Positions 1-64,000 of a DNA stretch of 64,000 nt are shown in pieces; position 1 is the stretch's first letter, and every line of letters begins with the position of its first letter. The stretch comes from Thiomicrorhabdus sp. Kp2 (GTDB taxonomy: Bacteria > Pseudomonadota > Gammaproteobacteria > Thiomicrospirales > Thiomicrospiraceae): contig NZ_ARWI01000001.1 of the NCBI RefSeq assembly GCF_000478585.1, positions 62,001-126,000 on the forward strand, written 5' to 3'. The position numbers were made by a program, and so were the translations under genes. Under the pieces are notes generated by a model. The model did no database searches and was not told where the DNA came from. It saw only the letters and a list, made by a program, of their open reading frames with translations.

Positions 1-1
1 T

Positions 2-652
2 TTGGCGATTAACCTATCATTAGGTTTAGATGACCGTCATGGCGAATATGATTGTGCTGTAGCTCACACTTATAAACATACCGATGCCATGAAAGAAATC
101 GATTTTTGGCTAAACTGGTTAAATAAACAAGGTGCTGATAATGTCACTTTAATGGGGCACTCGCGTGGCGGTAACCAAACAGCTTGGTATGCGGTAGAGA
201 GTGATAGTGATAAATTTAAAAAGGTGGTTTTACTTGCACCCGCTACAGGTGAACAGCAGTCTGCTGAAGAGTATGAAGAAAAGTACGGTAAAGCGTTACA
301 GCCTATTTTAGATAACGCCAAAAAGTTGGTTTCGCAAGGCAAAGGTAAAACTATGCTGAAAGAGACTGACTTTATTTACTGTAAAAAAGCCCAAGTAACG
401 GCTGAAGCTTTTGTTGATAATTATGAGGTTAAACCACAATTTGATACACCAACGTTACTTAAAACAGCAGTAAAACCGACCTTAGTAATTATGGGAACAG
501 CGGATACAGCGGTACCCGATTTACCAGAAAAAATGCAAGCCTTAGAAGGTTCTGACATGGTACAAACCGTAATGATTGAAGATGGAACGCATTTCTTTTT
601 AGACTTTGCAAATGAAGATGTGGCAACGGCGGTGTCTGAGTTTTTAGAATAA
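2..652 (+). CDS. Alpha/beta hydrolase, 5' end cut by window edge
   Basis: This is an alpha/beta-hydrolase-fold enzyme of unknown substrate. The visible 216 residues carry the nucleophile elbow GHSRGG (Ser at about residue 54), a late acid in GTADTAVP (Asp 168) and a catalytic His in DGTHFF (His 197), in the canonical Ser-Asp-His order. The reading frame is open to the first base, and the TTG at position 2 is not a convincing start, so the N-terminus with the first strands and any signal peptide probably lies outside the window. A strong terminator follows. The fold is secure; the substrate (ester, peptide or lipid) cannot be told. Confidence 0.8.
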   Translation: MAINLSLGLDDRHGEYDCAVAHTYKHTDAMKEIDFWLNWLNKQGADNVTLMGHSRGGNQTAWYAVESDSDKFKKVVLLAPATGEQQSAEEYEEKYGKALQPILDNAKKLVSQGKGKTMLKETDFIYCKKAQVTAEAFVDNYEVKPQFDTPTLLKTAVKPTLVIMGTADTAVPDLPEKMQALEGSDMVQTVMIEDGTHFFLDFANEDVATAVSEFLE

Positions 653-710
653 AAAGCTCGCTCGCCCTTTAATAGGGAGTTGATACTCCTTATTGAGACT
701 GGTAATAAAA

Positions 711-747
711 AACCCGCAAACCAAATTAATTGGTTTAGCGGGTTTTT
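711..747. terminator. Bidirectional rho-independent terminator
   Basis: An inverted repeat with arms AACCCGC/GCGGGTT and an inner AAACCA/TGGTTT stem is flanked by an A-run on the left and a T-run on the right. It lies between convergent genes (hydrolase and carbonic anhydrase) and can end both transcripts. Confidence 0.85.
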
Positions 748-776
748 AATGGTCAACCGTTAACGGTTATGATTCA

Positions 777-1640
777 TTATTGAATTTTAGAAAGTAATTC
801 TGGGTTAATCACTAAGTTTCTTACCCCGTGTGCATGGTCTTCTTTAAAGACATTGCCTTTACACCATTGTGCAACACTTTCAATATTAACCTTAGCTACC
901 TTAGGACGTACACTCCAAGTTACTTGGAAAGGAGAGCCTTTTTCATTGTAACCAGGGCCTGTCGTTGAGCCAGCATAGTTAACAGGGTCACCAGTGTTTG
1001 ATGGAATATTTAACGCCTGCTGAACACCGTTTTTTATACCATGTTTAGTCAACTCATTGAAGTCTAACGCATTCTTATCGTTCACTAAAACATACACTTG
1101 CGCTTCTACACGTAACTGAGGATTTTTAATTGAATCACTTAAGCAAGAGCCTAATGTTGGGCCAGGGTTTACCTTCGCGGTTGAGTGAACATAGTGCACT
1201 TCAATCGTGTCACCAGGGTGTAGGCTTCCGTGAGCACTAGGGCAAATATCAGAATGTACCTGTTTCGTTTCGCTTTCAGATAACTTACCAGAATAGGCGT
1301 AACCGCTTAGATAACCATGACCATCACCATTACCTGCATATTGAGTAAATTCACCCCCTTTATGCTCAGCATTTTTGTGAAAGTGAATATTACATAAGTT
1401 CATATTGGTGTAAGCTGGCGCGGCATTGAATTTAATTGTATTGCTACCTGTTGCTGAATCAATGTCTCTTGGCGATTGAGGACCAAAACCTTTACCATCT
1501 GTGTTTTTAGCTAAGGCTGCACGCTGCTCAGCAACCACTTCATCAGCCACAGGACCGTGATGTTCATGATGATTTGATGTTGTCGCACAAGCTTGTAAAA
1601 GTAGAGTTGCCGATACAACGGCAATAATTTTTGTATTCAA
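777..1640 (-). CDS. Delta-class carbonic anhydrase, predicted lipoprotein
   Basis: The protein resembles the delta-type carbonic anhydrases of marine autotrophs, which interconvert CO2 and bicarbonate. The N-terminus is a lipoprotein signal (lipobox LQAC, Cys 18), so it is probably anchored in the periplasm. A short His-rich linker (NHHEHH) follows. The core has the family-like block GFGPQSPRDI (51-60), CNIHFHKNAEH (83-93) with candidate zinc ligands His 86 and His 88, and HYVH (149-152) with a third candidate His. The start is TTG, supported by a GAGGA ribosome site about 8 nt upstream. It stands alone between a terminator and a long divergent spacer. In sulfur-oxidising autotrophs such an enzyme would supply inorganic carbon. 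The family call rests on recognised sequence blocks, not a search. Confidence 0.75.
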   Translation of the reverse strand: MNTKIIAVVSATLLLQACATTSNHHEHHGPVADEVVAEQRAALAKNTDGKGFGPQSPRDIDSATGSNTIKFNAAPAYTNMNLCNIHFHKNAEHKGGEFTQYAGNGDGHGYLSGYAYSGKLSESETKQVHSDICPSAHGSLHPGDTIEVHYVHSTAKVNPGPTLGSCLSDSIKNPQLRVEAQVYVLVNDKNALDFNELTKHGIKNGVQQALNIPSNTGDPVNYAGSTTGPGYNEKGSPFQVTWSVRPKVAKVNIESVAQWCKGNVFKEDHAHGVRNLVINPELLSKIQ

Positions 1641-2181
1641 TTTTGTAATCCTCGGTACTTATTAAAATAAATAATCTCATGCAGAATAATCTCATAAGAT
1701 TTTGATTGCTTAATTCGAAAACAGGTACATAAAAGTTGGCTTTTTTCAGAATTGTGCATAGTATATAAAAATACGCACGAATTGCGCTTAATACTTGTTT
1801 ATTTCAATCATAACCTCCGTTTATGGGTTATCGACTATTCTTATTTTTTATGAGTAATGTTAAACGAAGTTTTTCTCTCAATTTAATAAGAAAATGAATC
1901 GGTAAAAACGAATCAAAAAAATATTAGCTTTAAGAACGACAGATAAACACGTGTATTACCAGGCCTGGTAGGTTTGATTGAATAATTAAAAGGCTGAATT
2001 TTATAGTAGTTTTTTATATTAATTTGAAACAATTTTTGACACTGTTGACGCAGTCAATATGGCTGACATACTATGATGGGCAGAAGTGGATGTTTAAACT
2101 TTTAAAGTCCTGAATAGACTATTTAGCGTTTTTTAAATACCAAGTTTAACGTTTAATTTTTAAAAAAGAGAGGATTAATAT
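1641..2181. other. Divergent intergenic region with one iterated palindrome
   Basis: This AT-rich spacer of about 540 nt separates two divergently transcribed genes and must hold both promoters. I see no tRNA, ORF or riboswitch in it. The only distinct element is the TACCAGGCCTGGTA palindrome at 1957-1970. Confidence 0.6.
1957..1970. repeat. Iterated palindrome TACCAGGCCTGGTA (intergenic copy)
   Basis: A perfect 14-nt copy of the motif found at least 35 times in this window. It lies in a divergent promoter region and has no T-run, so it is not a terminator here. Confidence 0.9.
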
Positions 2182-3015
2182 ATGCAAGAGTTATTAGACA
2201 GTCTAAACATAGATCAATATCTACCCGTTCTATTAGAAGGAACAACCAATGTGTTGTTTGCGATTGCTATTTTGGTGATAGGCTTGTTTATTGCAAACAA
2301 AGCTAAAAACCTGATTAGCAATACCAGCAATAAATACCAAAATCTTGATGATACTTTGTTTAGGTTTTTAGGAAATGTTGCCAAATACATTATTTTAGCG
2401 TTTGTTGTGATTGCGGTTCTAAACCGCTTTGGTATCCAAACAGCTTCTATTATTGCCTTATTGGGTGCTGCTGGTTTGGCCGTGGGGTTAGCTTTACAAG
2501 GTACCTTAACCAACTTAGCTGCAGGCGTAATGTTATTGATGTTTAGACCTTATAAGGTTGGAGATTTTGTGGATGTAGCAGGCCAATTTGGTAATGTAAC
2601 TGAAATTGATCTGTTTACAACGATTTTGCAAACGTTTGATAATCAACAAATCATTATTCCAAATAGCCAAATTTGGGGTAGCCAGATTGTGAACCATTCA
2701 CATCATGATATTCGAGGTGTGGATATGACTTTTGGTGTGGCTTATAAAGAGAATACCGATGAAGTTCGTAAAGTGATTAACAGTGTATTAGAGAGTCATC
2801 CTGCCATTCTTAAAACACCTGCACCTTTTGTAGAAGTATCTACTTTAAATGACAGCTCGGTTGATTTTATTGTGCGTCCTTTCTGTAAAGGAGAAGACTA
2901 CTTTAATGTGCTGTTTTCAGTACCAGAACAAATTAAAAAAGCGCTAGATGCAGCCAATATTGAGATTCCATTCCCGCACCGTAAAGTTATTATGGTTAAA
3001 GAGGGTGATGAATAA
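2182..3015 (+). CDS. mscS: Small-conductance mechanosensitive channel MscS
   Basis: This inner-membrane channel opens under membrane tension and releases solutes on hypo-osmotic shock. At 277 residues it is close to E. coli MscS (286). It has three predicted membrane segments (about 15-40, 65-85 and 90-115). The pore-lining third helix shows the Gly/Ala pattern LLGAAGLAVGLALQG followed by MLLMFRPYKVGDFV, the entry to the beta domain. The C-terminal vestibule domain is complete. An AGAGAGGA ribosome site precedes the ATG and a terminator follows, so it is probably monocistronic. Confidence 0.93.
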   Translation: MQELLDSLNIDQYLPVLLEGTTNVLFAIAILVIGLFIANKAKNLISNTSNKYQNLDDTLFRFLGNVAKYIILAFVVIAVLNRFGIQTASIIALLGAAGLAVGLALQGTLTNLAAGVMLLMFRPYKVGDFVDVAGQFGNVTEIDLFTTILQTFDNQQIIIPNSQIWGSQIVNHSHHDIRGVDMTFGVAYKENTDEVRKVINSVLESHPAILKTPAPFVEVSTLNDSSVDFIVRPFCKGEDYFNVLFSVPEQIKKALDAANIEIPFPHRKVIMVKEGDE

Positions 3016-3057
3016 TCTTTAGTGAATCAAATCACCATTCTTTGAGCTAACTATACA

Positions 3058-3092
3058 GCCCGCTTATCGTTTTGATAAGCGGGTTTTTTATT
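3058..3092 (+). terminator. Rho-independent terminator after mscS
   Basis: A hairpin with arms CCCGCTTATC/GATAAGCGGG and a TTTT-type loop is followed by a T-run (GGGTTTTTTATTG). Confidence 0.9.
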
Positions 3093-3148
3093 GTTTATAT
3101 GCTATGATTTGCATCAAATTTTGACAAAAATAATTTAAGAGAATAACC

Positions 3149-3835
3149 ATGATAATTGAAAATGCAATCAATGAAATGCTTACTATGCAGAATAGCTTAA
3201 ACGAAATGACGAATGGCGCAGATTGGCGTTCTGGTCAGACAGCATTAGGTAAAACCATTGATTGGCGTCGTTGTATTGTGATGGAGACGGCGGAGCTGGT
3301 TGATAGCTATCCATGGAAACATTGGAAAGCGGTGGACGCTAAAACGGATATGGAAAATGTGCGTGTTGAATTAGTGGATATTTGGCATTTTCTCCTTAGT
3401 TTAGCACTTGAAAACCTCGATTCAGAAGAAGCTTTTAATGCGTTAAATTCGGCATTCATACAGACTCAAAACGCTCAGTTTATTCATAATGATTTATCTG
3501 TTATTGAACAGGTAAAAGTCCATGAAGAGATGATGCGTATTGCTCTAGAAGCTGTAGAAATCACCTCCAAATATCTTTCTCGTTTGGCGGTCGCATTTTT
3601 TGATTCTTGTAAAGTCGCAGAATTAAACTTTGAAGCTTTGTATCAAATCTATATGGCAAAAAACGTCTTAAATAAATTCAGACAAGATCACGGTTATAAA
3701 GAGGGCACTTATATCAAAGAGTGGAATGGGAAAGAAGATAACGTGGTGATGTTTGAAGTCATTGCTGAAATGGCTGTGTTTTCTGGCGACGAGTTATATA
3801 TGGCTCTTAAAGAAAATTACACTCAGCTTAAATAA
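3149..3835 (+). CDS. Dimeric all-alpha dUTPase (dUTPase_2 family)
   Basis: The enzyme hydrolyses dUTP (and often dUDP) to dUMP, keeping uracil out of DNA and feeding dTMP synthesis. It belongs to the all-alpha NTP pyrophosphatase type known from Campylobacter and trypanosomatids, not the trimeric Dut type. The diagnostic blocks are present: TNGADW (21-26), GKTIDWRRCI (34-43), METAEL with metal ligands Glu 46 and Glu 49, DSYPWKHWK (52-60), and ELVDIWHF with Glu 74 and Asp 77. At 228 residues it looks complete. Whether a trimeric Dut also exists cannot be seen here. Confidence 0.9.
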   Translation: MIIENAINEMLTMQNSLNEMTNGADWRSGQTALGKTIDWRRCIVMETAELVDSYPWKHWKAVDAKTDMENVRVELVDIWHFLLSLALENLDSEEAFNALNSAFIQTQNAQFIHNDLSVIEQVKVHEEMMRIALEAVEITSKYLSRLAVAFFDSCKVAELNFEALYQIYMAKNVLNKFRQDHGYKEGTYIKEWNGKEDNVVMFEVIAEMAVFSGDELYMALKENYTQLK

Positions 3836-3901
3836 TTCATTGAGATTTTTACCCTAAACAAATGTTTGCAAATACTTGTATAGGTTTTTTTATTGTCTTG
3901 T

Positions 3902-4513
3902 TTACTGTTTTTGCCACACTAATATTCGATTGTTTTGTGGCATTTCAATGTCTTTTAAAAGCACCAGGCCTGCTTGTTTAGCCAGTTTATTACACCATTC
4001 AAAGTCTTTAATGCCGCTTTTGGGGTTATTGGATGTTAACCAATCGTTAAAACGTGCATTACTGTCACTGGTAAATTTACCATTGTAATTAAATGGCCCA
4101 TAGATGATTACCAGGCCTGGTGACTTTAAAACAGAGCTAATATGACTAAAAAAATCACCGACATTCTGTTTATTCATAATATGAAAGCTGTTTGCGCTAT
4201 AAATGACATCATAGTCGGTTTGTGGCCAAGCACTTTCAGATACATTTAACTCAATCGGAGCAAGTACATTGTTCAGTTGAGCGTCATGAATCCATTGACA
4301 AATACCTGAATGAGAACCTGCCAAGTCAGAAGTTTGCCAAATTAGGTGTGGCATCTGTTCTGCAAAAAATACCGCATGTTGACCTGTGCCACTGGCAATT
4401 TCTAATACGGTTTTTTGCTCTTTAAGTAAAGGTTGAATCGCCTCAAGAATGACCTGTTTGTTTTCTTCGCTCGATGTGGCAAAAGGTTTGGTTTGAAGCG
4501 CATTAAGTGTCAT
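3902..4513 (-). CDS. DUF938 family SAM-dependent methyltransferase
   Basis: This is a class I methyltransferase-like protein of 203 residues, the usual length of DUF938. The SAM-binding motif I is VLEIASGTGQHAVFFA (about 36-51), and an acidic motif II lies near TSDLAGSH. The FHIMNK and YGPFNYNGKF blocks are typical of this conserved but poorly characterised family. The substrate is unknown. Two iterated CAGGCCTG palindromes lie within the gene (3965 and 4112), both read as Gly-Leu. It overlaps nothing and stands convergent to the dUTPase gene. Confidence 0.85.
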   Translation of the reverse strand: MTLNALQTKPFATSSEENKQVILEAIQPLLKEQKTVLEIASGTGQHAVFFAEQMPHLIWQTSDLAGSHSGICQWIHDAQLNNVLAPIELNVSESAWPQTDYDVIYSANSFHIMNKQNVGDFFSHISSVLKSPGLVIIYGPFNYNGKFTSDSNARFNDWLTSNNPKSGIKDFEWCNKLAKQAGLVLLKDIEMPQNNRILVWQKQ

Positions 4514-4549
4514 TGAGTCATGTCCATTATTTGTGAGTTGATAAATCTT

Positions 4550-4561
4550 ACCAGGCCTGGT
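4550..4561. repeat. Iterated palindrome ACCAGGCCTGGT (intergenic copy)
   Basis: A 12-nt copy of the window-wide motif, 37 nt upstream of the DUF938 methyltransferase start in a divergent spacer. Confidence 0.9.
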
Positions 4562-4666
4562 TATTTTAAAGCCTATTATTCAACCTAACTTAAAAGTTCG
4601 TTATTTTTAATGACTGAATGCAGTAAAATCGCACTACGCAGTTTTCATAAATAAAAAGGTAAACGA

Positions 4667-5404
4667 TTGCAAATATCTCATACATTTCAGTTACAAGTGA
4701 TTGGTAGCGGAGCGGGTGCTTCTTCGGTTTATGATGGCTTGACCAGTAGTAGTTTTATGCTGTTAAAAAATAACCAGCCCTTTTGCCTGGTTGATTTAGG
4801 TTTAGGTGTGGGCAATAAGGTGGTTCAGATGTTTGGTGGTTTTCCTAAAAATATCATTATTACCCACAATCATTCAGACCATGCGGGGGATTTACCTGTG
4901 GTATTACGGGTTGAACTGGCTCAGAACAATAAAATCAATGTGATTGCCGCAGAGCAGGTTGCTGAACGATTAAAACAGCACCGCATTGCTGAACACCTTC
5001 AACAAATGAGTGCAAATGAGTTAGCTCACTGGGTTGGCGTTAAACCACAGCAAAGAGTCGTTCTTGAACATGGGCTAAGCCTTGAGTTCTACCCAGGGGT
5101 TCACTCTGAGTTGAGTTTTGGTTTTTCCCTTTTTGATGAAGGCGGCAAAATGCGTTTGAGTTACACGGCGGATAGTCAATTTAATCAGCCTCTTTATAAA
5201 AAGCTAGCAGAAGCGGAGCGGTTTATTTTAGATGCACGACCTAAAAAAAATGCCTGGCACGCCAGTTTTGCTGAAGTGAAAGCTTGGCTAAAACCCAATG
5301 CTTATATTTTAGGACACGGTCTATCTGCACAACAAATACAAGAACATGAAAAAGAGTACGCTGGTTTACCGTTGTTAATCGCAAACCAGAAAATCGAGTT
5401 TTAA
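4667..5404 (+). CDS. MBL-fold metallohydrolase (RNase Z-like)
   Basis: A metallo-beta-lactamase-fold hydrolase of 245 residues. The metal-binding signature THNHSDHAGD (66-75) supplies His 67, His 69, Asp 71 and His 72. Further His residues in FYPGVHSE, the Asp in TADSQF, and GHGL near the C-terminus fit the later ligand motifs. The layout resembles the RNase Z / phosphodiesterase branch, but no exosite arm is obvious and the substrate is undefined. The start is TTG, supported by an AAAAGGT ribosome site 7-8 nt upstream; no in-frame ATG would retain the first beta strand. Confidence 0.8.
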   Translation: MQISHTFQLQVIGSGAGASSVYDGLTSSSFMLLKNNQPFCLVDLGLGVGNKVVQMFGGFPKNIIITHNHSDHAGDLPVVLRVELAQNNKINVIAAEQVAERLKQHRIAEHLQQMSANELAHWVGVKPQQRVVLEHGLSLEFYPGVHSELSFGFSLFDEGGKMRLSYTADSQFNQPLYKKLAEAERFILDARPKKNAWHASFAEVKAWLKPNAYILGHGLSAQQIQEHEKEYAGLPLLIANQKIEF

Positions 5405-5470
5405 TTTGGTTTTAAATTGTAAACAGAGACGACTTAAAAATAACTCTCAAAATAACTCAGTAGGTTTTTT

Positions 5471-6109
5471 ATGAATATCGCCGAATTAGTGAAACAGATG
5501 ATTTCTTTTTTTTACCGATTATCACCCTATTTTTGGATAGATAACTACCTTAAACAAAAAGAATTTAGCTTTGAAGTTGAGTCTGAAGGTTGGCAAGCGC
5601 TACGCAGTAAACGTCTGTTTTTATCTGAATTTTATATTGTGGGTTGGTTAGCGGCATCGTTTGTTTTGTTTATGGTTTCTACTTTTTATAGCTTTGCTGA
5701 TTGGGTCGTCATTATTCTGTTATTGCGAATTTTTGGTATTGCTAACAAAGAGTTAGGTGTGATTTTGTTTGGAATTTGTAAAATAACAGAAGGTTCTATG
5801 GTTTCAGCCACTGGACGAGTGATTGTCCTGGCGATGGTGAATTTTTTAACCGCCATGTTTTTATATGCGACGGTGTATCAAATTACAGGGGTGTTTGAAG
5901 ATGCTCCCGCTTTTTTTACGGGTGACTATCCTATTGCGGGCTTAGTACATGCGATTAATCTGCAATTTACCATGAGTGGGGCTTTTACGCCTGGTGATTT
6001 ATTCACTTGGTGGGTCTCTACGAGTCATGGCGTATTCTGTTTTGTGTTTGGTACGATTGTTATCTCACTGTTTGTATCGTTGCTTAATGTTAAACCCTTG
6101 AGGGCTTAA
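5471..6109 (+). CDS. Membrane protein resembling a 2TM ion channel without a selectivity filter
   Basis: I do not recognise a named family. The 212-residue protein has an amphipathic N-terminus, then membrane segments at about 55-75, 80-100 and 115-140, a short re-entrant-looking stretch (HAINLQFTMSGAFTPGD, about 160-176) and a final segment SHGVFCFVFGTIVISLFVSLL. The end resembles the pore helix plus inner helix of two-TM potassium channels, but the TxGYGD filter is absent and replaced by MSGAFTPGD. It could be a degenerate channel or an unrelated sensor or scaffold. It ends at a palindromic terminator. Membrane location is secure; function is not. Confidence 0.6.
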   Translation: MNIAELVKQMISFFYRLSPYFWIDNYLKQKEFSFEVESEGWQALRSKRLFLSEFYIVGWLAASFVLFMVSTFYSFADWVVIILLLRIFGIANKELGVILFGICKITEGSMVSATGRVIVLAMVNFLTAMFLYATVYQITGVFEDAPAFFTGDYPIAGLVHAINLQFTMSGAFTPGDLFTWWVSTSHGVFCFVFGTIVISLFVSLLNVKPLRA

Positions 6110-6166
6110 TCTATAAAGAGCGTAAGATAGTGTAAAGTGAGTAATGTGAAGAGAGTAAATGTAAAT

Positions 6167-6197
6167 AGAACCACCAGGCCTGGTGGTTCTTGCTTTT
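6167..6197 (+). terminator. Terminator built on the iterated palindrome
   Basis: A perfect 24-nt palindrome (6167-6190) is centred on CAGGCCTG (6175-6182) and extended outward to AGAACC/GGTTCT. It is followed by TTGCTTTTGG. It lies between convergent genes. The common motif forms the top of the stem, so here the motif has been used as, or inserted into, a terminator. Confidence 0.75.
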
Positions 6198-6207
6198 GGT
6201 AAATAAC

Positions 6208-7299
6208 TTATGGATTCATATAGGGGTAATCGGTATACCCTTCAGCACCCGATGTGTAGAACAAATCAGGATTGGCTTCATTTAATTTGGTACCTGCTTG
6301 AATACGTTCGGGTAAATCTGGGTTGGCTAAAAAGCTTACGCCAAAAGCCACAGCAGCTAAATCGCCATTGGCAATAGCGGCTTCGGCTTCTGTTGCGTCA
6401 TATCCCATATTGCCAATTAAATTACCTTGATAGTTGGCAACCGCAACAGAAAGTACATCCTCTTTTTGCACACCAAAGAAATCACTGCGCATAATGTGTA
6501 GATAGGCTAAATTGTAGTCATTCAATTTTGTACATAACCATTCTGTTAAGGCAACTGGGTCACTATCTCGCATACTGTTATAGCTGTTAACAGGTGAAAT
6601 TCTTAAACCTACTCTGTCTGCGCCCCAAACCTCAATGGTTGCGTCAAGTACTTCAAATAATAAACGCGCACGATTTTCTAAAGTACCGCCATACTCATCG
6701 GTACGTTTATTACTGCCATCACGTAGAAACTGGTCAAGAAGGTAACCATTCGCCCCATGCACTTCTACGCCATCAAAACCAGCGTTTTTGGCATTGATTG
6801 CTGCTTGCTTAAAGCCTTCAATAATGGCAGGAATCTCTTCCAAGGTGAGGGCTTTAGGAACACTGTATGGCAGTTTTCCCTCTGGAGTGTGTACTTCATC
6901 TTCAATGGCAATCGCACTAGGAGCAACGGCCTCTGTACCATTGTTAAGAGCAGGGTGGCACGCTCGTCCGCCATGCCAAACTTGTAAGAAGATACGACCG
7001 CCTTTGGCGTGAACCGCATCGGTCACTTTTTTCCAGCCTTCTATTTGGGTTTGCGAATAGATACCAGGCTCTTTCCAGAAGGCACTACAACCTTCCATTG
7101 CCATAGTCGCTTCTGCAATAAGCAAACCTCCGCTTGCACGTTGTGCATAATGTTCAGCCATTAACTCATTGGCCAGGTGGCCTTCACTCGCTCTAGCACG
7201 GGTAAGCGGTGCCATAATAATGCGATTTGGTATCTCAATCGCCCCCAGCTGTAATGGCGTAAATAAATGTGGGAAATGATTTGCTGATTTTGTTGGCAT
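6208..7299 (-). CDS. Old Yellow Enzyme family NADH:flavin oxidoreductase / ene-reductase
   Basis: An FMN-dependent TIM-barrel reductase that typically reduces activated C=C bonds (N-ethylmaleimide and enone type substrates). Seen in the protein: NRIIMAPLTRARA near the N-terminus, LQVWHGGRACHP, the substrate-binding His/Asn pair in VEVHGANGYLLDQFL, DEYGGTLENRARLLFEV, and the phosphate-binding GNMGY/AFGVSFLANPDLPERI end. I prefer the ATG at 7297-7299 because GAGG sits 7-11 nt upstream; the upstream ATG at 7335 would add 12 residues with no ribosome site. Full length is about 363 residues, normal for the family. The physiological substrate is unknown. Confidence 0.9.
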   Translation of the reverse strand: MPTKSANHFPHLFTPLQLGAIEIPNRIIMAPLTRARASEGHLANELMAEHYAQRASGGLLIAEATMAMEGCSAFWKEPGIYSQTQIEGWKKVTDAVHAKGGRIFLQVWHGGRACHPALNNGTEAVAPSAIAIEDEVHTPEGKLPYSVPKALTLEEIPAIIEGFKQAAINAKNAGFDGVEVHGANGYLLDQFLRDGSNKRTDEYGGTLENRARLLFEVLDATIEVWGADRVGLRISPVNSYNSMRDSDPVALTEWLCTKLNDYNLAYLHIMRSDFFGVQKEDVLSVAVANYQGNLIGNMGYDATEAEAAIANGDLAAVAFGVSFLANPDLPERIQAGTKLNEANPDLFYTSGAEGYTDYPYMNP

Positions 7300-7619
7300 A
7301 ACGAAACCTCTTTGTATGCTTATATGTGATTGCAATCTTGAGAAGAAATTGTATTTTCGATATTAACATGACATATAAAAATCAATCAGGTTTACTTACA
7401 GAAAACAGTGTTCCGTTCTAAGCAAATATCACGGCTTTAAGTTGTAATTTTTAATGTTAAAGTTGCACCAAAGTAGGGAGCTTACAGACGTGATAATTGG
7501 GTGAAAATCAATGTAAAATTCAATGTAAAATTCAATCACTTTTAGTAACTGTTTGAATTTAAATATGAATATGATTTTGGCTCTTAGGTCGCTGTATATC
7601 AGTAACTTAGGAGATTATT
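7300..7619. other. Divergent intergenic region
   Basis: About 320 nt between the ene-reductase and the next gene. It contains a small tandem repeat (7508-7536) and otherwise only AT-rich sequence. I see no RNA gene. Confidence 0.5.
7508..7536. repeat. Short tandem repeat, 12-nt unit TCAATGTAAAAT
   Basis: Two exact adjacent copies (7508-7519, 7520-7531) and the start of a third (TCAAT). It lies about 85 nt upstream of the next gene start and could be a pair of regulator half-sites or simple slippage. Confidence 0.8.
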
Positions 7620-8480
7620 ATGCAAGAATTTATTAGTATTTATCACGAACACAAAACCAGTATAGAAAAATTTTTAGTCGAAACCGTTCGTAACAATGCT
7701 CAATGCATGACCAGTGAGGTGGATACGATTAAAGGCTTTTTTTCGATATTTCCGAGCTTAGAGCTGATTTATGTGAGTGATGAGCATTTTAAACAGACAT
7801 CACCGAATATTTTTAAAGGCAAGTTATTGACCACCGCGCGCGGTAAAAATAGAAGTTACCTTGCTGCTCAAATGATTGAAAAAGAAGATGGCGTCTCTAT
7901 TAGTGATGCTTATATGAGTTCTGCCACAGGCGAGTCGTGTATTACGATGATGGTTTTTTCAAATAACCAGTATTTCTTTTTTGATTTTAATTTAAGTAGT
8001 TTACTGTCTCGTTTTGGTCTGGTTGAAAGGCATCCAACTTTTAACTTTATTACCAAAACCTTTTATTTTGGAATTGGCATCTCTTTAATGTTCTTTTCAG
8101 TTATGTCTATTGGCTACGCTTTTTATGATTACTTTTTGCAACTTCTCAACCCAGCTGAATATACCTTAGAGAGTGTTTTTAAACCGATCATTGCCTTAAC
8201 CATGGGGCTGGCTATATTTGATTTAGCCAAAACATTATTAGAGCGAGAGGTTGTATATAAAGCCTATTCAGATAAAAAAGATGAGGCTCGATTACTCTCT
8301 AAATTTTTAACGGCTATTATTATTGCGTTATCTATTGAGGCGTTAATGGTGGTCTTTAAAATGGCATTGCACGATCCATCGCAAATGTTGTATGCACTCT
8401 ATTTAATCATTGGTATTGCACTGATTATTCTCTCTTTAGCGTATTACACTAAAGTGAGTGCTACAAAAACACATAAATAA
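7620..8480 (+). CDS. Putative sensor-domain membrane protein (PDC-like N-terminus, four TM)
   Basis: The first 135 or so residues look like a soluble PDC/Cache-type sensory fold: SEVDTIKGFFSIFPSLELIYVSDE, then a dibasic/SYLAAQMI stretch, then SATGESCITMMVFSNNQYFFFDFNL. Four membrane segments follow (about 145-175, 190-205, 225-250 and 260-280). There is no signalling output domain (no HAMP, kinase, GGDEF or MCP module), which is unusual for a Cache sensor. The N-terminal domain also precedes all membrane segments, so it is probably cytoplasmic. A TTAGGAG ribosome site precedes the ATG. Function unknown. Confidence 0.55.
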   Translation: MQEFISIYHEHKTSIEKFLVETVRNNAQCMTSEVDTIKGFFSIFPSLELIYVSDEHFKQTSPNIFKGKLLTTARGKNRSYLAAQMIEKEDGVSISDAYMSSATGESCITMMVFSNNQYFFFDFNLSSLLSRFGLVERHPTFNFITKTFYFGIGISLMFFSVMSIGYAFYDYFLQLLNPAEYTLESVFKPIIALTMGLAIFDLAKTLLEREVVYKAYSDKKDEARLLSKFLTAIIIALSIEALMVVFKMALHDPSQMLYALYLIIGIALIILSLAYYTKVSATKTHK

Positions 8481-8633
8481 AGAAAAATAATCCGAGTTTA
8501 TAAATAATCTGATTTATTTTAAGTCATTTTATTAACGACTTAATCTTTCAACTTAATCTTTAAGCTTAAACAGATTTGGTTTATAGTGTCGCTATCATTT
8601 TTTTTCGCAGCTAACTTCTGCAAAGGTCTCGTA

Positions 8634-8960
8634 ATGATTAAAAAAACACTCTTCACTTTAAGTCTCTCTTCTGGATTATTCTTGTCGGCTTGCAGCTGGG
8701 TTCAGCCTTTACCAGGCGCTTATAATGTGGCGCTTTTACAAGCATCTGATGTGTCGAATTGCACTAAACTGGGTACGACAACTTCATCCGCATTGGATTC
8801 AGTGGGAATTTACCAAAGAGATACCGCTGCGTTACGTGAAGATTTAGTTTTAATTGCTAAAAATGAAGCGGTTAATATGCGTGGTGATACCATTGTGGCA
8901 CTGAGCCCAATTCAAAATGGCCGTATGGAATTTGCCATTTATCGTTGTTTAAATAAATAA
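8634..8960 (+). CDS. DUF4156 family lipoprotein
   Basis: A small outer-envelope lipoprotein of about 108 residues. The N-terminus MIKKTLFTLSLSSG ends in a lipobox LSAC. The mature part has the family pattern: Cys in SNCTKLGTTTSS, then LIAKNEAVNMRGDTIV, and a second Cys close to the end, which may form a disulfide. I chose the ATG at 8634 because AAAGG lies 8-12 nt upstream; the longer frame from 8586 would put 16 residues in front of the signal peptide. The gene lies 27 nt before a secreted GlcG/HbpS-family gene and may be co-transcribed. No molecular function is known for the family. Confidence 0.75.
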   Translation: MIKKTLFTLSLSSGLFLSACSWVQPLPGAYNVALLQASDVSNCTKLGTTTSSALDSVGIYQRDTAALREDLVLIAKNEAVNMRGDTIVALSPIQNGRMEFAIYRCLNK

Positions 8961-8987
8961 TCTATATGAAAAATCAAGGATGAAGTT

Positions 8988-9488
8988 ATGAGTTTACTAA
9001 AAAAGAAAAGCTTATTAAGTTTAGGTTTATTGTGCGGTTTAGCTTTTTCAAGTTCGCATGCTGAAGATGTTTTAGAAGAGAAAAATATTGGTATGGAATT
9101 GGCTCGTGATTTAGCCACAGAATCCATTTTAGCTTGTCGAGAACAAGGCTTTTCAGTCAGTGCGGTTGTGGTGGATAAACACGGCAATCAACGTGTGGCA
9201 TTACGTGATGATTTTGCCTCTAAATTTACCTTACAGATTGCTGAAGAGAAAGCTAATGCAACCGTTATGTCGGGCTTAAAATCTGGTGAGTTTAGAGCGA
9301 AACGTGGTGATATTCGTCCAGAGTTAAACCATGTTAATGGTGTGTTGATGATGGTGGGTGGTGTCCCCATTATTAGTGGGGGAGCACGCATTGGGGCTAT
9401 CGGCGTAAGTGGCGCGCCAGGCGGTGAAAAAGATGAGGCTTGTGTGATGAAAGCCTTAGAAAAATTTGAAGACCGATTGGCTTTCTAA
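8988..9488 (+). CDS. Secreted GlcG/HbpS family (DUF336) protein
   Basis: A 166-residue protein with a classical signal peptide cleaved after SSSHA (about residue 25). The mature domain is the GlcG/HbpS fold: LARDLATESILACREQGFSVSAVVVDKHG, then FASKFTLQIAEEKA, and the GGVPIISGGARIGAIGVSGAPGGEKDEAC core. HbpS members bind haem; others are associated with glycolate or propanediol utilisation. Export suggests a periplasmic binding role, and haem binding is a guess. A good ribosome site (AAGGATGAAG) precedes the ATG. Confidence 0.85.
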   Translation: MSLLKKKSLLSLGLLCGLAFSSSHAEDVLEEKNIGMELARDLATESILACREQGFSVSAVVVDKHGNQRVALRDDFASKFTLQIAEEKANATVMSGLKSGEFRAKRGDIRPELNHVNGVLMMVGGVPIISGGARIGAIGVSGAPGGEKDEACVMKALEKFEDRLAF

Positions 9489-9554
9489 TACTTGCCTTAA
9501 AACTCACTATTAAGTTAGGTTTAAGTTTTAGAAAATACCTCTAATCGTTGATAT

Positions 9555-9580
9555 AAAAGAGTCCTTAATTGGGCTCTTTT
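9555..9580. terminator. Bidirectional terminator
   Basis: AAAAGAG and CTCTTTT arms enclose a short loop. The hairpin overlaps the stop codon (9565-9567) of the following minus-strand gene and lies between convergent transcripts. Confidence 0.75.
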
Positions 9581-10791
9581 GATTTATAAGGTGAGTGTGT
9601 TTCACAGTCTAAAACGTACTCTTCAATCATCTGTTGTTCCTGTTTAATAAAATTAAGAATGCCTTGTTCAAAAGGGTTAACGGTTAACCAGTGGGCGGAT
9701 TGCATTTTCACGGGTGAAAAGCCTCGGGCAATCTTATGCTCACCACCTGCACCAGGTTCAAAAACCTGTAGCCCCTGCTTTATGGCATACTCAATTCCCT
9801 GGTAAAAACAGCTTTCAAAATGCAGGTGTTTGACCTCTTTAGCGGCTCCCCAGTGTCGGCCATATAGATGTGTATCAGACTGAAACATCAAAGCGCCCGC
9901 AATACATTCATCTTGGTAATCGGCTAGCACTAGAACGATATTATCGGCCAGTGATTTACCAATCTCTTTAAAAAAACCAATATTTAACGTTGGCGTACTC
10001 CATTTTTCTATAAAGGTTTTTTGATAGAAAAAATCAAAATCTTGCCAATCTTTTTGAGTGGCTTGATGGCCGTTTAAGACTCTAAAAGTAATACCTAATT
10101 TAGCAATAGCTTGGCGTTCTTGCTTGATGTTTTTACGTTTTTTAGGTTTGAGTTGAGCTAAAAAATCATCAAATTTTTGGTAATTTTGATTGTGCCAGTG
10201 AAATTGACAATCGTTCCGAATATAAAGGTTGGGTTCACTATTTTGGCTAAATGAATTTAACCAGGCCTGGTGTTGGGGTTTGGTAAATAAAAAGTGTGTA
10301 CCACTCATGTTTTGTTGTTCACAAAATTCAGTGGCTGCGGTAAAGAGTTGATGAAAAACGTGTTTTTGTTGGTCAAGGTCTAATGTTTCATCAATCAAAA
10401 AGCGTTGGCCTAATACGGGGGTGTAAGGAGTGGTTGAAACTAACTTTGGATAGTAAGGTAAGCCAATACTGTTCCAGGCTTGTTCCCAGGCCTGGTCAAA
10501 GACAAATTCGCCGTAATTATTGTGTTTTTCATAAAGAGGTAGGGCCGCTATAAGCTGATGATTTTGGTTATATAAGCCAATATGATGTGGTATCCATCCA
10601 TATTTTTCACTCACGCAACCATGCTTTTCTAAGGCGTGTAAAAATTCGTACTTGATAAAAGGGTGATTGGCTTCTACTAGCGCATTCCATTGTTTTGCTG
10701 GAATTTGCGAAATCTCACTATGAATTTTAATCTGATAGTGGTTTTTTTCCAAAATAGCTTGAGGAGGATTGGCGGTTTTAGCGTGAGTCAT
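9565..10791 (-). CDS. COG3146-type GNAT/FemAB-like acyltransferase
   Basis: A 408-residue protein of the FemAB-like/DUF482 group, annotated elsewhere as a predicted peptidoglycan biosynthesis or acyl-CoA N-acyltransferase. Recognised blocks are HPFIKYEFLHALE near the N-terminus, GWIPHHIGLY, LPYYPKLVSTTPYTPVLGQRFL, KPKKRKNIKQERQ, LYGRHWGA, LHFESCFYQGIEYAI and FEPGAGGEHKIARGF. Its start overlaps the stop of the upstream ZIP-like gene by four bases (ATGA), which implies translational coupling. Two CAGGCCTG palindromes in the gene (10262, 10487) both encode Gln-Ala-Trp. The biochemical substrate is not established. Confidence 0.8.
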   Translation of the reverse strand: MTHAKTANPPQAILEKNHYQIKIHSEISQIPAKQWNALVEANHPFIKYEFLHALEKHGCVSEKYGWIPHHIGLYNQNHQLIAALPLYEKHNNYGEFVFDQAWEQAWNSIGLPYYPKLVSTTPYTPVLGQRFLIDETLDLDQQKHVFHQLFTAATEFCEQQNMSGTHFLFTKPQHQAWLNSFSQNSEPNLYIRNDCQFHWHNQNYQKFDDFLAQLKPKKRKNIKQERQAIAKLGITFRVLNGHQATQKDWQDFDFFYQKTFIEKWSTPTLNIGFFKEIGKSLADNIVLVLADYQDECIAGALMFQSDTHLYGRHWGAAKEVKHLHFESCFYQGIEYAIKQGLQVFEPGAGGEHKIARGFSPVKMQSAHWLTVNPFEQGILNFIKQEQQMIEEYVLDCETHSPYKSKEPN

Positions 10792-12638
10792 AATGCCAAA
10801 CCTGAATCAAAGACTTTAAAGAGAACGGCGCTTAAAAAGCCTAACAAGGTAACAAATCCAATGATTGACCCTCCCTTTAAATACGCTTCTGGAAGCATGG
10901 TTTCGGCAATAACAGTTAACATGGCACCTGCGGCAATGCCCCCAATAAAAGCAAATGTTGCAGGTGAACTACCTTCTAAAAGTACGCTCCCTAGCCCTGC
11001 ACCAATGCCCGTTAATAGCATAAGCAAAGTCCAGGCAAATAAGACCTTTTTAAATGGTATGCCTTGCTCTCGCATAGATGCTGAACTGGATAACGCTTCG
11101 GGATAGTTGGATAAAAATAACCCAGCAATAAGACTCATGCTTAAAGTGTGCCCATCAGTGAGGTGAGAGCCAATCATCAGTGATTCAGGTATCCCATCTA
11201 AAAAGATTCCAAGCCAGATAGCCATATAAGCCGCTTTGTGTTGGTAAACGTGTTGAGTGAATTCATTCAAAGAAGGCAGTTGACCAGGTAAGAGGTGTTT
11301 AACGGTGCGGTTTATCCATTGCTGTGCTTTATTCTCTGGTAGGCTCTGTTCTTGAGTTAGATAATCCTGAATATTGCGGGTTTTCAAAAAGGATTGTAGT
11401 TTAGCGTGCATGGGTGTGACATTCGCTAATAGCTCGATAAAATCAAACTTATTCAATACCCAAAAAGTGACATCGGTCTTAGCAAGGGCGGTTGAAGCAT
11501 GTTTTCCGCCAACAACAAAAGCCATTCCACCAAAAAAATCTCCAGGTTGTAAACATTCAAAATCCTCTCTTTTTTTGAGCGGATCTAATAGCTCGATTGA
11601 ACCAGATTCAAGCAGATATAAACGGTCTGCTTCACTGCGATTATTAAATAATGTTTGGCCTGAACGTAAGCTTCTCAGCTGAAGTTTATTGGCAATGAGA
11701 GGCAGTACACTTGAATCGCAGTTTGAGAATAGGTCAAAACGATGGGTGGATGATAAACGGTTTAAGGCTTCTTCAAATGTGTCTCTGGGGTTACGTGTTT
11801 CAGGTAGTCGCTGCTCATTTTGTATGAGCTCTATGATAAATTTAACATGCGCTTCAAGCTGTTCATCACTCATTTGGTGACGTTCTTTTAGATAGCGACG
11901 AATTTCAGTTGATTCTTGGTAATATTGAATCAAAATTTTAGGTAAAACCTCCGTCTGTTTAAGTAATTCGTTAAATGAATCACGGCTGATTTGCCATAAA
12001 GTGACGTCGGTTTTGGCTTGAGCTAAAGTGGCATTGGGCTGACTGGTAAAAAAAGCCATGCGCCCAAAAGTGTCTGAGGTGTCTAACTCAATAAACGTTT
12101 TTAATAGATGGTTTGGATCTCGAAGCTTAATTTGACCTTTTTGAATAATGTAAAACTGATTCTGAATATCACTATGGTGGTAAATCATCTGCTCTGCGGA
12201 GTAGTGAACAATTTTTACTTTTTGAAGCAACATCTGAAGTTCGTTTTTAGGAAGCGCATCAAAAAAAGGTAAACGGTTCAATGAGTAAATAAATTGATGG
12301 TGATGTTTCTTTTGTCGATTTCTAAAGTATTGAATCGTGGTTGCAGTTTTACGTAAGAAACCACCTTGTTGGTTAAGTTGATGGTTAAGCATTAGGTAGC
12401 TAAGGCTACCAATCAATGAGCCCATTGCTGCGTAAATAAACAGGCCTGATTGAATTGCGGGCGAAAACAGATCAATGGTAACGGCCGAAAGCAAAGCCCC
12501 TGCACCAAATGCCATTAGCCAAGCTATTGTTCGGTCACCAGGTTTCCAAAAAAGGGTGGTAAGCGCTCCTAATGGTAGGGATAGAGCACTGATAATGCCA
12601 ATGAAAAAAGCAAAATAGACGATAGTGTCTAAGTTCAC
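10788..12638 (-). CDS. ZIP-like metal transporter with two inserted cyclic-nucleotide-binding-like domains
   Basis: The 616-residue protein has a split layout. Residues 1-90 form three membrane segments, with GAGALLSAVTIDLF resembling the ZIP family. Residues about 120-245 and 300-420 are two CNB-fold domains. Residues about 470-616 return to membrane segments, including IWLGIFLDGIPESLMIG and IAAGAMLTVIAETMLPEA, which resemble the metal-binding helices of ZIP transporters. In both CNB domains the phosphate-binding cassette is degenerate: FGRMAF and FGGMAF where FGE-A is expected, with no following Pro-Arg. Canonical cAMP binding is therefore unlikely. The domains may gate transport in response to another signal. 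Four-base overlap with the next gene. Confidence 0.8.
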   Translation of the reverse strand: MNLDTIVYFAFFIGIISALSLPLGALTTLFWKPGDRTIAWLMAFGAGALLSAVTIDLFSPAIQSGLFIYAAMGSLIGSLSYLMLNHQLNQQGGFLRKTATTIQYFRNRQKKHHHQFIYSLNRLPFFDALPKNELQMLLQKVKIVHYSAEQMIYHHSDIQNQFYIIQKGQIKLRDPNHLLKTFIELDTSDTFGRMAFFTSQPNATLAQAKTDVTLWQISRDSFNELLKQTEVLPKILIQYYQESTEIRRYLKERHQMSDEQLEAHVKFIIELIQNEQRLPETRNPRDTFEEALNRLSSTHRFDLFSNCDSSVLPLIANKLQLRSLRSGQTLFNNRSEADRLYLLESGSIELLDPLKKREDFECLQPGDFFGGMAFVVGGKHASTALAKTDVTFWVLNKFDFIELLANVTPMHAKLQSFLKTRNIQDYLTQEQSLPENKAQQWINRTVKHLLPGQLPSLNEFTQHVYQHKAAYMAIWLGIFLDGIPESLMIGSHLTDGHTLSMSLIAGLFLSNYPEALSSSASMREQGIPFKKVLFAWTLLMLLTGIGAGLGSVLLEGSSPATFAFIGGIAAGAMLTVIAETMLPEAYLKGGSIIGFVTLLGFLSAVLFKVFDSGLAL

Positions 12639-12746
12639 AAAAAGATTCCTATTCAGTTACGATTTTGGTTTTACCGTAAAAATATACTTTTACGGTAATA
12701 ATAGAGTATGTAGGCTTAAAGTATGGCAGTATTGCACAAAAAAACA

Positions 12747-12758
12747 ACCAGGCCTGGT
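12747..12758. repeat. Iterated palindrome ACCAGGCCTGGT (intergenic copy)
   Basis: A 12-nt copy between the pirin stop and the start of the ZIP-like gene (both minus strand). There is no T-run next to it on either strand. Confidence 0.9.
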
Positions 12759-12790
12759 AACTTAAATAGGCTGAATATGAATGCTTGTTT

Positions 12791-13657
12791 TTAAAAAAGT
12801 CCATGCCGATAATCAGAGAATGCTTGTTCTATCTCTTCTTGCGTATTCATAACAAAAGGGCCACCTCGTGCAATTGGCTCATTAATCGGTTGTGCGCTCA
12901 CCAATAAAAATTGGGTATTTTTCTCTAAAGCGGTTACTTGTAGTTGTTCAGCATGTGAAAGAACCGCTAATTCACGAGTTTTTACCTTATTCATTTCACC
13001 AATTACAGAATCGTTTGCATCTAAAGACAGTGCACCTGAAATAACATAAATAAAGCTATTGGCTAAGTGTTTCATGGGCTCGATAAATTGTGCATTTTCA
13101 TTTTTTAACTGAATGTGCAGCATGGTTGGTTGGATGTAGTTATTGATGACAGGTCCAATAGTGCCTTCAGAGGTTTTTCCAGTAATGACTTTAAGCTGAG
13201 TGTTATCACCTCGTGTTTCAATTGGAATCTCTTTGGGGCTAAACTCTTGATAGTTTGGCTCAACCATTTTGGCATAAGAGGGCAAATTAACCCAAAGTTG
13301 AAAACCTTGTAAAAGTCCATTTTCTTGTTCGGGCATTTCAGAATGAATAATGCCTTTACCTGCGGTCATCCACTGCACACCTCCTGGTTGAATCACGCCT
13401 TCGTGGCCTTGGTTGTCTTTATGACGCATTTTGCCTGCTAATAAATAGGTCACGGTTTCAAAGCCTCTGTGAGGGTGCGAAGGAAACCCTGCGAGATAAT
13501 CATTGGGGGTATCAGACTCAAAATAATCGAGCATTAAAAATGGGTCTAACATCTTGAGACCAGGGCTACCAATAATACGTCTTAGACTAACACCTGCGCC
13601 ATCAGAGGCTGGTATACCGAATGTTTTGTTTATGACTTTAGCGTAAGATGTACTCAT
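12791..13657 (-). CDS. Pirin family protein
   Basis: A bicupin of 288 residues. The N-terminal cupin carries the pirin metal motif HPHRGFETVTYLL with a second His/Glu pair in GIIHSEMPE. Also present are FQLWVNLP and the C-terminal block LLVSAQPINEPIARGGPFVMN. Bacterial pirins bind iron and some show quercetin 2,3-dioxygenase activity; others modulate enzymes by binding. A LysR regulator is divergently encoded 165 nt away and is the likely controller. GAGG lies about 8 nt before the ATG. Confidence 0.92.
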   Translation of the reverse strand: MSTSYAKVINKTFGIPASDGAGVSLRRIIGSPGLKMLDPFLMLDYFESDTPNDYLAGFPSHPHRGFETVTYLLAGKMRHKDNQGHEGVIQPGGVQWMTAGKGIIHSEMPEQENGLLQGFQLWVNLPSYAKMVEPNYQEFSPKEIPIETRGDNTQLKVITGKTSEGTIGPVINNYIQPTMLHIQLKNENAQFIEPMKHLANSFIYVISGALSLDANDSVIGEMNKVKTRELAVLSHAEQLQVTALEKNTQFLLVSAQPINEPIARGGPFVMNTQEEIEQAFSDYRHGLF

Positions 13658-13822
13658 TTTAATGTCCTCTTTTGGGTGATGTGTTTATCTTATCGAGAAC
13701 GGTTATGCTCATAAACCTGACATTTTTTAAAAAACCGTTCTAAAAATTAGAACAAAGAGGTTTTGAACTGTTTAAAAATTCTTTAGAATGGCTTTTATAA
13801 TTATAAATCAGAGGCTGTGAGC

Positions 13823-14728
13823 ATGGGGCAAATAGAAGATATTCAGGTATTTATTCGTGTTGTTGAAGCGGGGGGGATTAGTCGAGCAGCAGAACAGCTT
13901 AATATTGCTAAATCTGCGGTGAGTCGTCGTTTATCTGAGTTGGAGGGACGTCTTAAAATCAAGTTGATTCAGCGTACCACTCGAAAATTTAATTTGACTA
14001 ACGAAGGGCGGATTTATTATCAGCGTGCCATCGGTTTAGTGGATGAGTTTAAGAATCTGGATAACTCTATTTTGCAAAAAAGTGGCGATTTAGAAGGGCA
14101 ATTGAGTATCTCCTTACCTCTATCATTTGGTTTGCAACACATGAGTCCTGTGATTGATGGTTTTTTAAAAAAACACCCCAGACTCTCAATGAAAGTGGAT
14201 CTGTCTGACAATGAGGTTAACCTGGTTGAAGAGGGAATTGATGTGGCGTTTCGCATTGGTGAATTGCATGACAGTAGCATACAGGCGAGAAAGATTGTAC
14301 CGATTCGTTTAGTGATTTGTGCCAGCCCAAGCTATTTAGAAAAATATGGTACCCCCCAAAACCTGGCGGATTTAGCCGAGGCTAATTTTTTACAATATAG
14401 CCTTCTTAATAACAGTGATTTTCAGCTATTAAATCCAAGTGGTGTAATAGAAACCTTGGTTACCAAAGGTCGTTTTCGCTCAAATAATGGTGGATTCCTA
14501 AAGTCTATGGCGGTTGCAGGGCATGGAATGATTGTTATGCCGACTTTTGTTTGTTGGCAAGAGCTTCAAAGCGGTGAACTTGTACGTGTGCTTGAAGCGT
14601 ATCAAATACCAGAATTTTATGGCTATGCCGTCTATCAACAAAACCGTTATTTATCGCCCGCTGCTCGGAGTTTTATAGATTATTTAGTTGAGTATTTTTC
14701 AGATAAACCGCAGTGGGACGAGCTGTGA
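13823..14728 (+). CDS. LysR-family transcriptional regulator
   Basis: An activator or repressor of about 301 residues. The N-terminal winged helix-turn-helix reads VVEAGGISRAAEQLNIAKSAVSRRLSELEGRL, followed by a linker helix and a LysR substrate-binding domain (about 90-295). I take the ATG at 13823 as the start because GAGG at 13811-13814 sits at proper distance; the in-frame GTG at 13817 is only 2 nt from it. The divergent arrangement with pirin, with a 165-nt shared spacer, is the usual layout for a LysR and its target. The inducer is unknown. Confidence 0.92.
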   Translation: MGQIEDIQVFIRVVEAGGISRAAEQLNIAKSAVSRRLSELEGRLKIKLIQRTTRKFNLTNEGRIYYQRAIGLVDEFKNLDNSILQKSGDLEGQLSISLPLSFGLQHMSPVIDGFLKKHPRLSMKVDLSDNEVNLVEEGIDVAFRIGELHDSSIQARKIVPIRLVICASPSYLEKYGTPQNLADLAEANFLQYSLLNNSDFQLLNPSGVIETLVTKGRFRSNNGGFLKSMAVAGHGMIVMPTFVCWQELQSGELVRVLEAYQIPEFYGYAVYQQNRYLSPAARSFIDYLVEYFSDKPQWDEL

Positions 14729-14807
14729 TTTTCTTACAAATCATGTTAAGTCTTTATTGTTTTAATTTGTCTTTAAGTTTTGAAAAATTTTTGAAGAAGT
14801 GAAATGA

Positions 14808-14836
14808 AAAAAGCTCCCGTAAAAGAGAGCTTTAGT
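14808..14836. terminator. Probable terminator, LysR / CheZ convergent spacer
   Basis: Arms AAAGCTC and GAGCTTT with a short loop, preceded by an A-run and followed by TAGTTTTC. The T-run is weak. Confidence 0.55.
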
Positions 14837-14908
14837 TTTCATGGCAATGAATTTGTTGAAGTTAATATGAGATACGTTTTGAACGGATTGATATTAACTT
14901 GTGTGAAA

Positions 14909-15355
14909 CTAATGTTTAAGTGTGTCTGCAAATAGGTTTTGCTGACCCATTAAAATATCAATTTCAGCTTGTGTGAGGTATTCATGTTCATCAGCTTGCT
15001 GACTGGCTACGGCACTAGGTAAATCAAAAGAGTGGTACTTAACTTGGTTCTCATTTAGGCTGTCTACAAACTTTTTGAGTGCGATAATAACTTGCCCGTT
15101 TAAATCACGGTTGGTCTGTTCCAGAATAATTTCATGTAGTTGGTTAACCCAGTTCATTTGAGTGGCACGAACCAGCTCTGAATGTGTTTGTAGATTACCG
15201 TTAGCAATTGCGTTTTGATAACCTTCGGTCAGGTTTTTAATATCTTCAATAATCATTTCAGCGATTTGAATGGTTTGTTCAGAAGTCGTTTCTAAACGCT
15301 GATCAATAAAATCTAAACATGTTTGTAGTTTTTGAGTGGTATTGAGTGTGGACAT
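14909..15355 (-). CDS. cheZ: Short CheZ-like CheY-phosphate phosphatase
   Basis: I read this 148-residue helical protein as a compact CheZ. The segment RDLNGQVIIALKKFV (83-97) aligns with the E. coli CheZ active-site helix around QDLTGQVI; Asp 84 and Gln 88 would correspond to Asp 143 and Gln 147, the residues that dephosphorylate CheY. A flexible stretch (about 105-125) leads to LTQAEIDILM (127-136), which resembles the CheY-binding C-terminal peptide of CheZ and the N-terminal peptide of FliM. It is some 65 residues shorter than E. coli CheZ, mostly in the helical hairpin. No other che gene adjoins it. A sigma-54-type promoter lies upstream, as is common for polar-flagellar genes. Confidence 0.7.
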   Translation of the reverse strand: MSTLNTTQKLQTCLDFIDQRLETTSEQTIQIAEMIIEDIKNLTEGYQNAIANGNLQTHSELVRATQMNWVNQLHEIILEQTNRDLNGQVIIALKKFVDSLNENQVKYHSFDLPSAVASQQADEHEYLTQAEIDILMGQQNLFADTLKH

Positions 15356-15455
15356 TAATCTCTCCCTTTAGCCTTTCATCTTCCCGTTTTGGGTTGCACT
15401 AAATGACATTTTATTGACACTTAGCACGAAATTCTTTATTAACAGTAACCCTTAT

Positions 15456-15472
15456 ATCAAGCGCTGTGCCAA
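15456..15472 (-). promoter_or_regulatory. Candidate sigma-54 promoter for the CheZ-like gene
   Basis: Read on the minus strand this is TTGGCACAGCGCTTGAT. It matches the -24/-12 consensus TTGGCAC-N5-TTGC except for A in place of the last C. It would start transcription near 15444, leaving a leader of about 90 nt before the ATG. Confidence 0.55.
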
Positions 15473-15522
15473 CTTTGTTTTTTGAGAAATATTATTTTTA
15501 AGTCATTGAAGTAGAAGAAAAA

Positions 15523-16602
15523 ATGTCTAAATTATTGAAAGATGAAATCTGTTTTGAATGTATCAATAAATTGGCAGTTTGTATTGATGCACAGCACTCT
15601 GAATTTAATTCATCCATGTTTGTAACGAGATGCATGACAGCAAATTGGCCTGAGCTTTCTTTAAAACAACGTATTAGACAAGTATCGCAAAGCCTGCATG
15701 AAAGTTGGTGTTTACCTTATAAAGACGCAATAGAAGTACTGCAATTAGTGTCCACTGAGTTTTCAGGATTATTTCATTTTGTGTTTGCGGACTACGTTGA
15801 GCTATATGGCATTGAGGATTTTGAAACCTCTATGCACGCCTTAGCCTTATTTACACAAAGCAGTACCAGTGAATTTGGAATTAGGCCGTTTTTGCAAAAA
15901 AAACCAGAGAAAACCAAACAACAGATGTTGATATGGTCAAAAAGTGATAATCATCATTTACGACGTTTAGCGAGTGAAGGTATTAGGCCGAGACTGCCTT
16001 GGGCAAGACATCTATCTTGGATTGAAGAAGAACCACAGTGGGTTTTGCCCATATTAGAAAACCTAAAAAACGATGAAAGTCGTTATGTGCAAAAAAGTGT
16101 TGCGAACTTGTTAAATGATTTATCTAAAACACAACCTGAATGGGTGCTAGCTCTTTGCCAAAACTGGTTAATCAATCCCTCTCAAGCGACTTATTGGATA
16201 GTAAAACATGGATTAAGAACTCTGCTTAAGCAAGGGGATGTTAGAGCTTTAGCGTTAATAGGCTATGCTTCAAGTGATCATATCAGGGTAAAAAGCTGGC
16301 ATCTGGCTGATAAAGTGAATCTTGGCGATAAACTGCATGGCGAGTTTGAGTTGGTCGCAGAGCAAGCTTTAGGTAAAGTCAGAATAGAATATGCGTTGTC
16401 TTTTTTAAGAAAGCAGCACACGCCTTATAGAAAAGTCTTTAAAATAAGCGAATCAGATTATCCGATGAAGACTAAGGCTTTTTATTTAACCCATAACTTT
16501 AAAATAATCAGTACTCGTAACTATCTACCAGGCCTGCATAAAATAGAGTTAATCGTGAATGGTCAAATACTCAAAACAGACCAATTTGAACTGCAAAATT
16601 AA
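15523..16602 (+). CDS. DNA alkylation repair glycosylase, AlkC type
   Basis: A 359-residue HEAT-repeat DNA glycosylase of the AlkC/AlkD superfamily, which excises 3-methyladenine and related cationic lesions. The signature SDNHHLRRLASEGIRPRLPWA (about 146-166) is characteristic of AlkC, followed by HEAT-like helices (LPILENLKNDESRYVQKSVANLLNDLS). The C-terminal about 80 residues (from VFKISESD to ILKTDQFEL) look like the beta-sandwich extension seen in some AlkC proteins. A CAGGCCTG palindrome in the C-terminus is read as Pro-Gly-Leu. The next gene begins 33 nt downstream and may share the transcript. Confidence 0.82.
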   Translation: MSKLLKDEICFECINKLAVCIDAQHSEFNSSMFVTRCMTANWPELSLKQRIRQVSQSLHESWCLPYKDAIEVLQLVSTEFSGLFHFVFADYVELYGIEDFETSMHALALFTQSSTSEFGIRPFLQKKPEKTKQQMLIWSKSDNHHLRRLASEGIRPRLPWARHLSWIEEEPQWVLPILENLKNDESRYVQKSVANLLNDLSKTQPEWVLALCQNWLINPSQATYWIVKHGLRTLLKQGDVRALALIGYASSDHIRVKSWHLADKVNLGDKLHGEFELVAEQALGKVRIEYALSFLRKQHTPYRKVFKISESDYPMKTKAFYLTHNFKIISTRNYLPGLHKIELIVNGQILKTDQFELQN

Positions 16603-16635
16603 GCTTTCTCTCCATTTAATTTAATAGGCAAGTCC

Positions 16636-17313
16636 ATGATTCCAGTGGTTTTTCAAAACAGTGATTTTGTTGTAATAAATAAGCCCGCAGGGTTAAATTT
16701 TCATACTGAAGAGTTACCAGGCCTGGTTGTTTTAGTACAACAGCAATTGGGAGTGGATCATCTTTACCCCGTTCATCGTTTAGATAAAATGACCTCTGGT
16801 CTATTAGTTTTAGCGTTAAATAAACAGAGCGCCCAGACTTTTCAAGTTCTGTTTGAATCGCATCAGATTGAGAAATTTTACATTGCTATTTCAGATCAAA
16901 AGCCTAAAAAGAAGCAGGGCTGGATAAAAGGCGATATGGTTCCTGCAAGACGAGGCTCATGGAAATTAACTCAATCGCTTGAAAATCCAGCGGTAACCCA
17001 GTTTATCAGTGAATTGGTTCAACCTGGAGAAAGGCTGTTTTTACTGAAACCCAAAACGGGTAAAACCCACCAGTTACGAGTGGCAATGAAGAGTTTATCG
17101 GCACCTATTTGTGGTGATAAACGTTATGCCGATAGTCTAAAAGCAGAGGCTGAAGAACGTGGTTATTTACACGCTTATGCCATACGTTTTACTTTGAATG
17201 AACAACAGTTTGCGTTTGTCTCTTCACCAAGTTCAGGCGTGCGTTTTATGCAAAATAAATGCCAAGAAATATTGCAAAAATGGCAAAACCCTTGGGATTT
17301 AATAAAAAGTTAA
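16636..17313 (+). CDS. RluA-family RNA pseudouridine synthase
   Basis: It isomerises uridine to pseudouridine in rRNA or tRNA. The catalytic motif is HRLDKMTSGLL with Asp 50. NKPAGLNFH (15-23), PKTGKTHQLRVAM and CGDKRY are the other family motifs. At 225 residues it lacks an S4 domain and matches the short single-domain group. The exact target is not predictable. It follows the AlkC-like gene at a short distance. Confidence 0.88.
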   Translation: MIPVVFQNSDFVVINKPAGLNFHTEELPGLVVLVQQQLGVDHLYPVHRLDKMTSGLLVLALNKQSAQTFQVLFESHQIEKFYIAISDQKPKKKQGWIKGDMVPARRGSWKLTQSLENPAVTQFISELVQPGERLFLLKPKTGKTHQLRVAMKSLSAPICGDKRYADSLKAEAEERGYLHAYAIRFTLNEQQFAFVSSPSSGVRFMQNKCQEILQKWQNPWDLIKS

Positions 17314-17368
17314 ATGTTTATAAAATCAGTTTATTAGTTAAGTTTTTTAAAGTATATTAGAGATAAAA

Positions 17369-17812
17369 ATGAGTGATAAAAAACGTCCTTTTTGGGAAAC
17401 AAAGACCTTAGATGAAATGAGTCAAGATGAGTGGGAATCTCTTTGCGATGGATGTGGCTTATGTTGCTTAACCAAGTTACAAGACGATGAAACCGACGAG
17501 ATTGTTTATACCAGTGTGGTTTGCCCCTATTCGGATTTAGAAACAGGGCAGTGTAAAGATTATGCAAACCGTTCAATTAATGTACCGACTTGTGTGCAAT
17601 TAACCAGAGAGCGAGTGGCTGAATTTGATTGGTTACCAGACTCTTGCGCTTATCGAATGATTTATCGAGGTCAGGGTTTGGCAGATTGGCATCCATTAGT
17701 TTCTGGCAATCGATATTCGGTTACTCATGCAGGCATTGGACTGCTTGCAATTCCTGTTGTGGTTGATAGAGAAGGGCTTGATTATGAAGAATTTCTTATT
17801 GAAAAGCCTTAA
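17369..17812 (+). CDS. YcgN family cysteine-cluster protein (UPF0260)
   Basis: A conserved 147-residue cytoplasmic protein. Family marks are FWETKTLDEMSQDEWESLCDGCG, the CDGCGLCCL cluster, CPYSDLETGQCKDYANR, the Cys in VPTC and CAYRMIYRGQGLADWHPLVSG. The Cys set resembles zinc or Fe-S ligands of the CxxCxxxCC superfamily. Its role is unknown. An AGAGAT ribosome site precedes the ATG. Confidence 0.9.
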   Translation: MSDKKRPFWETKTLDEMSQDEWESLCDGCGLCCLTKLQDDETDEIVYTSVVCPYSDLETGQCKDYANRSINVPTCVQLTRERVAEFDWLPDSCAYRMIYRGQGLADWHPLVSGNRYSVTHAGIGLLAIPVVVDREGLDYEEFLIEKP

Positions 17813-18050
17813 TTTAACATGCCGCATGAATATACTTTTTTAAGCCTAAGACTGAGTTTGGTAAAACGTAAACACCTTAATAACCAGCGTTTTTGGTTGG
17901 TTCTAAGTAAGGATTAACGACCGTAATAGACCCACCTCATCATTAACAATTTTGTTTAACAAGAATAAAAAAAATTGCTTATGTATTTCGGTAGGTTAGG
18001 CGTAATATTTAAAACGTCTAAAAAACCATATAAAAATAAATGGAGTTATT

Positions 18051-18809
18051 ATGAAAGACAGTTCTTGGTTAAACTTACCAAGTTTATCATTGTCGATGAA
18101 GGCATTGTTTACAGGGTATATTTTTGTTGTTGGTTTAGGGCTTATGATGGCTGGTGCTCAAATCATGTTAACCCACGGGATGGCTGACGGTAAGTTTGGT
18201 CTATCCGTTGATGATATTGTTTACAGTTATTACGGTAATCGAAACGGTTCTAAGCTTGAAAGTAAGTTAAATGGTTCTATGAAAGATAAGGCTACTCCTG
18301 AAGAGAATCTAACCATGATTAAATGGGCACGCGACGGAGCTGATGAAGCGGCTTGGACGGCAACGATTAAACCGATAGTGGATGCTAAATGTGCCATGTG
18401 TCATGCACATATGCCAACCTTGCCAAATGTTACTGACTACCAATCAATGAAAGAGATAGCAGCGGTTGACCATGGTGCTGAAATTGGATCTTTAACGCGT
18501 GTTTCACATATTCACTTGTTTGGTATCTCATTTATCTTCTTTTTTGTCGGTTTAATCTTCTCAATGGCTGTTGGTTTTAGACCTTGGGTGAAAGCAACTA
18601 TTATTTTTATTCCATTTGCATTCTTGATTTTAGATATCGCCTCATGGTGGCTCACCAAAATGAACCCCGCATTTGCCTATTTTGTGATTGTGGGTGGGTT
18701 TGGTTATAGCGTAGCGGCTGGCATTATGCTGTTTACGTCGCTCTATCAAATGTGGATTATGCCTTGGAAAGGCCAGACTTCTGAAGAGAATACATGGAAG
18801 AAAGCCTAA
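18051..18809 (+). CDS. Membrane protein with periplasmic c-type haem site (CxxCH)
   Basis: I do not recognise a named family. The 252-residue protein has one N-terminal membrane segment (about 18-40), a periplasmic domain of roughly 110 residues with a single haem-c motif CAMCH (114-118), and three more segments (about 154-176, 182-200 and 208-232). The loop-helix sequence SHIHLFGISF (152-161) adds two His residues near the membrane surface. This layout suggests a membrane electron carrier. It lies 277 nt upstream of a periplasmic molybdoenzyme operon but is separated from it by a terminator, so a shared pathway is only inferred. GGAG precedes the ATG. Confidence 0.65.
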   Translation: MKDSSWLNLPSLSLSMKALFTGYIFVVGLGLMMAGAQIMLTHGMADGKFGLSVDDIVYSYYGNRNGSKLESKLNGSMKDKATPEENLTMIKWARDGADEAAWTATIKPIVDAKCAMCHAHMPTLPNVTDYQSMKEIAAVDHGAEIGSLTRVSHIHLFGISFIFFFVGLIFSMAVGFRPWVKATIIFIPFAFLILDIASWWLTKMNPAFAYFVIVGGFGYSVAAGIMLFTSLYQMWIMPWKGQTSEENTWKKA

Positions 18810-18876
18810 TTACCTCTTAATCTAAATCAATTTTTAGCTCATTAGTTTAACTTTAAATATTAAGTATTAGCTTGGT

Positions 18877-18908
18877 TAAAGCCTGGGATTTTATTCTGGG
18901 CTTTTTTA
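18877..18908 (+). terminator. Rho-independent terminator
   Basis: Arms AAAGCCTGGGA and TCTGGGCTTT around TTTAT, followed by a T-run. It separates the haem protein gene from the molybdoenzyme operon. Confidence 0.85.
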
Positions 18909-19086
18909 TTTCTCTTTTAAGACTTGGTTTGACGCCCCTTACCTAAATACCCACTCATTTACTGGGTTTATTTATACATAAATTTTATTTTCCCTTATTA
19001 ATATAAGTGATTTTTCTTGTTATTAGCCTCTGCTTATACTCTCAACTGTTAAAAAGCAATTTTAGTCAAAAACAGGGAAAAGTTTT

Positions 19087-21900
19087 ATGGCATGGTCATT
19101 TCCAAAACTCACTAGACGAACTTTTATTCAAGGCGCTGCGGCAACCACCACAGCGGGTGTTTTAGCAAGTTCTAAATTGGCTTGCGCACATCTTCCATCA
19201 TGGGACGACTTAATGTTTGCCGACAGCAAACGTAAAGAGATGAAAGAGAAGCTGGATTATACGATTTGTAATTTCTGTTCATCTTTGTGCAATATCGAGA
19301 TCCGCACTATGACCGATGGTGAAACCAGTCGCATCGTTAAGTTAGAGGGGAACCCTCACTCAACCTTAAATCGCGGTCGAGCTTGTGCTCGCGGTCAGTC
19401 GGGTTTGTTCCAAACTTATGATACAGATCGTCTAAAGACACCCATGATTCGTGTACAAGGTTCTAAGCGCGGTGAAATGGCCTTCCGTAAAGCTTCATGG
19501 GACGAAGCTTATGACTATATTGCAAAACACACTCAAAATGTAAAACCTTGGGAGTGGACTACTGTAGGTGGTTGGACAAACTGCGTGTTCTATATGAATT
19601 GGGCCGTTGCTTTCTCAATGGCAAACCAAATTCCAAATATTGTGGCTTCTCCAATGCAACACTGTGTAACAACGGGGCACTTAGGGACGGATGCGGTAAC
19701 GGGGAATTTTAATATTCACGATGAAATTCTTCCTGACTTTGATAATGCGCGTTACATCATGTATATCGCTAATAACGGCTCAATGGGAGCGGTTTCTACT
19801 GCACGTGTAGTGCGTGCGGCAGAAGGGATTCAGCGTGGCGCCAAAGTGGTTGTTCTTGACCCTCGTTTATCTGAAACCGCGGCCAAGGCCGATGAATGGG
19901 TTCGTATTCGTCCTGGTACCGATTTAGATTTCACGATGGCATTAATGAATGAAATCATGTCTAAAGACTACTACGACAAAGAGTTCTGCATTAAACATAC
20001 AAACCTACCATTCTTAATTGAAAAAGATGGCGAAGGTGAATGGCAGATTCTTCGTGATGCTCAAGGTAATTTTTCGGTTTTCGATGAGCTTTCTGGTGCG
20101 GTTCAGCAAGTTAAAGCACACGACAATGCCAATGACCTAGACATTAACGGTAAACGCGTCATTCCAACTTTAAGGCTGCCTGAGGGGTTACAACTAAATG
20201 GTCAGTCAGTGCAAACGGTTTTTGAAGCCCAGTTAGATGAAATCAAACATGTCACGCCTGAGTTTGCTTCTAAAACAACCACAATTCCTGCAGAAGATAT
20301 TATTCGTATCGCTTATGAATATTCGCACATTAAACCTGCAATCATTGATCCAGGCTGGATGGGTGCGCGTTACAACAACGTTCAGATGTTACGCCGTACT
20401 CAAGCGATGTTACAAACCCTAATTGGTGGGATTGATAGCAAAGGAGGCTGGATTAATGCGGCTGAAGTGCGTCATAAAGTTCATACCACAAATAAGGCTC
20501 GTAAAGCGGGTGTTCAACAAGCTCATCCATTGGCAACCACAGGGGGGATGCCATTTGCAGAGATGGTGGTTGATGTATTCAGTAACCCTAAAAACTTTAA
20601 TCATGGTAAGCCAGCTTGGGCTTATGCCTTTGCAGAACAGCAAAAAGCCTCTGGTAAACCATGGGTTGCTTTACCCGTAATGGCCGATACAGGCCTGTTT
20701 GAATCGGTGCGTGGTGAAGTGGAATACAAAGGGGAACAATACCTTACTAAGGCGTTCTTTATTAATGGTGCAAACCCCGTTCACCATTACTTTCCAGATT
20801 CATATTGGAAAGATATGTTAAACCACGACAACGTTGAATGTGTGGTTTGTATGGATGTTTTACCGTCTGATACCACCGCTTATGCCGACGTTATCTTACC
20901 TAATTCAACTTATTTAGAGCGTGATGAACCTGGTATTTATGGTAATGGTGTAAACCAAGATTTAGGTCTAACAACCCGTTTTAAAGCAATTGACCCAATT
21001 TACGATACCCATGAAGTCACCGATGTTATGTTTAGAATGACAGAGATCATTTCTGGAAAAGAAGGCGTTGAGGCGTATTACCAAACCATTGACAACCTAG
21101 CAGGCCTGTCAGCTTCTAAAGCAAAAAAATATGTGGCGGAAGAACAAGCTAAAGGTACGCCTGATCCGATTGCGGCAGCTTATCGTCGTGTGAGCATGGA
21201 ACATGCGGCTCACGAAGTGGGTGAAACACCCGAAAATTTTGAAAAAGTTTTGCGTGAAAAAGGCGTTTACTATATTAAAACCATGGACGAGTTGCTTGAG
21301 GAAGCAGCTATGCCACAAAAAATGCCAGTACCGACACGTTCGGGCCGCTTAGAATTTTACTCAAGTTTGTTTGAAAATATTCGCGGTAAGAGTACAACGC
21401 GCGCACCCAACTTTGGTGTGTTGGCGATGCACTTCCCATCGGGTATTTTAGGTGAAAAAGTCAATCAAGACCGTATGTTAGATGAAGGTGAGTTTTACTT
21501 TACTTATGGTAAATCACCCACGGTATCACACGGTTCTACCAATGCGAATAACCCTGTTTTAGCGGCTATTAACGTTTTTAAAGAGGACATTTACACGGGG
21601 ATTTGGATTAACCCAGCACGCGCCGATAAGCTGGGAATTAAAACGGGCGATGCCATTAAATTAACAAACCTAGAAGATGAGAGCTTGAATGTGGATGGTA
21701 AAGCCTATGTGACTAACCAAGTTCAGCCAGAGTCGGTCTTTATGTATTCATCTTTTGGTACTGAGAATGCCGCATTAAGTCGTGCCGTTAATTTCGGTAG
21801 TGCGATTAATAAAATCATTGGTTACAAAATAGACCCTGTTGTAGCTGGTTTCCGTTCGCAAGAATTCACGATCAAAGTAGAAAAAATAGCTTCAGTCTAA
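19087..21900 (+). CDS. Tat-exported Mo-bisPGD oxidoreductase, catalytic subunit (PsrA/PhsA-like)
   Basis: A DMSO-reductase-family catalytic subunit of 937 residues. The Tat signal is TRRTFIQGAAA (9-19), placing it in the periplasm. A [4Fe-4S] site is formed by Cys 61, 64, 68 and 100 (ICNFCSSLC, GRACARG). Cys 193 in SPMQHCVTTGH is the likely Mo ligand, as in polysulfide/thiosulfate reductases. The cofactor-binding C-terminal domain is complete (YGKSPTVSHGSTNANNP, VFMYSSFGTENAAL). The following genes encode the FeS and NrfD-type membrane subunits, so this is an A-B-C complex exchanging electrons with the quinone pool. A sulfur substrate is plausible, but substrate and direction are not determined. 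It is not a typical cytoplasmic SoeA, which lacks a Tat signal. Confidence 0.85.
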   Translation: MAWSFPKLTRRTFIQGAAATTTAGVLASSKLACAHLPSWDDLMFADSKRKEMKEKLDYTICNFCSSLCNIEIRTMTDGETSRIVKLEGNPHSTLNRGRACARGQSGLFQTYDTDRLKTPMIRVQGSKRGEMAFRKASWDEAYDYIAKHTQNVKPWEWTTVGGWTNCVFYMNWAVAFSMANQIPNIVASPMQHCVTTGHLGTDAVTGNFNIHDEILPDFDNARYIMYIANNGSMGAVSTARVVRAAEGIQRGAKVVVLDPRLSETAAKADEWVRIRPGTDLDFTMALMNEIMSKDYYDKEFCIKHTNLPFLIEKDGEGEWQILRDAQGNFSVFDELSGAVQQVKAHDNANDLDINGKRVIPTLRLPEGLQLNGQSVQTVFEAQLDEIKHVTPEFASKTTTIPAEDIIRIAYEYSHIKPAIIDPGWMGARYNNVQMLRRTQAMLQTLIGGIDSKGGWINAAEVRHKVHTTNKARKAGVQQAHPLATTGGMPFAEMVVDVFSNPKNFNHGKPAWAYAFAEQQKASGKPWVALPVMADTGLFESVRGEVEYKGEQYLTKAFFINGANPVHHYFPDSYWKDMLNHDNVECVVCMDVLPSDTTAYADVILPNSTYLERDEPGIYGNGVNQDLGLTTRFKAIDPIYDTHEVTDVMFRMTEIISGKEGVEAYYQTIDNLAGLSASKAKKYVAEEQAKGTPDPIAAAYRRVSMEHAAHEVGETPENFEKVLREKGVYYIKTMDELLEEAAMPQKMPVPTRSGRLEFYSSLFENIRGKSTTRAPNFGVLAMHFPSGILGEKVNQDRMLDEGEFYFTYGKSPTVSHGSTNANNPVLAAINVFKEDIYTGIWINPARADKLGIKTGDAIKLTNLEDESLNVDGKAYVTNQVQPESVFMYSSFGTENAALSRAVNFGSAINKIIGYKIDPVVAGFRSQEFTIKVEKIASV

Positions 21901-21912
21901 AGGAGATCACGG

Positions 21913-22758
21913 ATGGCTCATTATGCAATGTTAATTGACCTAAATACCTGTACTGGCTGTAACGCTTGTATGGCGGCTTGTGCGGTCGAAAACCAAACTC
22001 CGTTTTGGTCTGATAAATGGCGTACTCAGGTACATGATGTTTCAAAAGGTAAAACCGATGCCGATGCGGCACGTGTTTTCTTTCCACGTTTGTGTAACCA
22101 CTGCGATAACCCGCCTTGTGTCACGGTTTGCCCAACAGGTGCAACTTACAAAATGGATAACGGTATTGTGGATGTGGATGACGATATGTGTATGGGTTGC
22201 CAGGCCTGTACTTTAGCTTGCCCATATGATGCTCGGTATGCATTAGATTACGATGATAATACTCAGAAAAAAGTGGTATTTGGTGAAGAAACACTGAAGA
22301 AAACACGTCCAGGTGTGGATAAATGTAATTTCTGCCGTGACCGTGTTGAAGACAATCGTTTACCAGCGTGTGTTGAAACTTGTGTAGGTAATTCAAGGCA
22401 GTTTGCAGACTTAGATAACCCGAATGACCCAGTTACTCAAATTATTAATTCTGGTATTGCTGAACCTTTAATGGCGCATTTAGGCACTAAGCCGAATGTG
22501 TATTACATTCCCGTTAAAAAGCAAACGGTTCATTTTGAACGTGGCACCTTTAATGGTCAAAACTCTGAAGCGGGTCTACACCCAATGGGGGGTGAAAATG
22601 GCACAACGTTTGAGCGTAAAGCAGGTGGTGAGCCGGACCATGCAGAACACCATGCGGCTTTTGATGGATTTGATGCGAATAGCCCGTTTGCACAAAGTGC
22701 AGTGGCTAATTCTGCAGACAATGCTCAAATTACAGACTTATTAAGAGTGGAGGCGTAA
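21913..22758 (+). CDS. Four-cluster ferredoxin-type subunit of the molybdoenzyme
   Basis: The electron-transfer subunit (281 residues) has four [4Fe-4S] sites of the DmsB/PsrB type: CTGCNACMAAC (13-23), CNHCDNPPCVTVCP, CMGCQACTLACP and CNFCRDRVEDNRLPACVETC. It passes electrons between the catalytic subunit and the membrane anchor. The C-terminal tail of about 80 residues after the cluster domain (rich in Gly, Glu and His) is longer than in DmsB. It has no signal and would be co-exported with the Tat subunit. AAAGGAG lies just before the ATG, 12 nt after the upstream stop. A CAGGCCTG copy at 22201 encodes Gln-Ala inside a cluster motif. Confidence 0.92.
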   Translation: MAHYAMLIDLNTCTGCNACMAACAVENQTPFWSDKWRTQVHDVSKGKTDADAARVFFPRLCNHCDNPPCVTVCPTGATYKMDNGIVDVDDDMCMGCQACTLACPYDARYALDYDDNTQKKVVFGEETLKKTRPGVDKCNFCRDRVEDNRLPACVETCVGNSRQFADLDNPNDPVTQIINSGIAEPLMAHLGTKPNVYYIPVKKQTVHFERGTFNGQNSEAGLHPMGGENGTTFERKAGGEPDHAEHHAAFDGFDANSPFAQSAVANSADNAQITDLLRVEA

Positions 22759-22761
22759 AGT

Positions 22762-23691
22762 ATGTTCTATTTTGGTCAAGAGCAATGGAACTGGTTAGTG
22801 GCGGTTTACCTCTTTTTAGGTGGTATGGGTGCAATGGTCATGGCCATTTCAACATTAGTTCATCGTTTAAAAATGTTTGGTCAGGACAATACCTTATTAA
22901 TGATTTGGGGTAACTTAACGGGTTTTGTTATGTTGTCTGTTGGTTCGGCCATGCTGTTTTACCATCTATTAGACCATTTAGCCGTTTGGCGTGTGTTATT
23001 AGGTGTGTTTGTTAAGCCTGATGCTTGGATCGCCTGGGGTACCTGGTCAATCATCTTTGGTATGATTTGGGGTCTGATTTATACACTTCCACATATTCCA
23101 ACACCTCGTTTTTTAGGCTGGTGTCAGCTACTGAAGTTCTTTAAATGGTTTGGTAGCAAATACGCGGGTGTAATGGCTTGGGGTACTGTCTTTATGTCAG
23201 TATTTACAGCGGTTTATACGGGGATGCTACTGCAATCATTTCCAGCGGTGGAACTTTGGCATAACCCTGGTATCCCTGTACTGTTTACGGTTTCAGCGGT
23301 CTCAACAGCTTTAGCTAGCTTGTTGATTATTCAGTATGTCATTGTACGAGCCGATGACTATGAGTTACGTCATCGTTTTGAGCTAATTGATACTTGGTTA
23401 ATCGGTTCTGAAATCATTATTGTGGCTGGTTTTTTCTTTTACCTATTAAACGGTAGTTTGAATGGACAAGCCTCTCATGAGCTGCTTTGGAGCGATCCAG
23501 TCTGGACTTATGGATTTTTTGTGGCAGGTTTAATTGTGCCCTTTATCATTAACTTGGCAATGGTAACGCATAAAATTCCTACTAACGGTTTTCTAGTGTT
23601 AGTTTCTGCACTGCTTGTATTGATGGGAGGTTACATCCTTCGTCATTACATGTTACTAGCAGGTATTTGGGAATTGCCTTATCCTAAATAA
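22762..23691 (+). CDS. NrfD/PsrC-type membrane anchor subunit
   Basis: An integral membrane subunit of 309 residues with about eight or nine hydrophobic segments and the NrfD-family opening WNWLVAVYLFLGGMGA. NrfD/PsrC proteins bind quinone and complete the A-B-C complex. It starts three bases after the upstream stop, so it is clearly in the operon. A terminator follows at 23711, before the chaperone genes. Confidence 0.9.
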   Translation: MFYFGQEQWNWLVAVYLFLGGMGAMVMAISTLVHRLKMFGQDNTLLMIWGNLTGFVMLSVGSAMLFYHLLDHLAVWRVLLGVFVKPDAWIAWGTWSIIFGMIWGLIYTLPHIPTPRFLGWCQLLKFFKWFGSKYAGVMAWGTVFMSVFTAVYTGMLLQSFPAVELWHNPGIPVLFTVSAVSTALASLLIIQYVIVRADDYELRHRFELIDTWLIGSEIIIVAGFFFYLLNGSLNGQASHELLWSDPVWTYGFFVAGLIVPFIINLAMVTHKIPTNGFLVLVSALLVLMGGYILRHYMLLAGIWELPYPK

Positions 23692-23710
23692 GCCTCAAGA
23701 TTCACCTTTA

Positions 23711-23744
23711 ACAAAAGCACTCATTTAGAGTGCTTTTGTTTTAT
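23711..23744 (+). terminator. Rho-independent terminator after the A-B-C genes
   Basis: Perfect arms ACAAAAGCACTC and GAGTGCTTTTGT around ATTTA, followed by TTTTATG. It could reduce expression of the downstream chaperone genes relative to the structural subunits. Confidence 0.88.
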
Positions 23745-23863
23745 GTACTAGGTATTTTGTTAAGTTTTTTCTTTTTATCGCTAGAATATTTAACAAAATT
23801 TAATAAAGGAAAATAATAAAGCGCATTTAATAGTGAGCTTTTACTTACAAACAAGGATTGTTT

Positions 23864-24376
23864 ATGTCTGAAAAAATCCAAGAGCTAATTGTTCTCTCTG
23901 GTTTGCTTGGTGAACCCTGTGAAGAGTCTATGGAAGCAATCCAAGAGCTAGCACCTCAACTGACTTGGTTGTCTAAAGAATCGTTAAAAGAGATTGAGTC
24001 AACGCCTTTAGAAAGATGGCAAATGGAGCACACTCGCCTGTTTGTTTCTGGACACCCTAAAACGGAATGTGCGCCATTTGAATCGGTATGGACAGAAGGG
24101 CGTATGATGGGTGATACCACCCATACCATTCAAGCTTTATATAATAAAGTGCAATACCAACCAGATGCGGAACTACCAGCTGATTACCTTGGCTCTGAGC
24201 TGGCGTTTTTAGCATTTGTTTTAGAAAACTACAGTGACCAACAAGCATTTTTGGTTGAGATTTTAGAACATCTACACACTTGGGTGCCCAAGCTGGCAAA
24301 AGCGATTCGTATTCATGCAGATTTAGAGTTTTACCGAGATTATGCAAGACGTCTTGAAGCGTTATTTGAGATGTGA
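23864..24376 (+). CDS. TorD-family molybdoenzyme chaperone
   Basis: A cytoplasmic, all-helical chaperone of about 170 residues that binds Tat signal peptides of molybdoenzymes and aids cofactor insertion. The family motif EHTRLFVSGHPKTECAPFESVW is clear (about 54-75), followed by the FLAFVLENYSDQQ helix. The ATG at 23864 is preceded by AAGGA at good distance; the in-frame TTG at 23858 abuts that site. Its place after the A-B-C genes suggests that the Tat subunit at 19087 is the client. Confidence 0.87.
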   Translation: MSEKIQELIVLSGLLGEPCEESMEAIQELAPQLTWLSKESLKEIESTPLERWQMEHTRLFVSGHPKTECAPFESVWTEGRMMGDTTHTIQALYNKVQYQPDAELPADYLGSELAFLAFVLENYSDQQAFLVEILEHLHTWVPKLAKAIRIHADLEFYRDYARRLEALFEM

Positions 24377-24378
24377 TT

Positions 24379-25059
24379 ATGAAGCATAAATCGTCACACA
24401 CCTCTGAATTAGCAGAAGGTAAAGTGTTAGAAAATAGGGTTGAAAAAGTTACCAGGCCTGGTAACTCTGACTGGCAATTGATTCAAACCCAAACTTTGCA
24501 AGAAACCCATGATTTGATTGTTGATGTCTTTAAAAACACCTATCACAAAAACTTTGAAGAAGAGTGGTTGGGTGTGAATCATAATCTACAAGTTGAACTT
24601 AGAGGTTTTAAATTTGTAGATGGTTGGGTGACAGGTTTTTTATTAACGCCGTGGATGTTATGTACAATTTATATCCCCGTGTTACAACAGCCTAATTTAG
24701 AGATAGAAACTGAGTGGTTAGCTGAACGGAGGCAAAACCAAGACTATGTGGTGATTGGTTCATTAAAAACCTTTGATATTGGCGGTAGTTCACAAAAAGG
24801 TAATTTGAATTATCATCCCAAATTAGGGCACTATTTACTTCAACCTCTAGTGCAGATTATGGATAAATACGCCGACAACGAAAGCGCTTTTGGCGCTTGG
24901 TCTCAAGTAATTGCTTTTAGAAAAGCACACTATGAAAAAATAGAACAAGAAGCGTTAGCCAAAGAGGCTTCTCTTAAAGAGATTGAAGATAAATCGAAGC
25001 CGATTGATGAGAATGAAATATTGGACCGCAGAGGTTTTTTATCTAAGTGGATGACGTGA
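24379..25059 (+). CDS. HybE-family assembly chaperone
   Basis: The protein matches the family named for [NiFe]-hydrogenase assembly chaperone HybE: VNHNLQVELRGFKFVDGWVTGFLLTPWMLCTIYIP (about 73-107 of 226) and a later GSLKTFDIGG block. The C-terminal DRRGFLSKW resembles the RR-F-L tail seen in some members. No hydrogenase genes are visible here. It is two bases downstream of TorD, so it probably serves the molybdoenzyme or a distant hydrogenase. I prefer the ATG at 24379 to the overlapping GTG at 24373. A 20-nt perfect palindrome (24447-24466) centred on CAGGCCTG is read as Thr-Arg-Pro-Gly, just before the conserved domain. Confidence 0.78.
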   Translation: MKHKSSHTSELAEGKVLENRVEKVTRPGNSDWQLIQTQTLQETHDLIVDVFKNTYHKNFEEEWLGVNHNLQVELRGFKFVDGWVTGFLLTPWMLCTIYIPVLQQPNLEIETEWLAERRQNQDYVVIGSLKTFDIGGSSQKGNLNYHPKLGHYLLQPLVQIMDKYADNESAFGAWSQVIAFRKAHYEKIEQEALAKEASLKEIEDKSKPIDENEILDRRGFLSKWMT

Positions 25060-25083
25060 TTTCTTGAACGTTTTTTAACAAAG

Positions 25084-25117
25084 TAAAACGCCCTGAAAAT
25101 TGCAGTGCGTTTTTGTT
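25084..25117 (+). terminator. Terminator after the HybE-like gene
   Basis: Arms AAAACGC and GCGTTTT with an inner CTG/CAG pair, followed by a long T-rich run. Confidence 0.65.
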
Positions 25118-25164
25118 TTTGTGATGCGATTGAATTGAATGATTTGTTAAGAACTCTCTTAAAA

Positions 25165-26250
25165 TTAAATATTCCATTGAATCGTTTTGGTTGCGCTTTT
25201 TAACTGCTCTTCAGTTTGTGGAACAGCTGGAGCTTGTGCATCTTGTATATAGAGTGCTGAGGCGACTTTACGGGCAATTTCTCTAAAGCTTAATGCAATC
25301 TTGGATTCTGGCTCTGCAGCAACGGTTGGATTACCGTTGTCAGTCTCTTCTTGAATACGTTTATCTAGCGGTAAAGAACCTAAAAAATTTACCATGTACT
25401 GCAAAGACATTAGTTGAGCGCCATCGTGGCCAAAGATATGCTCTTCGTGTCCGCATTTTGGGCAAATAAACATATTCATGTTTTCAACTACCCCTAAAAC
25501 AGGAATCTCTACCTGGTGAAACATTTTTAAACCTTTTTTGGCGTCGAGAAGAGCAATTTCTTGTGGTGTGGAGACCACAACCGCACCCGAAACGGGTATT
25601 TGTTGAGCAATCGTCAATTGCACATCACCCGTACCTGGCGGCATATCAATCAATAAGTAGTCCAATTCTGGCCACTCAGTACTAAAAAGTAAGGTTTTTA
25701 GGGCTGAGTCAAGTTGAGCACCACGCCAAATCAATGGGGTGTCTTCGCGAGTAAGATGGTTGGCAATGGTGGCGATTTGTATTCCATGAGCCAAAATCGG
25801 TTTGATTATATCGCCGTTGATTTTGGGTCTGTGATGATCAATGCCAAACATCTTGGCTTGGCTAGGGCCGTAAAGGTCGGCATCTAAAACACCAACTCTA
25901 GCCCCTTCGGCTTGTAAAGCTAAAGCCAGATTTGCAGTAACCGTGGATTTACCTACACCGCCTTTTGCTGAAGAGATAGCAATAATGTTTTTAACATTTA
26001 CCAGGCCAGGTTGTTCTTTAGAAATTTTTGGCGAAGGTTTGATTTGATAGTTAAATTCAATATTTAAATTAGCACTGTTCAGTTCTTGTTGAATCGTCTT
26101 TTTAAGTGTGCGTTCATTGCCTTTTGCAGGATAAGGTAGGGTAATGGTTATGTGATTGTTTTTAAAAGAGATAGCATTCAATTCATTGAGTGTTTTACCA
26201 ACATAAGGCTCGTTAATAGATCCTAACTGGGCAAGGGTGTGATTATCCAT
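25165..26250 (-). CDS. apbC: ApbC/Mrp (NBP35-type) Fe-S cluster carrier ATPase
   Basis: A P-loop ATPase of 361 residues that carries [4Fe-4S] clusters to target proteins. An N-terminal DUF59-like (MIP18) region is followed by the deviant Walker A SAKGGVGKST (Lys 95 signature lysine, Lys 101 P-loop), switch IDMPPGTGD, and the cluster-bridging CPKC (Cys 263, 266). Length is normal. A long Gln/Pro-containing tail follows. The gene stands alone on the minus strand between the HybE-like gene and slyD. Confidence 0.92.
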   Translation of the reverse strand: MDNHTLAQLGSINEPYVGKTLNELNAISFKNNHITITLPYPAKGNERTLKKTIQQELNSANLNIEFNYQIKPSPKISKEQPGLVNVKNIIAISSAKGGVGKSTVTANLALALQAEGARVGVLDADLYGPSQAKMFGIDHHRPKINGDIIKPILAHGIQIATIANHLTREDTPLIWRGAQLDSALKTLLFSTEWPELDYLLIDMPPGTGDVQLTIAQQIPVSGAVVVSTPQEIALLDAKKGLKMFHQVEIPVLGVVENMNMFICPKCGHEEHIFGHDGAQLMSLQYMVNFLGSLPLDKRIQEETDNGNPTVAAEPESKIALSFREIARKVASALYIQDAQAPAVPQTEEQLKSATKTIQWNI

Positions 26251-26334
26251 AATCCAACTTTTTTAATCAAAATAGAAAATAATTTTACTCGGCTTAGCGT
26301 TGATTGAAAATAAAGTATTTTTAATACCCTTTAA

Positions 26335-26358
26335 TAAAAAAGCCCCTATTAAGGGGCT
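26335..26358 (-). terminator. Rho-independent terminator after slyD
   Basis: On the minus strand AGCCCCTTAATAGGGGCT is followed by TTTTTTATT. It ends slyD. Confidence 0.88.
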
Positions 26359-26384
26359 ATGAAGATTTATAAGGCTGGGTAACC

Positions 26385-26864
26385 TTAGTGGTGGTGACCA
26401 CCTTCACCATGAGCATGTCCATGCTCAATTTCTTCTTCAGTCGAGTCACGCAGTCCAACCACTTCAACGTCAAATGTTAAAGCTTCACCTGCTAGAGGAT
26501 GGTTACCATCAACAGTGACTTGTTCATCTTCAATATGAGTGATTTCAACCGAGTGCATGCCTTGCTCAGATTGCGCTTCAAAACGCATCCCAATTTCTAA
26601 TTCTTCTACACCTTGAAACATGGAGCTAGGAACCGTTTGCACCAAAGCATCAACACGTTCGCCGTAGGCTTGATCTGCTGGAATAGTCGCTTTGAACTTA
26701 TCGCCAACAGATTTACCTTCTAATTCTGCTTCTAGGCCTGGAATTAAATTGTGGTGGCCGTGCAAATAAGCTAGTGGGTTACCGTTTGAAGCGTCTAGTT
26801 CTTCACCATGCTGATTGGTCAGTGTATATTCGATTAGTGCAACTTTGTCTTTTTGAATGCTCAT
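26385..26864 (-). CDS. slyD: FKBP-type peptidyl-prolyl isomerase SlyD
   Basis: A 159-residue FKBP with an inserted-in-flap (IF) chaperone domain. The opening VALIEYTLTNQHGEELDAS, the GNPLAYLHGHHNLIPGLEAELEGKSVGDK block, and PADQAYGERV are typical of SlyD. The C-terminal tail HGHAHGEGGHHH is a short His-rich nickel-binding tail, shorter than in E. coli. SlyD assists protein folding and nickel delivery, for instance to hydrogenase. A GGACCC-type leader and weak ribosome site precede the ATG. Confidence 0.93.
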   Translation of the reverse strand: MSIQKDKVALIEYTLTNQHGEELDASNGNPLAYLHGHHNLIPGLEAELEGKSVGDKFKATIPADQAYGERVDALVQTVPSSMFQGVEELEIGMRFEAQSEQGMHSVEITHIEDEQVTVDGNHPLAGEALTFDVEVVGLRDSTEEEIEHGHAHGEGGHHH

Positions 26865-27164
26865 TGAGAGGGTCCTGATTTTTTAAACATAAATGGATTA
26901 AGCTAAATATAACGGAAGGTTAAAAGCCTAATAGAAATTTATAGTAGATTGAATGAAATACGTGTTAGCTATGATACCTTTTCAATTTGATTTGTACACT
27001 TTTTAGGGGAATTTATTGCATATAAAAGTAATCAGGTTAGGGGTTCAATATTCTGAATATTTGAGTAATACTGTCTTTTTTAATACTTGGACGGACTATT
27101 TTTTTTAAAACGGGTATTATGATGGACGTTTAGAATTCTTTATTATTTTATTGGAGCAAATTTT

Positions 27165-27587
27165 ATGTTGTGGTTAAAAACATTTCATATCTTATTTATG
27201 ATGTCTTGGATGGCGGGTATCTTCTATTTACCGCGTATTTTTGTACATTTTGTTGAGGGCAAAGAAGCGGGGCAAGATGTTGACCGTTTAGCGATTATGG
27301 CTAAAAAACTTTATAAGTTTATGACCATTATGATGATGTTAGCGATTGGAACGGGGATTTGGTTATGGTTGGCGTATTTTCCAATAGCTCAAGGTATGGG
27401 ATGGCTACACGCCAAAATTGTGTTTGTATTATTAATGCTGGCCTATCATATGTGGACCAAAAAACGCATGCAAGAGATGCAAGAAGGGCACTTAAATCAC
27501 AGCGGTGTTTATTACCGTTGGGCAAATGAAATACCTTTGGTACTAACTTTTGTTATTTTAGTTTTGGTCGTGATTAAACCTTTCTAA
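27165..27587 (+). CDS. hemJ: Protoporphyrinogen IX oxidase HemJ
   Basis: A four-TM membrane enzyme (140 residues) converting protoporphyrinogen IX to protoporphyrin IX in haem synthesis. The N-terminus LWLKTFHILFMMSWMAGIFYLPRIFV carries the conserved His 8, and WLHAKIVFVLLMLAYHMW carries the conserved Lys. Length matches the family (about 140-145). It ends at the palindromic terminator at 27609. Confidence 0.9.
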   Translation: MLWLKTFHILFMMSWMAGIFYLPRIFVHFVEGKEAGQDVDRLAIMAKKLYKFMTIMMMLAIGTGIWLWLAYFPIAQGMGWLHAKIVFVLLMLAYHMWTKKRMQEMQEGHLNHSGVYYRWANEIPLVLTFVILVLVVIKPF

Positions 27588-27608
27588 ATTACCATTTATC
27601 AGTCTATC

Positions 27609-27650
27609 AAAAGCCGTTTTACCAGGCCTGGTAAAACGGCTTTTTTGTTT
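27609..27650. terminator. 36-nt perfect palindrome terminator containing the iterated motif
   Basis: A perfect palindrome from 27609 to 27644 has outer arms AAAAGCCGTTT/AAACGGCTTTT and TACCAGGCCTGGTA (27620-27633) at its centre. It runs into TTTTTT on the plus strand and, reading the other way, has an A/T-rich flank, so it can terminate both convergent genes (hemJ and the porin). Confidence 0.88.
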
Positions 27651-27680
27651 TTGTTTTGAGAATCAATAAAGTTAAAACAG

Positions 27681-28790
27681 TTAAAACGTATAGTTTAATC
27701 GAACATTACCTGTCATTACGGTTGACTCTAATTGAATCGTTTGCGATTCGTAAACAGGGTGTTTAAACCATTGTATTGATGGTGTAATGTGCCAGTGTGC
27801 ATTGATAGGAATGTGCAGATACGTTTCAATGGTTTCAGAGGATTTTTGGGCTGTGGTTAGGTAATGTGAGAATTGAGTTGAACTATATCCAACACCTAAG
27901 TTCCAAGCATTGGTATTAAGCTGATAGGCCGCAGAAAAAAACTGTTTTGCCGATGAAACCTCTGCGTTAGCGACACCAAAACGTGTTTCAAATTGATGTT
28001 GTTTAAATTGATAACCACTCGTTAAATAACCACCATAGTTAGATAAATCATTTTCTTGCGGGTCATTTAAAGCCTCATGTTTACCATTGTGCAGCCAAGC
28101 ACCAGTATTAAAGAAGAAATTGTCTTTTTTATACTGAAACTCCATGGCACTAAATAGGCCTTTTTCATCCTCATTCACTTCAAATAAACTGGCGTAATTT
28201 CTAGAGTTATTGTCTGCAATTCCGTGAGTCGATGACACAAACAATCGAGCCGATGTAGTTTGACTGATGGCATATTCAACTGCGCCCCCCAAAACATAAT
28301 CGGGAAAATCGATTACTGAGTTATTCACCAAAGACGCACTAATAAAATTATGATTTTCATCATTCATAATTTCACTACTGTCTAAAAAAGCAGTGGCATC
28401 AACCAAACCTAAAGTGACATTTAGCTGTTTAGTAAAATTATGTCGATAATTGAGTTCAGAAATCTGTATACGGCCTTCATCACGGTTGTCTAAAGAAGAA
28501 CCTGAGTCTGAGTTGCTGTCTTGTATTAAGTTAGCGACGCCTTCTTTTATAGGGCTGTTTGACGCTTCAATATGCAACTGCCATTCACCCTTTTCAGTCG
28601 GTTTTAAAATAACCAAATCAGCCGATAAAGAGGTATTGGCCTTGAGTTTAGAGGTGTTAGCCTGCTGATGAATTAGGTTAACACTGGCCTCATAACTAAT
28701 ATCATTTGCAGCAGAAACCGCTGGTAAGCAGAGTAGGGCGGCATGCAAAATTGAGGGTTTGATAATTCGATTTTTAGTAGATTGATTCAT
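27681..28790 (-). CDS. Outer-membrane porin-like beta-barrel (OprB-type)
   Basis: A 369-residue protein with a signal peptide (cleavage near VSAAND), alternating beta-strand pattern throughout and a C-terminal phenylalanine (NVRLNYTF), the outer-membrane insertion signal. Blocks such as LNYRHNFTKQLNVTLGLVDATAFLD and GGAVEYAISQTTSARLFVSS resemble carbohydrate-selective porin relatives. The transported solute is unknown. It lies downstream of the ferric transporter genes on the same strand, 335 nt away, which leaves open a link to iron. Confidence 0.72.
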   Translation of the reverse strand: MNQSTKNRIIKPSILHAALLCLPAVSAANDISYEASVNLIHQQANTSKLKANTSLSADLVILKPTEKGEWQLHIEASNSPIKEGVANLIQDSNSDSGSSLDNRDEGRIQISELNYRHNFTKQLNVTLGLVDATAFLDSSEIMNDENHNFISASLVNNSVIDFPDYVLGGAVEYAISQTTSARLFVSSTHGIADNNSRNYASLFEVNEDEKGLFSAMEFQYKKDNFFFNTGAWLHNGKHEALNDPQENDLSNYGGYLTSGYQFKQHQFETRFGVANAEVSSAKQFFSAAYQLNTNAWNLGVGYSSTQFSHYLTTAQKSSETIETYLHIPINAHWHITPSIQWFKHPVYESQTIQLESTVMTGNVRLNYTF

Positions 28791-29125
28791 GGCTTCATTT
28801 ACTTGTAGGCAAAGTTCATTTTGAGTATTTCATTTTCTAAGCGGTAGCTAGATCAGGTCTTTATTGTTTTAAAAGTTCTGCCAACTGGATTGCTTTGTAT
28901 TGTAATAAATTAAATTACTTAAAGTCAATCTTAATAAGAATTGTTTTTATTTGCATTAATATTTAGAGGCTTGGATATAGGTTTATCAAAGAGCAGGCCT
29001 GGTAAATGGCAAAGATTTTTTATTGTTTTAAAACAAGATATTTTAATGAGTTTTGTATTGATAAAAAGGCACTAAGACTTATGTAAAGCAATATAACCTG
29101 TTGTAAATTAAGAGGTTTTCATATA
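28791..29125. other. Intergenic region upstream of the porin
   Basis: About 335 nt of AT-rich sequence between fbpC and the porin gene. It holds a motif copy at 28994-29004 (CAGGCCTGGTA). I see no RNA gene, Fur box or clear terminator. Confidence 0.5.
28994..29004. repeat. Iterated motif CAGGCCTGGTA (intergenic, one arm shortened)
   Basis: The core CAGGCCTG is intact; the left arm reads GAG where TAC is usual. Confidence 0.85.
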
Positions 29126-30196
29126 TTAAATATTTACAAATTGTTCATCTGTTTTTTGTAATTGAAAAACCACTGCGTGATCCATTTCGAGTTTTATGCC
29201 AATTTTTGAACCAACTGGATGATCGTGATGTGACTGGCTCATACACAATACTTTTTCGCCACTAGGTAATTTTAAGGTAAATAAAAAGTGAGAACCTCTA
29301 AAGGCTCGGCTAATGACTTCAAGTTGCCAGTCACTGCTATCGTCATGCAAAATATCATCTGGACGTACTAAAACCGAGACTTGTTCGCCAGTTTGAACGC
29401 CAAAAGGTAAACGGGCTTTTAATAAACCAAGTTCGGTATGTACCGCTTGGCAATCGCATACCGCACCACTAATGAGTGAGCCTTGGCCAATAAAGTCGGC
29501 AATAAAAGGGTGTTTGGGTTCGTGATAGAGTTTATAAGCAGTGTCCCACTGTAAAAGTTTACCATCCTTCATTACACCAACTGAATCGGCAATGGCAAAG
29601 GCTTCGTTTTGGTTATGGGTAACCATTAAGGCGCTAATGCCTTCGGCTTTAAGAATCTCTCTTACTTCACGGGCAAGTGATTCTCTAAGTTCAATATCAA
29701 GCCCTGAAAAGGGTTCATCCATTAATAATAAACTCGGTTTGGGTGCCAAGGCTCTGGCTAACGCAATGCGTTGTTGTTGGCCACCTGACAGCTGGTGTGG
29801 ATAGCGTTTAGCGACATCGGGTAAATCGATTAGTTCTAACAGTTGTTGAATGCGTGCCTGTTTTTCTTTATTGCTGGTGCTTTTTAAACCAAATGCAATG
29901 TTTTCATAAATGGTCATATGTGGAAACAGGGCGTAATCTTGAAAAACCATGCCTATTTGACGTTTTTCTGTAACTATATTTTGAGTAGAAGAAGATAAGC
30001 AGTTTTCTCCTAAGTGAATTTCTCCATCATTAATATTGTGTAAACCCGCTATGGCTCTTAAAAGGGTGGTTTTACCGCAACCGCTAGGCCCTAATAAACA
30101 ACCAATCTCTTTATCTTTTAAAAGTAAATCAACCCCTTTTATAACGGTTTGATTGCTATGGCTAGCTTTAACTTGAAGCAAAGTAAGTTCAGGCAT
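29126..30196 (-). CDS. fbpC: Ferric-iron ABC transporter ATPase FbpC
   Basis: A 356-residue ATPase of the FbpC/AfuC class. Walker A is GPSGCGKTT, the signature is LSGGQQQR, Walker B is LLLMDEPFSGLD, with the H-loop in MVTHNQNEA. A C-terminal OB-like regulatory region (about 240-350) is present. It energises uptake through the upstream permease, with which it overlaps by 8 nt, so the two are translationally linked. Confidence 0.92.
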   Translation of the reverse strand: MPELTLLQVKASHSNQTVIKGVDLLLKDKEIGCLLGPSGCGKTTLLRAIAGLHNINDGEIHLGENCLSSSTQNIVTEKRQIGMVFQDYALFPHMTIYENIAFGLKSTSNKEKQARIQQLLELIDLPDVAKRYPHQLSGGQQQRIALARALAPKPSLLLMDEPFSGLDIELRESLAREVREILKAEGISALMVTHNQNEAFAIADSVGVMKDGKLLQWDTAYKLYHEPKHPFIADFIGQGSLISGAVCDCQAVHTELGLLKARLPFGVQTGEQVSVLVRPDDILHDDSSDWQLEVISRAFRGSHFLFTLKLPSGEKVLCMSQSHHDHPVGSKIGIKLEMDHAVVFQLQKTDEQFVNI

Positions 30197-31817
30197 GTTG
30201 GTTTTTTTCCATAAGTTTACTTAAAAATATAACGGGTATTAAACTGGTTAAAACAATAAGCAATGCGGGTAAGCCTGCATCAGCCAAGCGTTCATCGGCA
30301 GCCATTTCGTAGGCTCTAATGGCTAAGGTGTCAAAATTAAAAGGGCGTAATATTAGGGTGGTGGGTAGTTCTTTTAAAACCTCGACAAACACCAAAATTA
30401 ATGCGGTAAGTAAACTGCTTTGCAAAAGTGGAATATGAATTTGTTTAAGCCGTTGCCAGTTTGATGCACCTAGTGTTTTCGCGGAATCGTCCATGCTGGG
30501 TTTAATTTGCTGTAATCCCGATTCTATTGATTGTAAGGCCACCGATAAAAAGCGAATAGTGTAAGCCATAACTAATGCAAATAGAGTGCCTGAAAAAATA
30601 AGGCCTGTTGATATTTGATAGTGATTATAAAAGAAATCATCAATTAATTTATCCAGGCCTGCTAGCGGAATTAGGATGGCAATGGCTAAAACGGTGCCTG
30701 GAATGGCGTAACCAAAGTGTGATAATTGTACGCTTTGTTTAATCCATTTTGAGGGTGATAACCGTTTTGAGTAAGCAAGCAATAAGGCGATAACCAGTGT
30801 CACCAGGGCAGTAATCAATGCTAAAGACAGACTGTTGAATATTAGGTTAAAAAAGTCACTATTAAGATTACTTTCCGCGGTGGTCATTGACCAATACAAC
30901 AGTTGTAAAGAGGGAATTAAAAAACCAATTAAGATTGGAAAAAAACAAATAGCAAACGCCATGTTAGCTTTACGGCTTGGCAACTTAACTAAAGTGTGTG
31001 TTTGTGAATGGTTGTCACTTGTAAAATAGCGTTGTTGTTTTCTTGACCAGCGTTCTATGGCAATAAGTGTTGCAACAAAAATCAAGAGTATTAAAGAGAG
31101 TTGAGCTGCAGTTGTGGTGTCACCCAAGCCAGACCAAGTTCGGTAAATGCCGGTGGTAAAGGTATCTACCCCAAAGTGTTGAACGGCGCCAAAATCGGCT
31201 AATGTTTCCATGAGTGCTAAGGTAACGCCCGCAATAATAGCAGGCCTGGCCATGGGTATGGCAATTAACCAAAAGCTTTTAAATGGCGATACGCCCAAAG
31301 TTTTACTGACGTCTAAGGCTTGTTGACTTTGTGAGCCAAAGGCACTACGACTTAACAGGTAAACATAGGGGTACAAAACAAAAGAAAATAGCAAAATAGC
31401 ACCGCCCAGTGAGCGAATTTCTGGAAACCAGCTTGAAACGTTTGGGTTAACTATTTCACGTAATAGGCTTTGCACAGGCCCTTCAAACTCTAAAACCCCG
31501 GTGTAGGTATAAGCGGTAATGTAGGCGGGCATAGCCAAAGGCAATAACAGTGCCCACTGCAACCATTTACGCCCCCAAAACTCATAATGACTGATTAGCC
31601 AAGCGGTTGGTACACCTAATAGTAGCGTACCCACACTCACCCCGAGCATTAAAAGAATTGAGTTGAGTATATAGTCTGGTAACAATGTGTTAATGAGATG
31701 TTGCCAGTTTTCATTGCCAGGTTCAAAAAGGAAAGTGACCAACACCCAAATAGGTGTGGTCATTAATAAGGCAATAACAAATGAAGATAGCAACCAAATG
31801 CGTGGGGTGTTTTTCAT
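30189..31817 (-). CDS. fbpB: Ferric-iron ABC transporter permease FbpB
   Basis: A double-length permease of 542 residues with about 12 membrane segments and two binding-protein-dependent transport domains. Each half has an EAA-type loop (VSKTLGVSPFKSFWLIAIPMARPAI and SAKTLGASNWQRLKQIHIPLLQSSL). This is the fused FbpB arrangement. It forms the membrane pore for the iron-binding protein FbpA encoded just upstream. Two CAGGCCTG motifs (30654 and 31241) lie in the gene in different frames (Ala-Gly-Leu and Arg-Pro-Ala). Confidence 0.92.
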   Translation of the reverse strand: MKNTPRIWLLSSFVIALLMTTPIWVLVTFLFEPGNENWQHLINTLLPDYILNSILLMLGVSVGTLLLGVPTAWLISHYEFWGRKWLQWALLLPLAMPAYITAYTYTGVLEFEGPVQSLLREIVNPNVSSWFPEIRSLGGAILLFSFVLYPYVYLLSRSAFGSQSQQALDVSKTLGVSPFKSFWLIAIPMARPAIIAGVTLALMETLADFGAVQHFGVDTFTTGIYRTWSGLGDTTTAAQLSLILLIFVATLIAIERWSRKQQRYFTSDNHSQTHTLVKLPSRKANMAFAICFFPILIGFLIPSLQLLYWSMTTAESNLNSDFFNLIFNSLSLALITALVTLVIALLLAYSKRLSPSKWIKQSVQLSHFGYAIPGTVLAIAILIPLAGLDKLIDDFFYNHYQISTGLIFSGTLFALVMAYTIRFLSVALQSIESGLQQIKPSMDDSAKTLGASNWQRLKQIHIPLLQSSLLTALILVFVEVLKELPTTLILRPFNFDTLAIRAYEMAADERLADAGLPALLIVLTSLIPVIFLSKLMEKNQHA

Positions 31818-31886
31818 GTATCGGTTTTGTAAATTCCTAACTTTATTTTTAGGCGATAATTTATGATGCTAACAGGTAATTAGCTA

Positions 31887-32927
31887 TTATCGCCAGTTGG
31901 CTCTATCCATTAAACGAACCGCTTTTGGATTATTAATACCAAGTTGCGACATATTTAAACTATCGCTTTTAAATTTTCCCCAAGACTTTAATGTATCGCT
32001 GGCTTCAACATTAGCCACTACAGGGTATTCATTATTACTTTGTGCATACCAATCCTGAGCTGGTTTAGTGAGTAAAAAAGTAATGAGTTTATTGGCATTA
32101 TCCACATTTTTAGCGGAGTTAGTAATGGCAATACCGCTTACATTAATATGGGTACCTCTATCGTTTTGATTTGGCCAAAATACAGCGACTTGTTGTGCCG
32201 CTTTTACTTGTTCAGGGTCGTTACCATTAAGCATTTGTCCGAGGTAGTAAGTATTCACAATGGCAATATCGCAATTACCTGCTGCCACCGCTTTAACTTG
32301 ATCACGATCTCCGCCTTTGGGTTTACGGGCAAAATTTTCTACAAACTGATTTGCCCATTGTTGAGTTTTTTGTTCGCCAATGTTGGTTATCATTGATGCA
32401 ACTAAAGATTGATTGTAAATATTATCTGAAGAGCGAATACAGATACGGTTTTTCCATTTAGGCTCGGCTAGCGCTTCATAGGTAGAAAGCTCGGATGGAT
32501 TTACTTTGTCTTTTTTATAAACAATCACACGCGCTCTTGTGGTGAGACCAAGCCATTGGTTATCTATATCTTTTAGATTGGCAGGCACTTTATTTAAGGC
32601 GTCCTCAGAAATAGCGGCTTGCAATAAGCCAAGCTCTTTCGCGCGGTGTAGGCGACCTGCGTCAGTAGTAATAAAAATATCCGCTGGAGAACGACGACCT
32701 TCAGACTCAAGTTTTTTGACTAAAGCATCCGCTTTACTGGTTATTAGGTTAACTTTTATTCCTGTCTCACGGGTGAATGCATCCAATAAAGGTTTAATCA
32801 GTTGAGTTTTACGGGCAGAGTAAACGTTCACTTCTTCTGCATTAGCAGAGGTTGAGTACCCAACTGGAAAAACCATTGCACTACTTAAGATTAAGCTTGA
32901 TAACAGTTTTGTGTTGAATAATTTCAT
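31887..32927 (-). CDS. fbpA: Periplasmic ferric-iron-binding protein FbpA/FutA
   Basis: The solute receptor (346 residues) has a signal peptide cleaved near TSANAEE. The mature protein begins VNVYSARK and carries the FutA/FbpA iron-site blocks: RSPADIFITTDAGRLHRA, and the paired tyrosines in IAIVNTYYLGQML. It delivers Fe(III) to FbpB/FbpC, encoded downstream in the same orientation. AGGAAATG precedes the ATG. A Fur-box-like sequence lies 108 nt upstream, in the spacer shared with a Cys-rich small gene, so iron repression is likely. Confidence 0.93.
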   Translation of the reverse strand: MKLFNTKLLSSLILSSAMVFPVGYSTSANAEEVNVYSARKTQLIKPLLDAFTRETGIKVNLITSKADALVKKLESEGRRSPADIFITTDAGRLHRAKELGLLQAAISEDALNKVPANLKDIDNQWLGLTTRARVIVYKKDKVNPSELSTYEALAEPKWKNRICIRSSDNIYNQSLVASMITNIGEQKTQQWANQFVENFARKPKGGDRDQVKAVAAGNCDIAIVNTYYLGQMLNGNDPEQVKAAQQVAVFWPNQNDRGTHINVSGIAITNSAKNVDNANKLITFLLTKPAQDWYAQSNNEYPVVANVEASDTLKSWGKFKSDSLNMSQLGINNPKAVRLMDRANWR

Positions 32928-33000
32928 AGCGTCATTTCCTAAAATAATAGCTAAAGGACTATTGTTATGTCTAATAGCCTTAACCGTTGTTTAAATAATA

Positions 33001-33028
33001 TTTACATCAAAGTCTAATCGTTTATAAT
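33001..33028 (+). promoter_or_regulatory. Sigma-70-type promoter for the Cys-rich small gene
   Basis: TTTACA (33001-33006) and TATAAT (33023-33028) are spaced by 16 nt. The predicted start near 33035 falls on the Fur-box-like site. Confidence 0.6.
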
Positions 33029-33034
33029 CTAAAT

Positions 33035-33053
33035 GTAAATGATAATGGTTAAT
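33035..33053. promoter_or_regulatory. Fur-box-like operator
   Basis: The 19-mer GTAAATGATAATGGTTAAT matches the classical Fur consensus at 13 of 19 positions, including an unbroken AATGATAAT. It sits between divergent fbpA and the Cys-rich gene, overlapping the predicted plus-strand start site. Confidence 0.65.
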
Positions 33054-33100
33054 ATTTACAGTGAAATAAATTATTGGGGTATTAAGGCGTAGGAGACATT

Positions 33101-33352
33101 ATGAAAGTAGAGTTGAGTTTAGCTGTTATGGCTAAGTTGTTTAATCAAGGGGTGTTAACACCAAGTCAAGTCAATTGTTTAGATGAAGCAAGCAAGGCTG
33201 ACTTAAAAAAACTTTGTCTTGATCTATGTAAGCCTGAGCATTGTGCTCAATGTGATGCTAGAGAGTATTGCTTAAAAAGCTGTCAAACACATACTGACCC
33301 AGTAACGATTAGCCAGTTAAAATCAAAAAAAATAGCGTTTCAGCTTAATTAA
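33101..33352 (+). CDS. Small Cys-rich protein, iron-linked by context
   Basis: An 83-residue protein I do not recognise. The middle holds six clustered cysteines (CLDLCKPEHCAQCDAREYCLKSC spans about 38-60, seven Cys in all with the end of the cluster), which could bind an Fe-S cluster or zinc. No signal peptide or membrane segment is visible. GGAG sits 7 nt before the ATG. It is divergent from fbpA across a Fur-box-like operator, so it is probably iron-regulated. It could be an iron-responsive accessory protein; this is inference only. Confidence 0.65.
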   Translation: MKVELSLAVMAKLFNQGVLTPSQVNCLDEASKADLKKLCLDLCKPEHCAQCDAREYCLKSCQTHTDPVTISQLKSKKIAFQLN

Positions 33353-33492
33353 GTTGGTATTCATTATTTAATAGGACGAATAAACTTTAAAAATGTAACG
33401 CTTACTTAGTACGCGTTTTAATAGCAATAACGTTAAGAATAATGTACTTGTTTACGTTAAAATAATGCGCATTCATTTTTGGAGTTATATAC

Positions 33493-34866
33493 ATGTCTAA
33501 GTCACAACCAACCGTTGGTGTTATTAGTTTAGGTTGCCCTAAAGCAACCGTTGATAGCGAACGCATATTAACTCAGCTTCGTACTGAAGGTTATCAGCTC
33601 ACTAATAGTTATCAAGATGCCGATACGGTGATTGTAAATACTTGCGGTTTTATAGACAGTGCTGTGCAAGAATCTCTAGACACAATAGGCGAAGCCTTAC
33701 AAGAGAACGGCAAGGTGATTGTAACTGGCTGTTTAGGGGCTAGAGCGGAAGAAATTACTCAAGTACATCCTAAAGTTTTGGCGGTTTCAGGCCCAGCGGC
33801 TTATGAAGAGGTGTTGTCTGCCGTGCATGAGGTTATTGCACCGCCAGCACATAACCCGTTTGTAGATTTAGTGCCTGCTCAAGGTATTAAATTAACTCCC
33901 AAACATTTTGCGTATTTAAAAATATCTGAAGGCTGTAATCACCGTTGTACATTCTGCATTATTCCGTCAATGCGTGGTGATTTAGTAAGTCGCCCAGTGG
34001 CCGATGTGATTAATGAAGCCAAACGATTAAAAGAAGCGGGCGTTAAAGAACTATTAGTGGTTTCTCAAGACACAGCCGCTTATGGGGTTGATGTTAAATA
34101 CAAAACAGAGTTTGCCGAAGGTCGCCCAACTAAAACCTCAATGGTTGGTTTATCAGAAGCCTTGGGTGAGTTAGGTGGTGTAGATAATTTTTGGGTTCGT
34201 TTGCACTATGTTTACCCCTATCCAAATGTTGAAGAGGTGATTCCGCTGATGGCAGAAGGTAAGATTTTGCCTTATTTAGATATGCCATTACAGCACGCTA
34301 ATCCACGTGTATTAAAAGCGATGAAACGTCCTGGTACCGTTGAGAAAACACTCGAACGTATTAAAAGATGGCGTGAAGCCGTACCTGATTTAACGATTCG
34401 TTCTACCTTTATTGTTGGTTTCCCTGGTGAAACAGAAGAGGAGTTTCAGGACTTATTAAGCTTTTTAGAAGAAGCGCAGCTTGATCGAGTAGGGTGTTTT
34501 CAATATTCGCCTGTAACGGGGGCGGTGGCTAATGAGATTGCTGAACAAGTACCTGATGAGATTAAGCAAGAGCGTTATGACCGTTTTATGCAGTTGCAAC
34601 AGCGTATCAGTGCAGAAAAAATGCAAGCTAAAGTTGGCAAGGTCATGAAGGTCTTGGTGGATGAAATAGATGATAAAGGGGCGGTAGCTCGTTCTATGGC
34701 CGATGCGCCAGAAATTGATGGTATGGTCTTTATCGATGACGCTTTTCATCTTGTGCCTGGTCAGTTTGTTACGGTAGAAATTATCGGTGCTGATGAATAT
34801 GATTTATGGGCAAAGCCTATTGATGAGTTTGTCACGCAAGAGAGTTCATATATTGAGCTTGGATAA
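33493..34866 (+). CDS. rimO: Ribosomal protein S12 methylthiotransferase RimO
   Basis: A radical-SAM methylthiotransferase (457 residues) that modifies Asp 88 of ribosomal protein S12. The N-terminal UPF0004 domain has cluster cysteines Cys 15, 51 and 80. The radical-SAM motif CNHRCTFC gives Cys 148, 152 and 155. A C-terminal TRAM domain is present (about 375-440). Opening [16 protein letters not shown] is characteristic of RimO rather than MiaB. The start has GGAG 7-9 nt upstream. Confidence 0.95.
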
Positions 34867-34902
34867 TAAGCAAAATTAATTTAGTTTAGGTTTATCTTGA
34901 AT

Positions 34903-34946
34903 AAAACGCCTTAGAGTTTTAAGTCAAACTCTAAGGCGTTTTATTT
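34903..34946. terminator. Bidirectional terminator, rimO / GGDEF-EAL
   Basis: A long inverted repeat with arms AAAACGCCTTAGAGTTT and AAACTCTAAGGCGTTTT, flanked by A/T-rich tracts, between convergent genes. Confidence 0.92.
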
Positions 34947-34966
34947 TTGCTGTTTTCAATAGAAGA

Positions 34967-37693
34967 TTAAGAGTGAGTGGAGAACTCTTCAATCGGTTTT
35001 GGTTTATCAAATAAAAAACCTTGAAGAACAGGGCAGCCTAAATCAATTAAATAGTCTCGTTGAGCTTCTGTTTCAACACCTTCGGCAACTGCATTTAAGC
35101 CAAGTGTTTTGGCGAGCGCTAAAATGGTTCTTACAATCGCCTCGTCATTTGCATCGTTGAGCATATCTTGAACAAATGAACGGTCAATTTTTAACCAATC
35201 TATAGGCAATTGTTTTAAGTAGTTTAATGAAGAGTAGCCCGTGCCAAAGTCGTCAATGGCAAAGGTAATACCAAACTCTTTAAGTTTATTTATCTTATTA
35301 ACAGTATCATCCATTTTTTTCATTAATAAACTTTCAGTGATTTCAAACTCTAATCGATTGGCTGGGCATTGTGCGCCATCGATAGCATGAAAAACGACAT
35401 CGACAAAATCTGAACGGCTAATCTGTTGTTCATTGATGTTTACCGCAATAGTTAAATGTTTCGTTTTTTCATCTTTGCACCAGGTTGAAAGTTGTTTACA
35501 GGCTTTTTGAATAACCCACTCTCCAATTTCCACAATTAATCCTGATTCTTCAGCTATTTGAATAAAATCATTGGGGGGTAATAAGCCTTTTTGTGGATGT
35601 TGCCAACGCAAGAGCGCCTCATAACTAATGGTTTTTCCGTTAATGTCGACTTTAGGTTGATAGAAAACGACAAACTCGTGAAATTTAATGGCGTGGCGCA
35701 GCTCACTCTCAATTTGACTTCGTATTACAATCGCTTCTTGCATGCTTGGATCAAAAAACCGAACGGCGTTACGTCCATCCGATTTGGCTTGATACATGGC
35801 TAAATCGGAACGTATCATCATCTCTTCCACGCTTTCTTTGTGGTCGGTAAAGAGACTTATGCCTATGCTGGCACTAATTGGATGTTCACTTCCTTTATTC
35901 ATAAACGGCTGCGAGAGATGTTTAAGAATCTTATCTGCAGCGACCTTTGCGTGGTGAGCAGCCTCATTATTGTTAAAACCTAGATCTTCGAGAAGAATAA
36001 CAAATTCATCACCCCCCGTTCTTGATACGGTATCCCCCTCTCTTACAGCTTGAATTAAGCGTTCTCCAATTTGAATAAGCAGTAAATCACCCACGTCATG
36101 TCCAAGCGTATCATTAAGATTTTTAAAGTGATCGAGGTCTATGAATAGAAGGGCAAAATAACTGTTATTTCGGCTACTGTAGGCAAGCGCTTGTTTAAGA
36201 TGATCATTTAATAAACGGCGGTTGGCTAGCCCAGTTAAAGGATCATAAAATGCCAGTTTTTTGATTCGCTCTTCATTTTCTTTTAGGGCGGTAATGTCAT
36301 CAAAAGTAGATACATAGTGGGTTACTTCATCGTTTTCATCTTTAATGGCGGTTATTGTTTGACCAACTGGGAACAAGTCCCCATTTTTTCTTTTGTTCCA
36401 AATTTCGCCCTGCCAATAGCCGTGAGTATTTAAGTGTTCCCATAATACTCTGTAGAATTCAGTATTGTGCTTTCCTGATTTAATGAGTCTTGGTGTTTGA
36501 CCAATGGCTTCTTGTGGCGAGTAGCCTGTTAAACGGGTATAAGCGTTATTTACCTTAATGATGTTTTGCTTGCTATCGGTAATAAAAATCGCTTCTTGTG
36601 TGTCAAAAGCAACAGCAGCAATCTTTAAAGATTCATTACTTTTTTCAAGTTTTTGATGGCTGTCATGTAAGCGTCGATTCGTAGCAAATACTAATAAAAC
36701 CAGGCTTATGATTGTGGTGATGAGTAAGGCTAAGCTGACAATTTCTGCTCTATGTTGAGACCATAAGTCATGAAATGTAATTTCCTGAATATTGTCATAT
36801 GGGTAAACTTTTAAGGTTCTTAATACCTCTCTAACGGGTTCATAATCTGCTGGGATTCTAAAGCCCTGTATATTGATTGCTTGAGCTACCACGCCATTAT
36901 GAGGTAGAGCTAAGAGGGCTCCAGCCACCTTTCCTGCTAGGGCTTCCCCAACATAGGGCATGGTGGCAAATGGCCATTCGGGATAGAGGCGAGTTGAGTG
37001 TAAAAAAGGAAAATCACTCCCTTCCTGAAGGTTTAGTACCTTTAAGTCATTAGGATTTAACTTTCCTTGTTCTTCCATGCCCTCTAAAACACCACTACGA
37101 ACGAAGGCGGCATCGACTTGACCATTAAGTAATGCAGTAACGGCATTATCATGGGGCATTTTGGTGGTTTTAATCTGAATTTGCTCAGGAACTCTTAAAT
37201 CAGTTTTTAAGAGTTCATAGGCTTGCATTTGATAACCACCAAAGGATTTTGTGGAAGGTGTAGCAATGGTTTTGCCCTTTAGGTCTTTTAGGGTTTGAAT
37301 GTTTTTATTATTATTTTTAACCAGAATGGTTCCCGCAAAGCTTTTTACGGCATGCCCACTTTTTTTATTGATTAAGGTCGCCAAAGGAGCGGAAAGTTTG
37401 GCATTATGCGATAATTGAATGTAGTGAGAAGAGTTGGTGAAAACAAAATCAATACTTTTATGTTTTATGGCTTCTTCAAGCTCACCATAGTTAAATGGTT
37501 TTAGCTCAAATTCGATATTTGGAATGGTTTGATTTAAATAATCAATTAAAGGTTGCCACTTAGCTTCAATAATTGGCTTAGGACGAAATGCAAGAATACC
37601 GATGGAAACTTTCTCTGTAGCTTGTACAAGACTAGGGAGTAGTAACTCAATTATAAGTAATAGATAAATTAACCAGTTTTGTTTGTTCACCAT
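34967..37693 (-). CDS. PhnD-like periplasmic sensor fused to PAS-GGDEF-EAL
   Basis: A 908-residue inner-membrane receptor. A signal peptide or first TM (1-25) is followed by a PhnD/SsuA-type ligand-binding domain (about 27-290), a TM helix (about 315-338), a PAS domain (about 355-470), a GGDEF domain (about 485-645) with the intact catalytic motif TGGDEFV, and an EAL domain (about 660-900) with intact YEALLRW and DDFGTGYSS. Both c-di-GMP synthesis and hydrolysis are therefore possible. The PhnD-like domain usually binds phosphonates, phosphite or similar oxyanions. It could couple a periplasmic nutrient to c-di-GMP level; a candidate c-di-GMP riboswitch is present at 51.3 kb. Confidence 0.9.
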   Translation of the reverse strand: MVNKQNWLIYLLLIIELLLPSLVQATEKVSIGILAFRPKPIIEAKWQPLIDYLNQTIPNIEFELKPFNYGELEEAIKHKSIDFVFTNSSHYIQLSHNAKLSAPLATLINKKSGHAVKSFAGTILVKNNNKNIQTLKDLKGKTIATPSTKSFGGYQMQAYELLKTDLRVPEQIQIKTTKMPHDNAVTALLNGQVDAAFVRSGVLEGMEEQGKLNPNDLKVLNLQEGSDFPFLHSTRLYPEWPFATMPYVGEALAGKVAGALLALPHNGVVAQAINIQGFRIPADYEPVREVLRTLKVYPYDNIQEITFHDLWSQHRAEIVSLALLITTIISLVLLVFATNRRLHDSHQKLEKSNESLKIAAVAFDTQEAIFITDSKQNIIKVNNAYTRLTGYSPQEAIGQTPRLIKSGKHNTEFYRVLWEHLNTHGYWQGEIWNKRKNGDLFPVGQTITAIKDENDEVTHYVSTFDDITALKENEERIKKLAFYDPLTGLANRRLLNDHLKQALAYSSRNNSYFALLFIDLDHFKNLNDTLGHDVGDLLLIQIGERLIQAVREGDTVSRTGGDEFVILLEDLGFNNNEAAHHAKVAADKILKHLSQPFMNKGSEHPISASIGISLFTDHKESVEEMMIRSDLAMYQAKSDGRNAVRFFDPSMQEAIVIRSQIESELRHAIKFHEFVVFYQPKVDINGKTISYEALLRWQHPQKGLLPPNDFIQIAEESGLIVEIGEWVIQKACKQLSTWCKDEKTKHLTIAVNINEQQISRSDFVDVVFHAIDGAQCPANRLEFEITESLLMKKMDDTVNKINKLKEFGITFAIDDFGTGYSSLNYLKQLPIDWLKIDRSFVQDMLNDANDEAIVRTILALAKTLGLNAVAEGVETEAQRDYLIDLGCPVLQGFLFDKPKPIEEFSTHS

Positions 37694-37855
37694 TGAATTG
37701 CCTTATCTATTGACGGTTTAAACAGGTTTGTAACAGAAATTATCTGGTAACTTTTGCTTATATTACCTTAGTTTCTATGTGTGAATAAAGCTTATATTTT
37801 GAATATAATAATTAGCTAATCTGTTTCAAGCTTAGAGTAGGAGTCTAAAAATAAA

Positions 37856-38362
37856 GTGAATGAAAGCTATTGCGAGTCTTTTAATGCCATTATTTCTGAA
37901 GACCCCACTTGGATGATTTTAGGTACTATGCCGAGTGTAGCATCTCTTCACCAGGCTTTTTATTATGCGCATCCACGAAATACGTTTTGGTTGATTATGC
38001 AAAACTTAACCAATAAGCCCGTTGAGTCTCAACTTGAAAAAATCAATTTAGTTAAGGCAAAACGACTGGTGTTATGGGATGTGTTACAGAGTTGTACCAG
38101 GCCTGGTAGTTTGGATAGCGCCATTACACAACCCGTTGCTAATGACTTTGAATCTTTATTAAAACGTTATCCAAATGTTAAAACCGTTGTTTTTAATGGA
38201 AAAAAATCCCAGCAATTGTTTAATCGATATGTACTCAAACAGCAAAACATACCTACAGATATAGAATATATTGCACTACCTTCAACAAGCCCAGCTAATG
38301 CTGCTATATCTATTAAAGATAAACAGTTGTTTTGGCAAGAAAAACTATCTCATTTAGTATAA
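37856..38362 (+). CDS. Uracil-DNA-glycosylase-superfamily enzyme (DNA-deoxyinosine glycosylase type)
   Basis: A 168-residue base-excision enzyme of the UDG superfamily. The N-terminal block WMILGTMPSVASLHQAFYYAHPRNTFWLIM is typical of the hypoxanthine-DNA glycosylase group, with VLWDVLQSCTRPGSLDSAI and LPSTSPANA near the C-terminus. It removes deaminated bases from DNA. The start is GTG with TAGGAG about 13 nt upstream. A perfect TACCAGGCCTGGTA (38095-38108) in the gene encodes Thr-Arg-Pro-Gly. Confidence 0.82.
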   Translation: MNESYCESFNAIISEDPTWMILGTMPSVASLHQAFYYAHPRNTFWLIMQNLTNKPVESQLEKINLVKAKRLVLWDVLQSCTRPGSLDSAITQPVANDFESLLKRYPNVKTVVFNGKKSQQLFNRYVLKQQNIPTDIEYIALPSTSPANAAISIKDKQLFWQEKLSHLV

Positions 38363-38450
38363 AATACCGCCTCTAATCAATTTATCATTTATTTGTATTA
38401 TTGATTCAATACTTTATTCATTCATCAACTTATTATTTTGGAGATTTGCC

Positions 38451-39974
38451 TTGGAAGCAGAAAATCAAAAAGTTGTATCTGAGCTGTTATCACCAGCCGG
38501 TACCTTTAAAAACATGGAATACGCCTTTGCTTATGGAGCAGATGCCGTTTACGCAGGTCAACCACGCTATAGCTTACGTGTAAGAAATAATGAGTTTGAT
38601 GAAGAGAATTTAGCAAAGGGTATTGCCCGTGCCCATGAGTTAGGTAAAAAGTTTTATGTGGTGAGTAACATTGCCGCACACAACTCTAAAGTAAATACCT
38701 ACATGAAAGACATTGAACCCGTTATTGCTATGAAGCCAGATGCTTTGATTATGTCTGATCCTGGTTTAATTGCCATGGTACATGAGAAATTTCCAGAACA
38801 AGAGATTCATTTATCCGTTCAGTCGAATGCGGTGAACTGGGCTACGGTTAAGTTTTGGTATCAAAATGGGGTACGCCGTGTGGTGTTATCTCGTGAATTA
38901 TCGATTGCAGAAATCCGTGAAATCCGTGAAAAAGTACCAGAGATGGAACTTGAAGTCTTTGTACACGGCGCATTATGTATTGCCTATTCTGGACGTTGTT
39001 TACTATCAGGCTACATCAATAAACGTGATGCAAATCAGGGGACTTGTACCAATGCGTGCCGTTGGAACTACAACACCTATGAAGCCAAAGAAGACGAAAC
39101 GGGGGATGTTGTCGGGACACCACGTATTGAAGTGGCTAATATCACAGACTTAACGGGTAGTACTGAGCGTGCTGCTCCTGAAGTAACAAATTACTCTCCA
39201 GAACCTACTTTAGGAATTGGCGAAACTACAGAAGTGGCCATGTTGCTTGAAGAAGAAGGGCGTCCAGGTGAATTAATGCCAGCGTTTGAAGACGAGCATG
39301 GTACTTATATCATGAACTCAAAAGACTTACGTGCCGTTGAACTGATTCCTGAATTGGTTGATATGGGGGTTCACTCTCTTAAAATCGAAGGGCGTACTAA
39401 ATCACACTACTATGTTGCTAGAACGGCGCAGGTTTACCGTAAAGCGATAGATGATGCGCTGGAAGGTAAAGAGTTTGACAAAACGTTATTAACTGATTTA
39501 GAAAGTTTAGCCAGTCGAGGTTATACAGAAGGTTTTTTACGTCGCCATGTGCACTCTGAATACCAAAACTATGAGTATGGGGTTTCTAAATCGGAACGCC
39601 AGCGTTTTGTGGGTGAAGTGACAGGGGTGATTGAGCGTGATGGTAAATCATTCTTAGAAGTTGATGTTAAAAACAAATTCTGTGTAGGCGATTCGATTGA
39701 GATTATGAGCCCAGCAGGTAATGTATCTATGGTGCTTGACCATATGCAAACGCATCACGATGAAGTGGTTGATTGTGCGAAGGGCTCTGGTTGGTTGGTT
39801 AGAATTCCTAACCCATTTAAAGATTTAGATGAATCGGTGCTTAAATTCTGCTTAGTGATGCGTAATGAGTCTTGGGGTGGTGATGTTAAGCGTGATGCGG
39901 CGGCTAAAAAAGTCAAAGAGCAACAAGAAGCGATTGACACGGAAAACCGCGCTAAAGCTAAAACAGCAAGCTAA
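38451..39974 (+). CDS. trhP: U32 family TrhP, tRNA U34 hydroxylation
   Basis: A 507-residue member of the peptidase U32 family of the YegQ/TrhP type, which with prephenate-derived chemistry forms 5-hydroxyuridine at tRNA position 34. The opening ELLSPAGTFKNMEYAFAYGADAVYAGQ, EVFVHGALCIAYSGRCLLS and TNACRW are the family marks, with Cys residues suggesting an Fe-S site. The start is TTG with GGAG 9-12 nt upstream. An acidic insertion (about 205-265) is longer than in E. coli TrhP. A YfhL-like ferredoxin follows at 9 nt and may supply electrons. Confidence 0.88.
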   Translation: MEAENQKVVSELLSPAGTFKNMEYAFAYGADAVYAGQPRYSLRVRNNEFDEENLAKGIARAHELGKKFYVVSNIAAHNSKVNTYMKDIEPVIAMKPDALIMSDPGLIAMVHEKFPEQEIHLSVQSNAVNWATVKFWYQNGVRRVVLSRELSIAEIREIREKVPEMELEVFVHGALCIAYSGRCLLSGYINKRDANQGTCTNACRWNYNTYEAKEDETGDVVGTPRIEVANITDLTGSTERAAPEVTNYSPEPTLGIGETTEVAMLLEEEGRPGELMPAFEDEHGTYIMNSKDLRAVELIPELVDMGVHSLKIEGRTKSHYYVARTAQVYRKAIDDALEGKEFDKTLLTDLESLASRGYTEGFLRRHVHSEYQNYEYGVSKSERQRFVGEVTGVIERDGKSFLEVDVKNKFCVGDSIEIMSPAGNVSMVLDHMQTHHDEVVDCAKGSGWLVRIPNPFKDLDESVLKFCLVMRNESWGGDVKRDAAAKKVKEQQEAIDTENRAKAKTAS

Positions 39975-39983
39975 GGTTTTAAA

Positions 39984-40241
39984 ATGGCATTAAAGATTAT
40001 TAAGGGCTGCATTAATTGTGATATGTGTGAGCCTGAATGCCCTAATAAAGCGATTTATATGGGGGATAAAATCTATGAGATTAATCCAGATTTATGTACC
40101 GAGTGTGTTGGTTTTTATGATCAACCCACTTGTATTAGCGTTTGTCCATTAGATTGCATCATTACAGATCCAGAGCGTGTTGAAGATCATGATACGCTTT
40201 ATGAGAAGTTTACCGAATTGGTTAAGAACGATAAAATTTAA
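39984..40241 (+). CDS. YfhL-family 2[4Fe-4S] ferredoxin
   Basis: An 85-residue ferredoxin with two cluster motifs, CINCDMCEPECP and CTECVGFYDQPTCISVCP; the second has the longer spacing typical of the YfhL/Alvin type with shifted redox potential. It begins 9 nt after the trhP stop and is probably co-translated. Proximity suggests it serves TrhP. Confidence 0.9.
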   Translation: MALKIIKGCINCDMCEPECPNKAIYMGDKIYEINPDLCTECVGFYDQPTCISVCPLDCIITDPERVEDHDTLYEKFTELVKNDKI

Positions 40242-40263
40242 CCATTCTGATAAAACCAATAAG

Positions 40264-40291
40264 TGCCATGCGTTCTGTATGGCATTTTTCT
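40264..40291 (+). terminator. Rho-independent terminator after the ferredoxin gene
   Basis: Arms TGCCAT and ATGGCA with a 9-nt loop, followed by TTTTTCTTT. Confidence 0.75.
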
Positions 40292-40491
40292 TTACAACCC
40301 TGCATTACTAAACCTATCTCACTCAGTTTAATAAACAATGATTTTTGATTGTTATCAAGCTCAAATTATAAGTTCAATAGAACGGTTTACCTGAAAACTC
40401 ATAGAGGGTAAGATGAATTTCTTATATGACTTATGTCATTAAGCTAATCAATAATAAATAACCTTCATACTGCTAATTTCAAGGAAAAACT

Positions 40492-41157
40492 ATGTCATCA
40501 AAATTAGAATTAATCAGTTTCAAATTGTGTCCATTTGTACAGCGTGCTGTTATTGTTTTGAAACAAAAAAATATTGATTTTGATATTACTTACATCGATT
40601 TAAATAACCCTCCTGAGTGGTTTAAAGAGGTTTCACCATTAGGCCAGGTACCTGTTTTAAAAGTGGGTGATGAGGTGCTGTTTGAATCATCGGTAATTCA
40701 AGAATATGTTGATGAAATCACGCCCCCTTCATTACAACCAGATGACGTATTAGTAAAAGCTAAAAATCGTGCATGGGTTAGTTTTGGTGGCGATATTTTA
40801 ATGGCTTTACACCCAATGGTTACCAGTAAAGATGAAGCCGTTTCTAATGAAAAACGGGTTGTTATTTTACAAAAGCTCTCTCAGTTAGAAGCGGTGCATT
40901 CAGGTGGAAGCTATTTTAATGGTGAAACGTTTAATATGATCGATGCGGCTTATGCACCAATGTTTATGCGAATGGATTTTATCAATACCCTAACAGGCGT
41001 GAATTTATTGGCTAAGACACCCAAACTGGCAAATTGGTCTAAAAACTTGTTGGCAATGAAATGTGTTCAAGAATCTGTTGTCCCTGAACTGCCAGCTATG
41101 TATAAAGGCATGCTCAAACAGATGGATGGCTACCTAGCCACGTTAATGAAAGACTAA
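40492..41157 (+). CDS. Glutathione S-transferase family protein
   Basis: A 221-residue thioredoxin-fold GST. The N-terminal domain has KLCPFVQRAVIVL (Cys 13 at the redox position), the cis-proline LGQVPVL, and ESSVIQEYVDE for glutathione gamma-Glu contact. The all-helical C-terminal domain follows (about 90-215). Reminiscent of the stringent-starvation/Omega-type branch. The substrate is unknown. AAGGAA precedes the ATG. Confidence 0.88.
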   Translation: MSSKLELISFKLCPFVQRAVIVLKQKNIDFDITYIDLNNPPEWFKEVSPLGQVPVLKVGDEVLFESSVIQEYVDEITPPSLQPDDVLVKAKNRAWVSFGGDILMALHPMVTSKDEAVSNEKRVVILQKLSQLEAVHSGGSYFNGETFNMIDAAYAPMFMRMDFINTLTGVNLLAKTPKLANWSKNLLAMKCVQESVVPELPAMYKGMLKQMDGYLATLMKD

Positions 41158-41188
41158 GTTTTTAATAACACTGCAGATAATATAGAGC

Positions 41189-42103
41189 ATGTTTGTATTT
41201 AGGGATTTACCCCATAATAACCGCTTACCGTACCTCTATCTCTTGGCGCTTGGTTTATCGTTGTTAATGCCACTGCAAAAGAGCTTTGCTAGTGATACGA
41301 AAGACTTAACAGCACTTAATTTTGCCAAGTATGAGCAATTTACGCTGAGTCAAAAAGAGATGGAATGGATTGGCGAGCGGATTTATCAAAATGAGTGCGC
41401 TTCTAATCCTAAGTATTTAACCTACTGGGGAAAGGGAGAAGAGTTTCCTTCTTTAGGTATTGGTCACTTTATTTGGTATACGGGGCATTACCAAGCCGAT
41501 TTTCAGGAGACATTTCCAGATATGGTTGAGTTTGTCTCCCAAACGAACAAACCTCCATTATGGCTAATTAAGTTAACGCCTTTTAATGCACCATGGCGCT
41601 CTAAAACTGAATTTGACCAGGCCTGGTCATCTTCTAAAATGACTGAGTTAAGAAACTGGTTGCTTGAAACAAAGGGCTTACAAGCTAAATTTATTGTTAG
41701 GCAGTTTATGCAGAGGACAAATCTATCATTAAAAGAGATACACAAAAAACAGCCAGCGAAAGCCGATAAGATTCAAAATCTCATTAATCAATTATTTGGT
41801 TTTAAAGAAGGGCGTTTTGCCGTTGTAGATTACGCTAATTTTAAAGGGATTGGTAGCTCAAAAGAGCAATATAACGGAGAACAGTGGGGATTGTTTTCGG
41901 TGTTAGAAGAGATGGATGTGACTGGTTTAGCTCATAAACTCAATATGAATGAAATTGAACAAAAGCGTTTATTAGAGCATTTTGTTCAATCAGCCAAATC
42001 TCGTTTATCGTTAAGGGTGAAATTGTCACCTAAAAAGCGAGGTGAAAAAAGGTGGCTTGAAGGGTGGTTTGAACGCTTGGATGGTTATATCAATAACACT
42101 TAA
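41189..42103 (+). CDS. Secreted protein of unknown function, possible lysozyme-like
   Basis: A 304-residue protein with a signal peptide (about 15-35, cleavage near KSFASD). The conserved-looking core is IGERIYQNECASNPKYLTYWGKGEEFPSLGIGHFIWY (about 61-97), reminiscent of lysozyme-type hydrolases with the Glu in NECAS followed by a GIGHF loop. A GRFAVVDYANFKGIGSS block follows. The C-terminus is basic (KLSPKKRGEKRW). A peptidoglycan-hydrolase role is conjecture. A TGACCAGGCCTGGTCA palindrome (41614-41629) encodes Gln-Ala-Trp. Confidence 0.6.
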   Translation: MFVFRDLPHNNRLPYLYLLALGLSLLMPLQKSFASDTKDLTALNFAKYEQFTLSQKEMEWIGERIYQNECASNPKYLTYWGKGEEFPSLGIGHFIWYTGHYQADFQETFPDMVEFVSQTNKPPLWLIKLTPFNAPWRSKTEFDQAWSSSKMTELRNWLLETKGLQAKFIVRQFMQRTNLSLKEIHKKQPAKADKIQNLINQLFGFKEGRFAVVDYANFKGIGSSKEQYNGEQWGLFSVLEEMDVTGLAHKLNMNEIEQKRLLEHFVQSAKSRLSLRVKLSPKKRGEKRWLEGWFERLDGYINNT

Positions 42104-42112
42104 ATATTTGAA

Positions 42113-42143
42113 TAAAATAGTCTCTTAATGAGACTATTTTTTT
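42113..42143. terminator. Bidirectional terminator before the chemoreceptor
   Basis: AAAATAGTCTC/GAGACTATTTT arms with a TTAAT loop between convergent genes; T-run on the plus strand. Confidence 0.85.
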
Positions 42144-42166
42144 AGATCAAAATAATTTAGTAACGT

Positions 42167-44812
42167 TTAAAACTCAGCCCATTCATCACGATTATCTTTG
42201 GTTTCCTGAACGGTTTTTGTTGTGACTGGTTTTTGAACTGGCGTTGCAGATGAAGACATTACACCCGTTGGTGACACCTTTTTCTCAACAGTTGAATTGT
42301 TGGGTTTATTAGCCGTTACTGTTGCTGGAATAGGTCTACTATTGGTTGTGTGCGCAGCGACAGAGCTAACAGGCTTGATATTTGTTTTAAAGAAAGACAT
42401 GTTTTTATTTAAATCACTTGCTTGCTGTCTCATGTTATTGGCAGACAAAGTCGTTTTATCAACAAGGCTTGCATTGGCTTGAGTTGCAGAATCGATATCA
42501 CTGATAGCATGATGAACCTGTGAAACACCCTCTGCTTGTTCTTGAGAGGCGCTATTGATTTGATGAATCATGCTGGCCACTTCATGAATGGATTGGGTAA
42601 TCTCGCGAATGACTTCGCCAGACTCACTAGCCAACTTAGTTCCTTGGTCAATTCGTTGAACGCTTGAGTCAATTAGGTTTTTTATGTCTTTGGCCGCATC
42701 AGCCGATTTCTGGGCTAAAGCTCTAACCTCTCCAGCAACAACGGCAAACCCTCGGCCATGCTCACCAGCACGTGCAGCTTCAACAGCCGCATTTAGCGCT
42801 AATAGATTGGTTTGAAAAGCAATGCTATCGATTAGGCTAACTATTTCAGCAATCTCATTACTTGAATCTTGAATGCTGTTCATTGCTTCAATTGTTCGGC
42901 TCATGACTTCACTTGCTTGCTCTGATTCAACCTGCACTTTTTCAACGACTTCAGAGGCTTGTAACGCATTTTCTGTGTTGTTTTGTACCGCTGCATTCAT
43001 CTCTTCCATCGTGGCTGAGGTTTCTTCAATTGCCGCCGCCTGTTGTTGTACCTTTTCACTTAATACGGTTGCATCCTCAGATAAACTATTGGCCTCATTG
43101 TTAACGATGATACCTGACTGAACAGCATCTGAAACAATGCTCGCTAGTCTATCAATAGATTGGTTAGTAGCGTCTTTAAGTTGAAGAAGGTCGCCTTGAT
43201 ATTGATTACCAATCGTTTGTGTTAAATCACCATCGCTTAATGCGATAACAACATGTGAAATATCTTTTATGGCAGAGTTAAGACTATGCAATGATTCATT
43301 GATGTGTGTTTTGAGTGTGTTTAAATCACCTCGAGCTTCAATGTTCACCTGACCATCAAATTTACCTTGCTGCATATCCATCATAACAAAGTTAATTTCG
43401 GAGATAACTTGGTTTGTTTCACTGAAAGCTTGTTGTGCATTTTCAAGCATCTCTTTAAAGCTGCCCGTTGAGTTTTGGGTGCTAATTTGTGCATTATAGT
43501 TCCCATCTCTCATATCAATCATCGCTTGGGATAGATTTTCCATAACGGCTGAAATGATTTCCGCGCTTGAATTAACGCCCGTTTTTAATTTTTCTAAATC
43601 CCCGTGGTAGTTTCCATGAATACGGGTTGTAAAATCGCCTTGAGATAGGGCGTGTACCGTGTGGTTAGCCTCTTTTAAAGCTTCACCCATCTGTTCAAGC
43701 AATTGGTTAATGGCTTCTGATGTTTTACCCACTTCATCATTTGAGGATATTTGATTACGAATACTAAAGTCGCCTGTTTGTACTACTTTAGCCATGTTAT
43801 TTTGTACCCCTTGAAGTGGGGTAATGACCAAGCGGCTCACAATAATTACTATACTAAATGTGAGTAGAATAATCGCGAGTATAATTCCCCCAAGTGATAC
43901 CAATGCTGTATCTACGGCAGCATTTATAGGAGCTTCATACTGAGCTCGGTCAATAATGAAGAGGTGGCGACCAAATACGTTACCCACTTCATCGAGTGCT
44001 GGTATATCAATAATCATTTTATCGCTAGCAGGGTAGACAGCTTGTTGTTTGCCGTCTGTCGGTTTAAATGCATTTTTAGTGAAGTCAACAACCTCTTTGG
44101 GAAACCATCTGTCATTAGCAACGATATACTTGTTATTGAAAACGGTATTCTTATCAATAATAGGCATATCACCATAACGCTCTTTTACATAGCTTCTATC
44201 AACCAGCATTAGCCACTGACCATTTTTCTCGGCAGTAAAATTTTTACGAACGGAGGCGAGTCCCTGAATCATGGTAATCATACCTAGCATTTCACCCTCT
44301 GAAATAACAGGAGATATGGCAATAATAGAAACCCCTAAATCGCCTATTGCTAATGACCCTGTACTTTGCTTGCTTTTCATCGCATTTTTTATAAGAGGGC
44401 TGTTAGAAAGGTCTTGGCCATAACTGTCAATCTTCCAAGATTTCATCATTGCTCGACCATCTGCAGTGATGATTTGGGTTTGAATGTTTTTATAATCTGT
44501 TTGATTTTTAAACTGATCGCGTATATTTGAAACGATAGGAATAATTTTTTCGCGTTCTTCAACCTCAAGCGCTTCAATAAAGCTTTTTTCAATTGAAAGA
44601 GCGGTTGAACCAAGTATCCCAGCCTGAATTTTTAGATTTATTTGCCCATTTATGTAGTTGGTCATCTCATTGATAACGCGGTTTTTCTCTTCATTTTTAA
44701 TTGGGGCAATCGAACTATAGTAGATAACAATACCTAATATCATCGCTGCAACCACCCCAATAATCGTCGCTGATAATAATACTTTGGTTTTGAGTGAAGA
44801 GTTGGCGAGCAT
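42167..44812 (-). CDS. Methyl-accepting chemotaxis protein with dCache sensor and poly-HAMP
   Basis: A chemoreceptor of 881 residues. TM1 (about 9-30), a periplasmic dCache-like sensor (about 35-300), TM2 (about 303-328), and then a HAMP domain followed by about three further HAMP-like repeats (about 375-560) precede the signalling helices. The hairpin tip [33 protein letters not shown] is intact. The C-terminus ends EWAEF, matching the xWxxF tail that tethers CheR/CheB in receptors with a flexible linker; a Ser/Thr/Pro-rich linker of about 70 residues precedes it. Ligand unknown. Confidence 0.93.
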
Positions 44813-45007
44813 GATAGAAATCCTTAGGCATCTAATTGATAATTTAATATTGGGTATTGTTTACTTTAAAACGCAGTCGTGCAACTGTTAAAGTTTCTTA
44901 TTACTCTTGGCATAATTTCTTATTTATAATGAGTTGCTTATGCAAATGATTCGCAGATTCAAGAAGTACAACACTACCCAAACTTAACAAGCATGTGAGC
45001 AGGATAA

Positions 45008-45931
45008 ATGCCAAGCATGCATAGAGGAGAGCCATTGACCCATTTTAAAACCATTTTTTTTGCGACACGCCCAAATTTTCTTATTTTGAGTTTTTCAATT
45101 GTTTTTATGAGCGCGTCCATTGCACATTATCAAGCTCAAGATTGGTCTTGGCTTATGTTTACGCTCACTTTGAGTGGTGCGGTGTTAGCCCATGCCGCGG
45201 TTAATTTATTAAATGAATATCAGGATAATCAATCAGGGTTAGATTTTATGACTCCAAAAACGCCTTTTAGTGGTGGTAGTGGTTCATTGCAAGCGAATCC
45301 TCTGGCCGAAGCGAGTGTTTTAAATGCATTTAAAGTGGTGATGAGTTTATTGATACTGATTGGCGTTTTGGTTGTTTATAAGGTAGGTTGGCAAATTGTG
45401 CCACTAGGCCTTACAGGCCTGGCAATGATTGTGTTTTATACAAAAAATATCACCAAAAAACCTTGGTTATGTTTGGTTTCACCAGGCCTGGCTTTTGGGC
45501 CAATAATGGTGTTAGCGAGCTACTTTGTACTGACAGGTTCGTTTTCATGGCTAACATTCGCTTTATCAATGGTACCGTTTTTTTTAGTGAATAACCTTCT
45601 GCTCCTTAATCAAGTTCCTGATTTAACAGCGGATAGAATGGTTGGTCGTTATAACTTATTAATGGAAATAGGTGTAAAAAATGCGATGTATGTCTTTGCG
45701 TTGTTTGAGTTATTGGCATTTATGACCTTAATCGCTTCTATTTTCTATTTTGATTTGCCCGCTGTGATTGCTTTAGCCAGTTTGACATTTATTCTGGTGC
45801 TGCCTATGGTTTGGATCGCTTTTAAATACTATGAACAAATTGATAAACTTATGCCTGCTCTGGCAATGAATGTCATAATAAACATCGTTACGCCAGCTCT
45901 TATTGGTTTTACGCTGTGGTTGGCCTATTAA
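45008..45931 (+). CDS. UbiA-family prenyltransferase
   Basis: An integral membrane prenyltransferase of about 307 residues with eight or nine hydrophobic segments. The aspartate-rich motif NLLNEYQDNQSGLD (about 68-81) and the later QVPDLTADRMVGRYNL (about 204-219) bind the prenyl diphosphate through Mg2+. It resembles the MenA / 1,4-dihydroxy-2-naphthoate branch, but the second motif is degenerate and the acceptor is uncertain. The ATG at 45008 has AGGA 4 nt before; an in-frame TTG at 45035 preceded by GAGGAG is an alternative start. It is followed closely by cysM. Confidence 0.8.
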   Translation: MPSMHRGEPLTHFKTIFFATRPNFLILSFSIVFMSASIAHYQAQDWSWLMFTLTLSGAVLAHAAVNLLNEYQDNQSGLDFMTPKTPFSGGSGSLQANPLAEASVLNAFKVVMSLLILIGVLVVYKVGWQIVPLGLTGLAMIVFYTKNITKKPWLCLVSPGLAFGPIMVLASYFVLTGSFSWLTFALSMVPFFLVNNLLLLNQVPDLTADRMVGRYNLLMEIGVKNAMYVFALFELLAFMTLIASIFYFDLPAVIALASLTFILVLPMVWIAFKYYEQIDKLMPALAMNVIINIVTPALIGFTLWLAY

Positions 45932-45975
45932 AATAACAGCGTTATTTGCACAATATAGAAATAACAGGGAAGTAG

Positions 45976-46869
45976 ATGGAATATAAAACCTTAATGGACT
46001 TTGTGGGAAATACCCCGTTGGTCAAACTGCAGAGAATGGTAAACACTAAGACCAATAGTGTTGTACTCGCTAAGTTGGAAGGTAATAACCCTGCAGGTTC
46101 AGTTAAAGATCGACCTGCTATTAATATGATTAAGCAGGCTGAGCTGAGGGGCGATATAAAACCTGGCGATACGCTTATAGAAGCGACCAGTGGTAATACG
46201 GGTATTGCTTTAGCCATGGCTGCGGCAATGATGGGTTATAAAATGAAGCTGATTATGCCAAACAATATGAGTATGGAGCGTAAAGCCTCAATGGCCGCTT
46301 ATGGGGCAGAATTGATTGAAGTCACCAAAGAAGAGGGGATGGAAGGCGCTCGAGATTTAGCAAGCCGAATGACTGAAAATGGTGAAGGAATCGTTTTAGA
46401 TCAGTTTGCTAATCCCGATAACCCTCTTGCTCATTATCATTCGACGGGGCCTGAGATTTGGCGTGATACACAAGGCAAAGTCACTCATTTTGTAAGTGCG
46501 ATGGGGACAACGGGAACCATTATGGGAACGTCCATGTTCTTGAAGGAGCAAAATAACAACGTACAAATTGTGGGTGTGCAACCTGAAGATGGTGCCGCTA
46601 TTCCAGGTATAAGACGCTGGCCTGCAGAATATATGCCTAAAATATATGAATCTACCCGTGTCGATCGCATCATTGATATGTCGCAGAATTTGGCTGAAAA
46701 TACGATGCGTGATTTAGCGACCAAAGAAGGGGTTTTTGGTGGCGTCTCTTCTGGTGGCGCACTAGCCGCCGCCTTACAAATTGCACAAGAGGTAGAAAAT
46801 GCTGTGATAGTAACGATAGTATGTGATCGCGGAGATCGCTATCTTTCTACAGGTGTTTACAACGTCTAA
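45976..46869 (+). CDS. cysM: Cysteine synthase B CysM
   Basis: A PLP-dependent O-acetylserine sulfhydrylase of 297 residues forming cysteine from O-acetylserine and sulfide or thiosulfate. The PLP lysine is in NPAGSVKDRP, the phosphate-binding loop in EATSGNTGIALA, and the GTTGTIMG loop follows. The CysM-type segment IPGIRRWPAEYMPKIY distinguishes it from CysK, and the length is that of CysM. In a sulfur oxidiser it could assimilate thiosulfate through S-sulfocysteine. Confidence 0.93.
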   Translation: MEYKTLMDFVGNTPLVKLQRMVNTKTNSVVLAKLEGNNPAGSVKDRPAINMIKQAELRGDIKPGDTLIEATSGNTGIALAMAAAMMGYKMKLIMPNNMSMERKASMAAYGAELIEVTKEEGMEGARDLASRMTENGEGIVLDQFANPDNPLAHYHSTGPEIWRDTQGKVTHFVSAMGTTGTIMGTSMFLKEQNNNVQIVGVQPEDGAAIPGIRRWPAEYMPKIYESTRVDRIIDMSQNLAENTMRDLATKEGVFGGVSSGGALAAALQIAQEVENAVIVTIVCDRGDRYLSTGVYNV

Positions 46870-46934
46870 AAGAAAAAATAAATAATATTTATACTGTTGT
46901 AGTAAACAAAAATAAGAAGAATTAGGTACGATTG

Positions 46935-47432
46935 ATGGCAAGAGAGATAGAGCGAAAGTTCTTAATGAAAAACCAAAGTTGGAAAGCATTAGCCCATAAA
47001 AAAACCCATTTTGCTCAAGGTTACTTAAATGATATTGCAGATAAAATGGGTAAAAGTTCAGTGAGAGTTCGTATTGAAGGCGATAAGGCTAATATAAATA
47101 TCAAGAGTTTAGAGATTGGTTTAAGTCGAGATGAATATGAGTATGATATACCTCATTCAGATGGACAAAAGATGCTAGCAACCCTTGCCGTAGGACCCGT
47201 TATTGAAAAGGTTCGTTATCTCGTTAAAGTGGATCAACACACCTGGGAAATTGATGAATTTTTGGGTGATAATGCAGGCCTGGTAATTGGCGAAGTTGAA
47301 ATGGATTCTGAAGACGAAGAGGTCACTATTCCAGAGTGGGCAGGTAGAGAAGTGACTGAAGAAGTGCGTTTTTATAATATTAGTTTAAGCAAACGACCAT
47401 ATAGTGATTGGAGCGAAGATGAAAAGCAATAA
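46935..47432 (+). CDS. CYTH-domain triphosphatase
   Basis: A 165-residue single-domain CYTH protein with the signature opening MAREIERKFL (the ExExK motif) and acidic/basic tunnel residues such as RVRIEGDKANINIK and WEIDEFLGDNAGLVIGEVE. Small bacterial members are inorganic triphosphatases or tripolyphosphatases rather than adenylyl cyclases. The ATG at 46935 is preferred over the abutting TTG. Its end overlaps the tolC start by 14 nt, so the two are co-translated. Confidence 0.88.
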   Translation: MAREIERKFLMKNQSWKALAHKKTHFAQGYLNDIADKMGKSSVRVRIEGDKANINIKSLEIGLSRDEYEYDIPHSDGQKMLATLAVGPVIEKVRYLVKVDQHTWEIDEFLGDNAGLVIGEVEMDSEDEEVTIPEWAGREVTEEVRFYNISLSKRPYSDWSEDEKQ

Positions 47433-48798
47433 AGTAAGTATTGGGGCGATGTTTAATACACAAAAAAAATTAACTCAAGCAATGGTTGTGGGTTCAATAT
47501 GTGCACTTACTTCAACCCTAAGTTATGCCAATAGCTTAGGGTTGCAAGATGTCTATCAGATGGCGTTACAACATGATGCTTTACTTGCACAAGCACAATC
47601 ACAGTATCAGGCTGATATGCAGGGTTTAGATACCGCACGCGCTTCACTATTGCCACAAATACAAGCCGATGGCAGTTATTTTGTTAACGACAGTACACTT
47701 GATTCAGCGGATGTCGCTTCACGCGGTTTATCGCTTACGCTAAATCAATCCCTCTATAAACATGAGTATTGGGCACGTTATGAGCAATCAAAATATCTTG
47801 TAGAGGCAGCGGACTCTACCTTAAAAAACGCACAACAAGATTTAATTTTACGGGTTAGCCAGGCCTATTTTGATGTACTACTGGCTCAAGAAACGGTGAG
47901 ATTGGCAAAAAGCAAAGAAGTGGCTGACTATACACAGTATGAAACGGCGCAAGCTTCTGCTGAACTTGGGTTATCGAGTAAGGTCGATGTATTACAAGCC
48001 AAATCAAGTTATGATCTATCAAAATCGGAAACCATTAATGCTGAAAATGGCCTAGATGTCGCATTGGAAGTGCTTTCTAAACTAACAGGTAAATCGGTAA
48101 CTCTTTTTGAAAGCGGTCAATTGAAGCAACTGTTACCTGATGTTGATTTGCCAATAGATAAGCGTGCCACATCGCAATTAGAGAAACGTGCTGAAACGGA
48201 AAACTTACTGGTTAAACAGGCGCAATCGCAACTGTCTACCGCCACGGAAGAAATTGAGGTACAACGAGCAGGATATTGGCCAACTGTTGCATTTCAAGCT
48301 AGCTATAGCGATACCGCCTACTCAGATTACAATTCTGCTTACGCCACTAGCTATAACGATAATAACAAAACATCGGTTGGTGTAACTTTGTCTTTACCCT
48401 TGTATTCAGGTGGCTCAACAAGTTCGCAAGTAGCCGCTGCTAAATACAAAACCATTGCTTCTCAGCAAGCGTTGCGAGACGCGCAAGAAACGGCTCGACT
48501 TAATGTAAGAACCCAAAAACGAAATTTAGAACGCGGTCAAAAGTTGGTTGCTGCACTGCGTGAAGCGGTGAAATCAAATGATGCTTTTTTAGAGTCTGCC
48601 GAAGAGGGTTATAAGGTCGGTTTAAAAAGTATGCTTGAGGTTTTAACTGCACGAACCAATCAAAATAGTGCGCATAGAAACTTAATCGAAGCAATACATA
48701 ATCAAGTGTTAAGTCAACTCAATCTAGAGGCCAGTTTAGGTGATTTAACCATTGATGATATCCTAAAGTATGAGCCGCTTCTACAAGCCAAAAATTAA
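47419..48798 (+). CDS. tolC: Outer-membrane efflux channel TolC
   Basis: A TolC-family trimeric channel for type I secretion and RND efflux, about 459 residues. The signal peptide ends near LSYANS. The mature protein has the duplicated OEP structure: LQDVYQMALQHDALLAQAQSQYQAD, QSLYKHEYWARYEQSK, then VGVTLSLPLYSGGSTSSQVAAAKYK in the second half. I take the ATG at 47419, with GGAG 5-8 nt upstream; the GTG at 47404 and a downstream ATG at 47449 are alternatives. Coupled to the CYTH gene by overlap. Confidence 0.93.
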   Translation: MKSNKVSIGAMFNTQKKLTQAMVVGSICALTSTLSYANSLGLQDVYQMALQHDALLAQAQSQYQADMQGLDTARASLLPQIQADGSYFVNDSTLDSADVASRGLSLTLNQSLYKHEYWARYEQSKYLVEAADSTLKNAQQDLILRVSQAYFDVLLAQETVRLAKSKEVADYTQYETAQASAELGLSSKVDVLQAKSSYDLSKSETINAENGLDVALEVLSKLTGKSVTLFESGQLKQLLPDVDLPIDKRATSQLEKRAETENLLVKQAQSQLSTATEEIEVQRAGYWPTVAFQASYSDTAYSDYNSAYATSYNDNNKTSVGVTLSLPLYSGGSTSSQVAAAKYKTIASQQALRDAQETARLNVRTQKRNLERGQKLVAALREAVKSNDAFLESAEEGYKVGLKSMLEVLTARTNQNSAHRNLIEAIHNQVLSQLNLEASLGDLTIDDILKYEPLLQAKN

Positions 48799-48851
48799 TC
48801 ATTCTATGAAACAAATAGGTAAGTTAACCCTATTTGTTGGAGTTATTTGAC

Positions 48852-50396
48852 TTGAATGTAACTACCGATATTGGTCGACGCCAATTTGTTAAAACCAGTT
48901 TTATGTCGCTGGGTGTCATAAGTCTATCTGCCTGTCAACCTTCAACCTCTGCTCAACAAATTTTAGTAGGGGTGACTTCCCGTCCTAGGATGTTAGATCC
49001 CCGAAAGGCAACGGATGCGCTATCGAGTCGAATTAATCGTTTACTTTATCGCCAATTAATTGATTTTAATGAGAGATTTGAAGCGATTCCCGATTTGGCC
49101 ACTTGGCAACAAACCTCAGATACTCGTTATGTGTTTACGATAAAAGAGCCTACTATTTTTCCGCATGGGGAACCTTTAACGTCTGCTGATGTGGTTGCCA
49201 CTTATCAAAGTCTTTTAGATCCTGATTTTGGTTCTGCGCACAGAGGGTCTTTAAAAGGCATTGTTAGTGTCACGGCATTAAATGAAACGCAAATTGAGTT
49301 TATTTTAGATAAGGCGGATGCGCTGTTTGTTGGGCGATTGGTGATTGGGATTTTACCTAAATCTTTTATTGAACAGGAGCATGAATTTCAGAAGCAACCA
49401 ATTGGTTCAGGTGACTGTGAATTTGTATCACTTTCAGAGCAAAAATTAGTCTTAAAACGGCGTAAAGACAATGTTGAGTTGGCCTTTATTCCTGTTAAAG
49501 ATGCAACGGTTCGTGTTCTTAAATTGAAGAAAGGTGAGCTGGATATTGTTCAGAATGACCTTTCACCTGAGTTGGTTCAGTATTGTCAAAAGCAGCCTGA
49601 ATTAAAAGTGGATTGGCATGCTGGAACAAATTTCGGTTATATCGGTTTTAATTTTGAAGATCCGCTATTAGCGCAACAGGCATTACGTGAGGCAATTGCA
49701 CATGGTATTGATAGACAATCTGTTATTAATGCCATGTTTTCTGGTCATGCACGTTTGGCTGGTGGGTTATTAGTTCCAGAGCATTGGTGTGGTGTAGAGG
49801 ATATGCCTGCCTATGAGTATAATCCGCAAAAAGCCAAACGCTTGTTGCATTCATTAGATTTTAAATCACTTCCACCAGGCCTGGTAACTTATAACCAAGA
49901 CAATGAACCAATGATTGAATTGAGTTACAAAACCTCAAATGATCCAACTCGTATTCGATTAGCGACTATCTATCAATCTCAGCTCAAAAAGATTGGTATT
50001 CACTTAAATATCCAAAGTTATGATTGGGGAACCTTTTACAGTGATATTAAAAAAGGTCGTTTTCAACTCTATAGTTTGGCTTGGGTAGGAATTAAAAGTC
50101 CCGATATTTTTCAGTACGTTTTTGATTCTGATGCGATACCTCCAAAAGGCGCGAATAGGGGGCGTTATAGAGATAAAACTGCTAATCAACTTATTCGTTC
50201 AGCAGGCCAAACTCAAAGTCTTGAAAAACAGGCAGAGCTGTATAAAGAGTTACAACATCATTTACATGCCACTTTAGCGACAATGCCATTATGGTATGAA
50301 GACCAATATACGGTTGCGCGAAGAAATATAACGGGCTATAAACTTTATGCAGATGGTCGATTAGATGGGATTGTAAGCTGCCATAAACTTGCTTAG
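48852..50396 (+). CDS. Peptide-type ABC substrate-binding protein, Tat lipoprotein
   Basis: A family-5 (DppA/OppA-like) periplasmic receptor of about 514 residues. The N-terminus has a twin-arginine motif GRRQFVKTS followed by a hydrophobic stretch ending in a lipobox LSAC, which predicts a Tat-exported lipoprotein. Family blocks are the early SSRINRLLYRQLIDF, the HAGTNFGYIGFNFEDPLL region, and REAIAHGIDRQSVI. The TTG at 48852 is preferred because TTGGAG lies 9 nt upstream; the TTG at 48834 would abut it. No permease adjoins; two Dpp-like permeases are at 52157-53880. The ligand could be peptides or muropeptides. Confidence 0.85.
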   Translation: MNVTTDIGRRQFVKTSFMSLGVISLSACQPSTSAQQILVGVTSRPRMLDPRKATDALSSRINRLLYRQLIDFNERFEAIPDLATWQQTSDTRYVFTIKEPTIFPHGEPLTSADVVATYQSLLDPDFGSAHRGSLKGIVSVTALNETQIEFILDKADALFVGRLVIGILPKSFIEQEHEFQKQPIGSGDCEFVSLSEQKLVLKRRKDNVELAFIPVKDATVRVLKLKKGELDIVQNDLSPELVQYCQKQPELKVDWHAGTNFGYIGFNFEDPLLAQQALREAIAHGIDRQSVINAMFSGHARLAGGLLVPEHWCGVEDMPAYEYNPQKAKRLLHSLDFKSLPPGLVTYNQDNEPMIELSYKTSNDPTRIRLATIYQSQLKKIGIHLNIQSYDWGTFYSDIKKGRFQLYSLAWVGIKSPDIFQYVFDSDAIPPKGANRGRYRDKTANQLIRSAGQTQSLEKQAELYKELQHHLHATLATMPLWYEDQYTVARRNITGYKLYADGRLDGIVSCHKLA

Positions 50397-50433
50397 TTAA
50401 AAATGATAAACTTTTTAAAAGCGGATGCAAATT

Positions 50434-50471
50434 CCTCCTTTTGACCGTTAAAGTTTACGGCCATAAGGAGG
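50434..50471 (+). other. Stem-loop sequestering a perfect Shine-Dalgarno
   Basis: CCTCCTT (50434-50440) can pair with AAGGAGG (50465-50471), and inside this CCGT pairs with ACGG around an 8-nt loop. The right arm is a perfect anti-16S sequence located 5 nt before an ATG. The hairpin would hide that site. Confidence 0.6.
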
Positions 50472-50476
50472 TAGCA

Positions 50477-50506
50477 ATGAGAAGTGTGTGCTTAGCGGTT
50501 ATTTAG
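50477..50506 (+). CDS. Possible 9-codon leader-type ORF
   Basis: ATG followed by eight sense codons and TAG (MRSVCLAVI). It is preceded at 5 nt by the perfect AAGGAGG described in the adjacent stem-loop. Nothing downstream on the plus strand would be controlled by it until the YkuD gene 1.1 kb away, and a minus-strand gene ends right beside it. It may be a small peptide, an sRNA part, or chance. Confidence 0.25.
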   Translation: MRSVCLAVI

Positions 50507-50509
50507 AGG

Positions 50510-51205
50510 TTAGCGTCCACGTCTACCTTTTTCTTTGCCACTTGTTGTGGTATTGATGTTACCCGTTTCAGATTCAGAATTGACAATTGCATCGAACTCT
50601 TCTTGGCTAATATGGGTTGGTGTATATTCAAATCCGCCATTAATCACTAGGCTATAAAAACTTCTCAAGTGATTTCTAGAACCCTTTAGTAAGTTGTTAT
50701 ATACATTAATAATATCTTGTTTTTTAATTACGTTTAATTGACTGTTTAAATCTGCAATATCCAACTCTTCAATTTCTGTTCCAACTTTTAGAGCGGCCTC
50801 GTAACTTTCTGAACCAGCCTTCACTAAAGCCGCATAAAGTTCTGTAAAAGCAGGATCAGTATATTCACCAATTGCATCATTGGTAACAGGGTCTGCAACA
50901 CCATATTTTTGAAGTAAATTCGCTACTGCATTGGTATGGGTTTGTTCTGAGTTTGCAATGTTCTGAAAGATTGGTACTCCCCAAACATCATAAAGAGAAA
51001 GGTAAACATCACGTGCTAATTTCTCTTCTTCACGCATAAATTTCAAGCTGGTTTCTTCAAAGCTAGATAGTGCGGATACCGTAGTGGTTTGTTCAGTCGT
51101 TGTAGTCGATTTTTGTTGGTTCCATTTACCTGCTACAGCATATGGGCTACTTACAGCTAAAATTGCAAAAGAGACTAGAGCGGTTTTAATCATTGGAGTT
51201 TTCAT
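50510..51205 (-). CDS. DUF2202 (ferritin-like) secreted protein
   Basis: A protein of about 231 residues with a signal peptide cleaved near AVAGK. The mature domain is the DUF2202 ferritin-like four-helix type: KFMREEEKLARDVYLSLYD, NIANSEQTHTNAV, EIEELDIADL and LLKGSRNHLRSF, which offer Glu and His in positions suited to a di-iron site. A basic tail (KEKGRRGR) ends the protein. I take the ATG at 51203-51205 because AAGGA lies 8-10 nt upstream; the upstream in-frame start would add a non-signal extension. A riboswitch-like element precedes it (51320-51402). Function unknown. Confidence 0.82.
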   Translation of the reverse strand: MKTPMIKTALVSFAILAVSSPYAVAGKWNQQKSTTTTEQTTTVSALSSFEETSLKFMREEEKLARDVYLSLYDVWGVPIFQNIANSEQTHTNAVANLLQKYGVADPVTNDAIGEYTDPAFTELYAALVKAGSESYEAALKVGTEIEELDIADLNSQLNVIKKQDIINVYNNLLKGSRNHLRSFYSLVINGGFEYTPTHISQEEFDAIVNSESETGNINTTTSGKEKGRRGR

Positions 51206-51632
51206 TTTTACTTTCCTTAATATCGTGGTTATCAGTTTTGATAATTTGATACTGAAATTAAGAGTCAAAAATGAGGGAAGGGACTAAGAAAGAGAATACA
51301 TTGAAATTTTGATTTCTCTAACTATTTGGCAACCGGCTATCTTTTAATAAAGACCCTTGGCTTTCCGTCCTTGCTTCACAACAAGTTTGGCACAACATAT
51401 AGTTAATTAGCTCAACATGTATTTAAAAATGGTTGTTTGTTGAGTTGGTTGTAGTTTAGGTTTTTGTGTGTATGGGAAACATCACCCGAATGGGTGAAAT
51501 GTGATATTTTTACATAGAATGTTTTTATTCATGACGATTAGTAAAACCTTTTAAATTTCATTTAAAGTCTTTTAAAGCACGGTGAATGAAAGGTAGAATA
51601 GGGAACGTTTATAACTCATCTAGTGATTACAG
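51206..51632. other. Divergent intergenic region, DUF2202 / YkuD
   Basis: About 427 nt. The left part is the DUF2202 leader with the riboswitch-like element. The right part is AT-rich and includes a small hairpin TCACCCGAATGGGTGA (51483-51498) followed by TATTTTTAC. I see no other gene. Confidence 0.55.
51320..51402 (-). promoter_or_regulatory. Candidate c-di-GMP-I (GEMM) riboswitch
   Basis: Read on the minus strand, the element has the consensus parts in order: CAAAC, a hairpin CTTG..CAAG, GGACGGAAAGCC (consensus GGACGCAAAGCC), AAGGGTCTT, a loop, AAGATAGCCGG and TTGCC (consensus AGCCGGGTTGCC). It lies about 115 nt upstream of the DUF2202 start, on the same strand. A possible GAGAA/TTCTC hairpin follows as expression platform. 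The outer P1 stem is less clear, and one core base differs (G for C). Confidence 0.7.
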
Positions 51633-52160
51633 TTGTCTTACTCCCTTCGAATATCCATTTCTAAGCAAATGTTAGAGGTTTTTGCAAAACCTTTAGCGAA
51701 TGATTTAGATTCTTCAATAGGTTCTCCTTCAATAGAAAATCCGTTAAAAAGCTATTCAATTAGCACGGCATTGAATGGTGTGGGTTGTAATAAAAATTCG
51801 GGTAGAACCCCTTTAGGGCGACATATTATTCGCGCCAAAATAGGTCAAGATCAACCTTTAAACACGGTCTTTGTTGGCAGAAGGCCTACAGGTGAAATCT
51901 ATTCTGAAGATTTAGCTCAAGCTCAACCTAATCGAGATTGGATTTTAACGCGTATTTTATGGCTTTCAGGCACGGAAATCGGTGTGAACCGTTTAAGAGA
52001 TGTAGATACCATGCAACGTTATATTTATATTCATGGTACGCCAGAAAGTGAGCCTATGGGGATTCCTTTGTCGCATGGTTGTATTCGAATGCATAATAAA
52101 GACCTTGTGGCGTTATTTGATTTGGTTGATGTGTACACTCCTGTGGAGATTGTCTGTTGA
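51633..52160 (+). CDS. YkuD-family L,D-transpeptidase/carboxypeptidase without signal peptide
   Basis: A 175-residue YkuD catalytic domain with HGT (His 134) and the nucleophile motif SHGCIRMH (His 148, Cys 150). No signal peptide exists: the TTG start is limited by an in-frame stop only 7 nt upstream. Periplasmic L,D-transpeptidases are exported; a signal-less YkuD protein should be cytosolic, where L,D-carboxypeptidase activity on recycled murein peptides would make sense. It overlaps the next gene (a peptide-type permease) by 4 nt, so it is co-translated with a transporter. The TTG has no clear ribosome site. Confidence 0.83.
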   Translation: MSYSLRISISKQMLEVFAKPLANDLDSSIGSPSIENPLKSYSISTALNGVGCNKNSGRTPLGRHIIRAKIGQDQPLNTVFVGRRPTGEIYSEDLAQAQPNRDWILTRILWLSGTEIGVNRLRDVDTMQRYIYIHGTPESEPMGIPLSHGCIRMHNKDLVALFDLVDVYTPVEIVC

Positions 52161-53080
52161 TTTCTTATATTTTACGTTTGCTCGGTTCAGTACTCTTTGT
52201 CTCATGGATTGTTGGGACATTGGTGTTCTTTTTAATTCACCTGGTACCTGGTGACCCCGTTGCGGTGATGTTGGGCGACTGGGCAAGTCCAGCTGATGAA
52301 ACGGCATTGAGAGAACAGTTAGGATTGCATTTACCGATTTGGACACAATACATCCATTACTTAACAGGCCTGGTAAGTTTGGATTTAGGGCAATCGTTAT
52401 TTTTTCAACAACCTGTATCTGAATTAATTGCCGAACGTTTTCCTATGACTTTGCAACTGGCGGTGATGGCTCTGTTGGTGGCTGTACTAATCGCATTTCC
52501 TCTTGGGTTATGGGCAGCTTTAAGAGCAGGAAAATGGCCAGACCATCTCTCTATGACTGTCTCGTTAATAGGTGTTTCTATTCCAAATTTTTGGTTAGGA
52601 CCCATGTTGATTTTACTGTTTTCACTTGGTTTAGCTTGGTTGCCAGTGAGTGGTGCCGAACAACCGTTTTCATGGGTATTACCAGCCATTACTTTGGGTA
52701 CGGCTTTGGCGGCCATTCTTGCACGAATGTTAAGGGCTTCTTTATTGGAAGTGATGCACGAAGACTATATTCGTACCGCACAAGCTAAAGGTTTACCTTC
52801 ATCCGTAGTTTATGGCAAGCATGCTCTATTGAATGCCTTACTGCCTGTGGTAACGATTTTAGGGCTTCAGTTAGGCACTTTACTGGGTGGGGCTGTAATT
52901 ACCGAGGTAGTTTTTGACTGGCCTGGTTTAGGGCAATTGCTGGTTGAATCGATTCAGCGTCGTGATTACCCTGTAGTACAAGGTTGTATCTTAATTATTA
53001 GCGTTGCTTACATTACCATCAACGGACTAACTGAGCTTGTTTATGCTTGGTTAGACCCAAGAATAAGAGTGGCCACTTAA
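52157..53080 (+). CDS. Peptide-type ABC transporter permease (DppB-like)
   Basis: A six-TM permease of 307 residues with the DppB opening FFLIHLVPGDPVAVMLGD and the coupling loop YIRTAQAKGLPSSVVYGKHALLNALLPVV. It starts with TTG inside the YkuD stop (TTGA), with GGAG 8 nt upstream. It should pair with the DppC-like permease that follows and the binding protein at 48852. No ATPase genes of this class are in the window. Confidence 0.92.
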   Translation: MISYILRLLGSVLFVSWIVGTLVFFLIHLVPGDPVAVMLGDWASPADETALREQLGLHLPIWTQYIHYLTGLVSLDLGQSLFFQQPVSELIAERFPMTLQLAVMALLVAVLIAFPLGLWAALRAGKWPDHLSMTVSLIGVSIPNFWLGPMLILLFSLGLAWLPVSGAEQPFSWVLPAITLGTALAAILARMLRASLLEVMHEDYIRTAQAKGLPSSVVYGKHALLNALLPVVTILGLQLGTLLGGAVITEVVFDWPGLGQLLVESIQRRDYPVVQGCILIISVAYITINGLTELVYAWLDPRIRVAT

Positions 53081-53880
53081 TGTTAAGAATCTTTAGCTAC
53101 TTTATTGTTTTTACTTGGTTGGCTATGGCAATAGCTGGCTTTTTTATTGGTGATGGTGCCAATAATGTACAACTGGATTTGTTTTTATCTTCACCAACTT
53201 ACCAGGCCTGGTTAGGTGCTGATGAGCTTGGTCGTCCTGTTTTAGAGCGAGTGATTTTAGGCGCACAAACCTCACTGTTTGTGGCAATAGGGGTTGTGTT
53301 TTTCTCGGCCATTATTGGTACCTCTATTGGCGTGTTAAGTGGCTATTTAGGCGGTTGGTTTGATCGAGTCATTACCAAAATCATTGATGTGTTCTTGGCT
53401 TTTCCAGGGTTATTGCTGGCGATTGCTCTAGCGGCTGTATTAGGGCCTGGTATTGAAAACGTGGTGTTTGCTCTAGTTGTTGTTGGTTGGGTGGGCTATG
53501 CGCGTTTATCAAGAGCGCAAACCTTGAGTATTCGTCACCGAGAACATATCCTTGCCGCACGTGCATTAGCTGTGCCTATGCCGATTATGCTTTACCGACA
53601 TGTACTGCCGTTAATCTTAGCACCATTAGGTGTAGAGGCCACCTTTGGTATTGCTGGAGCGGTGATTTCAGAAGCAGGCTTGTCGTTTTTAGGTTTGGGT
53701 GTGCAACCACCCGATGCCTCTTGGGGCAGTATGATTAAAGAGGGAACTCGTTATTTATTGGTTGCGCCGCACCTTGTACTCGCTCCAGGTATTGCCTTAA
53801 TGTTGGTGGTATTGGCGGTGAATTTAATTGGCGACCAATGGCGTGATTATTTGGACGTGAGAACCCGTTCTAATGGTTAA
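53080..53880 (+). CDS. Peptide-type ABC transporter permease (DppC-like)
   Basis: A permease of 266 residues with the DppC features: LGADELGRPVLERVILGAQTSLFVA, GGWFDRVITKIIDVFLAFPGLLLAI and ILAARALAVPMPIMLYRHVLPLIL (coupling loop), ending SWGSMIKEGTRYLL. The ATG overlaps the last base of the DppB stop (TAATG), so the two are coupled. A CAGGCCTG copy (53203) encodes Gln-Ala-Trp. Confidence 0.92.
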   Translation: MLRIFSYFIVFTWLAMAIAGFFIGDGANNVQLDLFLSSPTYQAWLGADELGRPVLERVILGAQTSLFVAIGVVFFSAIIGTSIGVLSGYLGGWFDRVITKIIDVFLAFPGLLLAIALAAVLGPGIENVVFALVVVGWVGYARLSRAQTLSIRHREHILAARALAVPMPIMLYRHVLPLILAPLGVEATFGIAGAVISEAGLSFLGLGVQPPDASWGSMIKEGTRYLLVAPHLVLAPGIALMLVVLAVNLIGDQWRDYLDVRTRSNG

Positions 53881-53908
53881 TGTCATTTGTGCATTAAATA
53901 TTTGAAGC

Positions 53909-53922
53909 TACCAGGCCTGGTA
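53909..53922. repeat. Iterated palindrome TACCAGGCCTGGTA (intergenic copy)
   Basis: A perfect 14-nt copy in the convergent spacer between the DppC-like gene and the MOSC gene, without a T-run. Confidence 0.9.
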
Positions 53923-53972
53923 ACTTATCAGAAAAGTGCTTTGAGTTTGGATTGAAACGACTTAGAAATGCT

Positions 53973-54422
53973 TTAAAACCGTTTTAAAACCGTTACCTTA
54001 TCGCCAATTTTTAGATAACCTTGGCGTAATACTTTACAGCGTGCACCACCACGCCATTCTGGGGTGAGCGCTTTTTTTAAGCCTGGTTGTAAGGCTTCCA
54101 TTCGGTTGCATGGGTCGGTCTCTTGGGTGATTTCTAAAAGAACCTCTCCAATTTGCACTTGTTCACCAATCATTGAATCTGAAAACTCAATATCATCAAT
54201 TAATAAGTTTGCTCGGCGTTCCGTCCAATCAATTTCGGTTAAACACTCTTTACAGGCCTTTTGCCAGCTTTGCAAAGAGAGTAAAGTGACTTGAGTGTTT
54301 GGGTTTTTCTTGCCTTGAAAGTCATTCTCCAGGCCTGCTTCTAATGAAACAAAAATTTCTTCATGAGAGGTGATGTAACCTCTTGATTCTTCGTGTGTTG
54401 CTATGCCAATCAATTTAGCCAT
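53973..54422 (-). CDS. MOSC-domain protein
   Basis: A stand-alone MOSC domain (149 residues), the fold that in related proteins carries sulfur to the molybdenum cofactor or binds molybdopterin. Typical blocks are GLENDFQGKKNPNTQVTLLS and the Cys-containing TQETDPCNRME, where the conserved Cys and acidic residues lie. PEWRGGARCKVLRQG ends the domain. In a genome with a Mo enzyme this could serve cofactor maturation. GGATAAAAA-type leader precedes the ATG. Confidence 0.85.
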   Translation of the reverse strand: MAKLIGIATHEESRGYITSHEEIFVSLEAGLENDFQGKKNPNTQVTLLSLQSWQKACKECLTEIDWTERRANLLIDDIEFSDSMIGEQVQIGEVLLEITQETDPCNRMEALQPGLKKALTPEWRGGARCKVLRQGYLKIGDKVTVLKRF

Positions 54423-54562
54423 CTTTTTATCCTTATTCTATGTATCGCGCGTATTGTAAATATTGAATATGACAATTGGGTTAAGCTTGTGTTTCTATTT
54501 TCATTTTTGGGTATGATATGTGCAATTATATATTCACAGATAAAATCGTTTAAAGGGCAATA

Positions 54563-55633
54563 ATGAAGCACATCTCAGGTAAATCCATGTCGTTAGGCAG
54601 TGTAATGGTCGATATTGAAGGTGCTGAACTTCAAGCGCATGAAGTTGAACGTTTGATGGATCCTTTGGTTGCTGGAGTGATTCTGTTTAGCCGTAATTTT
54701 GAGTCTGTTGAACAGTTAACAAAACTAACCCATGAAATACATGAATTAAGGCATCCCAAGTTATTAATAGGGGTTGATCATGAAGGCGGAAGGGTTCAGC
54801 GTTTTAGAAGTGGATTTACCCATATTCCCCCGATGCGTGTTTTAGGTGAACTCTATGAAAAAGATGAAAAGCACAGTTATGAAGTCGCTGAAAAAATAGG
54901 CTGGTTATTGGCTGCCGAGCTGCTTGCGGTTGGCGTGGATTTTAGTTTCGCGCCCGTTCTTGATTTAGACTATGGTGGCAGTAAAGTGATTGGTGATAGA
55001 GCGTTTCATAATAATCCTATTGCGGTGGGTAATTTGGCCTTTCATGTGATGAATGGAATGCATAAAGCAGGGATGGCCTCTGTTGCCAAACATTTTCCAG
55101 GTCATGGTTTTATTGAAGCGGATACCCATTTAGAAGTCGCCATTGACCACCGTCCTTTTGCAGAAATTCAGCGACATGATATTCAACCGTTTCTTCGTCT
55201 CATTGAGAACAGTGTGGATGCGGTAATGCCTGCACACGTTATTTACCCAAAAATGGATAAAAATCCCGCAGGTTTTTCTGAGTTTTGGCTGAAAGACGTA
55301 TTACGTAAGCAGTGCCATTTTGAAGGTGCAATTATTAGTGATGATATGAGCATGAAGGCGGCAACGGAATATGGAACTGCCGCAGAGCGCGTTTTAAAAG
55401 CTTTGCATGCAGGTTGTGATTTGGTTTTGGTTTGCAATGATCCAATGGCGGCGGATGAGGTTCTATCTAAAGTGCATTGGCATTCTGACACCTTGTCACA
55501 TGCCCGTTTAATACGGCTACACGCTCATGGCAAGTTTGAATATTCAAAGTTACAATATGAACCGCTTTGGCAGGCAGCGACAGCTGTAGTAAATAAAATA
55601 AATCAAAAAGAAGATCAACAGGAACTGATTTAA
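54563..55633 (+). CDS. nagZ: Beta-N-acetylhexosaminidase NagZ
   Basis: A cytosolic GH3 enzyme of 356 residues that cleaves GlcNAc from anhydro-muropeptides in peptidoglycan recycling. VDHEGGRVQRFR (71-82), KHFPGHG (176-182, with His acid/base) and the nucleophile Asp in IISDDMSMKA are all present. The stop is directly followed by the next ATG, so it forms an operon with the MscS-type gene. It lies close to the YkuD/permease set. Confidence 0.94.
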   Translation: MKHISGKSMSLGSVMVDIEGAELQAHEVERLMDPLVAGVILFSRNFESVEQLTKLTHEIHELRHPKLLIGVDHEGGRVQRFRSGFTHIPPMRVLGELYEKDEKHSYEVAEKIGWLLAAELLAVGVDFSFAPVLDLDYGGSKVIGDRAFHNNPIAVGNLAFHVMNGMHKAGMASVAKHFPGHGFIEADTHLEVAIDHRPFAEIQRHDIQPFLRLIENSVDAVMPAHVIYPKMDKNPAGFSEFWLKDVLRKQCHFEGAIISDDMSMKAATEYGTAAERVLKALHAGCDLVLVCNDPMAADEVLSKVHWHSDTLSHARLIRLHAHGKFEYSKLQYEPLWQAATAVVNKINQKEDQQELI

Positions 55634-56761
55634 ATGGAATGGTTAACGCAAGTTTGGACTGATTTAGTCGCGCTTTTTGGTGGTCAAGTATGGCTATTAC
55701 TGGTTTTATCGATATTAACGGTAACGATTATTCTAGATATTATTCAACGTTATATTCTTAAAATCGTTCACTACCGTTTATTGAAAAGTGGCTATGTTTG
55801 GATTGATAGTATTGTTGATGCCGCTCGTTCACCTGCTTCTTTCTTTATTTGGGTGACAGGGTTAGTTTTAGCGCTAACTACAACCATTACACAGTTTGGC
55901 CTTTATATGGATTTAGTGCCGTATATCTTATCTTTTAAGTCAACAATATTAACGCTCTCTTTTGGTTGGTTTGTAATTCGATTGGTTCATCGTTTAGAGC
56001 AGAACTTAAAAGTAGTCGCTCGGCGAGATGATCGCTTAGATGAAGTGACGGTTGAAGCGTTTGCCAAGATTATTAAACTGCTTGCGTTTATTGTGACGAT
56101 TCTCTTTTTCTTAAGTGCTTTTGGCGTGAGTTTAACAGGCCTGCTCGCATTTGGTGGTGTAGGGGGGATTGCCATTGGTTTTGCCGCTAAGGACTTATTG
56201 GGTAATATCTTTGGCGGTTTAATGCTCTATTTAGATAAGCCTTTTACGGTTGGGGAATGGATTCGTTCTTCAGACAAGGAGATTGAAGGTACGGTAGAAA
56301 AAATAGGTTGGCGTATGACAACGGTGAGAACATTTGATAAACGTCCTCTGTATATTCCGAATGGAATTTTTGCCAATATCGCAATTGAAAACCCTTCAAG
56401 AATGAGTAATCGTCGAATTAAAGAGACCATGGGAATTCGTTATGCAGATGTCCATAAAATGCATGACATTATTGCGGATGTGAAAACCATGTTGCGTGAA
56501 CATAGAGAGATTGATACAAATCAAACGTTAATAGTCAATTTTAATGGCTTTGGCGCATCGTCTTTAGACTTTTTTATCTATACCTTTACTAAAACAACAG
56601 ACTGGGTAAGGTTTCATGAAATCAAGCAAGATGTTTTACTTAAGGTAAGTCAAGTTGTTGAGTCTCATGGTGCTGAGATGGCGTTTCCAACACGTACTTT
56701 GCATATTGCTAAAGACGAGGACTTGCTAAAACTTAATGAAGCTCATTCAAATTTAAATTAA
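55634..56761 (+). CDS. MscS-type mechanosensitive channel (larger form)
   Basis: A 375-residue MscS-family channel, different from the one at 2182. It has about four membrane segments before the pore helix GVSLTGLLAFGGVGGIAIGFAAKDLLGNIFGGLMLYLDKPFTVGEWI. The C-terminal beta and alpha/beta vestibule domains follow. It resembles the YbdG/YnaI branch. Its ATG abuts the nagZ stop codon. Osmotic protection is the expected role. Confidence 0.9.
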   Translation: MEWLTQVWTDLVALFGGQVWLLLVLSILTVTIILDIIQRYILKIVHYRLLKSGYVWIDSIVDAARSPASFFIWVTGLVLALTTTITQFGLYMDLVPYILSFKSTILTLSFGWFVIRLVHRLEQNLKVVARRDDRLDEVTVEAFAKIIKLLAFIVTILFFLSAFGVSLTGLLAFGGVGGIAIGFAAKDLLGNIFGGLMLYLDKPFTVGEWIRSSDKEIEGTVEKIGWRMTTVRTFDKRPLYIPNGIFANIAIENPSRMSNRRIKETMGIRYADVHKMHDIIADVKTMLREHREIDTNQTLIVNFNGFGASSLDFFIYTFTKTTDWVRFHEIKQDVLLKVSQVVESHGAEMAFPTRTLHIAKDEDLLKLNEAHSNLN

Positions 56762-56830
56762 TGGCCCGTAGCGGCACTAAGTTTAAACGGTGAATGTTTT
56801 GTGACTGATACGTTAAAAACGCCGTTTAGA

Positions 56831-57853
56831 TTATAGAATAATCACCTCTGGTTCGAGATGTATGCCAAATTTATGAATGACATCATCTTGTACCAGGTGA
56901 TATAACTCCTCAATATCGGTGCCTTTGGCGCCACCTAGGTTAACCAAGACCAGAGCGTGTTTAATCGATACCCCAGAGCGTCCATGAGAGCGGCCTTTCC
57001 AGCCTGTTTGTTCTATTAACCAAGCGGCAGGAATTTTATAGTTGCCATCCAGCATTTTGTGGTTTGGCATTTCAGGGTATTGTTCTAACAGCGTTTCAAA
57101 ATAAGCAGGTTCTATAACTGGATTTTTAAAGAAGCTACCAGCATTTCCTTGGCGTTCTGGGTTGGGTAATCTATTTTGTCTGATATCCACAATAGCATCA
57201 AAAATAATACGGGGGGTCAATTGCTCTTTAGGCACATCAATCAAGGCTTCTTTTAGTGGGTCATAAGCCAAGTTAGGGTTACCATACTTCAGTTTTCTTA
57301 GTCTAAACGTAACTCTATGAACGAGTAATTTATTGACAAATTCTTGTTTAAAAATACTGGTTCGATAACCAAATTTACACTCTGCGTTTCGATATTCGAC
57401 ACGTTGTCCATCATAAATATTCAGTGTTTGTACACGAGTGATGGTATCTCTTGCCTCAGCGCCATAAGCCCCAATGTTTTGAACTGGAGCGGCGCCTACT
57501 GTGCCAGGTATGAGCGCCAGGTTTTCTAAACCCCACCAATCATTTTCTACCGTATATTTAACTAGGTCATGCCATTTCATCCCTGCACCGACTGATAACC
57601 AAACGTTCTCTTCATCTTCTTTAACGACTTTTAATTTATCGTAAATACAACGTACTACAACGCCTTCAAGATCATGGGTAAAAAGTATATTGCTACCATC
57701 ACCAATAATTCGCCAGGGTAGAGAGGCCAGCTTTAGGTCTGAGCGTAATGTTAAAATATCGCTCTGTTTATTAATTTCTATGAAGTATTCACTCTTAACA
57801 TCAATATTAAAAGTGTTGTAGGGTTGCAGTGAATGGTTGGCCTGAATGTGCAT
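56831..57853 (-). CDS. murB: UDP-N-acetylenolpyruvoylglucosamine reductase MurB
   Basis: A FAD enzyme of 340 residues for the second step of UDP-MurNAc synthesis. The N-terminal FAD-binding part includes NTFNID and IIGDGSNILF; LALIPGTVGAAPVQNIGAYGAEARD and QGNAGSFFKNP are family signatures, with the catalytic Ser in the latter. The length and the presence of the YGxN-like C-terminal block (AAWLIEQTGWKGRSHG) fit the type I form. Divergent from the NSS transporter. Confidence 0.94.
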   Translation of the reverse strand: MHIQANHSLQPYNTFNIDVKSEYFIEINKQSDILTLRSDLKLASLPWRIIGDGSNILFTHDLEGVVVRCIYDKLKVVKEDEENVWLSVGAGMKWHDLVKYTVENDWWGLENLALIPGTVGAAPVQNIGAYGAEARDTITRVQTLNIYDGQRVEYRNAECKFGYRTSIFKQEFVNKLLVHRVTFRLRKLKYGNPNLAYDPLKEALIDVPKEQLTPRIIFDAIVDIRQNRLPNPERQGNAGSFFKNPVIEPAYFETLLEQYPEMPNHKMLDGNYKIPAAWLIEQTGWKGRSHGRSGVSIKHALVLVNLGGAKGTDIEELYHLVQDDVIHKFGIHLEPEVIIL

Positions 57854-57905
57854 TTTAGTCTTGTGTATAATGGCTGTGAATTAGAATTATTATAAAGGAA
57901 GATGA

Positions 57906-59336
57906 ATGGGGCAGTTAACACTTTCTAAAGATTCTTGGTCATCTCAAACCGTTTTTATTATGGCGGCTGTTGGCTCAGCAGTCGGGCTAGGTAATCTATG
58001 GAAATTTCCATACATTACAGGTGAAAACGGTGGTGGTGCCTTTGTGCTTGTTTACTTGGCTTGTATTTTACTTATTGGTATTCCAGTTTTGCTTTCTGAA
58101 CTCGCTTTAGGACGAGCGGGTAAAGCCAATCCAGTACAGGCAATGGCGAATGTTTCTCGTGAAAATGGTGGTAGTCGCTGGTGGAGTTTATTAGGTTTAA
58201 ACGGTGTTTTAGCAGGTGCATTAATTTTATCGTTTTATACCGTGATTGCTGGTTGGGGGCTTGCCTATTTTATTGAGAGCGTGAGGGGCTCTTTTATTGG
58301 TATTAATGCAGAGCAGGTTGGAGTGCATTTTAGTGGTTTATTAGCAAACCCTATTGAGCTGTTGTTTTGGCATACTGTCGTCAGTGTTTTTACCGTAATT
58401 ATTGTGGCACAAGGCATAAAAAGCGGTATCGAAAAAGCCATTAATTTTATGATGCCAGGCCTGCTATTAATTCTTTTTGTTTTATTGGGTTATGCAACAA
58501 CTACGGGGTCATTTGGCGCAAGTTTCTCATTTCTATTTTCTCCAGATTTTTCTAAACTGACTTGGGAGTCTGTGTTAACTGCAATGGGACATGCTTTTTT
58601 CACATTAAGCATCGGTTTAGGCACCATGATGGTTTACGGTTCTTATATTTCAAAGAAATACTCTATTGTAAAGGCGGGTTTATGGATTGCTTTTGCTGAC
58701 ACGCTTGTGGCACTTTTAGCAGGCCTGGTTATTTTTTCAATTGTGTTTGCTAATGGGCTTGAACCTGGATCAGGGCCTGGCCTGCTTTTTCAGACGTTAC
58801 CTGTGGCTTTTGGGGATATGACAGGGGGGTGGTTCTTTGGAACCCTATTTTTTGCGTTAGTGGTTATGGCAGCGTTGAGTTCATCTATCTCACTCATTGA
58901 ACCAGCCGTTAGTTGGTTTGACCAAAACTGGGGAATTAAACGAAAAAATGCCGCTTGGATTTTAGGTGCGCTTATTTGGTTTGTTGGTATTGGTACAGTT
59001 CTCTCTTTTAATGAGTGGTCTGATATTCACTTTTTAGGAGAAAGAAACTTTTTTGAATCGTTAGATTTCTTGACGGCGAATATTATGCTGCCGCTTGGTG
59101 GCTTATTAATGGCGGTCTTTGCCGCTTGGGTGTTAAGTGAAGATGCTAGGCAGGAGCAGCTGCCTATGTCTGAATGGATGATGAATAAGTTTGTACTGGT
59201 TTTAAAGTGGGTAGCTCCGATTGCGGTGATGGTGGTTTTTGCATCTAACTTGGTTTCTGGCGAAGATTTGTTGCCAATGATTTTGGCTACATTTGCAGTC
59301 TATGCCATTTATGTTTGGAAGGTATGTAAACGCTAA
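57906..59336 (+). CDS. Neurotransmitter:sodium symporter family transporter
   Basis: A sodium-dependent LeuT-fold transporter of 476 residues. The first helix reads VGSAVGLGNLWKFPYITGENGGGAFVLVYL, the family hallmark with the unwound substrate site. About 11-12 segments follow. Bacterial members carry amino acids such as tyrosine, tryptophan or leucine; the substrate is not predictable. AAGGAAG precedes the ATG. A terminator follows. Confidence 0.93.
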   Translation: MGQLTLSKDSWSSQTVFIMAAVGSAVGLGNLWKFPYITGENGGGAFVLVYLACILLIGIPVLLSELALGRAGKANPVQAMANVSRENGGSRWWSLLGLNGVLAGALILSFYTVIAGWGLAYFIESVRGSFIGINAEQVGVHFSGLLANPIELLFWHTVVSVFTVIIVAQGIKSGIEKAINFMMPGLLLILFVLLGYATTTGSFGASFSFLFSPDFSKLTWESVLTAMGHAFFTLSIGLGTMMVYGSYISKKYSIVKAGLWIAFADTLVALLAGLVIFSIVFANGLEPGSGPGLLFQTLPVAFGDMTGGWFFGTLFFALVVMAALSSSISLIEPAVSWFDQNWGIKRKNAAWILGALIWFVGIGTVLSFNEWSDIHFLGERNFFESLDFLTANIMLPLGGLLMAVFAAWVLSEDARQEQLPMSEWMMNKFVLVLKWVAPIAVMVVFASNLVSGEDLLPMILATFAVYAIYVWKVCKR

Positions 59337-59378
59337 CTAGCAGGCTTAAAAGCTTTGTTCATGCTGGTTTCAAGCAAT

Positions 59379-59411
59379 AAAAAAAGGAGGCGAATTTGCC
59401 TCCTTTTTTAT
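59379..59411. terminator. Bidirectional terminator
   Basis: AAAAAAGGAGGC/GCCTCCTTTTTT arms with a GAATTT loop between convergent genes. Confidence 0.92.
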
Positions 59412-59434
59412 TGAGATACTTTTTTAAACCGTGC

Positions 59435-59914
59435 TTAATATTGCGCGGTATATTGATTTTGCACCATGCGATGCATCTCTAAATATTTTGCGTTGATTTT
59501 ACGTTGCATAACATGAGAATAGCGCAAAATAGAGCGCATAACATGGTAAGTCAACATTGGATGTTTTTCTACTAAGGCTTCGAAAGCATCTTTGTGCAAT
59601 AGAATGACTTCTGAATCTTTTTTAGCCACTAAGCGCATGGTATGTGTATTGCCATCAATAAAGCTTAATTCCCCTGTCATACTGCCTTCTTTTAGAGTAT
59701 CAATATGAATTGTGGTGTCCCCTGAAAGTACCTTAAGAACTTCTAATTTACCTGTTTGAAGTAGGTATAAGGTCTCATCTTTAGTGTCTTGATCAAACAA
59801 AATATCCCCTTTAGATAGGGTTTTTTGGGTGACAGCAGAAGATAAGATTTCACACTCTTCAATGGTGACATCTTGGCCGAGAATAGTTTGAGAAATAATT
59901 TGTGCAAGATTCAT
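59435..59914 (-). CDS. Cyclic-nucleotide-binding-domain protein
   Basis: A CNB-fold protein of about 159 residues with no DNA-binding domain. The beta-roll is DILFDQDTKDETLYLLQTGKLEVLKV, and the phosphate-binding cassette is GSMTGELSFIDGNTHTMRLVA: the Glu is kept but the Pro-Arg is changed. Cyclic-nucleotide binding is uncertain. The ATG at 59912-59914 has AAGGA 6 nt before it; the longer frame from 59953 would add 13 residues. Stand-alone CNB proteins may act as regulators by partner binding. Confidence 0.83.
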   Translation of the reverse strand: MNLAQIISQTILGQDVTIEECEILSSAVTQKTLSKGDILFDQDTKDETLYLLQTGKLEVLKVLSGDTTIHIDTLKEGSMTGELSFIDGNTHTMRLVAKKDSEVILLHKDAFEALVEKHPMLTYHVMRSILRYSHVMQRKINAKYLEMHRMVQNQYTAQY

Positions 59915-60056
59915 AAAAAGTCCTTGATAACGTAAGAGATAGGTTGTTTTCATTCTAACGTCATGTAAACAACCTTAATAGGTTAAATCGATAATAATCA
60001 TTGGGTAATGGGATTAATTTTGATTTGTGTTAACTTAAGACCTCTAAGTTCAATCT

Positions 60057-60067
60057 ACCAGGCCTGG
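60057..60067. repeat. Iterated motif ACCAGGCCTGG (intergenic, one arm shortened)
   Basis: Core CAGGCCTG intact at 60059-60066; the right arm reads CAG instead of TA. It lies just after the small membrane-protein gene. Confidence 0.85.
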
Positions 60068-60074
60068 CAGGAAG

Positions 60075-60314
60075 TTAACGAAGCTCTTCAATTGGGAAAA
60101 AATAATCAAAAAAAGCACCTAACCCCCAAATAAAGACAAAAATTAAAATAAAGACAATAATGATTGAACGGGCTGTCTTATTTTCTATAAATTTGGCTTT
60201 CCATCGTTCACTTTTTATTAATGGCCAAACTAAATAAAGAAAAACACCTAAGGCAATGATTTGCAAAGCAATGAGTAAGTATTGCAAAGAGACGGGGAGT
60301 TCAGATTCAGTCAT
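60075..60314 (-). CDS. Small two-TM membrane protein, unknown
   Basis: A 79-residue protein with two hydrophobic segments (about 8-30 and 48-70) joined by a basic loop (KSERWKAKFIENK). I do not recognise a family. It begins 32 nt after dapE on the same strand and may be its operon partner. Codon use matches the neighbours, so it is probably real. Confidence 0.55.
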   Translation of the reverse strand: MTESELPVSLQYLLIALQIIALGVFLYLVWPLIKSERWKAKFIENKTARSIIIVFILIFVFIWGLGAFFDYFFPIEELR

Positions 60315-60345
60315 ATTTTTCTCTGTTTTATTAAGCGTTCGGCAG

Positions 60346-61476
60346 TTACTTTAAAAGGTTTACCAAGGTGTGGTAGTAAATTTCTGTTAACTGATTTAAG
60401 TCGCTTACACTCACTTGTTCATCGATTTTATGAATTGTGGCATTGAGAGGTCCCAATTCAATAACTTGAGCACCTGTTGGGGCGATGAAACGGCCATCAG
60501 AAGTACCACCGCCAGTGGAAAGTTTAGGTTTATAACCCATCACCGTTTGTGAGGCTTCTTGAACGGCTTGAATCAGTTTACCTTCAGCAGGGGTAATAAA
60601 AGGCATACCTGACAATGTCCAGTCTAGCGTGTACTCTAGATTATGGTGGTCTAGAATGGCGTGTACACTCTCTTTGAGCGATTCTGGCGTATGTTCAGTT
60701 GAAAAACGGAAATTAAATTGGATTACCACATCACCAGGAATGACATTAGTTGCCCCTGTGCCGCCATTGATATTGGAAATTTGAAATGAAGTAGGTGGGA
60801 AATATTCATTACCATGATCCCATTGAACCTGAACCAGCTGTTCTAAAGCAGGTGCCATATTGTGGATAGGGTTGTCCGCAAGTTCAGGGTATGCAATGTG
60901 CCCTTGCACCCCTTCTACGGTTAAATAACCGCTTAAAGAGCCACGACGCCCATTTTTAATGGAGTCAGCCAGTTTGTCACTACTGGACGGCTCTCCGACT
61001 AAACAGTACTCAAATTTTTCATTACGATTTTCTAGGGTTTCAACCACTTTAACGGTACCATCGGTTGCTGGGCCTTCTTCATCACTGGTAATTAGATAAG
61101 CGATTGAACCTTTGTGTGTTGGGTAGTCGTTGACAAAACGTTTGGTTGCGGCCATAAAGCAAGCGATAGAGCTTTTCATATCGGCTGTACCACGACCAAA
61201 CATCATGTCACCATCAATGTGTGCAGAAAAGGGTGGATGAGTCCATGCTGTTTCAGGGCCTGTTGGAACAACATCGGTATGGCCTGCAAACACCAAACAG
61301 GGGGATTCAGAACCTTTTCGTGACCAAATATTGTCAACTTCACCAAATTTCATGTTTTCTGTTTTGAAACCTAAAGGCGTTAAGTAGTCAGCAATAATTT
61401 GCTGACAACCTTTATCATTTGGTGTTACAGAATCAATTTGGATTAACTTTTGTGCAAGTTCAATGGTTTCAGTCAT
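60346..61476 (-). CDS. dapE: Succinyl-diaminopimelate desuccinylase DapE
   Basis: A dizinc M20 enzyme (376 residues) in the lysine and meso-DAP pathway. Zinc-binding blocks are [21 protein letters not shown] and [12 protein letters not shown]; the dimerisation domain and the C-terminal [12 protein letters not shown] complete it. Upstream on the same strand is an ArsC-like gene, the yffB-dapE order of many gammaproteobacteria. DapD is divergently encoded 0.2 kb further. Confidence 0.95.
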
Positions 61477-61532
61477 GATTTTGGTCTTTTTGGATGTTTT
61501 TGAATAGGTTAATGTACAGTATTATAGCGTAA

Positions 61533-61877
61533 TCATTCAGCAATTAATTTTTGATACTCTTCTTCTTTAAAGCCAATGAGAAGTGACGTTTCTGATTCTA
61601 AAACAGGGCGTTTTATCAATGTAGGCATTTCAGTTAACACAGTCAGGTCGTCTCCAGAGAGCAATGCCTGTTTTTGCAGGTCATTTAACTGTTTCCAGCT
61701 GGTACTACGTTTATTCACTAAAATTTCAATCGGTTGAGACTGTAACCAATTTTGAATGGTTTCCAGTGTTAAGCCTTGTTTTTTAAAATCATAAAAATCA
61801 TAAGCAATTTTATTTTCATCTAAAAATTTACGTGCTTTGCGTACCGTGTCACAGTTTGGGATGCCATATAAAATCAT
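61533..61877 (-). CDS. ArsC/Spx-like reductase (YffB family)
   Basis: A 114-residue thioredoxin-fold protein, like YffB of E. coli. The N-terminal IPNCDTVRKARKFLDE has the single active Cys; PTLIKRPVLE is the typical C-terminal block. A glutathione-dependent reductase role is proposed for the family, not proven. Neighbour of dapE as in other gammaproteobacteria. Confidence 0.9.
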   Translation of the reverse strand: MILYGIPNCDTVRKARKFLDENKIAYDFYDFKKQGLTLETIQNWLQSQPIEILVNKRSTSWKQLNDLQKQALLSGDDLTVLTEMPTLIKRPVLESETSLLIGFKEEEYQKLIAE

Positions 61878-62088
61878 AAAATCTCTACCAGTTATTTTAA
61901 ATAGGTTTCATTATAAAGTGAGCTTGTAATGAATCAACAGCAGGCGCTATAAATCCTTAAAGTTTTGTAACATCAGAGTGTTTTACTTTAATTTAAACTC
62001 ACACCATCATTTTTTCGCGGTTTTTAGTTTGAGAAGGTATAATTATCGGTTATTTAATTTTTCACAATTTACTTAAGAGAATAGCATT

Positions 62089-62988
62089 ATGACAATCAAA
62101 CGAATCGGTCACCGTTATAGCGATACAAAAACTGGCGCAACCTTAGATGTATGGTTCCCACGTTCTAATAAAGAAATAGCTCGTAACTGTTTAGCTTCAA
62201 AAGCAGGTTTGATTAAGGGCGATTTTGTAACGGTAGAAATTGCTTCTGTTGATGATGCCCCTAAATCTGCTGAAGACGCTTACCTACGTTTACATTTATT
62301 GTCTGAATGTGCGGTTAAGCCTAATGAAATTAACCTTGAGGGGGTTTTTGGATTATTAAATAACGTAGCTTGGACTTCGGCTGGCCCTGTTTTGCCTTCA
62401 GAGGTAGAAAACCTACGTGAAGCGATTGCGGGTGAAGTTCATCAGTTTAATGTGACTTGTATCGATAAATTTCCACGTATGACAGATTACGTCATTCCTG
62501 AAGGGGTTCGTATTGGTAATGCTGACCGTGTGCGTTTAGGTGCTCACTTAGCTTCTGGTACAACAATTATGCATGAAGGTTTTGTAAACTTTAATGCGGG
62601 TACTTTAGGTAACTCAATGGTTGAAGGTCGTATCAGTGCAAGCGTTGTTGTTGGCGAAAATACAGATATTGGTGGCGGTGCATCAATCATGGGTACGTTA
62701 TCAGGTGGTGGTAAGCAGGTTATCTCTATGGGTCAAAGAAACTTATTGGGTGCTAACGCAGGTTTAGGAATCTCTTTGGGTGATGACTGTATCGTTGAGT
62801 CTGGTCTGTATCTAACTGCGGGAACTAAGGTTAAAATGCCTGATGGCTCTATTGTTTCGGCACGTGACTTATCAGGGCAATCAAAATTGTTGTTTAGACG
62901 TCATAGCCAGACGGGTGCAGTTGAAGCGATTGTGACAGATGGTACTTTATGGAGTGGTTTAAATAGTGCGCTTCATAGTAATGACTAA
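62089..62988 (+). CDS. dapD: Tetrahydrodipicolinate N-succinyltransferase DapD
   Basis: A 299-residue left-handed beta-helix enzyme that succinylates tetrahydrodipicolinate in the lysine/DAP pathway. The hexapeptide repeats are visible from YVIPEGVRIGNADRVRLGAHLASGTTI to VVVGENTDIGGGASIMGTLSGGGK. It resembles the longer non-E. coli DapD type. AAGAGA precedes the ATG. DapE is divergent from it across a 211-nt spacer with the ArsC-like gene, so both enzymes of the succinylase route are side by side. Confidence 0.92.
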   Translation: MTIKRIGHRYSDTKTGATLDVWFPRSNKEIARNCLASKAGLIKGDFVTVEIASVDDAPKSAEDAYLRLHLLSECAVKPNEINLEGVFGLLNNVAWTSAGPVLPSEVENLREAIAGEVHQFNVTCIDKFPRMTDYVIPEGVRIGNADRVRLGAHLASGTTIMHEGFVNFNAGTLGNSMVEGRISASVVVGENTDIGGGASIMGTLSGGGKQVISMGQRNLLGANAGLGISLGDDCIVESGLYLTAGTKVKMPDGSIVSARDLSGQSKLLFRRHSQTGAVEAIVTDGTLWSGLNSALHSND

Positions 62989-63031
62989 GTTTTAGCTGTT
63001 TAGCTCAGTTAAGCGAGTTAAAAATCCGTTT

Positions 63032-63060
63032 AAAGGCCTGTTTTTATGCAGGCCTTTTTG
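63032..63060 (+). terminator. Terminator after dapD using AGGCCT arms
   Basis: AAAGGCCTG and CAGGCCTTT arms around TTTTTATG, followed by TTTTTG. Each arm itself contains the palindromic AGGCCT core of the iterated motif. Confidence 0.85.
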
Positions 63061-63144
63061 TTTTTAATTTCAGTTTTTAGTCAGATTGATACAGTGTTCA
63101 CTTTGCTATAATTATTTTTTAACTAAATTGTAGGATTCTAAAAT

Positions 63145-63522
63145 ATGGCAAAAGTAATCGGCTTTGATCATGTAAGTATCATCGTAAAAGATGCCGAAGC
63201 TTCTTTGGCGTTTTATCAAAATCTATTAGAAGTGAATCTGATGGAAAGGCCCAATTTAGGTTTTCCTGGATATTGGGTAGATTTGTATGCAGGACAGAGT
63301 TTGCATATTATGCAGTTAGAAAACCCAAACGAGGGGACGTTACGCCCAGAGCATGGCGGTAGAGATTATCATTTTGCTCTGAGAGTGGATTCTATTGAAG
63401 ATTTTGTTCAGCGATTGGATGAAATGAATAAACCTTATACATTGAGTCAATCAGGTAGAAAAGCCTTATTCACCCGTGATTTAGATAATAATTCATTCGA
63501 ATTATTTGAATATACAGTTTAG
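63145..63522 (+). CDS. VOC-superfamily (glyoxalase-like) protein
   Basis: A single vicinal-oxygen-chelate domain pair (125 residues). DHVSIIVKDAEASLAFYQNLLEV and HGGRDYHFALRVDSIEDF supply the His metal ligands, and SFELFEYT near the end the Glu. The class includes glyoxalase I, dioxygenases and resistance proteins; the substrate is unknown. Confidence 0.88.
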   Translation: MAKVIGFDHVSIIVKDAEASLAFYQNLLEVNLMERPNLGFPGYWVDLYAGQSLHIMQLENPNEGTLRPEHGGRDYHFALRVDSIEDFVQRLDEMNKPYTLSQSGRKALFTRDLDNNSFELFEYTV

Positions 63523-63539
63523 GTTAAAAACATTCCAAT

Positions 63540-63555
63540 TTACCAGGCCTGGTAA
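63540..63555. repeat. Iterated palindrome TTACCAGGCCTGGTAA (intergenic copy)
   Basis: A 16-nt perfect palindrome in the convergent spacer between the VOC gene and glnD; no T-run follows. Confidence 0.9.
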
Positions 63556-63564
63556 GTTTAAGTG

Positions 63565-64000
63565 TTAATTTTCAATCATTTCATAAAGCGCTTCTGAAAG
63601 TTGAGAAAGTCTTTCTTTACTTTTAATAGCATTATTTTGTATGTCACTAATTAAAAAGACATCTTCTGCTTTTTCGCCTACGGTGTGAATTTTGGCATCA
63701 TGCAAACGGATGTTATTCTCTTTGAGTGCGCAGCCGATTCGAGCTAGCAGGCCTGGTGCATCTTTAGTGTTAATTGACAGCTCTGTAAGATAATCATTAA
63801 TTTGTTTAAAACCGACCTCTGTAGGTGTGTCGAAATGACGTGTTCTACGGTTTTTAATGGTGTGTGCCATTTCAATGGGTTGAACATCTGTTTGTGTTAG
63901 TTGGTATTGAATTTTATCAATCACTTCAAAGTGACGGCTTTCATCTAAGTAGTCTTGGGTATCACGATTTAAGAAGTACATCATAACCAACGTCATATTA
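63565..64000 (-). CDS. glnD: GlnD C-terminal part, cut by window edge
   Basis: The last 143 or so residues of the bifunctional PII uridylyltransferase/uridylyl-removing enzyme, which senses glutamine. Visible is the end of the first ACT domain, then an ACT domain with LTELSINTKDAPGLLARIGCALKENNIRLHDAKIHTVGEKAEDVFLISD. The frame is open through the right edge, so the Met at 63994-63996 is internal. Proximity to dapD matches the E. coli glnD-dapD order. A CAGGCCTG copy (63748) encodes Gly-Leu in the ACT motif. Confidence 0.88.
   Translation of the reverse strand, partial: NMTLVMMYFLNRDTQDYLDESRHFEVIDKIQYQLTQTDVQPIEMAHTIKNRRTRHFDTPTEVGFKQINDYLTELSINTKDAPGLLARIGCALKENNIRLHDAKIHTVGEKAEDVFLISDIQNNAIKSKERLSQLSEALYEMIEN

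Follow-up and report, generated by a model that had tools for sequence, protein, structure and literature searches.

An iterated palindrome of Thiomicrorhabdus sp. Kp2, probably reused by a minority of its copies as the apex of predicted transcription terminators

Between two convergent genes of Thiomicrorhabdus sp. Kp2 lies a perfect 36-nt palindrome with CAGGCCTG at its centre, an 8-mer that is iterated throughout the genome. The locus raises the question of whether such a motif exists to end transcription or is kept for another purpose and put to use at gene ends. The window considered here is the whole 64,000-nucleotide stretch that was analyzed; its features are collected in Table 1. An initial annotation had proposed that the iterated motif forms the apex of transcription terminators. 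The explanation that we favor, at a probability of about 0.73, is that the motif is kept for a reason other than termination and is reused at gene ends as a terminator apex.

Table 1. Positions of the features discussed, numbered from the first letter of the window
Feature	Position	Strand	Remarks
Palindrome/RNA hairpin	27609..27644	.	16 pairs, GGCC loop; predicted bidirectional terminator in a convergent gap
CAGGCCTG core copy	27623..27630	.	Apex of the 27609-27644 hairpin
T-rich tail TTTTTTGTTTTTGTTTT	27641..27657	+	For plus-strand transcripts; first four T shared with the palindrome
Gene upstream of the hairpin	27165..27587	+	UPF0093 family
Gene convergent to 27165-27587	27681..28790	-	OprB-family porin match
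Perfect 24-nt palindrome	6167..6190	.	CAGGCCTG centre (6175-6182), 10-pair hairpin, weak T-tail TTGCTTTT, convergent genes
20-nt palindrome	24447..24466	.	Inside HybE gene; CTTTTT adjoins on the antisense strand only
Terminator 3' of dapD-like gene	63032..63057	+	AGGCCT in both arms, no CAGGCCTG
CAGGCCTG copy	63544..63551	.	Convergent gap; long interrupted hairpin, no T-tract; core kept in 3/3 alignable relatives
CAGGCCTG copy	53912..53919	.	Convergent gap; weak hairpin; core kept in 1/2 alignable relatives
CAGGCCTG copies 1-18 of 35 (8-mer starts)	1960, 3965, 4112, 4552, 6175, 10262, 10487, 12441, 12749, 16529, 16718, 20690, 21101, 22201, 24453, 27623, 28994, 30654		
CAGGCCTG copies 19-35 of 35 (8-mer starts)	31241, 38098, 41618, 45414, 45483, 47275, 49876, 52365, 53203, 53912, 54330, 56136, 58456, 58720, 60059, 63544, 63748		
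All 35 CAGGCCTG copies together	1960..63755	.	

The genome (one contig of 2,725,706 bases, or 2.73 Mb) holds 1133 copies of CAGGCCTG and 718 of the 10-mer CCAGGCCTGG, while the reversed controls are absent; the 35 copies of CAGGCCTG in the window compare with 1.1 expected under a third-order model. A sample of 464 kb (17% of the genome) was formed from the window and 20 stretches of 20 kb, and a simple codon-usage script called 418 genes in it (86% coding). This sample contains 195 copies of CAGGCCTG against 7.7 expected and 125 of CCAGGCCTGG against 0.46. Genes hold 122 of the 195 copies (63%); the other 73 are intergenic, one of them at the end of a stretch, so that 72 could be classed. The palindromes are therefore real and beyond what chance would produce, and copies show no regular spacing, their distances being near random (CV 0.87).

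Around a nearly invariant 8-bp core, the symmetrised half-site (CC TG G T A R N T T) gives the looser palindrome AANYTACCAGGCCTGGTARNTT. Single-base variants of the inner eight occur 0 to 4 times each (0.02 to 1.3 expected), while the outermost base of the 10-mer frequently changes to A (21 copies) or G (37 copies) and hardly ever to T (1 copy). The motif spans about 22 bp, with no preference in the logo beyond about 22 to 24 bp. Because the scores of the left and right halves are positively correlated (r 0.30), we regard the motif as symmetric and rule out a directional motif masked by symmetrising. The core is also conserved within genes. For the window's 35 copies in all, aligned at 73 to 77% identity over the aligned parts, genic cores were kept at 14/24, 8/19, 12/23, and 10/23 alignable sites in four congeners (G024, with too little aligned, was left out), whereas these alignments keep 6 to 8% of the other 8-mers that contain six G+C and 10 to 14% of the other palindromic 8-mers.

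As for the reading of the genic copies, phase 1 accounts for 74 of the 122 in the 464-kb sample, and the commonest encoded peptides are P/A-G-L-V and Q-A-W-L/S.

Relative to genes, the motif is strongly concentrated at 3' ends. Convergent gaps carry 3.61 copies per kb (24 of 54 such gaps have the motif), tandem gaps 0.99, divergent gaps 0.50, and genes 0.31. Within 200 nt of the nearest gene end, density reaches 2.0 to 2.5 per kb if that end is a stop, compared with 0.35 to 0.54 if it is a start; from 200 to 400 nt the relation is inverted, although few copies (1 and 5) lie there. Within tandem gaps, 28 of 37 copies lie in the half adjoining the upstream stop. A strong T-tract is missing from most of the 72 classed intergenic copies: at least 6 T in the 8 positions beside the palindrome were found for 7/26 convergent, 3/37 tandem, and 3/9 divergent copies. 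Part of the 3'-end enrichment may reflect tolerance of the motif in the spacers behind genes.

The locus that prompted the question has every property ascribed to it, namely, a perfect 36-nt palindrome on the motif, a T-tract, and convergent genes. It begins with AAAA and its end runs into TTTTTTGTTTTTGTTTT, which would make it usable on both strands. Folded alone, the two strands give -22.7 and -23.2 kcal/mol, values that none of 200 shuffles reached for either strand (z -6.8 and -6.5), and a pattern scanner also lists the site, so that a stable hairpin with a T-tract stands at a gene end in full. The upstream gene belongs to a family that, from its naming, we take to be HemJ-like.

Orthologous loci indicate that this structure has been retained while its stem changed. 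The locus was found in 13 of the 15 high-copy genomes of the genus, our own included. A motif-centred hairpin follows the stop codon within about 75 nt in six of the 13 (G000, the genome studied here, and G022, G009, G015, G028, and G019) and is absent in the other seven; at the orthologous locus of 15 low-copy congeners (G024 included), no motif copy was found within 170 nt. All six hairpin rows, five of them distinct, share ACCAGGCCTGGT, and 8 of 12 stem pairs are changed on both sides around this constant apex. Paired cells make up 91.7% of the alignment, a value reached by none of 500 shuffles and compared with 22 to 58% for slid versions; the weakest row is that of G019, with a perfect arm of 6. 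Compensating changes across five distinct orthologues thus point to a conserved structure, in a comparison that covers one locus and few sequences. In one genome, the hemJ-like gene (G007:C52) has two in-frame TAG codons inside the match and is possibly a pseudogene or an assembly error.

The other sites named in the initial annotation fared less evenly. The perfect, motif-centred palindrome at 6167-6190 does lie between convergent genes, folds at -15.5 (1/200 shuffles equal or better) and -16.0 kcal/mol (0/200) on its two strands, and is listed by the pattern scanner, but the T-tract into which it was said to run is weak. The palindrome inside the HybE gene had been described as free of a T-run, which is true of the sense strand, but the antisense strand leads into CTTTTT. 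A terminator behind the dapD-like gene had been cited for carrying AGGCCT in both arms (AAGGCCTG/CAGGCCTT); the arms are as described, but the hairpin contains no copy of CAGGCCTG, and we rejected it as a case of the motif. In the 464-kb sample, 84 occurrences of AGGCCT fall outside the motif, against about 80 expected (88.1 for all AGGCCT minus 7.7 for the full motif), close enough to expectation that the dapD site lends little support; it is probably an ordinary terminator. AGGCCT without the full motif is present in 4 of 71 predicted 3'-end terminators, and AAGGCCTG (27 against 17.5 expected) and TAGGCCTG (23 against 11.5) are mildly above expectation.

How often the motif is used in this way was gauged with a terminator scanner of our own (hairpin plus T-tail) that has arbitrary cutoffs and that, at a stricter cut, made 73 calls in real gaps versus 3, 1, and 1 in three shuffles. 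The sample yielded 71 unique predicted 3'-end terminators, 13 of which contain the motif, always on the hairpin axis (13/13) and in 8 cases called on both strands; stricter cuts gave 11/57, 10/45, and 7/31. In the congener G015 (280 kb), 7 of 44 predicted terminators contain the motif, 6 on the axis. In G024 (340 kb), where a different palindrome, CCGGCCGG, is iterated, the corresponding figure is 3 of 43, with 1 on the axis. The converse proportion is small, as only 13 of the 195 sampled copies lie inside a predicted 3'-end terminator.

Since the palindrome forms a hairpin unaided, the right flanks of intergenic copies were permuted among them as a control. On this basis, 16 of the 72 intergenic copies are terminator-like on the axis against 5.8 after permutation (sd 2.0; highest 13 in 200 permutations, none reaching 16), although the permutation mixes gap classes, and part of the excess may come from class composition. 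Among genic copies, 2/122 are terminator-like versus 0.8 after permutation. Arm pairing beyond the motif is also in excess. At position 9, which the motif leaves free, the two arms pair in 16/26 convergent copies (7.3 expected; p 0.0006); tandem copies show a surplus that is only suggestive (15/37 versus 10.1; p 0.054), and genic copies show none (36/122 versus 33.5). Across positions 12 to 18, pairing in all convergent copies is not significant (63/182 against 54.8; p 0.12), and the slight excess is gone once the two longest palindromes are removed.

We also considered whether motif hairpins replace other terminators. Convergent gaps holding another terminator numbered 9/24 with the motif versus 17/26 without it in our genome (p 0.09) and 2/11 versus 13/20 in G015 (p 0.02); no such shortage appeared in G024 (1/6 versus 14/31; p 0.37) or in tandem gaps with the motif. 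The expected exclusion is only a weak tendency, and we do not rely on it.

The claim that the motif forms the apex of terminators thus holds in part. Gene 3' ends and the axes of predicted terminators are enriched in it, and one locus shows stem compensation, but this is a minority use, given that 122 of 195 copies are genic and 13 lie in predicted terminators. Terminators are thus probably a secondary use, by a minority of copies, of a mostly genic and conserved motif. We propose that CAGGCCTG, the strict core of a two-fold symmetric iterated motif, is kept genome-wide, mostly in genes, for a reason other than termination. Each full copy already constitutes a small hairpin seed (ACCA-GGCC-TGGT), so that a copy past a stop codon would need just matching outer arms and a T-tract. 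Selection may add these to copies at gene ends, and roughly one predicted 3'-end terminator in every five or six would be made this way, often for both strands between convergent genes. Motif hairpins probably end transcription in the cell, judging from their sequence, and the motif most likely came first, with termination as its later use. Ordinary intrinsic terminators share the G+C-containing stem, short loop, and T-tract of the motif hairpins; unlike those, the hairpin at the 27609 locus keeps one apex sequence in all species compared, whereas its stem varies.

Beyond the genome itself, CAGGCCTG is distributed bimodally among 48 genomes of the family: 24 hold 236 to 1173 copies and 24 hold 3 to 74. 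One of the low-copy congeners, G024, has 12 copies of CAGGCCTG and 1217 of CCGGCCGG (reversed control, 22); its consensus is ACCGGCCGGT, and its logo, ACCGGCCGGTAAA..TTT, has T-rich flanks like those of the CAGGCCTG motif. The sequences suggest a dialect switch of the iterated palindrome within one genus, from ACCAGGCCTGGT to ACCGGCCGGT. Motif flanks are looser in G005, G026, G035, and G042 (40 kb sampled from each). In the other 23 low-copy genomes, neither CAGGCCTG nor CCGGCCGG reaches high copy number; the maximum for CCGGCCGG is 159 (control, 148), and the largest ratio to control among counts above 20 is 55 versus 12, in G013. The nine most frequent 8-mers or 10-mers of G003, G020, and G025 (60 kb each) include no palindrome, and for the remaining 20 low-copy genomes the search covered CAGGCCTG and CCGGCCGG only. 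G020 and G025 have non-palindromic repeats, 10-mers such as TTTATAAGAG and GACTCGGATT, at 11 to 16 copies per 60 kb.

If termination is a later use, the primary role has to be sought elsewhere. A primary role as terminator or 3'-end RNA element, for which the motif would have spread, could account for the 3'-end enrichment and the covariation, but it is highly unlikely in view of the genic copies and their conservation, the low share of copies in predicted 3'-end terminators, and a relative, G024, whose own palindrome is not so used. Scarcely credible is a mobile small repeat (REP- or MITE-like) or a product of chance composition: the many palindromic intergenic copies would suit a repeat, but preference ends at about 22 to 24 bp, 63% of copies are genic, the reversed control is 0, and spacing is near random. 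Viral carriage was likewise set aside; TACCAGGCCTGGTA was found in 36 viral-contig stretches, at one place in each (a count over the stretches). A binding site for an abundant dimeric DNA-binding protein, such as a nucleoid organiser or a segregation or repair factor, would explain the two-fold symmetry over about 22 bp, the correlated halves, and the strict centre; the putative protein would have to differ among species in step with the motif, and we think this possible but rather unlikely. An origin in an orphan DNA methyltransferase that makes or keeps a highly iterated palindrome (HIP), as proposed for the cyanobacterial HIP1, fits the G+C-rich palindrome with its strict inner core, loose outer bases, and a different palindrome in a relative, as well as the HIP-like density of 1133 mostly genic copies in 2.73 Mb, and the genome does match PF00145, PF01555, and PF02086 (a match that does not give specificity). 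The three families searched are, however, not associated with the motif, occurring in 9/24 high-copy versus 10/24 low-copy genomes (PF00145), 9/24 versus 9/24 (PF01555), and 5/24 versus 2/24 (PF02086), and 9 of the 24 high-copy genomes, including the single-contig G015, G022, G033, and G043, lack all three; in view of these three families we set this model aside as improbable. The sections of Elhai 2015 (PMC4390886) drawn on here describe the same combination for HIP1, with a proposed methyltransferase role, a strict core, and alternate HIPs in some relatives. Unlike HIP1, the present motif has no link to the methyltransferase families searched and combines strong 3'-end enrichment with a limited use in terminators; neither "terminator" nor AGGCCT appears in the main text of PMC4390886.

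By analogy, our leading guess for the primary function is self-recognition or DNA uptake: the motif may be a palindromic uptake sequence with species dialects, its terminators a by-product, a real possibility that we nevertheless place somewhat below even odds. Consistent with it are the roughly 1000 copies with a strict core and looser flanks, a copy number far above expectation and differing between species, the bimodal spread, the different palindrome of one congener (1217 versus 22), the looser flanks in four genomes, and the scarcity of copies in two stretches with metal-resistance (1 copy) and surface-sugar (3 copies) clusters (mean, 8). ComEC is found in 23 of 24 high-copy genomes and DprA in every one of the 30 family genomes tested, but ComEC is also present in 20 of 24 low-copy genomes and DprA likewise in low-copy ones; being nearly universal, these competence markers do not track the motif and are uninformative. 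To our knowledge, no known uptake sequence is palindromic, a directional motif being typical, whereas the motif here is symmetric with positively correlated halves. The DUS of Neisseriaceae, for instance, are directional and reportedly have a demonstrated effect on transformation. The initial annotation inferred a shared logic from the frequency of uptake sequences in terminators; we regard this as a plausible analogy, with DNA uptake a putative function here. In the parts of Kingsford 2007 (PMC1852404) used for this comparison, exact uptake sequences occupy 54 to 55% of terminators in Neisseria and 16 to 29% in Pasteurellaceae (the 16% referring to a conjectured motif). Our 13/71, and 7/44 in G015, are near the latter range, so that the genome resembles Pasteurellaceae and stands far below Neisseria. 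The same parts of that source give about 900 to 2000 copies of those signals (about 1100 here), with enrichment in tail-to-tail gaps, a sizeable terminator share, and most copies elsewhere, and argue likewise that the motif came first and terminator use later. As described there, a directional motif builds the hairpin from two copies in opposite orientation, whereas in the present genome a single palindromic copy provides the apex. Variation of the motif between related species recalls the DUS dialects of Neisseriaceae, as far as the portion of Frye 2013 (PMC3630211) considered here goes.

The reuse of directional uptake sequences in terminators, where two copies pair, is already known; here a single palindromic copy serves as seed, and the stem coevolves around a fixed apex at the one locus compared. 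The motif itself, at about 1000 copies, in half of the family genomes, and with another palindrome in one congener, is the larger matter and more interesting than its role in terminators, and identifying its reader would bear on the purpose of highly iterated palindromes. Tentatively, it might be a palindromic genome label independent of methyltransferases, read by a symmetric receptor (possibly for uptake of self-DNA), switched from ACCAGGCCTGGT to ACCGGCCGGT, and serving in single copy as a bidirectional-terminator apex. A literature search by the motif sequences, by the genera, and for palindromes with uptake met no description of the motif among the papers listed, a weak negative.

Some further observations concern the surroundings of the motif. 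Of the twenty 20-kb stretches, the poorest (G000:C1:1760001-1780000; 1 copy) holds a copper/heavy-metal resistance cluster (from a scan of 10 of its 16 called genes), and the next (G000:C1:920001-940000; 3 copies) a surface-sugar cluster that includes a ParE-type toxin gene (from a scan of 10 of its 18 called genes). For these two stretches, the scarcity is suggestive of recently acquired DNA in a genome with a vertically kept motif. The window also contains a c-di-GMP-I riboswitch at 51325-51401 on the minus strand (58.2 bits), upstream of the gene at 50510-51268.
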